Shown piece by piece: positions 1 through 64,000 of a stretch of 64,000 bases of DNA. The stretch comes from Dromaius novaehollandiae. Lineage: Eukaryota; Chordata; Aves; Casuariiformes; Dromaiidae. Position numbers and translations under genes: made by a program. The stretch covers positions 5,828,001 through 5,892,000 of the forward strand of contig NC_088117.1 of NCBI RefSeq assembly GCF_036370855.1. The letters are read 5' to 3'. The notes under the pieces were generated by a model. That model was given only the letters and a program-made list of their open reading frames with translations. It had not been told where the DNA came from and searched no databases. Position 1 is the first letter of the stretch. Each line of letters begins with the position of its first letter.

Positions 1-1599
1 CAGACCGTGGCAGATAATGACTGGAAGTAAGAAGCTGTGGAGGCCACTAAAGGGCAGAAGGTAAAGCGAGTTCTCTGCTGGAGCATGGAGTGAACCTTGG
101 TGCATACAGGGACAGCGGGAGAGCAGCAACCTCTGCTGCGCCTGGTCTGAGGTACGGAGCATGGCAGAGAGGTGTAAGTCACCCGCACCGTCTGCCAGCC
201 TCCACAAGGCCGGTTCATTAGCGCACATTATATCACCAGCTTCACTCTGATCCGTGAAGACACTGGGCTGTAACCTGAAGAGCCCAGCAAGCCTCTCACC
301 TGCAGCGCTAGCCTTGCTCTGCCCAAGCACGGAGACGATTAACCTTCTCATTAGTGTTAAACTTGGCTGGCGCTGTTGAGGAGGATTAAAAATGCCCCAG
401 CTGGAGCACAGCTTATCTATAAAGAGAGGAGGCCTACCTGTAAACACAGTCCGGCAGGCTCTTTCTTGCTGCTGGGGAAGCCCACAGCCATGCGTACGCA
501 CCCATAAGGAGCTCGGTTGTTTACACCGGCGTTTACTGGCTCTCCATTTCGTGGGTTTGGGGCATCACGTTTGCGAGCAGTAGCTACAGCCAAGGCAGTG
601 CGGGGCTGGCTCTGGGCCTGTTCGCCCAGCATGCTGCTCTGCCTCCTTTCTGACCAGGGCATTTCTGTACTGTCAGTGGCTAGGACACTCTACATCAGTC
701 CTATCCTGCATCTGCTACTACCCATCACTTTTTTCAGGTAAAAGTTACCACCTTCTAGTTTTCTTCTTCAAGTGATCTCCAATGTTTCCTGGCAGTGGTG
801 TCTTCTATTCCAATCCTGGGCCCTGACAGCCCTACAAACGTGTTTCACTCCTATTAAAATTTAATTCCTTCTTTGTAATAGAGACTTCTCATCACATAGA
901 ACTGGATGGATAAATGTTTGCTATGGTGACAAGGACAGAGTATATTTAATCTTCCTTCCTTCTCTTCAAAAAAACTGTGCCTGTCGTTGCCCCTTGGCGC
1001 AGGTACATTAAAATCAATAATGAACCTTACAAGCGAATTTGTGATAAAATATGGTCTTATCTTCCTCCACTGAACTGTAATAAGCAGCTTTTTCAAAACC
1101 ATGCATGCACTTACATGCAGCAAAAATAATGGGGTGACCGTGCATAGGTTCAAGTAAAGTTCCAAGTCTTCCTGGTGACTTAGTAGGTCGAGGTGCGACA
1201 CAAACCCAAGTATCCTTCTAGTAGCACAGACTACATTTAGTTAGAGATGTAACTTCTGGAAACTTCAAAAGTATCCAAGAAGAAAGGGTAGTTTTCTATG
1301 GGTCCTGACCTTAAAACTTTCCTAAAGGTTTACTGTCTACTGTCTGAGACAAGGTTCAATGAATCTTTGGTCTGACACAGCACCACAGTTCCTTTATTAT
1401 GCCCTTATTTCCCTGAAAGGGATTTTAATTGGAAAAAGCTCATTGGTTGCAGTCCTGTCTGGGGGAATGACCAGGTTAGATGAATTCCTAACTGGGAGAA
1501 GACTAACAGGTCTGGCATGGTCGAGAGAGGCAGAACTGAGTCACAGTGGTGAGGTGCATAGGATTTTCGCCTGAAGAGTGGACCCAGCTATGGTTCAGA

Positions 1600-1690
1600 C
1601 CAGCCTGAGTCTGAATCAGGCTGAGACAAGGACTTGAATCTGTGTTTGCCAGATGTCTTAGGTGATTGTCCTGGTCATCGATATACTGAC
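1600..1690 (-). repeat. tRNA-derived SINE / MIR-like head fragment
   Basis: On the minus strand this reads like the tRNA-derived head of a CORE-SINE or MIR-type element. It has a B-box-like GATTCAAGTCC and an upstream block resembling the A-box half seen in amniote SINEs. It is strongly diverged, so the family name is a best guess. Confidence 0.45.
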
Positions 1691-2892
1691 CCACCTGAGT
1701 ATACCTGTTTGTACTCTCCTGCCCATGTTCAGTACATACAATTTTGAAAGTTCTCATTTTTGTCTGAGGAGGGAGAGAAATTTCTTTGAATTTTGAGACA
1801 TTTTGTCAGGTAAGGGACTAAGGGACTCATTCCTGCTCTGTTGGTTTTTTTTTTCTTTTTTTAGCTTAGAGGTCCTACTTCTCAAATCCTCCCCTATCAA
1901 AAGGTTTCAGAGAAGGTACAGTAAGCCTGGGGAAAGCAGCCTAGCCCAGGCTTAGTAACTATTCATCAGTATTCCCTTTAGAGAAGGCAAATGTTATTAT
2001 CCTCTTTGCCAAAAGGGAGTGTGAACACATCTGCTCCTCCACCCACCCTCTTGGCACCCCCTCCTGATACAAACACCCACAACTCACCCTCTGTCACAGC
2101 TCGACAGCCCACTACAAATGGCTGTGTTTAAGTAAGGTCTTGCTCTCCATTTTTACCCTCTCAGTAACTCCAATGAGTTCCTTGCCTGGCCGTTTGTAGC
2201 CTCCATTTGCTTCAGGTTACGAAAATGTCAAGCTCATTTGGAAGTTCCTTGCCCTCCTTCCTTTGCTGCAGCCATTAGTGGTCGTCTCCCTGCTGCAGGA
2301 GGCTGACATTTACATCACAAGCTGGGGTGGAAATAATAGCAGTTAAGTAGGACTTTGCTAATCACCAGTTATGTCCACCTTCAGAAATGAGCTCAGTAGG
2401 CCAGAGCTAATTTTCCTTTTTTCTTATTTTTCACACACTCATCTCCTCATCTATGCTTGCCTGGTTGTCCACCCTCCCATCCCATCCCCACTTATTTTTT
2501 GACTTGAGGCTGTGTAGGTAAGGTGTCATTCGATGAAATACAGGTGAAAAAAAAATCACTATAATTTTGGAGACAAGAACAGACTTACGTGAATTTACTC
2601 CTCTCTTCACACATGACCATCCTTGCCAACTCTCTCCATTCCTAGTGAGCCCAGCAAGTAAGATGCTAAAGCCCATTGACAGAACTAGCAATAAGGAGGG
2701 ATCGAGTATGCAATCAGCACTGCTTGTGTCGGAGTTCCTGGGACACGCAGGCTTTCAAGGGTGACAGGACTTCAGCAAAGAAAACAGTTAGGTTCTGTCC
2801 ACTGTCGTTTTGTAGTCCAAACACAGCACTGAACAAGAAAAGGGAGCCGGCATTTCCCATTACTGGTCACTCTCATGTCCATGTGGCTGTTT

Positions 2893-2956
2893 GACAAAGG
2901 GATGGATTAGGTGATCTCTGGAAGTCCTGTTCGCCCCTAATTTTCTATGATTCTCC
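2893..2956 (+). repeat. CR1 LINE 3' terminus
   Basis: The stretch beginning GGATGGATTAGGTGATCTCT and ending TTCTATGATTCT matches the well-known 3' end of CR1 LINEs in sauropsids, including the ATTCTATG-type terminal unit. It is a severely 5'-truncated copy, as is usual for CR1. It is the single clearest indication that the genome is a sauropsid. Confidence 0.85.
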
Positions 2957-4472
2957 AAGACTGACATTTAAGGATCAAATCAAGACTGGAAACTAGCTTC
3001 TGTGGGGTTCTACTAATCACAAGCTTCATTCAGATTGAAAATGAGTTTTGATCAGGGCTATTGATTTCCCTCCTTGCTTTGCTTTTTCAGTGTGTATGCA
3101 TATGTGTGTGTTTGCGATTTTAACCTGAAAGACTTGAAAGCACCACTCCCTCCTCTTCCCGACTTCTGTGCACCTCCCCTTTGAAGCCCCGATATGGGAC
3201 TTCATTAAAAAAAAGCAAACAGCAGCAGTCAGGAAGTGCAGAGGGAGGAGAAGTAAGAAGAACTGATGAGGACAGCAAATTTTTGAAAGCTGAAGAAGAA
3301 GGGGAGGAGCTGCAGCAGATGTTGCCAGCTGTTGTTCAGTGTGTGGGTGTCACATCAGCTCACCCCTGCAGAACGGTACAGCCCCACAAATTCTGCCAGT
3401 GTGCTGTGGCCCTGCTGCTGTCCTTACCTCTTTTAATTGATTCCTCTACCCAACCCTCCTTTCTGTCCTGCTCTCATAGTCTTCATTCACCAATACTCTT
3501 TCTGTTGCTCCATTCTGTGCTCTGGCCCTTACTGCTGTGTCTGATAGCTGTCAGCCAGCTGTTAACAACTGGGAAAGGGGAGTTGGGGAAAGCAATCTCT
3601 ATTCATATGACTGAAGTCCTCTAAAAACATGAAATCAATCCAGTCTGTGTGCTTTGTATATAAAAAAGTCTGCTTGTTCTATAGCTTTTCTCTCTTCCCT
3701 TCTTGAAATTTGCTTGTTTTCCTAGGCTGACACTCTGCTTTATCATCAGAAAGGGAGTGCTGATGTATATTCTTCCTTCTGCGTATGTATACAACTGACT
3801 TCTACCAGCCTCAAGAAGTCTTTCTCTGAGGTGCCAGGATTTTCTGAAGCTCCACCAGATAGAAGCAGCTTGACTCCCCAGTCTTGCCAATCATGTCTAA
3901 AATTTCATTAATCCCTCCCCTGCCTTCCTCCCCCCTCTTCTCCCATTTGATCAAAGAATATTAGTAAGGGTGAAAAAAGGACGCATTTGTATAGACAGAA
4001 ATGAAAGGCCAGTTGTCCATCTAACCTTAAATCTTCCCCTTATATAAATTCATTATGCCATTTTTATTCATCTGATCACAGAGTATTCTCCCTGCAGGAC
4101 CTCCACCTTATCCAGTGTCTAACACAGATGCTCTTTGAAAGTGCACCAGTGAAATGTAATGTAGGAGACTTGTGTGCAGGATAGTCACTTCATTTTGTGC
4201 AGAGAGTGATCTTTTCTCTTTTTATCTGTGCTAGTTTCTCCATGACCCCTCTGCCCTAATCTCCATTCCCACTCCAGCTCCCAGAAGTCAGAAGAAGAAA
4301 GTGAAAACTCCTCTGTCCCTGCAGCTAGAAAGGTGTGACCCTCCGACCGCAAGCTCTCTAGCAACCTTTCCACCACATGCAAATTTTTATAGCATGTCGA
4401 TAAAAGGATCTTGAGGCCAAATCGAGCAGCTGCCTGAATTGCTTGAGGGGAAAGAAACCCATTCAAAGAGTT

Positions 4473-4490
4473 TTATTATTATTATTATTA
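4473..4490. repeat. (TTA)n microsatellite
   Basis: Six perfect TTA units in a row. Confidence 0.9.
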
Positions 4491-7400
4491 GATTAAACAT
4501 TCAAATGAATGACCCAATCGATTTCAGATCTCTTTGTTCTGCCAACCCTTCTCGGGAATCTCATGAGCGCCAGCCAGCCGCGGGATGGACAGCCCTGCTC
4601 TAGAGAAAGCGAGGCGCTTCGGCAAGCACTGCTCTGTCTGCTCAGTCCCTCCAGCCCCTTGGGGTTGCTGTCACCCTGCCCTGCAGTCCCTGCCAGGCCA
4701 CAACATTCAGAAGGTTTCAGCACTCAATGCTGGAGTGGGATTTCCCTGAAAATCCTGCTGCACTGGGTACTGGGTAGCTGTATGGGGAAAAGAGTGCTGG
4801 GAAATTTGGTTTCCTGAGAGTAGAGGATGTTGTGTCCTCATCACACTCATGGGGCTGTTAAGAGTTTTTGGGGAACACAAACAAATGCAAAGCTCTGCTA
4901 GGGTCACCACAGAGGTTCCTCCTCACCTCAAACGTTGCAGAATGAGCCTATGTTGTATCTGAGTGCCACTGAATCTAATATGGCATTGCATAATGTGATT
5001 AATTGATGGATTTTAAGAGTGTGTAACTAGCAGTGGACTGGACTTCAGTGCTTTCCTACTTTGAAGACTAACTAGAGACCCTCAGCTTCATCTGAGTGAT
5101 CAGCAGTCTGACTAAAGCAAGGCTAAGCCAGCTGAACACCTCTTGCAAAGCCACATGTTCCAAGCCTCGTTTTTATTCCCCTTCTTAGTTCCTTGACCGT
5201 TCACCTCTCCAGCAGCAATCAGCCTCTTTGGCCTGTCATTGTCCTTGCTGTAATGATGAAATAATAGCCTGCTGCTCAGAGCTTGCCATCAGGATTGTCT
5301 TGAGTGCAGATGGCCTGGTATGTTATCCAGGCAAGGGAAAGTGCCAGGGGATGTATCCACCGGCTGTGAGAGCATCCACAGTTTCAGTGGTCCAGCCCAA
5401 ATGTCCTTCCTCAATGGCATTTCTGCACAGCCTTCTGGGGGCAGAGCTGCAAGCAGGCAGGGTTTCAGGTGCCATGTGTATCTGCAAGGGTGCAGGTCCT
5501 GTCCTTCCCTCACTACTGCACAGAAACAAGTCACCTTGAATGTGTTCATTGAGGCTTTTTGATGTGGTACTAGATCTTCATCAGGAAACAGTCTCATTCT
5601 GGACTCATGCACTGCCCTTAGAAAAAACTACTTTTCCTCTCTGTGTATATCTTTACCTCTCTTATCCTTTTTTTTGTCTGCCGTATCATTGCTGACTGCA
5701 AACTGAGATTGTCTCTTAGAAGTATTTATGCAGCACTTCGCATGAAGAGATATCCTGGTCCTACATTCATAGTGTGAGTGTCTGAATGCATTACCTCAAG
5801 GACCTCATTGCAGGGCATCACACACTGTCCTCCATTCTGGACAGAGCCTTTCTACAGAGTTCAGTGTCTGGAGGGACCTTGCTTCTGCCTGTTTCCAGGC
5901 TCTTAAGAGCTAGCATCCATTTCGAAATTCAAACCAACTTCCCTGCCCATCCGCCTCTTGTTTGTTTGTTATTTTAATCTTCCTCCCTGGTCTACAGTGT
6001 GAAGAGAAAGAGCTGATTGACAGCTTAACTGTTTCAAATCAATAGAAAGAGCACTTGGAGATTAAAGCAATTTAAACAAGGTGTTTATGTGGTTTGGAGC
6101 TAAAACTGCACTTGAAGGAAACAAGCAGAGGAGATGAAGGAAGTGGGTCAGCCATGAGACACAGGGAAACTGCATGGGTAGAGGTGAGATTACAATAGGC
6201 TGGGATGGCTTTTTCATCAAAAAGAGATCACTGCTTTCCATAAAGGAGACTTAATCTTAAAATTGCTTTAGCCTGCGCCTGATTGTTCCATCGATTTAAA
6301 CATGCTGGCCCTGCCCCTCTTTCTATCCTGATGCTCTCTAATCTCTGGCACATTTCGCTGTCTTTCAATCTCTGATTCAAAGTTGTTGTAACTGGGCTGT
6401 AGAAACAACCTCTCCCCCTGGAGCCACTTTCTTTGCCTTAAAGAGGTGTCTTGACTACATTTGGTTCACCAGGCTGGAGAACAGATGCAAAGCCCCAGCA
6501 GTACTGTGACTTCTGCCTCTAGCTGATGAAGTACTTCAGGGGCAACTTTGAAGTCATCTCAAAGATCCTGTTACATTTTTAATCAGTGCAAAGGCCTTGT
6601 CCCCTTGCTAAGTTACTTGATCTCCTCCCCTTCCCAGGCTTTTAGGTAATTGCTGTAGATGAGCAATACTCCGTATCAAGGATAGCTGAGCCAGGGCTAT
6701 TGATCAATCCAAATGTACTGTTGGCATGGTTTAGAAGAGCTTTACTAACTTACCCTAGGGGCAGATCAGTTTTTTTAGCCAAATCTAGTGAGTTTCATGT
6801 TCTTCCTATTTTGCATAGCCCTAATGAGGTAGTAATTCAGCCTCTCCTTCCCTAGACACCCACTGTATGATGGCAATAATTTGCCCTGGGACATGCCAGT
6901 CTTTCTCCAGTGACCATAGAAAAAGCCCTGCTAATTGGTTTAGACTAAATGCCTGAGTTCTGGCCAGCTAAAGTCAGGGGGAGGACTCCCACTCTGCGTG
7001 ACTGTATGTCTCCCAAGAAACAGCACTGCCACAGTGAGCAGGTAGGTCAGTTCTGCCTATGCCGACTGAAGATCTGACCCTGCATGGAGGCAATCCTGCA
7101 GAAGATGCACAAAGAACCTGTTCCAGACAGCTGAATTTGGGAGAGAGAGCAGCAGCATGGTGAAGCTCAGTGTAAAGGACAGGGAAACTTGGTTTGTCTG
7201 TAATTCCAATATTAAAATCTTCTCTAAATCTGCAAGTGAAGATCAACAAAAGCCAATAGCCTCCAGTGCAGACACAAAGGTTGACATCGGCTAAGTGCTT
7301 GACCTTTTGGGGCATCCACAGAAAATAAGAAGTCCTCAGGCCAGCTTTACAGCAACTGGACTGCCATAGAGTATTTCCTGATCTGTATCAGTCTCTGGGA

Positions 7401-7979
7401 GGTAATGTCAGGTCCCAGTTCTTTAGCAGGGACTTGAGAGCAGAGTATCAGAGTGGGTGGTAAATTACTGTTTATTTTCTGTGTCACCAGAAACATACAG
7501 CAGGATTCTGACTCTCTGACTTCACAAGAAGAGCATCAAGTGGAAACACCTGCTCCTTTGGTGGGGGAACTGAGTGTGTTTCGAAGGCCATCCATAGCAC
7601 TGATGTATCCTGTTTCTAAGTGTTTATTATTTTCTTGGTGATAAGTGTCCAGCTGACATGGTAATTCACATGGTGCCAGAAGAGCTGTCACGGCTCTGTG
7701 CAATTCGAGTGTGCCTTACAAAGGCACGTTCCAGCTTCCTGGGTGATGCGCTGCTTGCACCGATGCTGAGTGTTGTTTGGTTCATCATCTCATTGCTGGG
7801 CCTTTCAGCTGTCCCACTCTCTGTGTTAGGCACTGCTTGCTTCAACATGCAGCCTGTAACATAACTGGGCTTTCCAGAAGGGACTCCTGAGTATGTGTAG
7901 GTCTGTGGATCTCAGTATGGGACATAACTCAGGTGAGTGGACATGGATTCAAGAATTCAGGTTAGTCCTACCACTGACA

Positions 7980-8065
7980 TGAGGAAATTAACTCTACTGC
8001 TTTGTGAGTCAAGTTGCTTATCTCCAAGACAGGGATCATTATAATTGCCTGCCATACAATCATTT
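7980..8065 (-). repeat. MIR-like SINE fragment, antisense
   Basis: The order of motifs (GAGGAAATTAACT, GAGTCAAGTTGCTTATCTC, then AGGGATCATTATAATTGCCTGCC) follows the antisense MIR consensus: the tail of the 'supposed to stay in sequence' region, then the 'GGGATAATAATAGTACCTACC' block. It is heavily diverged. Confidence 0.5.
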
Positions 8066-10884
8066 TGGATACGATTTGCTGAAATTCTGGCCTGGTGCTT
8101 GACTGGTGTCTTTTGAAGTGGACAGCTTGCTCTGCAAGGAGAGAATGGTGGCCTGTGTGTGAAGGGGCAGGACTTTTGGTGGTGGTTAATTATTAGAAGC
8201 TTTGTTTAACAGAGAGGCTAGAGATCTGAGTGAGGTGTTGGTTGCCATGTAGAGTCCAGACACACCTCAGCACTGATAGGGATTCATAAACTGTGAAACA
8301 CAGTCTTAGCACGGCCTGCTGCTGGTGGGTATTCTCCAGCTGAAGCAGTGCCAGATTGGGCTCCTGCCACTCGAGGTCCAGTCTTCCAGCTCTCCTACAC
8401 AGCACAGATGGGGTTTAGCTGGGGGCTCTGGGGTTTGCACTCGTACAGCTTGCAGACTTGCAGCACCGTATCGATCTGACAAGGGGACACCAAACTGCAG
8501 ATCATCTCATCTGCAGCGGCAGGCACTGAGACCAGGGAGGAAGTGTGATCCAAATCAACCTAAGACAGTACAAGAATCCTTCTGAACAGCTGGTTTTGCC
8601 CCTTATACCCTGCTTTTAATTTTCCGGAAGGTGTAGTCCATGCTGGTTGCTCAGAGGGCAGGGCAACTTTGCAGGGAGACAGTGAACATTTGGGATTAAC
8701 TTAGTGTCAGGAAAAGCTTCTGCAAAATCACCAGCCTCCCATGGGCTACTCCCCCTGTAATGGGCTGGAGAGCCTGCTGAAGTGGGGAGAGAAAGGCATC
8801 ATGTTTGCAGCTTTTATTCCCCTCCTTCCCTAGACTCTCGCATTATAAATCTTGGGTCATTTCCATTCCTCCCTGCCCACCTCAGAGCTCGTATACATAT
8901 GTTATCCTCCAGCTGACAGATTCAGCAGTGACAGATTATCTGAGCCGGAGAAGGGCCATTTGGATCCTGAGAAGCTGGCGAGGTTGGTGGAAGAGTCCAA
9001 TGGCCGACAGCAGGAGTGCAAAGAGAGGAGAGGTGTGTTTTCTGCTTGAAATCTGAGAGGAGCCAGAAAGCACAGAGAAGCAAGGAGGATGGCTAAAGCC
9101 ATCGGGCCAGAAGATATACATTTTACTTCAGGTCCTGAGCTGGCTACTCATGTCTAAGGTCTCTTTGGTGGCTTGAAGGCTAAACTGTTACCTAGGCCCA
9201 GGAAATGGTCTCCAGTATGTTTCTACTACTTAGTATCTAACTGTGTTTCCATTTGAGTACAGGCAGTAGTGTGGCACAGTCAGTTTTCACCCAGGCCAGG
9301 GAGTAAGTAAATAACACTGTACTATCAGAATAGCGTAACCCCTTTTCCCCACGTCCAGCATGCTGAGAAAGGCTGTTACATAGAGAAAGGGAAGTTGTAG
9401 GGAGATGCAGGTGCACAAGTTGGGAGAAATGATAGAAAGATGCATGAGAACAAAGCAAGGTCAATTCTGTTACCTCCTCACGGGGTGACGATCAATGCAT
9501 TTGCACTGTTGGCCACTAATCTGTGAAAGTCTGCACCAGCTGAGCACTTAAATCATGAGTTTTGTGTGCATGTGAGGGCATACAAAATGTTTCATGTTTC
9601 ATTGTGTTCTGCTAGTAAAAAGAAAAAAGAATTGTACTGGAGATACAGCAAGGATATCTTCACCAAACATGCTGAATAACTACTGGGCCTTTTTCATGAG
9701 GCCCTAATTCTCCAAGAAATTGGAACCTGACTAAAACATGAGCCTATTCCCCAGTTCTTCACACCACACAGAAAATATTCCAAATTTAAATCTGATTAAT
9801 TCACTTTTTGAAGATAAAAGCGGGAGGGGAAAAGGCACTGAGTTCCCACTCAGATGTGTGGCTAATTCTTAGGAATGTGACAACTCTGCAAATCAAACCG
9901 CTTCACTTTGGCTGTTGGGGGAGACACATGCAACTTGGCATCGCCCAAGAAAGTGTCCCATTTGCTCACAGTGTGGTGAGACTGAGGATGTCATTCAGTG
10001 ATAGCCTTCCTCACCTAAATATGAAGAGCTACTCATGGAGACACTAGAGGCATGACAAAGTATATCAAATGCCATCATACGACTTATGAAAAGAGGAACT
10101 CTGCAAAGGGAAAGGAGCTCCAAATTTCCCAGCTCATCTGATCTCATGGAACTGTGAACATTCAGAGGATTGAGGCTTGGAGGCCTCTGGCTGCTCCTGA
10201 TGTTGTTGCCTCCATGGAAATAGTTCCTTCCAGCTTGCTTTTAGGAGGCCCAGTCAGTATTGTCTTACATGGAAATGACTCTCTTTGGGGAAAGTGGCGT
10301 GCTGAATAGCCATCCCCCTCCCCAACAAATCATGAGGCCCAGTCTTTGGTGTAAACCATGAAAGAGCCTCTACAGGAAGAGGGAATATCACTTGAAGGGT
10401 ACCAGGTGCCACCAAAACTGCACTCACTTTCTTCTGTATGCTTCTGGCCAAATCCAGCAGATAAGGAGGGGAATCTGCTTGCAAGAATGACGTGGCTGTT
10501 GCATTGCAGGGTGCAGGAAGAATGTAGTCCCTTAAACCAACAAGCAAGTGGGCTTTCAGATCCTGCAAGGGGGAGTAGCGTTATGCCATAGACTGTATGA
10601 GACCAAGTTCATTGATGTGCCTCACTGCACCGGTGAACACCTGCATGCATTATGGCAGCTGCTAGAAGGCAGTTCCAGGATAATGGCAAGAACTCATTCT
10701 AATACAACTCCTCAGTAGTGTGAAAGGTGATGGGTGAAGATGGGGAAATTTCTTTCCTATGGCTGCTCTTTCCCTCTACATTCGGAAGTCTGAGATTTCC
10801 ACTCCCCCATTCACAGGTATAATGACATGCTCTTAATGGCTGTAAAATTACAGAGCTCTTTTTTAACTCCAACAACAGCATATC

Positions 10885-11145
10885 ACACTCTGACCTCCTG
10901 CAGTAGTGAATTACATGAACTGACTACACAGTACATCAGGTGTTTTTTCTTTTAACCTGTATTAAATTTACCTAACCATTAATCTAATGGAATAACACCA
11001 TACTTTTCATATTATGGGATAAGGCAAGAAGACTATGAGATTGCTTTTCACTGTACCTCTTCTAATTCTAAAATACTCCTGCCATTAACATTTCTTCCCA
11101 GGCTAAATATCCTCTGAGATTTCTGACTACATGGGGTAGATAAAA
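10885..11145 (-). repeat. CR1-family LINE fragment, antisense
   Basis: The segment keeps the order of blocks seen in antisense CR1-family copies of turtles and crocodilians. It runs from a GCAGTAGTGAATTACATGAAC block, through a pyrimidine-rich block and CCATTAATCTAATGGAATA, to TATTATGGGATAAGGC and a 'CTTCCCAGGCTAAATATCCT' block. It is degenerate and has no open frame. Family assignment is from memory of consensus sequences. Confidence 0.6.
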
Positions 11146-12114
11146 CCCATTTAGGGCACCAATAGCCTTTGTTTCCCTTGAATTTTTCAGTCTCAATTAA
11201 ACATCTTCCCCAGTGTGAAATGACCCGGAACATACTGTCTAAGTATATCCAGTCTAAATTTGGTCATATCTTTCTTCAACAGCTAAGAGACATGGACGGT
11301 GGCTGTTTGCCTAATGCAAAATATTCAGATACAAATTCCCACAGAACAAACTTCCTCCTCTTTCCTGAAGTGGTAATGTTGTATTGAGACTGTCCAGGCA
11401 ATATCCCCATGCTACTGTCCTTGCCTACAATCTTCTGTGGAATACATCATATTCATAAAAAGACGGTATTGGAGAAATCTGCTACTCTTCTCTCTTGCTG
11501 CACCAAAATGTCCCTCTTATGAACCGAATATGTCAAATGATCTTGTAAATTCATTGCATGAAATAATCCCTTTCAGAAGTTCCTTTAGTGTGGATGGCCA
11601 GTTATCTACGGTACATCAGATGTTGCATTGGTGAGGAAGACTGGACAAACATTTACAAGTCCCTTCTCTATCATAACATTGATGATCTCATGTGGTCTAA
11701 TGAGTAAAGGTTCTCTTGGATTGAATATGTTGCTAGATTAGCTTAACAAACCACAGGTACCATCTTGGATGTAACACTACCCTGGAGTATCAAACCAGAA
11801 CTCCCAACAGTCTTCAGGAAGTAGAAAATGACCCCATCCCTCTGTGGGTGAAAAACACACTTGAAAGGTCATTCCCAACAAAACATCAACCAAATCTGAT
11901 GTTTCTGTTTGTATACCATCCCTTTCCTGGGATGCTACAGTCTTTCCTGATCCCAGATCTCTCATACGCTGTCTCAGTCTTTTTGCCCTCTGGCCACTGC
12001 TCTGCCTCAGACTAGCAAATATCAGCCTTCAACCTAATCGAGTTTCTGGAAAACTGTTTTTGAGCTGGAAAAGACCGGAACAGTTAATACAATAACATTA
12101 TCCTGTGATTACAT

Positions 12115-12270
12115 AGAATCTTGGGGCTATCTTAAAAGGTAGGAGAGTATCATTAACTATTTATCACAGATGGCAAGGTGCAGGGAAGGGAAATGATTTA
12201 TTTGAAGCTATATCTCCAGGCAGAGGTAAAGGGGAACCCGGGAGCCCTGACTTCCAGTTCCATTATAGAG
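12115..12270 (+). repeat. MIR-like SINE fragment, sense
   Basis: It shows the sense MIR layout: a diverged 'tttacagatgggga' block (TTTATCACAGATGGCAAGG), then GGGAAATGATTTATTTGAAG, CAGGCAGAGGTAAAGG, and the downstream AACCCGGGAGCCCTGACTTC block that commonly follows in sauropsid copies. Confidence 0.65.
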
Positions 12271-12948
12271 TGTAAGTGGAAACCAGCTGAGTGCTTACAA
12301 GCCTCTCCAGGTACAGGAAGCACCAAGGCTGCTCTAGCAGACTTGGCTGCCAGCCAGCTGGAGAAAGAGAGCACATATGGGGTCCAGCTGAAATAAATGA
12401 AATCCTCTCATGGGAGTTTTGGATTTAATTGGCTGTTTTATGACCAAGAAAGCTAGCAAAAATCTCTGGACATGTCCCTTTCCTGCAGCTGAGCAGCCTG
12501 TGAAGTCTGAACCAAGTGCCCTAAACATGGCTTGAATCTCCAGAGACCTTTTTTGGGGTTTGTGCTTAACAAAACCTGTCCCTTTTTGAATGAGATTAGC
12601 CCTTTTTATCAGTACGAAGCTAACTCATCTCAGTGACACTGGCAAAGGAAACACCACCGAGATGAGGTCTGTTGAGGCTGCAGGCCTTCTGTGAGGATGA
12701 ATGCAAACATATTTTCCCAACACTCCCTCTGCATACACCTTCCACCTCTGAACAACCAGCTCCAGCACCAAAATGGGGCGCCCTGGAGACACACGCACCA
12801 GGCAGGCTTTGAGAAGCTCTAGAGACCTGCCGTCCCTGAGCAGGTGTGACTAAGAACATGGATACTTGCCCATGGCTTGCTTCTCTCTGCTCATATTTCC
12901 CATTTGCTTTCAGTTCCAGCATCAGCCTTACTTTAACTTTGTTTATCA

Positions 12949-13014
12949 ATTTTCTTTTCTTCTTTCAATCTCCCTTTCTTTCCCTCTCTTTCTTGCTCTC
13001 CCCTTCTCTCCTGG
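12949..13014. repeat. Polypyrimidine tract
   Basis: About 65 bases almost wholly C and T on the plus strand (TTTTCTTTTCTTCTTTC, then CTCTTTCTTGCTC and so on). It is low-complexity DNA with mirror-repeat potential. Confidence 0.8.
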
Positions 13015-15589
13015 GCTAAGCCGTAAAAACACTTTGCCCAGGCAGTTTGGTGAGGGGAGCTGTACAGATGGAATAAGGGGGAGTCACAGATTTAAAAACA
13101 TCTTTGGGATCAAGGAATTTGAGCTATTTTTATGTAGTGGCATAATTACAGCCCTTGGGGATCTTGGTTCAGTGGAGGGGTCCTCCATAGAGCAGAGCAG
13201 CTGCAGGGGGAGCTTCGGGGTACCGGGGTGAATGTTTGACACAGATGACAACAGAGTCAGGGCAAGATCCAGAAGAACAGTAGGCAGGATACAAAAGATC
13301 TCCCTTGAGCTAGTTGCTCCCGCAAATATGTGTTGACCCCTGACATCATGGCAGATGCTCCAAAACTAAAGTAACCAGAAAGGGAAAGCTGGAAAGCTGT
13401 GCCTGTATTTTCACAGAGAGTCTTGGTCCTTCCCCTGTTTGCTAGCTGTTAAACGATGCTACTCCTAGCATCGGGAGCGGAGGACCAGGCTCCCAGTCCC
13501 TCACCCTTCCTGTGGGGCAGGGGCCTTGTCTCAAATGGTAGTTTTTGGCCTGGGCTCCAGGTCTTCTCCGCCACCTCATAGGGACCCTGAAAGAGGGAGT
13601 CTCAGCTGCTCTTCCACTTGCCTCATGATGGAGCCAGAGCAGCATGTGGACACGGCACTGTGTGCCGGGGGAGCCTACCTGCCAGGGAAGGGGCGCGAGC
13701 AGCCGTGCAGCTCACTGTAATTTCTCTAATGGCTTTCTTTGGGTTGATAGATATTGAAGAAAGCTTGTTGCTGGGGCAATTTCCATGGAGAGATAATAAG
13801 AGATCATTTTCAAGTGAGCAAAACTTTAATGGCACATTCTGGTAATGAGGCAGCAAGGAGAGTAATGACCGGAGACCTCAGAGTGCGAGCACATCATGAG
13901 AGAGGGGGGAGTAACTCTTAGTTCACTGCTTGAGACAAACATTTGAGGTCTGATCTTTGTCCCCTTGAAGTCAGCCTGGAGTTTTGCTGCTGACTGCAGA
14001 GAGAGCAAGATTTACACTTAAGTGCTGATAATGGGGCTGGGTGGCTCCATACAGAGGTCCTGGTGAATTCATTGAAGAAGCAGGAAGACCCTGGTAGAGC
14101 TCACACACCAAAAGCTCCAGCCTCCTCCTTCTGCACAAGGTAGGCTGGAAACAATAGCCAAGGAAGAGCTGGTTACTCCCACACACAATAGTGTACTTTC
14201 TCTCTGAAACCAGAAGGAAATATTTTTAGCTTGTGTATTTTCAGGGGCTGAATTCCTAGATGAGCAGGAAGGGTGTATAATGGATGGTGAAGCTCCCTTT
14301 TATTTTAAGGTCTGTGTCGTGTGATGGACATCTTCAGAAATCCATAGGACACAGCTCTGGAATTCAGGGAGGGCTGTAGCGCCAGAGGGTTGGTGTGCAG
14401 AGATCAAGGGTTCATGGATGGGGAAAAGGAATGATAAAAGAGAGACTAAGGAAGGCACACATCTCCTTCAGCTTTTATATCCAAGGAGAACTATATTTAT
14501 CGGTCTGGCCAACTCATGCCACTCTGGCATGAGTGTAAATATGTGACATATGTGACCCAGCAGCATAAAAGGCATTGCTGAATTAAGGGAGCAAACTGTG
14601 CCCCTGTTAGACCACCGCAAATAACCACAGAATGCAAAGGACTGTGGAGAATCTATGCGGGGCCAGAGATGACTCATGGAAACCAGATTTTCCCCTCAGT
14701 TTTTCAGAGTCAGGAAGTTCCAGTGAGAGTCTGGCACAAAGCCCCAGACACTTAGGTGTGATCTAGATCAGCCATGGTTCTAATAAGCTGAAAGATCTGG
14801 AATAGGATGGAAAAATCTCCTAAATCCTAAGGTACAGATTTTTTTTCTAGCTAGTTCTAAATCTTGGATAAACCTGGGAAGAATTGCCCCATGATTAAAA
14901 TGCAAAAGTTAGTGTGGTTGTTTGCCTCCACTTAGAGACATGAAGGTGCTTCATATCTCTCCATGCCTTGAATTCATCCCTGTAACCTGGTTTTGGCCTC
15001 TCTCTCAAGGAGGCCCCTCATCAGCCATTTCTTAAGGGCAGGCAAAGCCAGTTGTTGTTTATCTCCCCTCAGAAAAGGGAAGGTGAAGGGTCTGCTTTCC
15101 TCCAGCCTCGTTAACAGTTGTTTCATTAATCACAGCTTTCTCTTCAAAATCAGAGACAATCTGTCCAATTAACATTAAAGCTCTGGCAGTCACTTGTGAC
15201 AGTGGGGAACTTTGCAAGCGGCACTTTGACAACAGTCGCTAATAAGTCTAACATTTTAAAAGCTTCTCACAAACAAAACAGACCGGTTTCACTTTGTTAA
15301 TACCCTGCACTCCCTGTTTTTATGAGCAGTGGAATGAGCCTCCTTTCTGTCCACTTTTATGCTAGATCTCAGCAGAGCCAGGTTCCCAAAATACCTACCT
15401 CACGGACCTCTGTCTTTGTCCATCACATCTTAGCACCCTCCCAGGTTTAACTAGGCAATTCCTTTCTCCTGGAATATACCCCCAACCAGGCTTTAACACT
15501 GGACTACACTTGAAAGAACTGAGTTTCATGGAACTGTAGGTCAGAAAGAACTGGCTCTTTAAAGTGGAGGTCCAATAGAAAAGGTGATT

Positions 15590-16430
15590 AAAAACAACTC
15601 ATAGGGGTCACGCCTAATGAGCAGAAAATAGGAGAAATAGTAGGTTGTGGAGAAAAATTTATCCAGTTAACCACACGCCTCTTAGTCTAACCTTGACTAA
15701 AGATTTCAGAGTGAATTTTGAAGGAAAGACCAATTAAATATCCAGAGATAAAGGGGAAATGAGATAAGATGCAACACAGGTTTACAAAATGTAGATTGTG
15801 TCAGACTACCGTGATAGCTTTGTTTTGATAAGATACCTGATTTTCTAGACAAAGGAAAAGCTGTTGATCTCTTTTATCTAGTCTTCAGTAAGGTATCTAT
15901 CTGATGGTGCCATGTGGGAAATTATTAGTGAAGCTTGAGGAAATGAGGATTAATAAACTGTAAGGTGAGGTGCAACTCTCTGGAGGGAATTTACTTAAAA
16001 GTTTCTCACAGAACAGTTTTGGAACTGATCTTCTTTTCTTCTTGTGGATGATCTTTGCAGTGAAAGCAGGATCATGAGGCTAAAATCCCCCAGTGGCATA
16101 GAACTGGAAAATTTTGGCAATACGGAGGAGAATGAGAATACGAGGCAGAAAGAACTACATGACCTTGAGGATAAGAATAATAGAAATGAGATGAAAGACA
16201 AAAAGTTTGAGATGAAAGTCACAAATCCGAGGACTTGTAATAGCCTCAGCTATAATATGGGTGATGCTCCGCTGGAAATGATCAAGGAGGAGATGTGTGT
16301 GGTCTGAATGACTTCAGACTGACTAAGATATCAGCCACAGAAAGGTAAATGCTGTGCTGGGTGTATCAGGCGGGGTATTTCAGCAAATATAGATAAGTGA
16401 TAGTGTCATTGACTAGAGTTCTGGCTTTGT
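15590..16430 (+). repeat. CR1 LINE reverse-transcriptase fragment, sense
   Basis: A diverged copy of the CR1 ORF2 region. GACAAAGGAAAAGCTGTTGA and TAGTCTTCAGTAAGG correspond to the RT block that reads D-K-G-K-A-V-D and D-F-S-K-A in intact copies, followed by GGTGCCATGTGGGAAATT. Farther on, GGCAATACGGAGGAGAATG, CATGACCTTGAGGATAAGA and GTGTATCAGGCGGGGTATTT match successive downstream CR1 blocks in the right order. Frameshifts and stops show it is dead. The 87-residue open frame at 16044-16307 is part of this fossil, not a gene. A short inverted CR1-like 3' end may lie just before it, near 15530-15585. Confidence 0.85.
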
Positions 16431-19400
16431 AAGGTCAAGATAGATAAGCTTAACCTTGCTTGACTGCAGAGGAAGGCTGGAAGAACAAGAGAGCAGAAGA
16501 GTGAGGAAGGATGGTAAAACAAAGGCTGACATGAGAGAAGCTCCAGAGAGGTAAAAGAGCTGTGTAAACTGATGGGATAAGGCTTCTGAAGCAATGAGAG
16601 CACGTATGTGCTCAGACCAGAATTAGGAGAAAAGGTTTCTTGTCTTCTGGTGGAAGCTGCAGGGAATAAAGAGAATGCTTTCAGATCTGAGCTTTTGATT
16701 TCACACCTGCAATGACAAGGACTGGCCTTGCTAGCTGGGCATGTCCCTAACAATCGTGTGGTCCCAGCTAGGACATTTCTTCATTGAGTCCTTTATAATA
16801 TTCTGGCCAGTTTTCTCATTCCTGATGCTCCTGGGAATCCCTTGAGGCTCCTGACAGAGAACCAGTACATCTATGTGGGAAACTGAAGTTGTGATTGCAG
16901 CACATGTAGGAACATCTCAGCTTTAATGCAGCCAGGAGAGGTAACAATATCAGGCAAAACAGAGTGGCAGAGGAGTTAAGCTGGCATAGGGACCCAAGCT
17001 GTCTGCCCAGGGTCCCAGTGATCTCATTCCTGTCCTGTGCTATCACATTTTTACTGCTCTGGGTTAACATTTCTTGCTACTTTCTTCCTAACTTACATCA
17101 ACATATGAGACAATTGCCTCTTCATTTTGCTGTCTAAAGGTACTGAAGAAGGTTAAACTGGCATATGGAGTCAGGCGAGCTGATACAGTTTTTACAGTAC
17201 AGTCCTGTCGCTCCTGCATTAAAGCCATTTTAACCGGTACTTGCTTTTTTATTTCTGCTTTACATTTGCTTCTTTTACAGGCCTTTTGTGAAACTGGGAC
17301 AAGTGTTTTCTGATGAACTGACTATGGATTTGAGGATGTTGCTGGGAAGACTATTTACTGGGTAGGTATGAACCGCGCTTAGATCTAAAGGAACTGTTAA
17401 TACCTTGTCTGGCACAAGGCTATGACACGTGTCACAGCTTTGATTATGGCTGCCAGCCATGCTGGGAAGTCAATGTGGGATGAAAGACGATTGGGAAACA
17501 GATTCGAACAGTCAAGGTGATATACCTCTGGAAGGGGATGGGAGGGAGAGGGGGAAAGGCTTTGGTAATCCTGCAGGTCAGGACCAGCAATACACACGTA
17601 ATTACATGTAGATGCTGGCATGATGGGAGAAAAGTGTCTAAGGAAAATTTCAAAGAGTTTTCTCCCCTGTTGTGATTATTATGTTAGCAGCTGCCAGGCA
17701 TTGGGGAACCTGCTGGGCCCTGAGGAAGAAAGAAGCAGGAGCTGTGGACTAGGGGCTGCATCTGAATGACAGGAGTGTCCTTCCCTGCCCCGTTCAGAGG
17801 TGTCTCAGCCTAGCAAACAGGTATGTGCCTGCTCAACTACGTGTTACCCATTCCTGCCCCTGCCCTTCTCCTTGCCCAAACAGCTCAGGAGATATCACTA
17901 GAGCATGTGTGTACAGGGAAGACAGCTCTGCTAAGGCCAGAGTCCTCTTTCAGATACATATGTAGAGTGTCAGGCTTAATCTCACCGTTTGTGTTGAGCT
18001 ACCGGATTAGGAAGCCCCCCTCCTCTTCCTGAGGGATCACAGTGCTGACAGGTTGATGGTGAACCTCCAAATGTCAGTACTTGTTCCCTTCAGAAAAGGT
18101 CGATGCCCCAGCACTTCTGGGCAGTGACACTGTGACCTTTTCAAAGCATGGACAGATGGAAATGGCTCTGTGAAGAAAGGCCAGGGCAGGAGGGCAGCAG
18201 ACAGCTATTCCAAAAGTCTGTTTTAGTGGCAGAATGTACAAGTTTCTCAAACACACAAGCATTTATGTCCAGCTCCTCAGCTGCTCTAAATTGGTTTACA
18301 GCCAGTAACTTCAATGGTGCTGTAGTACTCCTACCAGTGTGTTGTCTGCCTCATCTTGCTATCTGTCCTTTTATCTGCAGGGTGCTTCTCTAGTTCCTCC
18401 CCACACTGAATGCACCCGTTTCATTTTCTTGTCATGCTCCAAGGATCTAGTTTTCCTCTCCCTGATGCTTGGAGAGTCATTTACCTTCATGCAGGAGAGG
18501 TAAGAAGTGGTGCCATGTCTGAGGTCTCTACCTGTGCCACCCCATCTCATCTGTCCTGTAGATACCAATCTAGACACAAGGTTGTAAAGCTGAGGGGAAA
18601 GGGTTTAGCTTCCATGTGCTGTCAGGTGCCATGTATTAGACCACTGAAAGGGAATGTGAAGAGAAGAGAGGTCAGTACAGAACTAGCAAGTGACACATAT
18701 TGGTGCTTCTCTCACTAAGATGCTTTGCCAACATATCTCCATGAAATGAAGACAAAAACTAGATGAAATTTGCATTTCAGAGCCTGTATATGCCCTGAAT
18801 CTTTGTCAGGATAAGAATTTCCTCCTCCATGTATCAGTACTATGAAAGGGGGGTTGCAGTTGCATGGCTCAGAAAAGAGAGGAGAATATTTAGTCCAGGG
18901 TCCCATCAGCCCCATTTTCAGTGTGATTTTAGATGTTTTCATTTCAGGACAAAACACAAAAGTCTTTTCTGTCTGAACTCAGTGAAATGCCTGTCTTACC
19001 GCCCGACATCTTCAGAGGTAGACTCATGCTCAAATGGACAGATGAATTGGGGTCCAAACCTGGAGCTATTTCAGAGATGAGAAGAATAGATAAAGCAGAT
19101 CCCACACCCTCAGGAGAACGCAGTTGTGTAAAATTGTCTTACTGGCCAAATGAGATGAAACACGGAGCAGGTTTAATTTGTGTGTTACATTCTTGTTAAT
19201 AACAATATCTAATTACGGCATCTGGCGACAACTTAATGGAGAGAAAAGGAAAAAATCAAGAAGGCTTTATTGAATTTTTCTTCTGACTCCAGCTCTCTGG
19301 ATTTAAATGAATCCATCATCGGGATAGAGCCTTGTTTGTCTGAATCTATCTTCAGCCCAGCAGTTTAAGTTGCAGTCTTATTGTCTAGGACCTATCCCTT

Positions 19401-19954
19401 AAAATTGAAGTCGGCATTCTTATGAAGATGATTGCTTGAAGGGGAAATTAACCTTTACGATGTGATGATGGAAGTTGTTGTTCATTTTAAGAGCCTGTGA
19501 AGATTGTTGGGGGCTGGGAGTGATGAAAACTGGACTAGGATTTGGGGATGCAGATGAGAGGCGGAAATGGAGTTTGCCTTGGACAGGGATCCTCTCATCT
19601 CCTTTTTCATGTCTGATTTTATTGTGGGGTTGTTATTATTAAAAAAAAAAAGGGTTGCGAAAGAGCCTGAAGGCTTATTTGTATGTGTGTACAACATCTC
19701 ATGCAACAGGATCCTTATCCCTGGCTAGGAACTTTATGTGATCCTAAATAAAACATGGCTGAGGCATCAACAGGAGGGTGGTTAGTTTTGTTTGTTACGT
19801 GCTGCACATTCCCTTTTCTCCTCCTGCTGCTGGCTTGCAGAAGAGACAGCCATGCTGTCCACAGCCTTTTGCAGAGGGAAAGGCCCTTTGGCCTTCTCTC
19901 CCTGTTATCTTTTAATGTGAAAAACACCAAGGCTCTGCATATCAATATTGTAAG

Positions 19955-20100
19955 GCCTAGCCCCTCACAGTATGTCTACACTGCAACCCAAAAGTATAAT
20001 GCCAGCTTGTGCAGACAGACCTGAATTAGCTGTAAACTCAGGTAGGGAAGCAATGTTTCTACAACAGTTCAGCCTGGGTAAATCTTTACCCTCGCAAAAA
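19955..20100. repeat. Possible non-autonomous DNA transposon fragment
   Basis: AGTATGTCTACACTGCAA followed by an AGCTTGTGCAGACAGACC and CCTGGGTAAATC arrangement resembles the short 'gtctacact' DNA-transposon relics common in turtle and crocodilian genomes. No terminal inverted repeats or target-site duplication can be fixed, so this is tentative. Confidence 0.35.
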
Positions 20101-20814
20101 GGAGTCCAGCAAGGGCAGGAGTTTAGCACTGATTAAACAGTTCTGTGTAAAATAACACTAAATATTTTTTGTGCTATTCTACGTGTGACTGATCTCCTGT
20201 AACAGGACACGTACAATTAACCAGCAGCTTTGCTATTAATAACTATCCCTGAGTATATGGATAAAATGAATTGGGGTCTCTGTGGATTATTGCCTTTCTC
20301 CATCTGACACCTCTTTAGTTGAATGACGTGGAACAAAAAGGGTATCTTAAGAGTATATAATTGAGTGTGTATTAGGGTTTATGAAGAGATTCCTACAATA
20401 ACTGTCATGTTCTACCTGAAGGAGTAGCTGTTATGTGAACATGCCAAAGTACCACTTTCCTTGCTATGATCTTAGTTCTCACTTGCTCTCTTTGCATTAG
20501 CTTAAAATCTACCTTAGACAATGCCACTGAATGCAGCCTGAGTAATGACTTGAGTGCAAAATAAGGATGGGAATAAAGAATGAGATCAACACTTACTGTC
20601 AGAGGCCTCAAATCGGGCACCAAAGTAAAAGGAGGCCTGCTATTTCAGAGGTAGCTAGCTTCTGTTGCTTTCACCAGCGACAGCTTCTCTGAAAATCAGG
20701 ACACATTGATTTATATCCTGTTGGAAACTAAAGATCTATGTTCCACTCTGCAAGGCATTGTCAAGTCTCTGCTCCAAAGGGGACAGTTAGATCAGGCAGA
20801 CAAAGCACTGGAAA

Positions 20815-20890
20815 GAAAATCGAGGCACTGAGAGGTGAAGTGACTTGCTTTCAATGTCACAGCGGGCTGGTGGCAGAGCCAGCAAGAGGA
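20815..20890 (+). repeat. MIR-like SINE fragment, sense
   Basis: GAGGCACTGAGAGGTGAAGT, GACTTGCTTTCAATGTCACA and GGTGGCAGAGCCAGCAAGAG follow the core of the MIR consensus in order. Diverged but clear. Confidence 0.75.
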
Positions 20891-22539
20891 GCTCTCTATA
20901 TTGGGCTGCACTGTTGGGCATCCTGACATGGACACCCTCCAAGGGTAGGTGCATTGCCTTGGGCAGCATTGCTGTGTGGCTTCATTCAAATCCTCCGGCT
21001 CCCACTGATACCAAACCATCATGCAGCGATGGAAAACTGTGGCCTTGCACGTTGCTTTGAGCCAGATCCTCAGCTGGAGGGTACTGGCAGGGTTGCACTG
21101 TTGTGGGAATGACAATCTGAGGGAACATGTGCTCTGAGAAATGAAAACTACCTAAAGTTCTAAACACAGTTTTGTAGTGGATGCAGCAAGAGGGAAACTG
21201 AACCCTTACATTCCCATTATTGGCCTTCTCTGAGGATGTGCTTGGAGACCTGCAGTTCCAGGACAGCACTGTAGTTCTGCTGCATGTGATACCAGACAAC
21301 AGCAAAATGAGGAATCTGTGAGATTGCTCAGACTTTGACAACAGGAATGCTAGCCTGATGCCCTGCTTTGCATTTGTCTGCTTTTTCCCACTGTCCTGCT
21401 CTCCAGCATTGCTGTGCCCCTGCTCCTGCCTCCCCAGAGCACTCCCTCTCTCCAGAGCCCAGCAAAGTATCTTCCCAGGAGGGGAGGGAGAGGAAGGCTG
21501 GTGCTCCAGCTCCTGCTCAGCAGTGTAGCAGAGCAGTGCAGCATGGCCACACATGGGGGGCCAGAGCAGCTGCATGCTGGGAGGGGAGGGGAACTCATGC
21601 TGGGGAGGAGAAAGATGAGGTTTGTGCCTCCTCCAGTGCTATTTCTTACTCTGGTGCAGCTGGTAAGCACAGCAATAGTGATGGAGAAGAGACACCATAT
21701 TCTCATTTCTGTTTAGAAAGCCCCAAGCTCCATCTGACTAAGGGTCCAAAAAGTTTAATAAGGTCAGGATGCCTGGAGGTATCAGGATATTGATTCCTGT
21801 GCCTGCATTGTGGAAGATCCCAGAGACATCGCCTTGTTCTCTACACGGCCAGTCCCAGACTTGCTGCGCCAGTGCCCCTTGCCAATGGGGCAACTGTGTC
21901 TGGCTGCTTTGTTCATTCCCTGGATGTCCAATGCCATCCTGACTGCAGGAGGAGGCCCAGCATGCCAGGAGTCTGCACCGCCGGGGATGGGGGATCCGAG
22001 GGGTCAAAGATCAGATACACAAATAAAAGACAGGAGATTTTTCTAGGGATCCTGAAGGGATTAGCCAGAACTGCTAAAGTTACTGACTGCGAGCCATCCT
22101 GAAAGACAGGATCGGTCCTGTGCCAGTGGGAGAGGAGGAAGATTTGCTTTCACACTCTTCAAGGACACGTTGTATATCACCGGTTCCTCTGACCTTCTCC
22201 AACTGAAATGTTTGCTGCTCTGTTACATGTTAATAAAATGTTGGCTTTGATGAGTTAATGCCCTCTTGGGATTTGGGGGTGCTGGGGTGCTCTCATTAAA
22301 GAAGATGCAGAGCTTACCAGGAACTGGGTTTCTGCTCTGCAGCCTGGGAGCAAGGCTGATTAATACAAGCACAAACCCTTCCTCTGGCTAGGAGGTGGTT
22401 GGTACAAGGCTGGCCCAGGGCATGGTGGAGTAACAGAGAGACTATTTGCACCTGCCTGTGGACATACACCCCGAGATGGTTTGTGAAAGGATGCTCTGCC
22501 TCCACAGCTGCAGCCAGCCACCATGTCCTTTCAACTCCA

Positions 22540-22695
22540 ATGGCTCAGGGGGAATCTCTCTTTGTATCCCAAACCCTCCTTCCTTGTCACCAGCCCAGCC
22601 CTTTTTCCATTGCTGCCCTGGATCTTTCCATCCTATTTTCCTTCTCTCACCTCCCTTTCTATCCCCTCTCCCCCACCACCTTTCAGGCTGGCTCA
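22540..22695. repeat. Pyrimidine-rich low-complexity tract
   Basis: A C/T-rich stretch leading into the CT/CA microsatellite. Several long overlapping open frames here exist only because stop codons are rare in such sequence. Confidence 0.6.
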
Positions 22696-22741
<46 letters not shown>

Positions 22742-22746
22742 ACTCA
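22696..22746. repeat. (CT)n-(CA)n compound microsatellite
   Basis: A run of CT units passes directly into a long CA run, then imperfect CACTCA units. Likely polymorphic in length. Confidence 0.95.
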
Positions 22747-23394
22747 AGCATTCCAGAGCCACAGACCTGCCAGCAGATCCTGACTGCTGTGGGGCTGTGG
22801 GATGCCCTGTCACCTTCTGCTCCTCCACATCTCTCCTACCCTATTCCCCACTGATCTATTGCAGGGGACAGGTAACCTCAGCCAGAAAGATGGATGCTAC
22901 AATTACATTCCCCTTTCCAGCAGCTCTTTCCCCTTGCTTCTTCCTGATGGAAATTGTGGGCAAGAAAAATCTATTATTACTCTCCAAATCATATCAAATA
23001 TTTATCAGGGTAATTCTCTAGTTATCACCACCGATTGCAAGCCTTAGTCACGTAGTAAATCTTGTTAGTGTCATCCCTGGGAATGTGTCTCGTCTGTCTC
23101 CTCAGCTGAGTGCTGCATAAACCAGGCTGCCCCAGGGGAATGTAGCTTATGGGAAAGTGAGTGGCAAAGGAGGAGACGGAGGCAACCAAAGATGGTGTCA
23201 GGCTTCCCAAATCTCTTTTCTCCCAGGATGCAATACTAGGTCAGTTCAAGATGCAGCTAAGGGGAGGTCAGGCTTGTGGCATGTGGGAAGGGGAGCTCTG
23301 TTAGGCCACATCAGCTGATGCCTCCCTGACGTGCTAGATGCTGTACACGTAATAAGCTAGTTCCTAACCAGAAACTGCCCGAAATAGGCAAGGG

Positions 23395-23510
23395 TAAAAA
23401 AGAGGAAAGGTGTATTAACCTCCACAGCAGAGAGATGAAGTGAGTTACTCAGGGCCACACAGGGAGTCTGTGGCAGAGTCCAGAACTGAGATTAACGTCT
23501 GTGAGCCTGA
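23395..23510 (+). repeat. MIR-like SINE fragment, sense
   Basis: TATTAACCTCCACAGCAGAG, GATGAAGTGAGTTACTCAGG, GCCACACAGGGAGTCTGTGG and CAGAGTCCAGAACTGAGAT reproduce the MIR core ('cttgcccaaggtcacacagc... gtggcagag') in order. Confidence 0.75.
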
Positions 23511-24284
23511 GGCTAGCAGGTCAGTTACATGATTATTGCTCTTGGAGGACTGTGGCTGGTTTGAAACTGTGCTGTTCCCGGAGGTGCTGTAAGTCGGGGC
23601 AACCTTGACATCTCTGGTAGCCATGCCAAGGACTCTCCTCTTCCACCCGCTGCATAAAGGACTGGCAAATACAGCCACTCTAGCTGTTTTTTTTTTCTTG
23701 GTTGTTTTTGTTGGCACCAAAATGTTTCCAGATTGTACCTATTCTTAAACTCTCTATTGGGTCAGATCTGGACAGCTTGGAGACTTCAGCTCTTTCCTCC
23801 TTCTACCCCTGTGCACATAACTTATAGCTGCAAAGGGAAGAAATGAGCAGCAAATTTCCTCTGCCAGAACCAATCAATCTGGCACCTGTCATCAGCATCA
23901 CAGCAGCTATAAAATATTTAATTTCTTAATGATGAATTGGCAGATTGTTTAAAAAAGACAACAAGGAAACAAAGAAAAGGAAACAGACACTCACAATCTG
24001 CAGTCACACTCTTTGCCAGGCTGAGGCTGTGGAGCCAATAGAAGAAATGTGTTTTTCCATCCAAGCTACCTGACAGTGTTGTCTATTAAAACCCTGCTTG
24101 TTGTTTTGTTTTTTTTCCAGTTCAGACAGTCATTGCACCCTTGACTTGCCATCCCGGGGCCCCTCCAGAGATTCCTGATGAGATTCAGCCTTCAGAGGAG
24201 TCTCTCTTCTGAAAGTAGAGAAACTTCTCGGTGGCACAGATCTTTCCTCCCTCAGGTGCTGATATGCCAATATAAACAAGGAAA

Positions 24285-24640
24285 TAAGAATGACCGGACT
24301 GGGTCAGAGCAAAAGTCCATCTAGCCAAGTATCCTGTCTCTGGCAGTGACCAATGGTCATGCTTTAGGGAATGCATATGAATAGGTCAGTCATACAGTTC
24401 TGTTGTAGCCTCCAGCAATCTGCAGTGCAGGGAGATCTTTGTGGTTGCTAGCTCCTACTGGAATTTTCTTCCATGAACTTGCCTAGTCACTTTTTAAACT
24501 CCTGCAAACTTTGAGCATCCAAAAAATCTTGCCGCAAATAGTCCCAGCGTTCTACTACACACTGTGTGAAGCTGTAAATCTTATTTTGTTTTCAGCATAT
24601 CACCTGCTAATTTAACTTGATGTCCGCAGTTCTTGCATTA
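24285..24640 (-). repeat. CR1-family LINE fragment, antisense
   Basis: The block GGACTGGGTCAGAGC... GTCCATCTAGCCAAGTATCC... CTGGCAGTGACCAATGG, then a CCATGAACTTGCCTAGTCAC... TTTTTAAACTCC block, then CACACTGTGTGAAGC..., reproduces in order a repeat extremely common in turtle and crocodilian genomes that is contiguous with antisense CR1 sequence. It is the best preserved antisense LINE copy in this window. It is non-coding. Confidence 0.8.
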
Positions 24641-27600
24641 AAAAGACAGGGAAAAATCATTCTCTCTTTACTTCCTATTACTTGGACATGTTTGGCTCAC
24701 AAAATAGGCAGCAGCACAGAAATGACTGGGCTAATGGAGATGAGAATCAGTAAGTCTGCAGTGGATAGTCTCATTTCACAGGATATGTCAGCTTGGAGCG
24801 TGCCCAAGCTAGTATCGTCTGCCTCTGGTACCCCTACTTGCAAGCTTAGTGGGGAGCCTGAGTCCGCATCCATATTACGGTCTATTTGCAAATCTTTCGC
24901 ATTAAGGGGAAGGGGACGAGTGTCCACAGCCTAAAAAGCAAGAAGGAGTGTTGCAAAGGGAAAGTTTTGCAGGCAGAAAGACCCTCTGCTGAAGTTGCAC
25001 GAATTACTTAAAGGACTTAAAATAACATCTCTTTGTCCCTATGTCAATTTATACCCATTCCACTTGCACCTTAAGATAACCAGATTTATAGGCAAGCAAA
25101 CTGTCTAGACAAAGAGTTCCTTTTACTGTAGCCTGTTCTGGTGGGCTTTATTGCAGATTTAAAGATATTTGTTTCTTTGTTTGTTTAAGCTTTAAGCTGT
25201 ATTTCTGGAACCTTTTAATGAAGAGGGAGTTATATGGTTTTGCTAAAGCAAATGCAAAATTTTAGCCATGATAGTTGCAGAGAAAAACATGAAAATAGGA
25301 GTTCTAAAGTCTCAGAAAAAACCCTCCAAAACCCTGGAGAGAGGAAAAGGAAGTGAACATTTATTATTTATCACTGTTTATTATTTTTAAATCAATCTCA
25401 TGATTTGAAGTAGTGACGCTCTGCAGTGGTGTGACCAAACCTACATGATTCATCTGGGCTGGGGGAGCTTGCTGGAAGGTTTGGCAGACGCAAGTGGGTG
25501 GTTGCCAGCTTGCACACGGAGCCTTCGTGCTCCCTCCTCTGCCTCTCCACGTGGTGCTGGGGAACGAGGGCTCTGACAGATGTCCGTGGGGGGATCGACT
25601 GGTTGTGCTGAGCCTGACTGTGGCTACCCTGGTTTCAGTATGGGATAGTAATGTCTGGTAGACAGCAAGTGGAAAATAACTTAGCTAAGAACAGCTCGAT
25701 TCACTGGGAGATGTCTGGAAGAGCCCTTGGGCTTTGTCTGCTCCAGTGATTTGTTCTGGCCCTAATGCAGACATCCTGTTTTAACAGGCTCACAAAGGCT
25801 CCCGGTTGTCCTGGTAGGGCTTAACCCTCTCTGAAGAAGGGTCAATTAGCAGCAGTGCCCATCACCACTGGGAGCTGGTACGTGATTGCAAACTGCTGCT
25901 TCAGACCTCACCCCCTGCTTGGATGCAGCTACTATAGGGCAAATTGTGGTTTGCCCCCCTCCCATGCAACGTCTCCAAGCCGCAAAAGGATGTTGCTACG
26001 TGCACCAAAGCATAGTGCACTCCTAGGGGCTGGTTGTTTTGGCACAGGGATGAGATGAAATCAAAGGCCTGTACTCTCATGTCAGACAGCTCGTTTTCCT
26101 CTTAACTCTGGATCTGTGTCTCCTGCCGATGGTGTTTAAAGAGAAGTTGCTACATTGATCCTGTCTAATATCTCTTTGAAAGTGTTGAATGGAAAACATC
26201 CTGCTTATCTCTAATCAAAGCTGTGTTTTTCTCTGCCTCTGAGCCAAAACACCGCAAACAGACTTGGCCCTTCCGGCAGTGCTGGATGCTGAGAAGGCAC
26301 AGGGCTGCCTGCCACCTTTTTGGGCATGGGGAGCACTTGGAAACTGTGCAACTGGGCAGCAGGTTTTTTTGGGTATGCAAAGAGAACGCAGAAAGGCAGC
26401 AATCCAGCAATTCCTAGCTAGGTGGTAGCTGATTGCAGCATAGTGAGTCTAAAGGGGGATCTCTTTCCAATCTATTAAAATAAACTACAACACCAGCAAA
26501 ATTTGGGAAGTGTGACTCAAAGCGGAGGATGGAAGAGGGATAGGGCTGATTGGTAGCTAAACACCCACAGCAAGAGAGCATCCAAGCAAAAATACTTGCA
26601 TCCTACTGTTGTCAACGAGATTTCAAATTAAACATATGCTTAAGTACAGAAGGGACTAAGAGAATAGTTGGTTACAGGAAGTTTTTGGCTTTCAGTTGCA
26701 GAAGGAATATGTTATGGGAGGTGTCCTTTGGAGGAATGTTGCCCTCTCTACCATAGCACCTCTTCCATAAAACTTTAGCAAAGAGCATGAGGTTAAATAG
26801 ACTCTGTTTTCCTTTCCTCCTCGTCACCCAAAGCCAGAGCAGAGGGCCGGCCTGCGGGCGTTCCTCCTCACTTGACTCCTTGCCAGGCACGCCTAGCTGG
26901 AAAACTTCCTCCAGATGGAGCAGAGTAGAAAAGGTAAGAAAAAGCAGCAAAGGAAGAAATGAAAATGTATGAATGCCCCTAATTTTGACTGTGGTTTTGC
27001 TGCTGTGTAGACCACTGTAAAATGAATGTAAAATAGTGTGATTCCACTCTAATAACTTTTTATATCCATTTGCACTGGCATAAATTTCCTCTGAGTAGAA
27101 ATTTTTGTCAGGATCAGGTTTAGGCAGATTCTTGGTTTTATTATTTGATTGAAAGAACCTACTTTCTCCCAAATATCTTTTTTTCATTAAAAAGTAATAA
27201 CTCAGCATGGCCAACCAAAGTGATGTAGTGTAGTGAGTGTAATCCAGCTGGAGCATTTTAGTGTTAGAGGAAAGAATAAATATGGGGCAAAACTATGGTT
27301 CCAAAACTAATTATTCCAGTTTTCAGTCAAAATAGTTTGGTTCTGTTAGTTTGCTAAAAAGTCAAAATTTCTGTGAAAAAGCTTTGACCGAAGAGGATTT
27401 CTGGCTGAATTTCTCCCAGAGATCACCTTCCCCTCTGGCTTTCCCACTGTCATCCTACCTCATCCCTCTGCTTTTTCTCCAGTTTTCATAAATATAAGTG
27501 CTGGCGCATATCTGTGGTGGGCTGGTGATTCACCCCCTTGCCTTCCCATCTCCAAGGAAAGCTGAGGCTGCTGCAGAAGTGTGGCCGGGAAGAGCAGCGT

Positions 27601-27939
27601 CCTAGCAAAGTCCATCTCCCCCCCAGTCCCTCCCTATGGGTCGCTGTTGTCACCTCCAGCGATTTCATGGAGACGCCCAGCGTTGTTCGAAAGCCACGGC
27701 CCTGGGAGCCATGTGAACAGGAACCTGCTGGCCACTGGTTTAAAAAGAAACATGAGTCTCTAGTGATTGTGAGTGTGGAGAAGACACTTGAAAAGACAAG
27801 ACAGACTGTATGTAAAGAGAAACGACATTTTACGTCGGGGGGATGGTGCCTGCTCCTCACAAGCATCTCAGGGAGCTGGGAAAGGAGGGCTGCCGCATTA
27901 GGGGAAGGGACTGGACAACGGGGACAGAGCGAAATGAAC

Positions 27940-28640
27940 TTCCCCGGGGGACTCCCGGGCCGCAGGGCAGCTCGCAGCTGCAGATCCCCAGAGGAACTTC
28001 GGCGAGTTCCATCCACGGAGGGAGGAAGCGCTGCTTTTCCCCCCGATCCTGGTGCGCGGCGGTGGTGGCCAGGCCTCGCCAGGCCCAGCCCGGCCCCGCG
28101 GCGGTGCTTCCCCTGCAGCAGGTGGCACCGGCTGCCCCGTCAGGCGGACCCCCGGCGGGGAGCAGGGGACTCGGTTTGATGCCGTGTTGGAGGTAGGCGC
28201 CGCCGGCTGCGGGTGGGCACTGGGTGGGGACGGGCCATGCGGGCGCGCTGAGGTGAGGGGAGGGCGGCATGGCGGCCCGGGCACCCCAGGCCCTGCCCTG
28301 GCGTTTGCGGCCCACTCTCGGGGGCGCCTAGCAGCAGCTAGGCTGTGCCGGAGGCCCCGGCCCGGAGGTGCCGCTGGGGGCTTGGCTAGGCCTCGGTTGC
28401 GGCCTCCGAACAGGGAAAGGCAAAGGGGGACGGGGCTGCGCCTCCTCAGGGGCTGGGGCACGGCAAGGGGCTGCCGCTGCAGGGCTGTGCAGTGAGCTGG
28501 GCTCACGGGGGCCTGTGGGGGCTCGGCGTCGCCAGCGGGGACTGTCCTCCACGCGGGCTGGGCTCCTCCTGGGGGAGGCTGTAATTCGGGGGATGGAAAT
28601 GCCGCTGTGACTGACTCCATCTGGGGGAGACCTGACTGGG
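27940..28640. promoter_or_regulatory. CpG island, candidate promoter
   Basis: A sharp rise in G+C with many CpG dinucleotides, set in DNA otherwise CpG-poor. It is the only strong CpG island seen in the window. On the plus strand, donor-like sites occur at GGAG|GTAGGC (after 28192) and TGAG|GTGAGG (after 28252), either of which could end a non-coding first exon. The next plus-strand gene is the sialyltransferase, whose first coding exon opens with a splice acceptor at 36276 and therefore needs an upstream exon. The island is a reasonable but unproven place for that start, about 8 kb away. It could equally start a transcript on the minus strand. The long open frames in it are by-products of its base composition. 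Confidence 0.7.
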
Positions 28641-31600
28641 GAGGGAGGTTTTGGAGCACAAGGAAAGGAGCCCTCCCCCCCCAACCCAAAGTTTTAAGGC
28701 TTTTTTTTAGTCCTCCTGGCAGGCCTGAGACACACGCAAATGCAAATCCTTTCCTGGGAGATGCAAGGACCTGAGGGGTCACCTGTGAGGGAAATGAAGG
28801 CAGGGAAATGGAAAGAGGCTGAGCAGTGCCCTAGCGTGGGGGAACGGGGAGCACGGATCAGGCCTCCGTGCTGCAGAGTGGACAGGGCAGGCCTGTGTTT
28901 TACCACAACTTCCAGCGGAGGAAAGCCCTTAAACTCGAGCAGGATGAAAAAGCAGGGGGCTGGGACCTTTGCTAGATGTCCTGCAAGCAGTCAAGCTTCA
29001 GGTATCCTTAGGGTCAGGGCTGCGATGAAGAGGAGGCTGCAGCCCACCTCTGGATCCCCCATGGAAAAGCTATTTCAGGGAGCAGCTATTGCAGGCGCCG
29101 ATTTAAGGATTTGCAGACCTCTGTGCGAGCCCCGGCAGGCTCTGCAGCTCTGTGCGCCCCAGCACGGCCCGCCAGCAGTGCACCCAGCGTCGCACACCCT
29201 TCTGCTCCCGGACCTGACCCCTCCTCTCACCCCACTTTCTGCCTCGCTAATGCTTTATTTTCCACCTGCGCTGTGGAGACTGCAAAAGCCAGAACTAAGG
29301 GCTTGTGAAGCCAGGAGTACCCTGTGCTGCCACAGCAGGCAGGGCAGAAGCAGAAGGCGTGTGCATAGCCTGGATGTATGAGAGCCATCGGCTCTTCCTG
29401 GGCCAGTTTGTGCACGTGGATCCTGTGTGGTTGTGGGTCTGCCTTGACGGCTCATTTTTGCCTTGCAGAATAGGTCAGAGCTGGTTAGGCTCCAGGGCCT
29501 GCTCACCTGTCTTGCTTGTAAGGCTCAGGGTAAAGAGAGGCTAGAACTGCAGAGGGCAGGATGAACTGCTGAAGCTTTGGGCCCAGAAAGCTGAAATCAG
29601 AGCAGTGGGAGAAAACACGAGGACTGAAGGACGGTTTTATTTGGAGTCGTGCCCTGGAGCATACTGGGGGAATGGGAACGGGTGGCGTGCAGTGTTAGCA
29701 CCATGGCGAGGCAGGACCTGTGATTACAGCAGAGGGCACACGAAATCAGTCTGGCTCCAGAGTGAAAAAGCTGCAGCACCCTGAGGTGCCTTTTCCCATT
29801 GGGGTGCCAGACATCAGCAAGCAAAGGAAATGCAGCGATGCCTGCGTCCCCAAGCACCCTGACCTTCCCATGCTGTGCAAGGTACAGGAGACTGCTGCTT
29901 TCTCAGCCCAGCTGCTGGATGTCCCCATTTCCAGCTCCGCGCTCCCCTGGGGTGGCCTGGGGACCATGCCACGCATACCAGTCACTGCCGCCGTCACTTA
30001 TTGGGGCACTTTGCAGCTGTCACCGTAGGTGCTGTCAAGGCTTCGCGACGCCGTTTGCTGGTGTTGTTAATGAGCGCTTTCTCCCATGGACTTGCTTAAC
30101 AACGTGGCACAGTGCCTGCTGACAGGAGCTGAGGACCTGCCACGGCTGGAGCAGGGCTTATTAAACAGAGAGAAGGGCCTGCTGGGAAATTTCCATGATG
30201 AGGAATTTTTCAGGCAAAATAGAGGGCAGCGTAGGGCAAAATCTCCATTTTCCACTCCATGGCTCCTTTGGTGGGGGACTAGGTTGTTTGCGTCCCCTGT
30301 TTGCTCGAGTGAGTCGAGCTATTTCAGTGGCAGCAGCACCTCCCCAGCCTGCCTGTAGGTCCAGATGTACGTGGAAACAGGGCTGCTTCTGGTTGTAGCT
30401 GGCAAGAAAAACCCTTTGTGTGAGAGGGGATGAGAGCGATGGCTGAGCTAGCACCCAACTGGCTTTGTGGTCAGAGATAGATTGCTTTTGAGCTGATCCT
30501 GCCTGGAAGCCAGAGCTAGACCCTCTCAGATCTCACTAGCCTTTGATGGCCCTGTGAGACGGGATGATTTCAGTCCTGTATGTTGAACAGTGTCGAGCCT
30601 GCTGAAACATTTTGTCTCTGGCTTTCACCCCCAGTTTCGCACTGCACCCTGGCTCTATAGCCATGGCCACATAGGGGCTCAGAGGCCTCTTTGGAAAGGG
30701 AATGTGTCCTGCCTGTCTCACCCCTCCACAGCCCCATGCAATCATCTGTAGGTTTTCTATGCAGCTGCTTAAAGATAATGCAACGCTGGCAGAGGAAGAT
30801 TAAAGCCCATGTCAGCATATGCCAGATGCAGGCCTGCCCAGCTGATGCCCGTGTGTGGCAAGGTGGCACAGGGGCGGCTGCAAGGGAAGGGTGCTCGTTT
30901 CAGGTTGGGTGCACACCCTGCAGGGGTGCTCCCTGCAAACTCCCCCATGAATGCGTCTGTGGGTCCTTCAGGTCCATGATTACACACCTTCCTTAAACCA
31001 TGGCAAGCTGAAGTAATACTGTGCTGGCCTTGGCACCTCCTGGTCTCGCAAACTGAATTATAATATAGCCATTGAGCTGACTTTCTGCAAAGCATGGAGC
31101 AGTCACACATCTGTGCTCTAGAGAGCATCCCGGCATGGGGCTCTCCTGTGACCACATCTCGGTGCATGCTTACGTGTAGATGTGGCCGGCACAGGACTTC
31201 CTGCCCTGGGCCACCTCCTGGGCAAGCAGGACGGTCAGTGCCAGGAGCTGGGACGTGCGGTGTCCAGGGACGCCCAGGGACACTGCGTTTAGCTCGCCAG
31301 TTCCTTGCTGCCTCCCCGGCCCCTGCAAGTTCTGGCAGTCTGGAGCGTTTCTGCAGTGCGTACCGAAAGCACAAGATGGCACTGCAGGAGCGCAAAACCG
31401 GCTAAGCCTCCTCTGCAGCTCAACCGGATTTTTAACCCCTCCGTGGAGGCGAAGCTGCTGCAGGCACAGTGGCTTTCCAGGGGCAAGGTGTGCAAGGGAG
31501 GCCGGCGAGGGGCCGTGACGCCCAAGTGGTTTGCTGCCCCCGCTGAGGACACAGCCTGGAGTGTGAGCCGCCGGCGCTTGCTACGGGAGCACCTGATCTC

Positions 31601-31805
31601 CTTGGGAAAGGAGGAACCATGAGCACAGGTAGTGCCACAACATGGGCCTGAGCACGCATTCGGGAACTGGCACCACGGGGACTGGGGTCTGCCCAGAGAC
31701 TCCCTGAGCTGGTTTCTTCCAAAATGCATGGTAGATGTTTTGTGCTATGGCTCCTCACAGCTGTACGCGGGGTTCACTGGCCTTGGTGTGCCTCATGCCT
31801 GTCTC

Positions 31806-31884
31806 TGCACAGGCCCAGGTGGAAGGGCCTAGGTGTGCTTAGCCTGCACAGGCCACCCTGCGAAGGGCCTGGGTGTGCTTAGCC
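31806..31884. repeat. Two-copy tandem duplication, about 40-base unit
   Basis: Two adjacent units, each beginning TGCACAGGCC and ending in GTGTGCTTAGCC, at 31806-31844 and 31845-31884. They differ mainly in the middle and by one base in length. Confidence 0.85.
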
Positions 31885-33207
31885 AGGTGGCAATAGAGCT
31901 CTTGGGCTAGTTTGAGCAGCAGCATCTGTAGGCACAAAATGCATCAACCTAGGACCACTTAGGGAAGCTGCCCTCTTCCCTAGGCTTGCTCAGACCCTAC
32001 TGCTGCAGCTTAGTCTGGCTTTGCCTCCTGAGCTCCTGCAGGCAGAGACAGTCTTCAAATACACACCAGTCAGAAGGAAGTCCTAGTGCAGGTCTTGCAT
32101 GATAATACCCTGCTGGCAGCAGCTGGGTTTTGGGAGAGCGCAAATGAATCTGCAAGTCTGCTAGTTCCTGAAGCTTCTGATCCTCTGGCTGAAAACCAAG
32201 GAGAGCCATAGAGACAAACAGAAAGACTGCAACATATTGGGCTTTTTTTTGTTTTCTGGAATAGTCCATGCAGGAGAGAAAGTCTCCTCAGAAATATTTG
32301 TTTATGAGAATCCTAGTATTTATCTAATCTTTGTAGAAAACTCCTGCTGAACTAAAGAGGGATAAAACCAGCAAGTTCTGCCCAAAATATTGCCAGATCC
32401 TGTAGGAATCTGGCAGAGCGCAGTCCCCTTGAATTATCTAGTGGGCACAAGGTGGATGGATCTGCTTTTCCTCCTCCCATCATCCCCATAGGAAAAAAGT
32501 TCTCTTTAGCAATTTTCCATAAGTAGCAAGAAATATCTCCAGAAGAAAATGCACAGAATTAAGAGAGGAAGTTAAAAAAAAAAACAAAAACAAAACCCTC
32601 TTCCAGAAGAGGAGAGGGACTGAGGGGTTTTGGTTTGTGCAGCTCTCGTCCATCTCTCTGGATGGAGCACTCTTTGCTTGATATCTTCCTGTTTTAAATC
32701 CAGCTGATTGATTTTCTTTCTCTTTCTTCTTTCACGTTTGTTTATTTTAATAAAGATAGATTTTTTTTTGGAAACCTAAAACAAAATATTCTCCTGTCTT
32801 CACCTGCCCTCCTGGCACTGAGTGCGGGTGGTTATTTCAGTGGTTATAATTTGATTTCTGCCTCTCCTGCTGGGCTGATGTGAGAGAAACAATATTTAGA
32901 GTTGATTTTCCTTTATTTTTTTGGTGGGGGAAGCAAGGGAAGGCAGAGGCTAGGAGTGGTGTGGGAAGAAAGAAGGAGAATCAGAGGGAGTGCACTCTCA
33001 TTTTCTAGGCCATTTTTTTTCCAAGTTTGCAGTCTCTGATGGACAAAAATCCCAGTATAGCTCAACTAATCAATTGCTCTCTGAAGAACAGAAAATGGCT
33101 CATGTCTTTAGGTATTTTTATGTTATTCTTGGCCTGCTGCAGTGACTCACAGCAGCTGCTCTGTGCCAGTGAGTTCAGGTTTCTAGCCTATTTGGGAGGA
33201 AGAGAAT

Positions 33208-33300
33208 TGTGATAATCTCCAGTTTGCAAGTGGGGAAACTGAGGCACAGAACTAAATGGACTACTCTCCCTTCAGATCACGTGCACAGCTGAGGAAGGCA
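33208..33300 (+). repeat. MIR-like SINE fragment, sense
   Basis: GATAATCTCCAGTTTGCAAG followed by TGGGGAAACTGAGGCACAGA is close to the most conserved block of MIR. The following bases fit weakly. Confidence 0.75.
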
Positions 33301-36276
33301 TATAGCATAGCACTAGGGACTGATTTCCAAACCCAAGATACAATCAGCACTCACAATCCAGACCACATTTGCAGCAGCACTCAGATCCCAATTAAACTTC
33401 AACAAAAGTAGATGTTTACCACTGCTTAGCAGCCAGCTTTTCTCCAGTGATAATACTAAGCAGCAGATTTTCAAAAGAGTTCAGCTACTCCCCATTTCTT
33501 GGAGCTTTTTAGGGAAAAGCGCCTGTTTTTAGGTTTGAAAAGGAATGGCTTTTTCTTTGCCAAAAATGTAGCCCTTCATTTCTAGGCATGGAATTAAAAA
33601 CATAATCATCACTTATTTCTAGCTTCTATATGAGTAGCGTCCCTCATATCTCTTTTGTTCACAGTTTTGCTGGTTTCTGGGGACAGGGCTAGTGATGGTT
33701 TCTGTGTGTACTGAAGATAATTGCTCTGCTAAATAATTTTTCCTCCTTTAAAATATATATCAAGATTGTCTGCTGCATAGTTTGTTTCCTGCTGTGGAGA
33801 CAAATACTTTAATTAAGAGGGAAAAGGAAAAAAAAAGTATCACACAGAAAAAGAAAAAGCTTCTGTGAAAAGAAACTGGAAAGGTTTGAGAGAAGTAGAA
33901 CAGGGCAGAGAAGTCCTTGGGCAGGCAGGAGGCACGCTGCCTGGGTGAGCGTGCATACCTGCACGTGCTGTTGTCGTTGTTTTGCTAAATGCAAGGAACC
34001 AGGTGCTGGTGAAAACCCAGAAGCAGCTCAGTTGCATTGCATCGAGCAACCAGAGACCTTCCTTGAACTGCCTGTCCTCGACCTCCTACAGGTCTGTCTG
34101 CTCACACCTGCATGCAGGACAGAGGCTAGAGTTTGCTATCAGACTCTCCCCCCTCTCTTTTACTGACAGCAATAGGGAAGAGGGCTGGACCGGGCAGTGC
34201 TCGAGGAGGTTAGGAGCAGCTTCTGGCAGGTCCAGGTCAGGCTGGAGGAAAGAGCAGCACCTGCGTGCCTCTGCTAGCGGCAACGATGCCTGGAAAGGGG
34301 CTCTTGGGAGGGAAGGACCACCACTGGTAGCTGTGGTGGCATGCCTGGCTGTGCATGGCCCCCATGAGCACGTGCCCCTCTCCTCACATCTTGCATCATT
34401 CCCACCCAGGGCCTGCTCTGTGAGCCAGGCAGATCCCCATGCAGCTGCAAACACTGACAGGGGGATTTTTCTTCCCAGCCAGCAAAGCAGAGAATAGGAG
34501 CAGGACACCCCAAAGCTGTTTCCCAAGGGCTGATCAGAATCACAGCCCCTGGAAAAGGCAGTAGAGGCAGAGAACAAGGTGCCTTTGTCAACACTCCTAG
34601 CACTCCTTGTACCCCATTGCCCTCCCCTGGCTTTAGCATGCCCTGAGAAAAGCCCAGCAGAAATTTCCTGGTCAGAAGAAAGGAGCAAGAGAGTACCTAG
34701 AAGTTGCACTTCAGGGCTGGCATTAAATCCAGGGACAAATTAAGGGGATGGGAAGTTGCAAGTATATGAATTGCTGCTCAGTCCTGAGGATTTGCTCTCT
34801 AGGCCTGATTGGAGGCAGTCAGCATTGTGCCTAGTTTTGCCTGCAAAGTGCAACAGAACAGGAGAAAGAGACACCCCATTTCTAACTGAAAGCCCAGCGT
34901 GAGTCTGCAAGGAAAGAGAGTTCTCCTCTTCCTTGTATTTCTAAGCAAAGGAACCCATCCTTCAGCCGGAGAAGGACACACACACTCAGCCCGCTCATGG
35001 CTTCACACCTAGAGTGGGCTTGCAGCCAGAGCCTCCCTATACTGCATCTTAAGATCTTCCTGGAGAACAGTCCCCATTCCTTCCCCTGAAGCCCACACAG
35101 AAAAAAACCCCTCCTTTCCCAAAGCACATCAGGCAAATCCGGACCTCCCTTTTAATGCCAGCTCTAATGCACTGCAGGTGCTGCCCTTAGCTGGGTGATC
35201 ACCCGAGCTCCCTGCAACGGCCCAGGTGAGCAGCAGACACATGGCCTGGGTTTCAAGGGGCAACCTTGGTTCAGCTGTGTGGCAGGGAGCAAGGAGATCT
35301 GCTTGGATGAATTAATTAGCCTTGCAAAGCTAAAGTTTCAGGCCAGAGGATAGGGGGAAGGAGAAAGGGGGTGAACTGAAAGCACCACAGGGCACTTTCC
35401 CCAGCTGAGCAGGGATTTGTATCCCCTGCTCACAGAGGATAATTAGATGATTGCCATCAGATGGGTAAGCTGAGCTCTTACTTTCTGCACCATCCCTTCA
35501 AGAGAGGAGGATATTATTCCTGTTTTTTACCATCCTGAGCCAGCAATTGTCTATATGAGCTGCCGTGCTGTCCCTATATAATTAAGACTGTCAGTCAAAC
35601 TCAGGCACCTAAACACTACAAACTCCCTGGCTTGTGAGGATTGATTGCAGGACTTTATTGCTTTGCAGGCAAACCAGCCTTTTTGTGGACTCTCTTTTCT
35701 GTTGTTAGAGGAACAAACTGTAAGGCCTTAGGAAGGGAACGTCTCTGTGAAAGATGTCTCAGGTGCTTAGTGGACTTGCTAGGTGTGTCCACAGCATCCT
35801 GTGCAGGCAGGTGGGAGTGAGCCCAATGCTGGACACTCCCCAGTGCTGAGTGGGGGTGGTGTAGCTGTGGTTAGTGCACCTCTGATCCTGATCACTGTGG
35901 TTGGTTCAGAGCTTACTTCTGGGGCTTGGGACATGGCGGGGGCTTTCCTGCGGTGACCTGCAGAAGATGACCTGGACATCTGTCTCATGAGGGGTGTTCC
36001 AGTTTATCTGTTGCCTTGACTGGCAGGAGCACCCGGTAAAATGACAAGTGAAGGACTTGACTCAATATGGCCGTTCTTCTCTTTGCATGTGGGTCTCAGT
36101 GGGCTGGCAGGCAGTGTGGTAGGTACCAGGGCTATATGGACTGAGGCATGGTGTCTGGAAGTCTAGGCTTAGGGGCCAGCCAGTCTGCCTGTCTCTGAGA
36201 AAGCTCTGGGCAAAAGCCTCATGGCACAACTCCTTATCACCCCTATTTTGATTGATGAATTGTCTGTTTTTTGCAG

Positions 36277-36373
36277 GATGTGCATGAAGACAGCATGAAT
36301 GCCAGATCTCTAGTGGGGAAACTCTCCTTGGCTTTTTTCCAGTGGAAAAACCTGGTGATATTGCTGTTTGTGG
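36277..36373 (+). CDS. Sialyltransferase first coding exon (ATG at 36295)
   Basis: Acceptor TCTGTTTTTTGCAG ends at 36276 and donor GTAAGA starts at 36374. Coding begins at 36295, giving a short basic tail and the start of the membrane anchor (residues 1-26, ending in LVILLFV). The start was chosen because it alone gives a hydrophobic anchor that continues in frame into the next exon; it has A at -3. Two earlier ATGs in the exon (36278, 36284) share a frame that stops after seven codons, counting the stop. The acceptor implies at least one upstream non-coding exon. Confidence 0.75.
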
Positions 36374-39300
36374 GTAAGAAAACTTCAGTCCATGCTGAGC
36401 CCTAGGATCTTGCTGTGCTAGGAGCTGCAGAGGGGGAGAAGCCCCTCCAGGCCCCGGTATCTTCACTGGAGGCCTCCCCAAAAATGGAAGGTGGTGGAAG
36501 AGCAGAGGGAGGAGATCTGTTTCCATAAATCAGACATGCACAGCCCTAGGTGTCCCTAAAGGCTGAGATGAGGGGCATTTGTGAACTTTTATGTGTTCCG
36601 GACAAGAAAAGGTGGTTGAGAAGGGACCGTTTCCCTGCTTCCCCCGATTTATGCTAGTGTGCCTGGTGCAAGCATGGGCCCAGAGGTGCAAGAACGGCGG
36701 CAGCAGGCTGGCTTCTCGGCCCTTTGCCATTGCACCGAGGGCTGGCTGCTGTCATCCTCATTTCCAGGGAGGATCAGCAACCAGACTAGGGGCCCAGGTC
36801 ACAGTGCCCTCCTTTAGCTCGGTATCTCTCCACTGGTTGTGTTTTCCAAAAGTTGAGCCTCATCCTGCAAACGCTCCCACCACAGGCAGCTTCCCCTGTG
36901 TGGAGTCGTTCTCTTCTCCTGTGGATCCTGGCACAGGCATTGCTCTTTGATTTGTCATTAATAAAACCGAACTTCTCCTGAGAGGCTTTAGCTGTGCCTG
37001 TTTAGGGTATATTTTTAGGAAATTAAGTCATCTTGGATGTCTTTGGGGGCATGGAGAGAAGAAAAGCATCTTAAAAGGTGACTTTTTTTCCAAAGTGTAA
37101 AAATCTCTTTACTGTTTTGCACAACAGTAAAACAACCAAGTGCTGATTCACTGAGTTCTCCCCTACATCCCCCTGCAAATGCTATCTCTAGCAAGGACGA
37201 TAAGGACATACTTGCAGAATAACTTCTTTCAAAAGTGTTCATACTGGGAAACACCAGTTCAAGGCCTGCATCCACAGTGGTATATGTGCACAGGGCTGTG
37301 GGAGGCTAGAACAGGGTTAACCTGCTTCTGTTTGTGTATGTGATACACAAATTAAATTCCTCTGTGTGTGTGTGGGAGGTCTAGCAGTCACCCTCTGATA
37401 AATGCCGCTGCGCTCTTTGCAGGATTAAGGTCCAAAGGTGGGTGTTTACCTGGGTTGTGTGTATGTGTGTAGCAACCCAACAGTAACTGGCCTGATGAAA
37501 GCCTCTGTGTGGCATGTGTAGGAGGTCCAGCAGAGACCCACTGCTGCAGTACCTGTATGAGCGTATGTAACTGCTTGTGATCTCCCTCCAGAAAGAAAAC
37601 CAATTCTAATTTCATACCATCATTAGAAAGGCTGATTGTTTGTCACAGAAAAAATCACTGCTGCTTAATGACCAAGATACAACCATTGTCATTTTCATAA
37701 AAAAGAAAGAGCCATCATGGTGCACAGTAATGTAATGACTGTTTCGTGGTACAATATGGGAAGCACTGAGAAAAGTCAAATTAAAAGTCTTTATCTCCAA
37801 TCAGAACAATATCTTTACTAATGTTTAAAAGCCCCAAAGAAAAAGCAAAACTAACACTGGAAAATCCGTATCCTCCCGTCCTCCATTTGGCGTGAGCCCA
37901 CAGACAGCGCTGTAAAGCTAGTGGGAGGAATGGGCACAGTGGCCAGCTGGCTGAAGTGACAGAGAGCTGAGCCTTTTGTAAATGAAAGCTCCCCATGGGT
38001 CGCAGAGGAAATCCTGCCCTTTCTCCCAAGTCAAAGCTCTTCCTTAGGGCTGCAACAGTGTGTCTGGGTTGTCGATTCCTCATATTTCAGGCCCTGCAGG
38101 AAGCCTTGCAGTTCTGTTCTCCCACAGATGCCCTGAGTTTTTGATCATGCACATGCTCAGATATCCTGAGCTCTTCTTCTCTCTGTGGTTCCCTGTTAGG
38201 CCCATGACCTCAGCAGACAAGGGCAGTAACCTGCTGATAGAGATCCTTGTGGACCTTTGATTAGATCTTTGCTGCCCCATGCCTCTGGGAATGAGGCGTC
38301 GGGTATAGGTAACTGGGCAGGTAAAATCAGTGATTGCTTTGGACGTGTTGGCAGAAGGCTGTAGAGACTCTCTTACTGCCTAGTCAGCCTGACTTGGGGA
38401 CAGTATCTTCCACTTTGCTGAGATGCTGTAAGAGGAGCTCCCAGAAGGCATTCAGCAGGCCTGGCACCGGCATTTTTATGTACCTGTTGTGCATACTGAA
38501 GTGATGGCTGTCTGCTGTGTCCAGTATGTAGACCTGTGGCCATGGAAGAAGCAGGGAGTGTGCCAAGGGGCTGAGGGCTCACCTGGCTCAAGGAGCACTG
38601 CAGTCAGTCCCTTCTCTTCTCTGCACTATCACATTTTGCAGATTGATGTGAATGATCGCTGGAGTGCTAGGAGTCTTAGAGCTTGCAAGCTATCCTTACC
38701 TGCTGCGACACAGGATCGTGTATTTACTAAGGTTCATTACTAGAAGGCCTCATTTAATTCTGGCTAGCAAGAGGCTGATTCAAATACAGCCACTTGGAGG
38801 CTCCCATACTCTGGAGCAGGGTCTGCTGGTCTTCAGGTCTGATGGCTGGAGGGGCTCCAGTGATGCTGTCTGGGGGGAGAGATCCTGTGGGCTGTTCAGT
38901 GGGGTGGTTCTAGCTGTAGTGATGTTGCTGTGAAACTGCGTGGCCTGTTTCAGCCTCTCCATTGCCTTCAGCAGGTCTGTATGTGCAGAGCCTATACTAC
39001 TCTGTGATGAAGTCACGTGATAGTCAGGCAGGGTAAGTTATCTTTTCTCCTTCCCTTTTCTGACCTCAATGCTACTGTGGTCTGGGCAAATGGTGGGGCA
39101 TGTGGAGGAGGAACAATTTGTCATTGTGGAAGGAAGAGGCAACCCTTCTTCCAAAGTGACGCAGCAAGATGATGAGAATGGATGAGAAACAGCTCCCCCA
39201 GTATGGCATGAATCCTTGGGGGTTTGGAGGACTGTGTTCTGCCTAGCAATGACTTGAGGGCAGGACAGACAGAAATTGCGGGATGAAACAATAGTGATGA

Positions 39301-42300
39301 GACTGGCGATGTCTTAGCTAGACTATGGTAGAGACCACTGTCAGAGTGTCTTGTGGCCATCCCACAGTGATCTTCATTGCATGTCCCTATTTGGAGGCAT
39401 GAACACGGGTCACCTGAGGCCACTGGTTTTCTAAAATTTGACTGGTCAGGGCCCTGCACAGCTTGACTTAACTTTGACATTGGCTCTCCAGAGATCTCTT
39501 TCTACCTAAATTACTCTATGATTCTGCTGAGCAGATATGGAGCTCTTTACATGTTCTTTGGAGGGGGCCTGTTTATGGACAGATATGGTCAAGAGCTCAA
39601 ATCCCTCCTGCATCTTGGCATCCTGGACTGCTTTCAAAGACCTCCTGAAAAAGAGGTGGCTGGAAATGAGCTCTGTTTCTTTTCAGGAAGCGCCTTGGTG
39701 CTTGCAGGAGACGCTTTGTGTGGAGAAAACCTTTTCTTGGAAGGTTTGTCAATTATGCTTTTAGTCTGGGGAATTTTGGTGAGAGATGACTCAGTGCTCA
39801 GTGGCTGCTGATGGGTGGAGACTGGCAGGCTGGACTTTATGTGCATGTATGCAGGAAAGGAAACAGCTAGTTTGAGCTCACTGTTGCACAATGGCATCTT
39901 AGCTCCATTACAAGTGAGTCAGCAAGTCAGCAGAATGGTGCAATACATGCGTGTGTAAAATTTCCTCTGAAGGACAGAGAGGAAGAGATGCACTGTTGAA
40001 GTGGTCAGCGCACAGGGAGGAGTGGGCTTTGTCATGAAGTGAATGAATAAATGAAAGTGAAAGCATAACTGGAATTGTATGCCATCACTGCTGCTCAGAA
40101 GGTGGGTTAGAAACAGTGAGCAGTAAGAATTATATTTAAAAGATGTGGGTCATTTCTGGGAAGTATTTCAGGATAGCTCAGTAGCTTTCCAAAGCCCTTC
40201 ATCATTCAGCCTGCTTCAGATGTGTTAGTCCTTGTGTCTGATACTGCTGTGAGTGCTCCAGTCTTCCCTGAACTGCTGGTGCTCTGAATCTCTCTTGGCA
40301 GGTTTGAATCTCACTGGAAGCCTTTCCTGACCACCAAATCCTTATACTCACTTATGGACAGGCCTTTTACAAGAGAGCTTGAAAAAGTTCTATGGCTCCA
40401 TAAACTTCCTTTTGGGCTACAGAGCTCAGGTATTGCAGTGCTCTGCCTTCAGTGTTATAATGTTGTGGATGGACACTGTGCAGCTGAAGAGCCTCTTCCT
40501 GATGCAGCTTCCCTGAGTGCTGCAGAGGAGATGGAAATATAGCTGGGCACCAGGGTTTATGGAGGGGGGCTAGGCTGAATGGTTGGGATGGCTTTGAGGA
40601 AAGGTCGTAGTCCATGATGGTGATAATGGAGGAAGGGGATAGTGCTTTAACTCCAACTTCTAGCTGTGCTAAGAGGGATGGAAAGAGGAAGGTTGACAAA
40701 AATGCTCTTATGGGTGGAGCAAGACCCATTGCAGAAGTTAACAAACATCAACTGGGAGGGAATAACTGCGTTGGTACCCCTTGCTGTTTTCAATGTGAGG
40801 TAATACAGACTGATTTCAATTGCTCATAGCGCTCATCCGAGGTAACTTGTCTGTCTTTGCGTTGAAACAGACTGGGCAAATTCAGCTGGGGAATTACTGC
40901 TTATGGTAACTTCTGACAAAGCAGGGCGGTAGCCAACTTCTTAAACTGAAGATACACCTCAGTGTGCAGATTGATCAGATTCGAGTGCTTCTTCCACAAG
41001 GCAGTATCAGGGCCTTTCATTCCTGAATCATTCCTCTTGGGGACCTTACTATTTGTGCAGCATCCAAAATGAATGGAGAAGAGCTAGCCTAGATGGCATC
41101 CCTGCCCCAACGAGTGTACAGAGCATGCCCTTTATGTGGAAAAAGGCCTCAGTATTGACAGTGTTGGGTGGATGGCTGTGACAAGAACAGTGTTTGATCA
41201 GGCTCTCCCATGTAAAGTGTCCTGGCACTTTATGGAAGGGTGAAACCTGGCTCTTCAGAGCCTAAGGAAGAAAAGAGTTCTCCTGTTGGCCATGGTGGGG
41301 CCACTTTTATCCCTTGAAGATAACTCTTCAACTACCTCTTGTCTTTCAGTTCTCTCTGCTTTTGCCACATTGCAGCTTCTTCCACAGCAGGAGTTGCCTG
41401 AACCCTTTGAGCGGTAGGGAGACTGGGCTGGGGACGGGTGCTGGGAGAGCAGGAGTGCGAGGGAGGTGGGAGGTGGTCTGAGAGCCCTGGCTGCTGAAGC
41501 TTTTCAAAGTTATCTCTCTTATTCCTCAATTTCACGGTCCTTTCTGCCTCACTCCTTCTGACACTCATCTCCTCTCTCAGTGGGTTTCTCTTTCTATCCC
41601 TTTTAAATGTGCCCTTTCAAGCAGCTCTCATACTGATGAACTTAAGCTGCTAGATCCACACCTCCTCCCTTTAACTTCTGTCATGTCCTGATCTCTGTTC
41701 TCAGTGTTGCCCTGTCCCATCCATTTTCTCTTGTTCTAACTCCATCACAAATGTGGCAGTCCAGGGCCTGAAAAGTTATATGCGTCCCTTCGTTCTGCCT
41801 GCCTACATTCAGAGAGAGCAGGAAGTGAAATACACTGTCTGCTGCAGCTATCGGAAAACTTTTGAGTTTGGAAACCCTCTTCTTTCCTGTCATAAGCACA
41901 CATTAAATGAAATTTTCTGTGGCCTTTTGCTCTCTCTCTTCCCAGTATACCATGTGCCTCAAGCAGAGGTTAACCCTCCAAGTTAAGAACTGCTGGTCTA
42001 CTGGGCATCCCTACTTGACTTTCTCTTTCCATTTCCTCTGTGTCATGTGTCCTCCCTCTCTTCTAGCTGACTAGAGGTCCCACTTAATTTTACTAGCATG
42101 TCGATGACACTCCATTGCTGTATGCTCACTAAGATAAGTCCCACCTCTATGTGTCTGGGACACAGCCAGAATCCTACTAGTCAGGGCTTCTCTGCTCTGA
42201 TGCTACCCAGGGAGTTACTTGAGGGCATCAAACAAGCCCTCAGGGATGCTCCTCTAACCTGACGGTAAAACTTACCAGGGAAGGACTTAATCTCTTGGAA

Positions 42301-45300
42301 TCTATTCTTTTGCCAGCTTACAGTGCCAAAGGTGTATTGTGGTCGGCAATGGGTACTCCATCCATGGCCAACACTTTGGGAAGATGATCGACTCTCACCA
42401 TGTTATCATAAGGTACTGAATTCTTACTAGAACCTAACATTTAGACAGAGACTGAGGAGTGATAATGTGCATGTGTCTTTCTTGCCTGGCAAATGTAACA
42501 TCTAGGATCCATCAGCTCAGGTAATCTAATGACTTTCTTGCAGTTCATGGCCAATCACTGCAGGAGTCAGAATTTATAGCATACTCACTCACAGGTATGT
42601 TCCCTGGGGGCTGGGTAGCCAGCTTCAGTGGCCCACTCAATGGAGTAGCAGGCAATCCCAATGTTACACGACTGGTTTGGGCCTTGACAGTGCCAAATCT
42701 TTGATTTCATTGCAACCTTATATGCATTTTTACTCTGACTTGGGAAAGTCATTTAATTTCTGTGTGCCTCAGTTTCCTATCTGAAAAATGGCAGTTTTCT
42801 GCCACCACTGCCTGCCGCTTTATTAAGGGGAGGAAGTATTCATACATCTGTGTGAGGTACCCAGTTCTGTGGAACCAGGTCATAACGTTGGACCATAACG
42901 TGTATCCATTTCCTCATGAGAGTTCACATGGCCCATCTTGCATTTGACAGCACACAGCTGCTTCCATGGTTGGAAATAAGTGATATTGAAACTGCTCCAG
43001 GGACAAATCCTGCTGTTCTGTCTTTGATTCTCAGATTAAATGATGCTCCAGTAAAAAAGCACAAGAAAGATGTGGGTGAGAGAACCAGCATCCGTCTCTT
43101 CTTCCCTGAATCGGCTCTGCCCAACCCTCTGGAAAACAATGACAATGAGACACTGATGGTGTTTGTCCCATTCAAGCCACTGGATTTCCTCTGGCTGAGG
43201 GAGGTATTGCTGAAAACAAGGAATAAGGTGAGATGTTTTTAATGAGGGAAGGTTGAAACTGAGTTATCTGGAATGACATGTTCCATTGCTTTAATAGTCA
43301 TGTATCCCTCAAATATTTAATGAGCTGCACAATGGACTGAGACTTTATTTTTCACTAATTAGAAACACCCCAGTCTCAGCCACGTTGCAGATAGGTGCAC
43401 TGGCATGAGCAGAAGAGACCTGGAGTTTCTTTGCTCTGCCAGACTATCAGTCCTTCTGAGCACCCAGCTAGAGCAATAGATTGCAGCTAAGTCAGGGATC
43501 TTTATCATAGCACTGTCTTGTGTGCATGGGCATGCCTTGTATCTCTCTCTTTCTCTCTGCCTTTCCCTACAGACAAAGGTGGGGTTTTGGCGCCAGCCCC
43601 CTTGGGAATGGAATGGGAATGTCTCCCACCTACGTATTCTCAACCCATATGTCACCTATGAAGCAACGTACAAACTCCTGCAGTTGAAAACGTGGAGTAG
43701 GGTATGATATCACACTGCAGAGCAGACAGACAACCATCAATATTCTGTGTCTTGTCTAATACCTTACTGCTTGAGTGCCACACAAGAGGAATCTTGGACA
43801 GCAGAGTTGGGGAAAGAAAGTAGGCCCATTGATTAGATTTGCGAGTCCCTTCCCTAGTAAATGCAGTCTTTCCCTACGGCATGATATTACAAGTTTTGAT
43901 CACTGCTCCTACCAAAAAACAGAAGACTTTTCCAACCTGTCACAACACTGCAATGTTATTCATGCTTAGTGCACCATTCCTGTCAGTCTGCCCCATGACC
44001 CTTTACCATTCTGCATTCAAATCACTTTTTAGAGTTACACTTCTGTCCAGAATTCTAGACATCACACAGCCTGGTTCCCTGTTGTGACAAGCAGCTTTGT
44101 CATATAAGCCCTTTCACATATGTTCCTAGGCTTTCCCTGTCTATAGACCATTACTGATAATTAGCTAGTGTAAAATGAGAGGAATTTTGGTTGGCGTTCC
44201 TTAAAACACTCAAGTCTAACAGAATTCTGGCCTAAGGCTAGCTTTTATGCCCACTGCTTCTAGAACACAAATTTCCCATTCACTGCATGGTGAAGGATTA
44301 TTTCATTAATGAATCTAATGATACCTCGTCTTTGGTCCTGACAATCTTGGTGATGGTGCTGTGCAGTCTTTAGTTAGCTTTAAGCCTGCCGGGCACCATC
44401 AGGACGTTTAAAATCTGCAACAAATCCAAGAGAAGCTTGAAGGCCTGATGTGGCAAAGTAACCTTTTCTGAGGTCATACAGTAACTCTTGGCCTGGACTG
44501 AGACTATATGCCAAGTCTCCTGACTGCTGAAGAAATGCTGTTAAAAAGCACATTTCTCCGCTAAAATTCTTGAAAGGTGCTAAGTGGGACAATCCAGGTG
44601 GGGAATGTTAAGTGCTCAGTTAGGCTTGGGGGACCAAGAGCATGCTCAGCTGCTCCATGAGGTTACTGTTCTGCTCAGTCACAAAGCTTTTAATTCAGTG
44701 TGTGAGTTTGTACATGGACATGTTAGCTTTACATGAACAAAGAACATTTTTGTAACGTAGGCCAAGGACAGGCATTTAATGCTGGGATTAGAGATAAGGC
44801 ACCACATGAAGGCCTCCAGTAGAGAATACATGTAAAGAGGCACATGGAAAAGAAAGAGATGCAGAAACCTTGTACAGGCAGGCTCCGTCATGGATGTGGC
44901 TTTGTCAAAAATGCTGATTCCTTCCATCTGAAACCTTTTGGTTTCCATGGAACGCTGTGTTTTAGCATCCCAGAGGTCACATTCTCCTGGACCCTCATTT
45001 TCTGCAGCACCTTCCCAGAAGATGCTGCTTGCTTGAGTTCTGGGAACACTGTCCAGGCATCTGTCCTGTTTTATTTATGTTTTTTTTTTTTTTTTTTTTT
45101 GTGCAGTGTGGAGGAAGCTACTGGTGCCAGTTGGTTGCTGATGTCAATATTGTAAAAGTAGGAGTTTGAAATGTTTAACAGCTGTTCTCTCTTTTCTCTT
45201 CCCAGAGATACGCCACCACGGGAATCATTGCTTTGAACTTAGCCCTCCATATGTGCCAAGAGGTCAACATTGCAGGCTTTGGTTACCCTGGCAACCATGA

Positions 45301-45801
45301 CAATGCTACGCCAATACATTATTACAATATGGGTCGCTCACGGGAAAAAGAGGTAGTAAATGCATCCTCTTCAAACTAACGTGTTCTTCATAGTGGAACT
45401 TAGCAGACAAAGCTAGAACTCAGATATCTGTGAGCTCTGGTAGCTATCACCAGCATTACCCATGGTAATTCCTGTTGGGACATGCCAGGAGAAAGAGTGC
45501 TTTGTTCCCACAAAGGACCTTGAGCGCAGATACAGGCTTATTCAGTGAGCCTTTTACCTGTCCTTGTTTGGTGACATGGGTCCTGCCCAGCCCTATCAGT
45601 GGAAGCTGGGTCAGAGGGGATAGAGGGTGTTTTGGGGAGCATGAGGGGCATTGTAAGAAATAAGCTGTAACTCTGGCTCGCTTGTCTCTGCAGCTGTTTC
45701 AGCACAACCTAACTGCTGAGAGGAACTGGCTGCTGAAAATGATCAAGCAGGGGGTGATTGCTGACATAGCCAACCCTTCCTTCCAGGCCCAAAACCACTG
45801 A
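36295..45801 (+). CDS. ST3GAL-family beta-galactoside alpha-2,3-sialyltransferase (nine coding exons)
   Basis: Predicted Golgi type II enzyme that transfers sialic acid from CMP-Neu5Ac to a terminal galactose. Coding exons: 36295-36373, 38972-39032, 40302-40429, 41350-41413, 42317-42412, 43035-43227, 43573-43701, 45206-45352, 45694-45801. All have AG/GT borders and matching phases, and join to 1005 bases, 334 residues; human ST3GAL4 and ST3GAL6 are about 330. Short cytoplasmic tail, signal-anchor about residues 19-36, stem, then sialylmotif L from C117 (IVVGNG at 118-123, split by an intron after 143), GFWRQPP at 211-217, motif S about 254-276 with C267, motif III H288-Y-Y, and motif VS H303 to E308. 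N-glycosylation sequons at N180, N223, N283, N304. It is closest by eye to the ST3GAL4/ST3GAL6 group but is clearly neither; it may be a non-mammalian paralogue. The fold and family are certain; the exact member and acceptor preference are not. Confidence 0.92.
38972..39032 (+). CDS. Sialyltransferase coding exon 2 (anchor end and stem)
   Basis: The 61-base exon has a pyrimidine-rich acceptor and a near-perfect GTAAGT donor. Its first two bases complete the codon left open by the previous exon, and it encodes the second half of the membrane anchor (GLYVQSLYY) and a short stem (residues 27-46). The acceptor is a tandem CAGCAG, so a version three bases shorter, starting at 38975, is also in frame. 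Confidence 0.75.
40302..40429 (+). CDS. Sialyltransferase coding exon 3 (stem to LPFG block)
   Basis: 128 bases between TCTCTTGGCAG and GTATTG. Residues 47-89. The block KLPFGLQSS aligns with the DLPYGMRTS/ELPYG block that precedes the catalytic domain in ST3GAL6 and ST3GAL4. Confidence 0.88.
41350..41413 (+). CDS. Sialyltransferase coding exon 4 (pre-motif-L linker)
   Basis: 64 bases between CTTGTCTTTCAG and GTAGGG. Residues 90-110. It was found because the flanking exons are out of phase without it. With it, the distance from the LPFG block to the motif L cysteine equals that in human ST3GAL6 as I recall it. Confidence 0.85.
42317..42412 (+). CDS. Sialyltransferase coding exon 5 (first half of sialylmotif L)
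   Basis: 96 bases. Encodes LQCQRCIVVGNG and on to HHVIIR, the donor-substrate (CMP-Neu5Ac) binding motif. The acceptor used is TTTTGCCAG ending at 42316; the AG at 42322-42323 would break phase. Confidence 0.93.
42725..42800 (-). repeat. MIR-like SINE fragment, antisense, in an intron
   Basis: CTGACTTGGGAAAGTCATTT followed by CTGTGTGCCTCAGTTTCCTA and CTGAAAAATGG is an antisense MIR core, the best preserved MIR in the window. It lies between coding exons 5 and 6 of the sialyltransferase. Confidence 0.85.
43035..43227 (+). CDS. Sialyltransferase coding exon 6 (second half of sialylmotif L)
   Basis: 193 bases, acceptor GATTCTCAG, donor GTGAGA. Residues 143-207: LNDAPV, DVGERTSIRLFFPES and the FKPLDFLWL block, all landmarks of the ST3GAL3/4/6 group. 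Confidence 0.97.
43573..43701 (+). CDS. Sialyltransferase coding exon 7 (GFW and RILNP blocks)
   Basis: 129 bases, acceptor TTTCCCTACAG, donor GTATGA. Residues 208-250, with GFWRQPP and HLRILNPY, which match KGFWKQPP and QIRILNPF of ST3GAL4. Confidence 0.97.
45080..45100. repeat. Poly-T tract (21 T)
   Basis: Uninterrupted run of 21 T within the intron before coding exon 8, followed at once by GTGCAG. It forms a strong polypyrimidine tract. Confidence 0.95.
45206..45352 (+). CDS. Sialyltransferase coding exon 8 (sialylmotif S and motif III)
   Basis: 147 bases, acceptor CTCTTCCCAG, donor GTAGTA. Residues 251-299: TTGIIALNLALHMCQEVNIA with FGYP (motif S) and PIHYY (motif III). Confidence 0.97.
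45694..45801 (+). CDS. Sialyltransferase last coding exon (motif VS, stop)
   Basis: Acceptor TTGTCTCTGCAG. Residues 300-334 and TGA. HNLTAE supplies the catalytic motif VS (H303, E308). The C-terminus is about the usual length. Confidence 0.96.
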   Translation: MFQHNLTAERNWLLKMIKQGVIADIANPSFQAQNH

Positions 45802-46335
45802 GATGCTGCTTGCTGTCCTCCTGCAGACACTGCTGGCTGTCCCAGCTGGGCGTTGCCTTTGTTCAAGGTTTTTTTTTGAGCAGAAACATCCTGTTCCATG
45901 TGGGGTGGGAGATGAACCCTGGGAATGAGAGCACTTGTCCTTTCCGCTGCTGGCCTCCAGCTTTCACCACTGCCTGCTGTGGTGGAGGATGAGATGTGTC
46001 ATACAATGCTTCTGCCTTGGGTAATCCCCTCCTGTTTTGGAGATGGCCATCCTTTGCTTGCTGGTTATTTGTATAAAGCACCCAACTGGGATGCTAAGTC
46101 AGTCCCCAGCCCCTGGGTAAGGGAGGGTGACAGTGCATTGTGCGCCTTGGGATTTCAAACTCCTTCCTAAGCAGATTGGAGTGAGAGACCCAGCAGTTTG
46201 GAAAAGGACTGGGCTGAACACTCAGAGATTTCAGTCTTACTAATTGTTGGGAAATGTTCATGTCTGCAGGATACACTGAGAAAGTGGGAATTTTTGTTTT
46301 TCTGTTTGAGAATAAAAATGCTTCTGATTTCGAGG
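45802..46335 (+). other. Sialyltransferase 3' UTR (predicted)
   Basis: Runs from the stop codon to just past AATAAA at 46311-46316. The exact cleavage site is not determined. Confidence 0.7.
46311..46316 (+). terminator. Polyadenylation signal AATAAA of the sialyltransferase gene
   Basis: Canonical AATAAA, 510 bases after the stop, followed by GT-rich sequence (GTGTCTTTGGTTGGC) typical of a downstream element. Confidence 0.8.
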
Positions 46336-46339
46336 AGTG

Positions 46340-48900
46340 TCTTTGGTTGGCACTGTCTTGTGTGAGGGGGATTTCTGGTGGGGACAGGTGAGAATTACAT
46401 CAGCATCGCCTCTGAGATCTTTTCATGGCTTCATGACCCCATGTAATCCTGCTTTCTTCCTCTTCATGGTCTCCATAGCTCAGGATGTTTCTTCCAGCCA
46501 GTTATGAGCATGGAGCCAGCCTGCCAGGTCTATTTTGTGTGCTAAAGATCTTCCACATTTAAGAAATCCCTTCAAATTTCCACTTTGTCTGTGGCTGACT
46601 CCTGTTCACATTCCACCTCTGGCACCCTATCTTTTGGGTCAGAAGCCAGCCCTTTGATCATAGGTCTCAGCCTCCTTCCAGGATGCATCTAGGTTATGTC
46701 TCCTCTTCTTTGCTTCTCTCATTGCTATTTTCTTCGCATCCTGCTATCGTCGTAAGTCCATCTCAGTCGCTGCCTCACTAAAAGGCTGTCTCTAACTGGA
46801 AAAAGAATTTGATGTTAATATAATGGCTATGTTGGTATGATACCTTCTTTGCAGACCCTTCAGCTGGGTGCTCATTGAGGTGAAGGATCTTCTCAAGTAA
46901 CTCTTTGAAGACATGTTCTAAGAGTGGGGTTGGCTTAACTGACATCAAGCTGCGTATGTCTGATAGCAGCAGCATTTGGTGTGTGGGAACGTTAGTACAG
47001 TACCCATATAACTGCTCACAATTTCCACAGCAGACAGCTTTCCTCCCATTTCCTTCCGCCCTCCAGTTTGCTGTGGCCAGGCTCTCAGGGCGCTTCCTCT
47101 GCTCTTTGTGACACTCCTTTTCCTGGGTAATTTCTCTTCCAGTATTTTAGCCCTGTCTCCTGAAGTCTCTGTGTAACCCCTTGTTTCTCACAATCTGCAA
47201 AGCATTAATGCCCTCCATCTAGCTCCCACTGTTACTCTCTTTTGGCAAGCCTGGCTTCTCCTCCATTGGAGCTGAAATGTTTTTGCTCTGGTTGGTGCAT
47301 ACAGTTCTTGACCAAAAAATCTCCACAAAAACTCCCCAAAGATGCCTTGTACCAGGAGGCTGGTGGAAGAACTGGATGCCCCAGCCGTTCAGCTCAGCTT
47401 GATAAAAAAGTCACTTGAAGGGTAAAAGGAGATGACCTAACATTCTCTTACATGCAAACAGAACTGAATGGAGCAAAGGAGGATAGCTGTTTCAGTTAGT
47501 TTCCCTTTATCGGCTAAACACTGGCTTCAGGTTTTGCTCTATACGTATACAAGTCTTTGCTATCTACATAACACATAATAGCCACACAGGCTCTGCTGGA
47601 TTCCAAAAAATGGTTTCTGTAAATGCATACAAATACGGATTTTGCTCGACCAGTATTTTGGAAGTTATTGCTTTGTAAACAGTGGAACTGGGTCTCAACT
47701 ATGTGGATGACTAATGCTCTGTGTTCTGCTCCTGCTAAGGTAAAATGGCATGAAAATATTAATGTCCAACAGCTGATGTATAAAGCATTCTGTGAACTAA
47801 GCCCAAAAGATGGTTTACATTTTCCCTCTGGGCAACATGTACAAGAACTTCACCACAGCTTGCAAGAGCCGTCCCTCCACTTTCTGTGGTAGTTGTTGCA
47901 ACATCTTCCTGTTGTGTAGTGACAAGTCATGGTAGTGAGACCATAAATATGAGGCTCAAGAGTGTTAGCACTGGTCATTGCCTGTGGCAATGCTCTCAGT
48001 ACTTGCAGCAAGCAGGTCCATTACACAACTTTTTGAATTTATGTTTGAGAACTGACTGATGTGTTTTCCCTTAAAAAAAGGTTCTGTAATCTTTCTAAGT
48101 GACCACAGTTCATTACAGCTGCCTCTTGTTCCAGAGTATAGCAGCTATGCAGTAGGGACTTAGTATTTAACCATACTTCAATGGTGGCCCTGAATCCCAA
48201 AAGTAACCTGTCTTGTGTCTGGTTTGCAGTGGCACATGTAGCACTCCTGCCACGCAGGTCCATAGAAAGTCTGTGATCTGCAGTCCTCCAGGTTCTACAC
48301 ACATTTCTTGTTTGATAGTCTGAATAAATCCTAGCCCTACAGCAGACTCATTATTATCAAGAGAACTGAGGGAAAGGAGGTGGAATAAGTAGGATAGAGC
48401 AAAGCCACAGCAATACAAAACATATGTAAATTAGGCTATGAGATACCATAATAAGGATGTAATGGAGGGGGGAAAGAAAAGGAAAATGAGTAGTATTGTT
48501 GCTTGAATAGCAAAAGCTAGCATTGGTCTGAGCTGATAAATCCACCCTCTCAGGGCTGTGAAAAGGCAATTATACCCCTTCTGAACACAGTGCAATTCCT
48601 GCCAAGGCACTGTGAACATCCTTGCATCAACGGCAGCACTGCATCTCCAGGCTCAGTGGACAGCCGAGGTGCGACAGTGATTCATCCATGGCAGAATGGC
48701 ACGGCATTGCTGGGCATCTTTGGTACCAGCCAGCCTGTCTGCAGGAGTGAAGGGAGATCCATCCTCACTCACTGTTCATGAATGCTTGGCAAGCGAGTCT
48801 GGATGCCTTCACCATCTGTGTGACATCCTCCCAACCGTTTAGATTAAACATCAACTGCAGTAAAATGTAGGGCTCCTAACTGACCTGACGTAGTCCATAT
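46340..48900. other. Intergenic, nothing recognised
   Basis: No exon seen. Lower-coordinate parts of the neighbouring minus-strand retroelement (integrase or LTR) may reach into 48.0-48.9 kb, but I cannot recognise them. Confidence 0.5.
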
Positions 48901-49339
48901 GGAGTAGCTGCCACAGATAGTGACTATCTTGACACTGATTAATCACTTCTTCTAGTATTTGTCCCTGGCTGCCTGACACAGTTCTTCCCTAATAGCTTTT
49001 GCATGGTTCTGGGGTATTCATGTGACCTTGGCTTTGGGGAATATCCCATATGATGACACACATTACCTACTCTGATGTAGACTGCTTTTGATCAAACCGA
49101 CTTGGACATTAGCTTTTGGGTTTGTTTCTTTCCTCTGTGTACACCAATATCTATCTTTTACTGCAATGGGAGACACCTCGGGTATGCTGGACTGTGTTTT
49201 GTTTTGGGTTGCACCATGTGGGGGTACTTGGTCTGTGCCATACAGCATGTAGAGACTGTCTCTGCTTCCACCTCCATGTCCTTACCTGTCACTTACAATC
49301 ACAGGCATGACGAGCAATCTGCATTGCTGGCACTCCTTG

Positions 49340-51640
49340 CTTTGAAACTAGCGGTTAAATGATCTGTAACTAGAGTCAATCATTGCTCAGACAGACAACG
49401 GTGAAGCTCTCTAACACCCCCAACTAGCTGCAGAGTTTCTCTCTGAATCTGAACACGGTTCTGTTCTTCAGAGATACGAGACCCCAAACCAAAGGCAGTA
49501 GGTCTTTCAGGCTGCTCAAGTGTGAAATTGCTACACCTGTTTCATATGAGGAAGCAGCACAATCAAATGTTATAGGTACCAAGACACTGTAGTAAGGACC
49601 CTTTCAGATGAGATTAGTTTCTTGTCTTCCTCACCAGCCTTAGTTCAGTGTGTGGATTAGGGCTGTCTCTAACCAGTGTCTATCAGGCCAGTCAGGGAAT
49701 ACCATACAGTTGCTTTATCAAACTATCAAAACTATCTTCGATTTTTTTTTCCATTTTTCCTTGTGATTTATATAAATTGTCTTTCCCAGCAGAATGGCTG
49801 GGAAAATTCAACACCCTGCTGAATTTTTGAGATATTTCCTTTTTCTTTTCCTATCCACTCAGACAACCTTTGAGACTTGGGCAAGTGACTGACTTGTTGA
49901 GCATAAGAAGTGACTGTGCATCAGCTAAACCTTGAGGACTTGCTAGCTGGCTATGCGTTCTGAGCCTAGAACCTAGCTGCAACACAAAGCAATTTAAGCT
50001 TAATTCACCACAAGTGACTGTTAAGCCGAGTTGTGCTGGCTGATACTGTGCAAGCTAGGCAGGCACACATGGCCAGTGCTGCAACTCATCTGAGAGCAAT
50101 ACTTGGTTATCTGGTGTAGTGTGATTGTGTGCCTGAGCTTCTCAAGTACTTTTGGAAGTTCTGGGCAATAGCAGTTGATCTGTATGTGATATTGGGTTAG
50201 CTGTGGCCTTGAAATCACCATAGTTACAACAGGCCTATTTATTTACATCACTGACATGTTAGGGCAACTCCATTTGCCCCAGCTAACCTCATATTACAGG
50301 GTCCTAGAGGTGCTGAGGTCCTCTTGCTACCTTTGCCTCCTTAGCAAATTACTGGGTCACTTTGCAGATGTTAAGAATTCATAAACTGTTCATATACTTT
50401 CAAGTTCCCTTAATGAATGCCTGGAAGATATTACCAGTTATATTGTCCGAGAGTTTTGCAAAGTTTTCTTTTCAGTTGGAGTTCATAATTACTGTTTTTT
50501 GTATAAGAAAACACTAGATGCTTTGTCAATCTGTCTACATTGTGACCATCCTATGCCAGGTAATGCCTGACTACTTTGCTTCAGATCACAGAGGTTGAGT
50601 ACATGCTGTTTGCTGTTGTGTTACTTATATTATAATATTGTTCAGGAGAGCAAAGCTTTTCCAGACAGGTGTTTTTAGAAACATTGAGATTTTCTGTAAC
50701 ATCTCCTTTCTAAGAGATCTTTAATGATCCCACCAGTAAATTGCCAGCACAGTGAATCGTGTGTCATTTTAGATGTTATTCTTGTCATTTTAAAGGATTC
50801 CAAATAATACTTTTATTTCTTGTGAACTGAAGGAAGCAATTATAGAGACATTATGGCTCTCTCCAGTCATTGCACATTGTTATATGCAAGCTGAAGAATA
50901 TGAAGTTAACTGGCATTGACTTTCTAAACTGGTGGCTGGGTTTGATTCATTGGCATGCGTGTTTTCTGCTTGTACTCCATTCCTTGCAGTTTGTATATGA
51001 TTTGTCCTTGAACCAGTGATGATGCACATTGTGAAACTGTCCCCTATGGTAGAAGCAGCATATTCTTTGAATGTCCTTCAAGTTGTACTTTCCACTTGAC
51101 CTCTAAGGGTGGCTGTTGGATGGATTTTGTGATCCTCCCAAACTCTCCAGCATCTTCAGTGAGTCTTCATTGAAATGGTAATTTCTAGTGCATACTTCAG
51201 GCTCATCTCAGCTTTAGATAAAAATTAAATGTGGATTGCTTCATTCTGCATATTGAATGCTAAAGGACACATTCATTTGTCCTCTCTGCAGACACGATGC
51301 TCTGCCAATTTCCTTAATCCAGACACAGAAGCAGTCAGCAATTGTTTCCTTTCACTTTTGATTCCATCTATAAAAGCAAATACCTGCAATCACCAGCGTC
51401 TTTTCAGAAAGGGGTTTTTGCAGAACTTGCCCAATTTTGACGAAGTTTTTGTCTGCTGGTTTAATGGGTGCTGTCTGGCTGCACATCAGGGTGTCAGTTT
51501 TAGCTCCCATTGTGCTGCCACGTTTTTTTCATCATGGAGATCATCTGTTATTTTAGGTTTTCACATCCCTCAATGGCCCTCTGCTGACCCGCTAAAGAAG
51601 TCCACTCTTCCCCAGGTATTTTAAACTTTTCTTTGTAAGC
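49340..51640 (-). mobile_element. Eroded Ty3/Gypsy retrotransposon (gag to RNase H)
   Basis: Reading the minus strand from 51.64 kb down, three domains appear in the correct order, broken by stops and frameshifts. Gag capsid-like sequence lies at about 51515-51180, with landmark pieces SEKTLVIAG and GLRKLAEH. A degenerate zinc-knuckle region with C, H and FKDKS residues lies at about 51075-50950. An RNase H region lies at about 49580-49345, with SSYETGVAISHL, QIQRE and LVTDH in nearby frames. Protease and reverse transcriptase should lie between and are too worn to outline. The spacing fits a single element. The Mag-like clade is suggested by the gag and zinc-knuckle layout. No LTRs found. 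It is long dead. Confidence 0.8.
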
Positions 51641-52640
51641 CTGGTATTGCAGCTTATATTTTATATCAATTTTATGACTTTCATGAGTAGTCACTCCATA
51701 TTCCGTCTTATTCTCAACTAGTATCCCATCCTCATCTCCTATTTTTGCATGTCTTCTGTCTCTGTGTGTTAATCACATTTGGCAATTCTACAGCTGGATA
51801 CCCAGTAACACTGCTTAGTTATCCACAGAAAGATGGAAGTACTACCATTTATCAAGACGAAAAAAGGCAGGGAACTTTATTAGAGGGCTCACAGCCTATA
51901 TAAAGGGATATCACCAGCTCTGGTGTTTTACAAAGCCTCTTCCAGAAACAATAGTTGTGTCTACGCTGTGTATTAAGGAAGGTACAGAGACAGACCTCTG
52001 CAAACTCATGTATCAAAGCTTTAAACAACAGATTCAGGCACTGCCAGAGCACACAGCAGCTCTAATGCCAGCTGAGGTGTTCATGCCTCTCCTGGCATGC
52101 TCTCCTGCCATGCTGTCCTTGACAGCCCCCCAGCCAAGGGTGGGGCATGGAGGGACACAAGGCCCTGTGCTCACAGCTGATGTGGGTTTTCACTGCCGTG
52201 CAGGCTGAGCCAGCACCTGTGGCTCTGATCCATGAATCTCCTGCCCCTGTTTGCCACTTGTGAACTGCCATGTGCAGCTTCCTGCTTGTTACGGGAATAA
52301 TTGCAAGTCTGAGGCACAGCCAGATGGATAAGTCCTAGATGCATGTTCATAAGAGCTTGGCCACAATTAATGCTGTTATTACCTGGCTCAAGAAAACATC
52401 TGCCCAACCTTAGTGCTTCCCCACTACTTGCCAGTGTGGTATATCTGAGAGCATGGCAGGAGCAATGCAGAGAGTCAGTCACTCTCATGGTGCATGCAAA
52501 TTATGGGATGTGAAAAATGACCTTCCTGAATTTGGACTCAGAATTTCAGAGAAGTTTCTATATTTAGCCAGTTTGCCATGAGCTAATCTGAGGCAATCGA
52601 GTCAAGTGACACACTGATACAACTCATATTCCTCTTTAAT
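51641..52640. other. Intergenic DNA upstream of TLR4
   Basis: No exon seen. An octamer ATGCAAAT occurs at 52494-52501. The rest shows nothing recognisable. Confidence 0.5.
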
Positions 52641-52666
52641 TTCTAGTCCAAACTACACCTTTCATT

Positions 52667-52764
52667 ACTTCCTTTTTCTTTCTATTTTTTTAAACACATA
52701 GCTTCAGGAAGAACAATTCATTCAGAGCATGCCTAGAAACCAGGCAGCTACGAATTTCACTTCC
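52667..52764 (-). promoter_or_regulatory. Candidate myeloid promoter elements of TLR4 (PU.1 and ETS-IRF composite)
   Basis: On the minus strand, 52755-52764 reads GGAAGTGAAA, an exact match to the ETS-IRF composite element GGAANNGAAA. A second PU.1-like site (AAGAAAAAGGAAGTA) lies at 52667-52681. They are 140-240 bases before the chosen TLR4 start codon. Human TLR4 is known to depend on PU.1 and IRF8 (ICSBP) at its TATA-less proximal promoter, so position and motif agree. There is no obvious TATA box. Confidence 0.6.
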
Positions 52765-52903
52765 TTTGTGGCTCTGTGCAACTCTCAGTCACAAGCAGTA
52801 AGAAGCAGGAGTGGTGAAACACTCAGCATTTCAGGCGATTTCTTGCTCCACGTCTTTAAGTTATATCTATGGTCCTTTCTCCTGAATGTTTGGACTCCTG
52901 AAG

Positions 52904-53008
52904 ATGCCCAGGAGAGGAGCTTTTCCCCTGTGGACACTCGTGGTGCTGCTGGGGCTGACGTTTGTCCCATTGCAGCTGGCAGGCTGCCTCCTTGATCCCT
53001 GTTTGGAG
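52904..53008 (+). CDS. TLR4: TLR4 coding exon 1 (signal peptide)
   Basis: Start ATG at 52904 with A at -3; donor GTATGT at 53009. Encodes 35 residues: a hydrophobic signal (WTLVVLLGLTFVPLQLAG) and then CLLDPCLE, which matches the exon end in other TLR4 genes. An in-frame ATG at 52886, right after a TGA, could add six residues but has a weaker context. Confidence 0.92.
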
Positions 53009-56000
53009 GTATGTGATCTCTAAAAGAGCACAAAATCCTTCTGTTTCACTGCAGTAACTTTTCCCTCTGCTTGGGAGATTTGTGCATCAAATCTGTAGAG
53101 TGTTAGCTGTCTTACAAAAGCTTGTGTTTTTTCCAAGGATGTACCAAGGCAGTTGATATTTGAAGTGAATGTTGGTATCAAAAACATCTGAGAACCAGAA
53201 CCAGCAGCACGAACCATTTCTTCTTGTTAGCTTTCTGTACCGCTGAAGTTACTACAGTACAGTTAAGCTAATGGATTATGTTCCCCTTCAGGAAGAAATC
53301 CAAACCCTATCTATTATTTCTGCAAAGTACAGTATTTTAGCCTGATTTGTACTGTAGAGTCGTTTTGCCAGTACCCCAAGTACTTGGCACTGATCAACTG
53401 CCTTTTGCAAACTTTTGCAGATACCCATTACTTACAGAATAATTTCTGTTAGAACTACCTGCTTGTCTGCAATGTAATAAAGCTGGGAGCTGATCCGGGA
53501 CACCCCAGGCATCCTGTGTGTTTGTTTTTCTGGCTTTCTCGAAGGTTGCTGCCAGTTCATCCATAGCCTCAAGGAACATAGTCCTGTGGCTTTGTATCTG
53601 CCTCAATCAGCAAGAAATGTATCTTTTCCCGGGGAATAGGACTGGTCCTATTAAAGTGGGGGAGATGCCTAGGATGCCTGAAATTATTTCCCGAAGCTCA
53701 GGGCAGCTTATTTAGAAAAGAGCTACAAGGTTACTCATTTTGCTCCCTGCTTCCCTGATAGCGCAGTTTTCTGACCCCTTGTAAAGTGCAGGTATTGACT
53801 GTGATCGGATCTGTCACTGTTACAGGTCATCCCTAATATAACTTTCAGATGCACGGGACTGAATATCTCTGGAGTTCCCACTCAAGTCCCAAATACCACC
53901 CAGAACCTGGATCTCAGTTTCAGCCACCTGAAATCACTGAGCTCAAACTATTTTTCCTCAGTCCATGAACTGCAGCTTCTGGATCTTACAAGGTAATGAG
54001 CCCTTTTACATGGATACTAGTTAATCTTACTTCACCAGCTGGGCCTTAGTGGTTGCTTATCTTTGTTTTTTGTTGGTCTTTGCTATTCATTTTCTTGCTA
54101 TTGACTCTATCTCTGTGTCTGTCTCTCTGTACAGGCCCATGGTCAAGTGATGCGCAGCTTTTAGTCCAGTTACTGGGTGCAGAGCGGGGCCTGTTGGTCT
54201 GACCTTGTGGGTGGGGGTGGAAGAAGGAGGAGGAAGCTCTTTTACTTCTCTCCAAACAATAAAAATGTCAGACTTTTCATTGTTACAAAAGCTCAGAAAT
54301 GGAACATTTTAAGTGGGCTGTTTTTCTTTTCTCAGTTAAAAAAAAAAATCTGGGTACATTCATTTTCTAAAAGGTTGTTTTAAAATATCAACATTTTCTT
54401 TTTCCCTTCTCTTCTCATATCTGGGGGAGGAGATGGGGGAAGCTTATTAGCAAATTTGAATTGATGTATAATTTCCATTGACTTGAGACAACAGTTTCTC
54501 TGGGTAAACTGTTTCACTGAAAAATGTCACTCAGCCCCATGACAGTTACAGCTGTGAAGTGGTTGAGTGGCAGAGCAGGTTTGCTGTAAGGCACCGCCTG
54601 GGTTGTAAAGCTAATTTTGCTTGTGTTCCTTCCGGAATAGGTTTGGCTCTGAAAATTTGGCTCTTCTCACATAAAACAATCTTTAGGTGGCCACCTTTGT
54701 TTTTTCCTCCCCGTGCTCTCCCCCCAGCCAACATGGCCTGAGGACTCTCCCCACTCAGGTATCAACAGCAAAACTGTAGAGTGAGTTGTGAGCTTTGCCA
54801 CCGCTGCAGCACACTGGTGCCAGGGCAATGGCCCAGATGTTGCTGAAGTGACAGTCTGAAGGCTGCAAGCATGCAACGTGTAAGGGAGTGCTGTATTTGG
54901 TTGGCTCTGCCATCAATGATAGGCATCACAGCATGACTTTCGCCTATTTTAGCTTCTGTCCTGCTGCCTGCATGCATCTTGACTTTCACCATGGCCCAAG
55001 GTCTCTTGCTTTGCAGTAGAACTCCAGATTTAGGGAGGGAGGAGGAGGTGAGAGAACGTGTCTTGATATGCAAGGGTACCTTTTGTGTGGCAGGTTAATT
55101 CTGCTTTCTCCCAGGGAATCACAGTGTTCACCTGTAGATCCAGTCTTGCAAGGGAGGCACTGGGTTCAGGAGGACCGGCTCCGCTCTGCCCAGCGCACTA
55201 GAGCCAGATGTACCGCCAGAGTGAGGTGGAGCCTGAGAACATTTCTTTAGTGCTTAGTGCAATAGTGCCTGTGAACATATTTTGAAAAGGACAGTGTTTC
55301 ATGCACATTTATTCTCTTTCCCTGTCCAACAGGTGCCACATCCATACAATTGAAGATAACTCTTTTAAGGATCTTTACAACCTTTCCACCTTAATTCTAA
55401 CCGCCAATTACTTCAAGTACCTGGGGCCAGCAGCCTTCTATGGCCTAACCTCTCTGCGAAGACTTGTGTTGGTGGAAAATAACATATCCTCTCTGACTGA
55501 CCTGCCCATTGGACACTTGCATACCCTGCAGGAGCTGAACGTGGGCCACAATAACATTGCTTCATTGAAGCTTCCCAAGTATTTTGCCAGTCTGACCTCT
55601 CTCAGGCACCTGAGCTTGCTCTCCAATAAGATCACATATATCTCCAGAGGAGACCTTGATGCCCTGAGGGAAGCAAACAGGTTCAACCTCACACTCGTGC
55701 TTTCTTTGAATGATATAAAGTACATCCAGCCAGGGTCCTTTGCAAAGATTCACCTTGGTGAGCTGGCTTTAAGGTCCTCTTTTGAGAACTTCAATGTGAT
55801 GCATACTAGCCTTCAAGGTCTGACTGGTTTACAGGTCAACAGACTAATAGTTGGAGAATTCAGTGACCGTCAGAGACTGAAGGACTTTCAGAGCGGACTC
55901 TTGAGCGGACTGTGCCAGGTACAGATGCAGGAGTTTGTCTTGATCTGTTTCAGGGCATTTGAAGATAACACAGACACTCTTTTTGACTGCATAGGCAATG

Positions 56001-57592
56001 TCTCCAGTATTCGGTTGGTGGATCTCCAACTAGAAGAGGTGTCAAAGGTTCCTATGTTGTCTCAAGTCAAACACCTGGAGTGCAAGAAATGCAAGTTTAG
56101 GGAAGTGCCTGCCATGAAGCTGTCTCTTTTTAAGGAGCTTAGGGTGCTTCGTATTACAAAGAGCAAATACCTCAATAGCTTCCGGCAGAACTTTGAGCAT
56201 CTAACTAACCTGGAGGTCGTGGATTTGAGTGAGAATCGGCTCTCCTTCACCGGATGCTGTTCCCGTCTTTTTCTTGGGTCTCCAAATTTGAAATACTTGA
56301 ACCTAAGCTTCAATTCTGACATCAGCGTCACTGGAGACTTCACTAACGTGAAGAATTTGTTAACCTTGGACTTTCAGCATACAAAGTTAATTGGTCCTGG
56401 TTCCTACCCTGTCTTTCTCTCCCTTCAGAAACTCATTTACCTTGATATTTCCTATACCAAAACTCATGTTAAATCCCAGTGTACATTTTGTGGCTTACAC
56501 TCCTTACAAGTGCTTAAGATGGCAGGCAACTCCTTTGAGGACAACAAACTGGCCAACAACTTAAAAAACCTAACTCGCCTCCACACCTTGGATATTTCAA
56601 GTTGCAAATTGCTACAGGTGGATCAAAGTACATTTTCTGCTCTCTCTGAACTAAAAGAGCTAAACATCAGCAACAATAAGCTGCTGAGCTTTGATCCTTT
56701 AGTCTACAAGCCTCTCCAAGCCCTCACAGTCCTGGATTTCAGCCACAACCAGCTGACTGTCCTGTTGGATTCAGCCCTGGAAAGTGTGCCTGATAGTCTG
56801 GTCTCGTTAGACCTCTCTCACAACCTGTTTGATTGTTCTTGCACATACCTGAACTTTCTGAAATGGGTCAAGGAAAAGCAGGAGATACTGCAGAGCAAGG
56901 AGCTGATGGTGTGCCACATCCCTGCATATGTGAAGAATGTGAGTCTGTCTAGCTTCGATCTGTCCTCCTGCCAGCTCAAAACAAGCACAATGGCATTCTC
57001 AGTGAGTGTGTTGCTCGCTGCAGCTGTGTCCCTATTCCTGATTTACAAGTACTACTTCCAGCTATACTACTCATTGGTGCTGCTCAGTGGGTGTAAGCAC
57101 TCTGCTGAAAGGGGGGACACCTATGATGCATTTGTTATCCACTCCAGCAAAGACCAAGAATGGGTGATAAAAGAGCTGGTGGAGCCCTTAGAAGGAGGAA
57201 AACCTCCCTTCCAGCTTTGTCTTTACTACAGGGATTTCTTACCAGGGGTACCCATTGTCACCAACATCATCCAAGAAGGTTTCTTAAGTAGCAGAAATGT
57301 CATTGCAGTCATTTCTACTGACTTTCTGGAGAGCAAGTGGTGTAGCTTTGAGTTTGACATTGCCCAGTCCTGGCAGCTTGTTGAAGGGAGGGCTGGAATC
57401 ATCATGATTGTACTGGAAGATGTGGATAAGGCCTTGCTGAGGCAGAAGCTGGGGCTATCCCGATACCTGAGGAGGAATACCTATTTGGAGTGGAAAAACA
57501 GGGAAATAAGCAGGCATATCTTCTGGAGGCAGCTGACAGGAGCCTTACTAGTAGGCAAAAAAATGAATCATGAGGAGGTAAAGCTCATGTAA
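52904..57592 (+). CDS. TLR4: Toll-like receptor 4 (three coding exons)
   Basis: Cell-surface innate immune receptor for bacterial lipopolysaccharide, acting with MD-2 and CD14 and signalling through MyD88/TIRAP and TRIF/TRAM. Exons 52904-53008, 53826-53992 and 55333-57592 join in phase to 843 residues, the same length as I recall for chicken TLR4. Signal peptide about residues 1-27; leucine-rich repeat ectodomain about 36-590; C-terminal LRR cap from DCSC at 591; single transmembrane helix about 644-664; TIR domain about 686-830 with YDAFVIHSS (box 1), RDFLPG (box 2, BB-loop proline P728, the position lost in LPS-hyporesponsive C3H/HeJ mice) and HIFWR (box 3). The second and third coding exon lengths (167 and 2260) equal those I recall for human. 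No stops or frameshifts, so it looks functional. Identification is certain. Confidence 0.98.
53826..53992 (+). CDS. TLR4: TLR4 coding exon 2 (LRR N-terminal cap and first repeat)
   Basis: 167 bases, acceptor CTGTTACAG, donor GTAATG. Begins VIPNITF and includes NTTQNLDLSF and ELQLLDLT, matching the human second exon in length and content. Confidence 0.96.
55333..57592 (+). CDS. TLR4: TLR4 coding exon 3 (ectodomain, transmembrane, TIR)
   Basis: Acceptor CCCTGTCCAACAG ends at 55332. The open frame starts upstream at 55301, but the first 32 bases are intron. The first base completes R91, followed by CHIHTIED. Carries nearly all of the receptor and ends with TAA at 57590-57592. Confidence 0.98.
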
Positions 57593-58970
57593 GGACAAAG
57601 TGACATCACTTTTGTCCTGTCTCCTATTCCTCCCAGCCTTCGTGGCCTTGGCTGATGGCTGGTGCTCGGAGTTCTTCAGTGGTTGTTCAGAGGTGGAGCT
57701 GGAGGAAGTGGATGAAGGCACTGTAAAAGCATTACAGAAACATCTGCCTTGCTGTTTGCCCTTCCTCAAAGGAGCTTGCAAGCTAAGGAGTCAATGCAGC
57801 TAAAAAAGCTGTGCATGTGGAAGCCAGCCTGAGCTCCATCTTTGTGTGGAACTGCCTCAACGGAAGGTGGTCTAGCAATCCACGCAGGTCTGGTGGGTCA
57901 GTGAATAGGTGTGAAAATGGATGGACTGCTCCCTTACTCTGTTATCTGCCTCTGAAACTTAGTTTAGATCCTGGGACCATTTACTCAGTGGAGCTTGATG
58001 TGTTGCTTTGGAGCTTGGAGCTCGAAAATGGAGCTTGTTGTGTTGCTTTAAGTGGACCCCAGGATCTCCCAGGGAAAGAGAAGGTATAGGATTCTTGGCT
58101 CTAAAAATGGTGGGAAACAAAAACAGGATTTGGATCCTGAAAGTCTTGGGCCAGTCTCTTCAGGAATCATGACTCGGGGAAAACCCTACAGGGGAAAATC
58201 AGTTGCCATACAGCCACAAACCATCTGGCAGCTACTCAGTGAAGCTGAGCAGTTATATCATCAATGTGTGTGGAGGTTGTGGTTGGTAGTAAATTTCCCC
58301 AAAATGTTTATTTCAGTTTGATTTAGACCAAGACCAAATATTGAAACCCCCAAATATTTCCCTGACTGGGAACTTTTATTTATATCTAGATCATGTAGCA
58401 CCTGGGGGAGTGGTTTGAAATCTTCTGGTGGAATCAAAAAAATAGTGGTACCAGAAGAAGCTGCAGAAATGCTCAGCACCTCTAAGATGAAGCTATTTCT
58501 TTGCTTCAGCTGCTCCTCCTCTTCACATGTGTCTGGTGTACTGTGTGGAACTGCCTTATATGAGCAAGGTTGAATCTGGGCAGGGTGTTTTGACATTTAT
58601 AGCCAGCCAGCTCTAGCATAAGCTTTTTCACTGTGTGGGCCAGCCTTGATATATGGGTCAGCTCACTATGGCAAGGTGCTTACAGGAGCCTCCAGCCCAT
58701 GGGATGAAATGGGCTTTATATTATTCTCTCGCCCATCACCCTGTGTCAGCCTCTGGTTCTGGTGAACATCGGAATGTGGGCGGTCAGCGTTTCCCGGGAT
58801 TCAGCTGTTAGATTAAACAGGTCAGTCTCTGGGCAGGCGAGTTTTGTTTTTGTTTGACCAAGAATGTGTTCAACATTTTACAGCAAAGAGAGAAAGAGGA
58901 GAACAGTTTGCATTAGCTAAAGTAAGCATATCCCAGCACTGCCCTGAATAAAGACAGGGCAAGTCTAAAT
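57593..58970 (+). other. TLR4: TLR4 3' UTR (predicted)
   Basis: From the stop to just past AATAAA at 58947-58952. Contains a short tandem repeat at 57990-58050 and an ATTTA-containing stretch near 58375. Another AATAAA at 59427-59432 could extend it. Confidence 0.5.
58947..58952 (+). terminator. TLR4: Candidate polyadenylation signal of TLR4
   Basis: First canonical AATAAA after the stop codon, 1.35 kb downstream. The alternative is at 59427. Confidence 0.5.
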
Positions 58971-61944
58971 GGCATTAGACTGTGTTACAGAGAACTCCAG
59001 TGATGTCTCCAATATTGAATTCTGCTGGGGTATTGCTCTCTATTTACGAAGACTTTGGTTCACTGAATTACTCTAGTTTTAAACTTGCAAATTCTTCTAT
59101 AATCAATGATGTTCTACAGATGTAAAATAGAAGCAATTGAGTGGTGAATCAGATCTCATATTTATTCAGAAGAAAGGGCCTGATCCATCTCATTCCTCTA
59201 AGCACCAGTTAGCAATACCCCATGGAAGCCAGTGCTAAGCGAGATCAACATTAGATACGATTTGCAAAAGAGGGAGGACTAGTTTCAGGGCTTGGGCTGG
59301 CAAAAGCAGAATCACAATTCCCTCTCTACATGCTGTGTCAGTATTATATGAGGACAGAACTACCAAAAACCCTACAATCCTCTCTAAGGTCTTTCATTTC
59401 AGGAAAAGTCCATGTAACAAAGCTTTAATAAAACTAAGCTCAATGCTGTATTTGCTTGTCCAGCCAGTTTGTCCTGCATTGGCCGAGTATTGTTGCAGTA
59501 ATTTCCAAAGTGCTGTGTTCCTTGCCTCTGCCATGATTGACAGGCCTTAAGCACTGCATCTTGCCAAACCAACCTGCCTCCTCACCCAGGGGTAGAGGCC
59601 ACAGGGAGCCAGGGAAGGGGGTGCCACACTGGGAGGAGACGGAGACGCAGTAAACAAGGGCACAGCTCAAGGTTCCTCGGTTTGAGGCTAAAGGAGAGCA
59701 CAGAGGACAAAGCAAATATTAGCCTGGATTTCATCAGCTACAAGTTAAATTGGAAAATGAAAGAGGAAAAATTAAATGGGGTGGGAGTCACTGCTCCTGA
59801 ATTTAACAGCAGTGAAGTGGCATTTCTCTTTCACTCTTTCTTTCTGTGGTTCCTCTACAAACAATTCAGTGTATTTCTGGCACAAATCACAGCATCCTAT
59901 AATTCTTGATTATAATAATGGGTTTCAGAAAGCCTGAAAGTGGTTCTGGCCATTAAAATAAGAGTTTAGGACAGCGTTGTTTAAAAAGTGAGTGTTTGTT
60001 GAATATCAAAGCAACTTAGGAAGAGAACTGGGGTGATGCTGAAACGAGATTGCCACCTGTACCATTTAAACAGAAACCAGTCACTTGTCATCCTCTTCAA
60101 ACACACTCCGTCTCCCCTGCAGAGACAGATGTTTGAGTTGCCCCAGGCTTTCTCACTGCACAAGCACAGAAAGCAAGCACAAAAGTCCTCATAGCTTCCG
60201 GAAGGGGTGAGAGGGCAGAGACGGTCTGGTAAGACAGGTTGGAGGCTGAGGCGTTCAGAGGACACGAGGGCAGCACAAGGGAGTTTGGAAGAGGTTCATC
60301 CTCTGCAAGCCCCACAGTCTGTCATTCCTGGTTCCCTAGTTGGCTGCATTTATACATTTCACCTGCATGTCACTTGGCTTCAATAATAGTTTGTGATTTG
60401 AAGACACAAGCTAATTTTTCTTATTGCCAAGACCTTAGGCAAGAGAACCAGGCATTTTAGCCACTGCTTTACTGTCTAGAGCAATACTGGTCAGAGGGGG
60501 AAGAGGATTTGCTATGAGACATAGTGAGCTTCAGGGAGACAGTCTGGCTGGTGACATGAACATCCCTGAAGGGCCCCAGGCAGCAGGCCCTGTGGTGCAC
60601 TGTAAATGCCCTTCTGTGCAGCTGCAGGCACGGCTGGGCGAGCTGCTCCAGCCCTCCTGGGGCTTTTGGCCTCCCTCTGTAGGGGCTTGGCCGTGTTTGG
60701 AAATCAGATGCACAACAGGGAGGGGATATACAGCCCCACACTTCCCAAATCCTCCTGTCAGAGCTGCTCTAAAGGTCCTCGTTAAAGACGGTGGGGCAGA
60801 TCCTTCGCTGTGGCAGCGGATCACTCCCTCCTCTGAGGCGTGGGCCCATGATGCTTCCGTCACTAGGATTTCAAATACTGCCAGGCTGCTTGGCAGTAAG
60901 AGCACAACTGCAGTCTCCCCCTTGCTGTACTTCTTCCTCCAGGCCAGTAGCACTGCTTTCACTTATCACCAGACCTTGAGTACTACGTAAATAACAATGG
61001 GGTATTGTTAGGCAAAAGAGATTTAATTGGAGCCTGCACTCTCACAGTGGGTGAGATGGGTCTCTCTTCAAATCTAATCTGCTGTCTTTATCTTTCATCT
61101 CCTTTTCTCTCTCTTTCATCCTTCCCCTTTCCTCAAAGTTTGTCTATATTGTCTTCCAGCTCCTGGCCAGCAGTGAGTGACCAACCCATCCTAAAATGTG
61201 AGAAAGAAGGGAGGGAGGGAAGGATGTCCTTCTTTTAACATTTTTTAAACAGTCTTTAAATCCTTTGGAGTGTCTGGGCCTGAAAGAAGGATTAGCAGTA
61301 ATTCCCCTGCCATCGCTTGCTTCCGACTAGCTGACAATTCATTCTTTTGAGATCCCCTAAACTCACTGCTGAATACATTAGCAAGAGGACAGGGGAGCAG
61401 GCTGGATGAGGTTGTTATGAGCGCTTGGGTCCCCCTCCCCAAACGGCCTGGCTGTTTGGTTTAACGTAACCACCAAAGGCCCCCGGATGAGCATTTCTTC
61501 TCTTACTAACCTGAAACCAAACCAAGCTTGCCAATGTGGCAGCCCTGCAGCGATTTAACTCCTGTGGCCATGGGTTTGGGAAAGCAGTGCCCCAGGAACC
61601 ACTCTTCTTTCTTCTCTAATGGGTTGCTGGGTTGGCAGGGAGCTGGTGGCACCGGCAGGAACGGAGGGAGCTCTGGAGACAGGAAGGCTGGAAGGAGGCT
61701 CCGCAAGCCGAAGGTCTGCCTCTCAGCCCGTGCGGTGTCTCCGCGACCTCAGTCCTGCCACTGACTTGCCACCTCCTCAGCTTCTCCTCTGTCAAGGGGG
61801 GGCCCTGCCCCCCGGTGCTGCCAGGGCGCAGTCCCCCTGCTCTCTTTTCAGGGCATTGCAGCCTGCTGGGAGGGCATGCTGTGAGCCCTGCCTGCTTGGA
61901 CGCTGCTGAACACCCTCAGATGAGCAATGCTGTCTGTTTTCTCC

Positions 61945-62025
61945 TTCCCCTGCCTTGTTTTCTCTGTTTGTAAAATAGGGATCACAGTTTGCACATTGTG
62001 AATTACTGAAGTAAAGCATTAAGAG
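61945..62025 (-). repeat. MIR-like SINE fragment, antisense
   Basis: TTTTCTCTGTTTGTAAAATAGGG through GTGAATTACTGAAGTAAAGC follows the antisense MIR 3' region ('ctcatctgtaaaatgggga... gattaaatgagataatgtaaagc'). Confidence 0.65.
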
Positions 62026-63357
62026 CTAGGTGGAGTCTTGACCAGAGCCCTCGAAAGCAGCGCTTTCTGTTCCTGACCTCCATTTTCCCTGCCTTGGGGT
62101 TTCTGAACTCCTCTACAGCTCTCTCCCAGGTACGGGTTAATACCAGTCTTGCTTGCAGTCAGGTAAATCTTGCTTTCTTTAAGAGAAATATCTGCACTGA
62201 CAGGGGAAGAAAAAAGAGCAGGATTTGGCCCCCAGAACCCTCCGTACAATTGCACCATCCTAGAAAAATGCTCCCTGCAAAGGTATTTCTTTCTGGCATC
62301 CCTTTGCTGACACCCTAAGTATTAAAATAAACTGCTGATAAGGGAACCCGCAGTCCTCCCCCTCTCTGCTCCTCCTGAGACTATGGCCCATGGCTGTCTG
62401 GCCTGCCCAGGCTCAGCAAATTTCACTTCCCCTGCAGCTGGTCCTCTTGAGCAGGTCCTATTTCCCCGCTGCAGCACAGCTGCCAGCCCGCAGCTGGGCC
62501 AGCCCTGCTTTACGCTCCGCTTGTTTCACACCTACCTCCCCTGGGCAAAAGGAGGTAGCTGAGGGCAGTTGGGCCACAGGACTTGCCCTTCTGCCTCAGA
62601 CAGAAACTAAGCTGTGTTATTTAGACCCTCCAAAGGATATAAAAGGTGCCTGATGCCTAACAAGGGCCAAGGGCAGGAGACTGACCCCCTGCCGTAACCG
62701 GAGCAGAGGTCTGGTGGGAACCTGCAGTGCAGAGGGAAGGACTGGATGTGCCATCCTGTCTCTTCCTCTTTTCTCTTTCATCGGCCATGTCACAGCTCTG
62801 TCAGAGGCATTTTAGCACTGGGCTGAAACTCCCTTCACGGGTCTGCCCCATGACCCTGTTTCTTCCCAGTTCCCTGTTTTCTCCGTCCTTGCCTGCTCCC
62901 TCGCCAGCCCTTGCTGAGCCCAGCAACCTGGCTCCCTCCCTTGCCCTGTGCGAAGGTTTGGGCCTGGGTGGGAGAGTGAAGGAGGACAGGAAGCTGAAAC
63001 AGGAGGTTGAGCCAAACCTGGGGACCAGATTTCCCCGTCTGATAGCTGCTTCTCTCGGAAAAAGGGAATATTTTATAAAGAGCCTCATGAAAGTAAAGCG
63101 TATCATGATTCCAGGGCAAGGAGACGGCGAGCAAGATAGGAGCATCCCCTTAGATTTGCCTGCCGGAGGTTATTTACCTCAGGAAGCTGCTGAATAAAAG
63201 ATACAAAAATGCAGCAAAAAGTAGTATTATTTGCTTCTTTCAAAGCATGATGGGAGGCAGAAAAATATTGTAAGGGGTGTCTTTGAGTCTTGGCAGCCTG
63301 GATTTGTCAGGGCAGAGTTTTCATGGAGTGCTCTCTGGGTGACCCAGTTTCTGATAA

Positions 63358-63387
63358 ACACACACACACACATTCATGCACACACAC
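63358..63387. repeat. Interrupted (CA)n microsatellite
   Basis: CA run interrupted by TTCATG, then more CA units. Confidence 0.9.
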
Positions 63388-64000
63388 TGCAAGCCGCAAT
63401 CCACAACTTTAATAACTCTGTGACATACAAAGGAGATTTTGATGCAAAGTGGAGCTGACAGAGAAGTGGAAGGAAGTATCTGCTTTTTCTTTTTTTTTTT
63501 CAGTGCCACACCAGGATTACTGTCAAGGTGGTTTCAACCTTCAGCAAGGACTGATGTTATTGTAGGTTCTGCTTTTAATGACATTTAACAAGATTTGGTA
63601 GCTTGGGGGGAGGGGAAACAAGGATTTTCTTTTCTTTCCAGGGAGAATTCACTAGGGCTGTCAGGATTAAATGCATGAGGTGAATGCATATGGGGCTGCA
63701 AGGGGGGCTTAATAGATTTGCTACTGGTAACCACAGAACAGCTCTGAGACAGTATTTTCCAGCCCTGTCATGCGTCTGATGAAACATCTGTGTATGCTGA
63801 GGCATATCTTTGAGGGTATGTCATAGCAACATGGTCACACTGGGGTGACTTTGCTGTCAGCTTTGGTTTTCTGGCTGTGAGTAAGGTGGGGGCGACATGA
63901 GGATGTGAGTAAAATCATGTAGTGGTAGATTGTGTTCATTTCTGAAAACTTCCATTCAAAGACAATGTGGTGGCTGCTGCAGTCCAGGTGACGAATGTCA

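Follow-up and report, generated by a model that had tools for sequence, protein, structure and literature searches.

The window analysed here, a stretch of 64,000 nucleotides from Dromaius novaehollandiae (C20:5828001-5892000), carries on its plus strand a sialyltransferase gene, whose reading frame (36295-45801) is open, and, downstream on the same strand, TLR4. The sialyltransferase gene consists of ten coding exons separated by nine introns, all of which have GT-AG borders, and encodes a product of 352 residues without an internal stop. Its in-frame ATG lies in an exon at 36277..36373 (+; coding 36295-36373), which follows a splice acceptor ending at 36276 and closes with a GT donor. The most hydrophobic stretch of 19 residues in the product begins at residue 20, which fits a type II membrane anchor. 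Coding exon 2 (38975..39032, +) is preceded by the acceptor CAGCAG, so that one residue may vary. In our gene model, it is followed on the same strand by exon 3 (39687..39743), exon 4, encoding the stem and the beginning of the catalytic domain (40302..40429), and exon 5 (41350..41413). Three further plus-strand exons are matched by PF00777 in the unspliced frame: exon 6, with the first part of sialylmotif L including C132 and C135 (42317..42412, E=2.3e-8); exon 7, with the remainder of motif L and an RLFFPES stretch (43035..43227, E=3.4e-14); and exon 9, with sialylmotif S (C285) and motif III, HYYN (45206..45352, E=5.7e-11). The gene model also places exon 8 at 43573..43701 (+) and exon 10, with sialylmotif VS (H321 and E326) and the stop codon, at 45694..45801 (+).

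A sequence-only reading of this DNA had described a full-frame gene with four sialylmotifs at 36295-45801, which holds, but had counted nine exons and 334 residues. That model equals ours minus exon 3, and it gives 333 residues; the 334th would fit if splicing into exon 2 took the alternative AG. The omitted exon is only 57 nucleotides long and carries C52, one of only four cysteines in the product (C52, C132, C135 and C285), and the host's ST3GAL4 contains a corresponding short piece, likewise with one cysteine. An AATAAA motif at 46311..46316 (+) resembles a polyadenylation signal, and a GC- and CpG-rich stretch at 28001..28500 (GC 0.75, CpG observed/expected 0.65), for which no strand is assigned, is a candidate upstream promoter.

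The sequence-only reading had also placed the gene beside TLR4, and this was borne out: both genes lie on the plus strand, with the TLR4 start codon 7.1 kb past the sialyltransferase stop codon. TLR4 itself has three exons, for a total of 843 residues: exon 1, with the signal peptide (52904..53008, +), exon 2 (53826..53992, +), and exon 3, with the leucine-rich repeats, membrane span and TIR domain (55333..57592, +). On the scale of the contig, specific profile models located an ASTN2 hairpin domain at C20:5350912-5351052 and BRINP exons at C20:6373077-6381190, and the sialyltransferase gene and TLR4 therefore stand between ASTN2 and BRINP exons on the same contig; a general MACPF profile search for ASTN/BRINP in the host gave ten matches, none of them on C20.

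Pfam scans of the window DNA, in which stop codons were translated as X and matches accepted to E=0.01, found only the leucine-rich repeats of TLR4. They covered 1-29700 and 45900-55600 in six frames and 57601-64000 in four of six frames (the three plus frames and one minus frame); the GT29 exons, used as a positive control, were recovered. Searches of the window for tRNAs, repeat families of at least 40 bases and Rfam families at gathering score each returned none, and its tandem repeats amount to four small arrays. A 24-base MIR pattern allowing up to three mismatches had no match in the window. With nhmmer, a provisional MIR sequence matched five fragments and a provisional CR1 end matched one (E=0.01), and the reversed window had no match; MIR-like fragments are described as unusual for birds in PMC4054807.

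The product is a GT29 sialyltransferase, matching PF00777 with E=1.2e-58 and 199.1 bits against a cut-off of 23. All four sialylmotifs are present: L from C132 (with C132-xx-C135), S from Y270, III as HYYN at 306, and VS as HNLTAE at 321 (H321xxxxE326). When provisional human ST3GAL sequences were compared with the window by tblastn, ST3GAL3, 4, 5 and 6 matched exons 6-9, with ST3GAL5 also matching exon 10, and ST3GAL1 matched in exons 6, 7 and 9, while the reversed window gave no match with any of them. Because of the Pfam score, the exon-by-exon matches and the empty reversed window, we do not regard the resemblance as due to chance. Within GT29 the product belongs with the ST3GAL family: a phmmer search of solved structures placed ST3GAL1 first, ahead of ST6GALNAC2, an alpha2,8-sialyltransferase and ST6GAL1, and the best other locus in the host is ST3GAL4. 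Porcine ST3GAL1 (PDB 2wnb, phmmer E=2.2e-20) shares the GT29 assignment and aligns across motifs L and S, but it is a member of group 1/2/8, and topology tests reject a placement of the window protein inside that group. Searches of a bacterial genome collection (13 pattern matches) and a viral collection (one) yielded no confirmed relative.

We searched the 1.47 Gb host assembly for ST3GAL paralogues; its size and the contigs seen, which run from 219.5 and 170.3 Mb down to 13.1 Mb, fit a bird. The product gave 27 matches, ten of which are the ten exons of the window gene, seen as one copy; among the remaining 17, ST3GAL4 ranks first. Eight ST3GAL genes were read in the host, namely the window gene and, elsewhere in the assembly, ST3GAL1-6 and ST3GAL8, with the labels ST3GAL2 and ST3GAL8 assigned by inference. 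This inventory bears on the reading that the window gene is the bird's own ST3GAL4 or ST3GAL6 in fast-diverged form. ST3GAL4 is indeed the nearest relative by sequence (41.7%, 88/211 sites with the host copy), its exon pieces break at similar places, and it shares the GFW-QPP and AGFGYP stretches. The host, however, has clear and separate copies of both genes on other contigs: over the catalytic domain, host ST3GAL4 is identical to the provisional human ST3GAL4 at 177/217 sites (81.6%), and host ST3GAL6, on contig C1, to the provisional human ST3GAL6 at 156/215 sites (72.6%). Identity between the window protein and the seven host paralogues ranges from 30.8 to 41.7%. ST3GAL6, which belongs to the same published group and likewise lacks an acidic fourth residue in motif III, reaches 38.8%. 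The earlier description of a sequence falling between ST3GAL4 and ST3GAL6 is thus loosely right, but the partial host ST3GAL3 also reaches 39.1%. Since the host has separate copies, orthology to ST3GAL4 or ST3GAL6 is refuted unless those copies were contamination, and we consider it extremely unlikely.

For the phylogenetic placement, we used trees of only 13 sequences, five of them provisional human sequences; host ST3GAL3 entered without its last exon, host ST3GAL2 and ST3GAL8 each without a short exon, and nine further host loci were excluded after a tblastn comparison as not ST3GAL1-6-like. In the best tree, the window protein is sister to ST3GAL4, although weakly so (aLRT/UFBoot 81/77; FastTree 0.63), with a support of 2.1/36 at the node adjoining this join. 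Grouping inside sauropsid ST3GAL4 or ST3GAL6, which the sequence-only reading had named as evidence against an extra lineage, was evaluated with the host's own copies: the AU test rejects placement inside ST3GAL4 (p about 0.003) and inside ST3GAL6 (p below 0.001), whereas under the SH test the ST3GAL6 placements alone are rejected (p 0.02-0.03) and the ST3GAL4 placement stands (p=0.19).

The same trees bear on whether the gene might represent another extra lineage, such as ST3GAL7 (group 3/5/7) surviving as a relic in a tetrapod, or a GT29 lineage not yet described. The AU test does not reject the window protein as sister to (ST3GAL3, ST3GAL5) (p=0.15) or to all of ST3GAL3, 4, 5 and 6 (p=0.08), a position next to 3 or 5 survives the SH test (p=0.19), and a six-sequence AU test does not reject it as sister to ST3GAL1 (p=0.12). 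Nor do the residues held in common with one human paralogue only favour ST3GAL4 (11) or ST3GAL6 (12) over ST3GAL3 (11), ST3GAL5 (16) or ST3GAL1 (15). Group-specific columns are equivocal as well: the window protein matches 10/32 of those particular to 4 and 6, and 8/34 of those particular to 3 and 5. Against a different lineage stand the join with ST3GAL4 in the best tree and the 13 columns at which 4/6 and 3/5 differ from each other, where the window protein matches 4/6 six times and 3/5 three times. In addition, according to PMC5000683 (Table 1), tetrapods have lost ST3GAL7 and birds possess ST3GAL9, and we judge a different extra lineage to be improbable.

We therefore assign the window gene, with high confidence, to ST3GAL9, which in vertebrates makes up the ST3GAL4/6/9 group together with ST3GAL4 and ST3GAL6; the name is an inferred one, given from published descriptions. 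According to PMC5000683, birds and platypus have retained ST3GAL9, whereas the remaining mammals, fish and amphibians have lost it, and birds keep ST3GAL 1, 2, 3, 4, 5, 6, 8 and 9 (Table 1); this published bird set matches the eight genes read in the host and so supports the assignment. As in that description, the window gene is an extra paralogue, which the best tree puts, weakly, in the 4/6/9 group, and it occurs alongside separate ST3GAL4 and ST3GAL6 genes, from both of which the AU test distinguishes it (under SH, a placement inside ST3GAL4 survives). The earlier suggestion of an additional ST3GAL lineage, possibly ST3GAL9, agrees with the AU tests, the separate host genes and the published lineage pattern, while its claim of an apparent absence from mammals needs an exception for platypus.

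A gene bearing the name ST3GAL9 might still be a decaying or inactive copy. Motif III reads HYYN against HYYE in ST3GAL4, the terminal branch of the window protein is the longest in the tree (1.08), and weaker selection is reported for st3gal7, 8 and 9 (PMC5000683). The ten intact exons with their GT-AG borders, the uninterrupted frame, and the retained VS histidine and glutamate and four cysteines argue otherwise, and HYYN also occurs in host ST3GAL5, with HYYG in host ST3GAL6, so that we find decay very unlikely. 

The product of the window gene is predicted to sit in the Golgi as a type II membrane protein and to transfer sialic acid from CMP-Neu5Ac onto the 3-OH of a terminal galactose. 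The acceptor would most likely be Gal-beta1,4-GlcNAc, which PMC5000683 (Table 1) gives as a prediction only. Transfer would be a direct displacement in which H321 acts as the base, and disulfides C135-C285 and C52-C132, a putative pairing, would hold the fold together; PMC10225777 sets out the roles of the sialylmotifs, assigns that of catalytic base to the VS histidine and describes a disulfide between motifs L and S.

The ST3GAL9 lineage has already been described, and its linkage to TLR4 is a useful detail. We found no report of this linkage in the literature searched, whose scope did not extend to the founding 2015 paper, and TLR4 is not named in the main text of PMC5000683 and PMC10225777. 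One could imagine that the head-to-tail arrangement, with about 6.6 kb from the likely polyadenylation signal of ST3GAL9 to the TLR4 start codon, acts through shared regulation, such that the lineage keeps a dedicated sialyltransferase that is geared to innate immune activation and whose acceptor preference is unlike that of ST3GAL4 or ST3GAL6; closeness is the one observation behind this idea, which strikes us as highly improbable. The finding matters, if mildly, because the place beside an immune receptor gene shows where remains of ST3GAL9 may lie in other animals: the block ASTN2 - ST3GAL9 - TLR4 - BRINP provides an exact spot to search for the gene or its remnants in turtles, crocodilians, lizards, platypus, marsupials and placentals, and what is found there would date the loss of the gene. 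In birds, ST3GAL9 may help make their alpha2,3-linked sialic acids.

The sialyltransferase gene at 36295-45801 (+) consists of ten coding exons joined by nine GT-AG introns, which together give a single open frame of 1059 nt and a product of 352 aa. The sequence-only reading had rightly placed a sialyltransferase gene beside TLR4, apart from exon count and length: its nine-exon, 334-residue model was not borne out and corresponds to skipping exon 3. Exon 3 is flanked by consensus splice sites, leaves the reading frame intact and carries C52, one of four cysteines in the protein (with C132 and C135 in motif L, and C285 in motif S); in host ST3GAL4 the corresponding position is also occupied by a short piece of its own, containing a single cysteine. 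Upstream, a short ATG frame (36278-36298) begins right after a splice acceptor, and its TGA overlaps the main start codon (ATGA); it could act as a brake on translation, depending on the 5' exon. Some 8 kb ahead of the first coding exon, a GC-rich block at 28001-32000 (0.75 GC within 28001-28500) is perhaps a candidate promoter of this gene, and its scanned part (to 29700) held no protein domain.

Membership of the family is indicated by the match to PF00777 (Glyco_transf_29; 199.1 bits, E=1.2e-58) and by the closest solved structures, which are, best first, porcine ST3GAL1 chains, ST6GALNAC2, an alpha2,8-sialyltransferase and ST6GAL1. Using tblastn, human ST3GAL3, 4, 5 and 6 sequences matched exons 6-9 (ST3GAL5 also exon 10) and human ST3GAL1 matched exons 6, 7 and 9, while none of these five matched the reversed window. 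Searching the host assembly (1,468,444,375 bases, 271 contigs) for GT29 domains gave 70 exon matches, three of them in this gene; searching it with the product gave 27, namely its own ten exons and 17 elsewhere, the best of the latter being ST3GAL4.

Seven host paralogues were read from ten stretches around GT29 matches, then from neighbouring stretches: ST3GAL4 (contig C21), ST3GAL6 (C1), ST3GAL3 (C8, last exon not found), ST3GAL5 (C4), ST3GAL1 (C2), and two members of group 1/2/8, each missing a short exon, to which similarity and chromosome homology suggested the labels ST3GAL2 (C13) and ST3GAL8 (C16). GT29-matching loci L018 and L001-L008 were compared and left out of the tree as not ST3GAL1-6-like. 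Two further GT29 matches lie at C20:7423435-7428331, about 1.5 Mb from the gene, and are probably ST6GALNAC4/6, going by linkage. Contigs C33 and C35 carry matching GT29 and MACPF matches, offset by about 13.7-13.9 Mb; one chromosome seems present twice, as two haplotypes or as a Z and W that are largely similar, as they are in ratites.

Across the catalytic domain, host ST3GAL1, 3, 4, 5 and 6 are 72.6-89.5% identical to their human counterparts. The window protein shares 41.7% with host ST3GAL4 (88/211), 38.8% with ST3GAL6 (81/209), 35.0% with ST3GAL5 and 30.8% with ST3GAL1, as well as 39.1% with ST3GAL3 lacking its last exon (72/184), and 34.8% and 32.2% with ST3GAL2 and ST3GAL8, both lacking the short exon. 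In an IQ-TREE phylogeny of 13 sequences (window protein, host and human ST3GALs), the host and human copies of ST3GAL4 pair at 99/99 and those of ST3GAL6 at 100/94, with the window protein outside both pairs, as sister to ST3GAL4 (81/77; adjacent node 2.1/36); FastTree again placed it there (0.63). We then compared 12 alternative placements by AU and SH tests. A position inside ST3GAL6 was rejected by AU (below 0.001) and SH, as was one inside group 1/2/8 by both; a position inside ST3GAL4 (0.003), or as sister to ST3GAL3 or ST3GAL5 (0.007), was rejected by AU but not by the more cautious SH, which rejected the ST3GAL6 and group 1/2/8 placements only. AU did not reject the protein as sister to 4, 6, (4,6), (3,5) or (3,4,5,6). 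In a smaller test, of six sequences and with few resamplings, the only placements rejected were those as sister to ST3GAL3 and as sister to ST3GAL5. At 13 columns separating 4/6 from 3/5, the protein agrees with 4/6 at 6 and with 3/5 at 3, suggesting only a slight lean to 4/6. These results support the earlier proposal of an extra ST3GAL lineage.

Family knowledge and PMC10225777 suggest a Golgi membrane enzyme that would use CMP-sialic acid as donor and act by metal-independent direct displacement, with the VS histidine (H321) as base. The most hydrophobic stretch starts at residue 20, which would fit a membrane anchor. A motif L-S disulfide is described in the same source, and we infer a C52-C132 disulfide here; sialyltransferase activity and acceptor are likewise predicted.

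TLR4 lies downstream on the same strand (52904-57592, three exons, 843 aa); its closest solved chains are TLR4, then CD180, and 248/556 aligned query residues are identical to human TLR4. Chicken TLR4 is given as 843 aa and three exons on chromosome 17 in PMC2275738. The scanned flanks (1-29700 and 45900-55600 in six frames, 57601-64000 in four) held no further protein domain. The window also contains five MIR-like SINE fragments below E 0.005 against a MIR consensus (42739-42818, 20812-20884, 33186-33256, 23331-23484 and 7974-8053), the strongest of which shows 85% identity across 54 bases. Birds are said, in PMC4054807, to be almost wholly without SINEs, yet the 1.47 Gb of the assembly, with contigs from 219.5 and 170.3 Mb down to 13.1 Mb among those met here, fits a bird (turtle and crocodilian genomes exceed 2 Gb). 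One guess is that the host is a bird of slow sequence evolution, a ratite for instance, which would account for both observations.

Further out on C20, the only ASTN2-hairpin match in the host genome lies at 5350912-5351052 (-), and BRINP exons, which we infer to be BRINP1, lie at 6373077-6381190 (-); two better BRINP matches sit on C8, and a general MACPF search gave no match on C20. PMC8282839 places human ASTN2, TRIM32, TLR4, BRINP1 and C5 together at 9q33.1-33.2, and the ASTN2-TLR4-BRINP region on C20 therefore looks like a conserved block holding one extra gene.

According to PMC5000683, st3gal9 is a genome-duplication paralogue of the 4/6/9 group that birds and platypus have retained, whereas fish, amphibians and the remaining mammals have lost it; its predicted acceptor is Gal-beta1,4-GlcNAc. 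PMC10225777 lists it among teleost-lost genes. The word TLR4 is absent from the main text of both papers, and our literature search found no paper on ST3GAL9-TLR4 linkage, although the founding 2015 paper, outside that search, may well report it. ST3GAL9, the lineage to which the gene very probably belongs, is already known, and the useful part of the result is the genomic address of the gene, next to TLR4.
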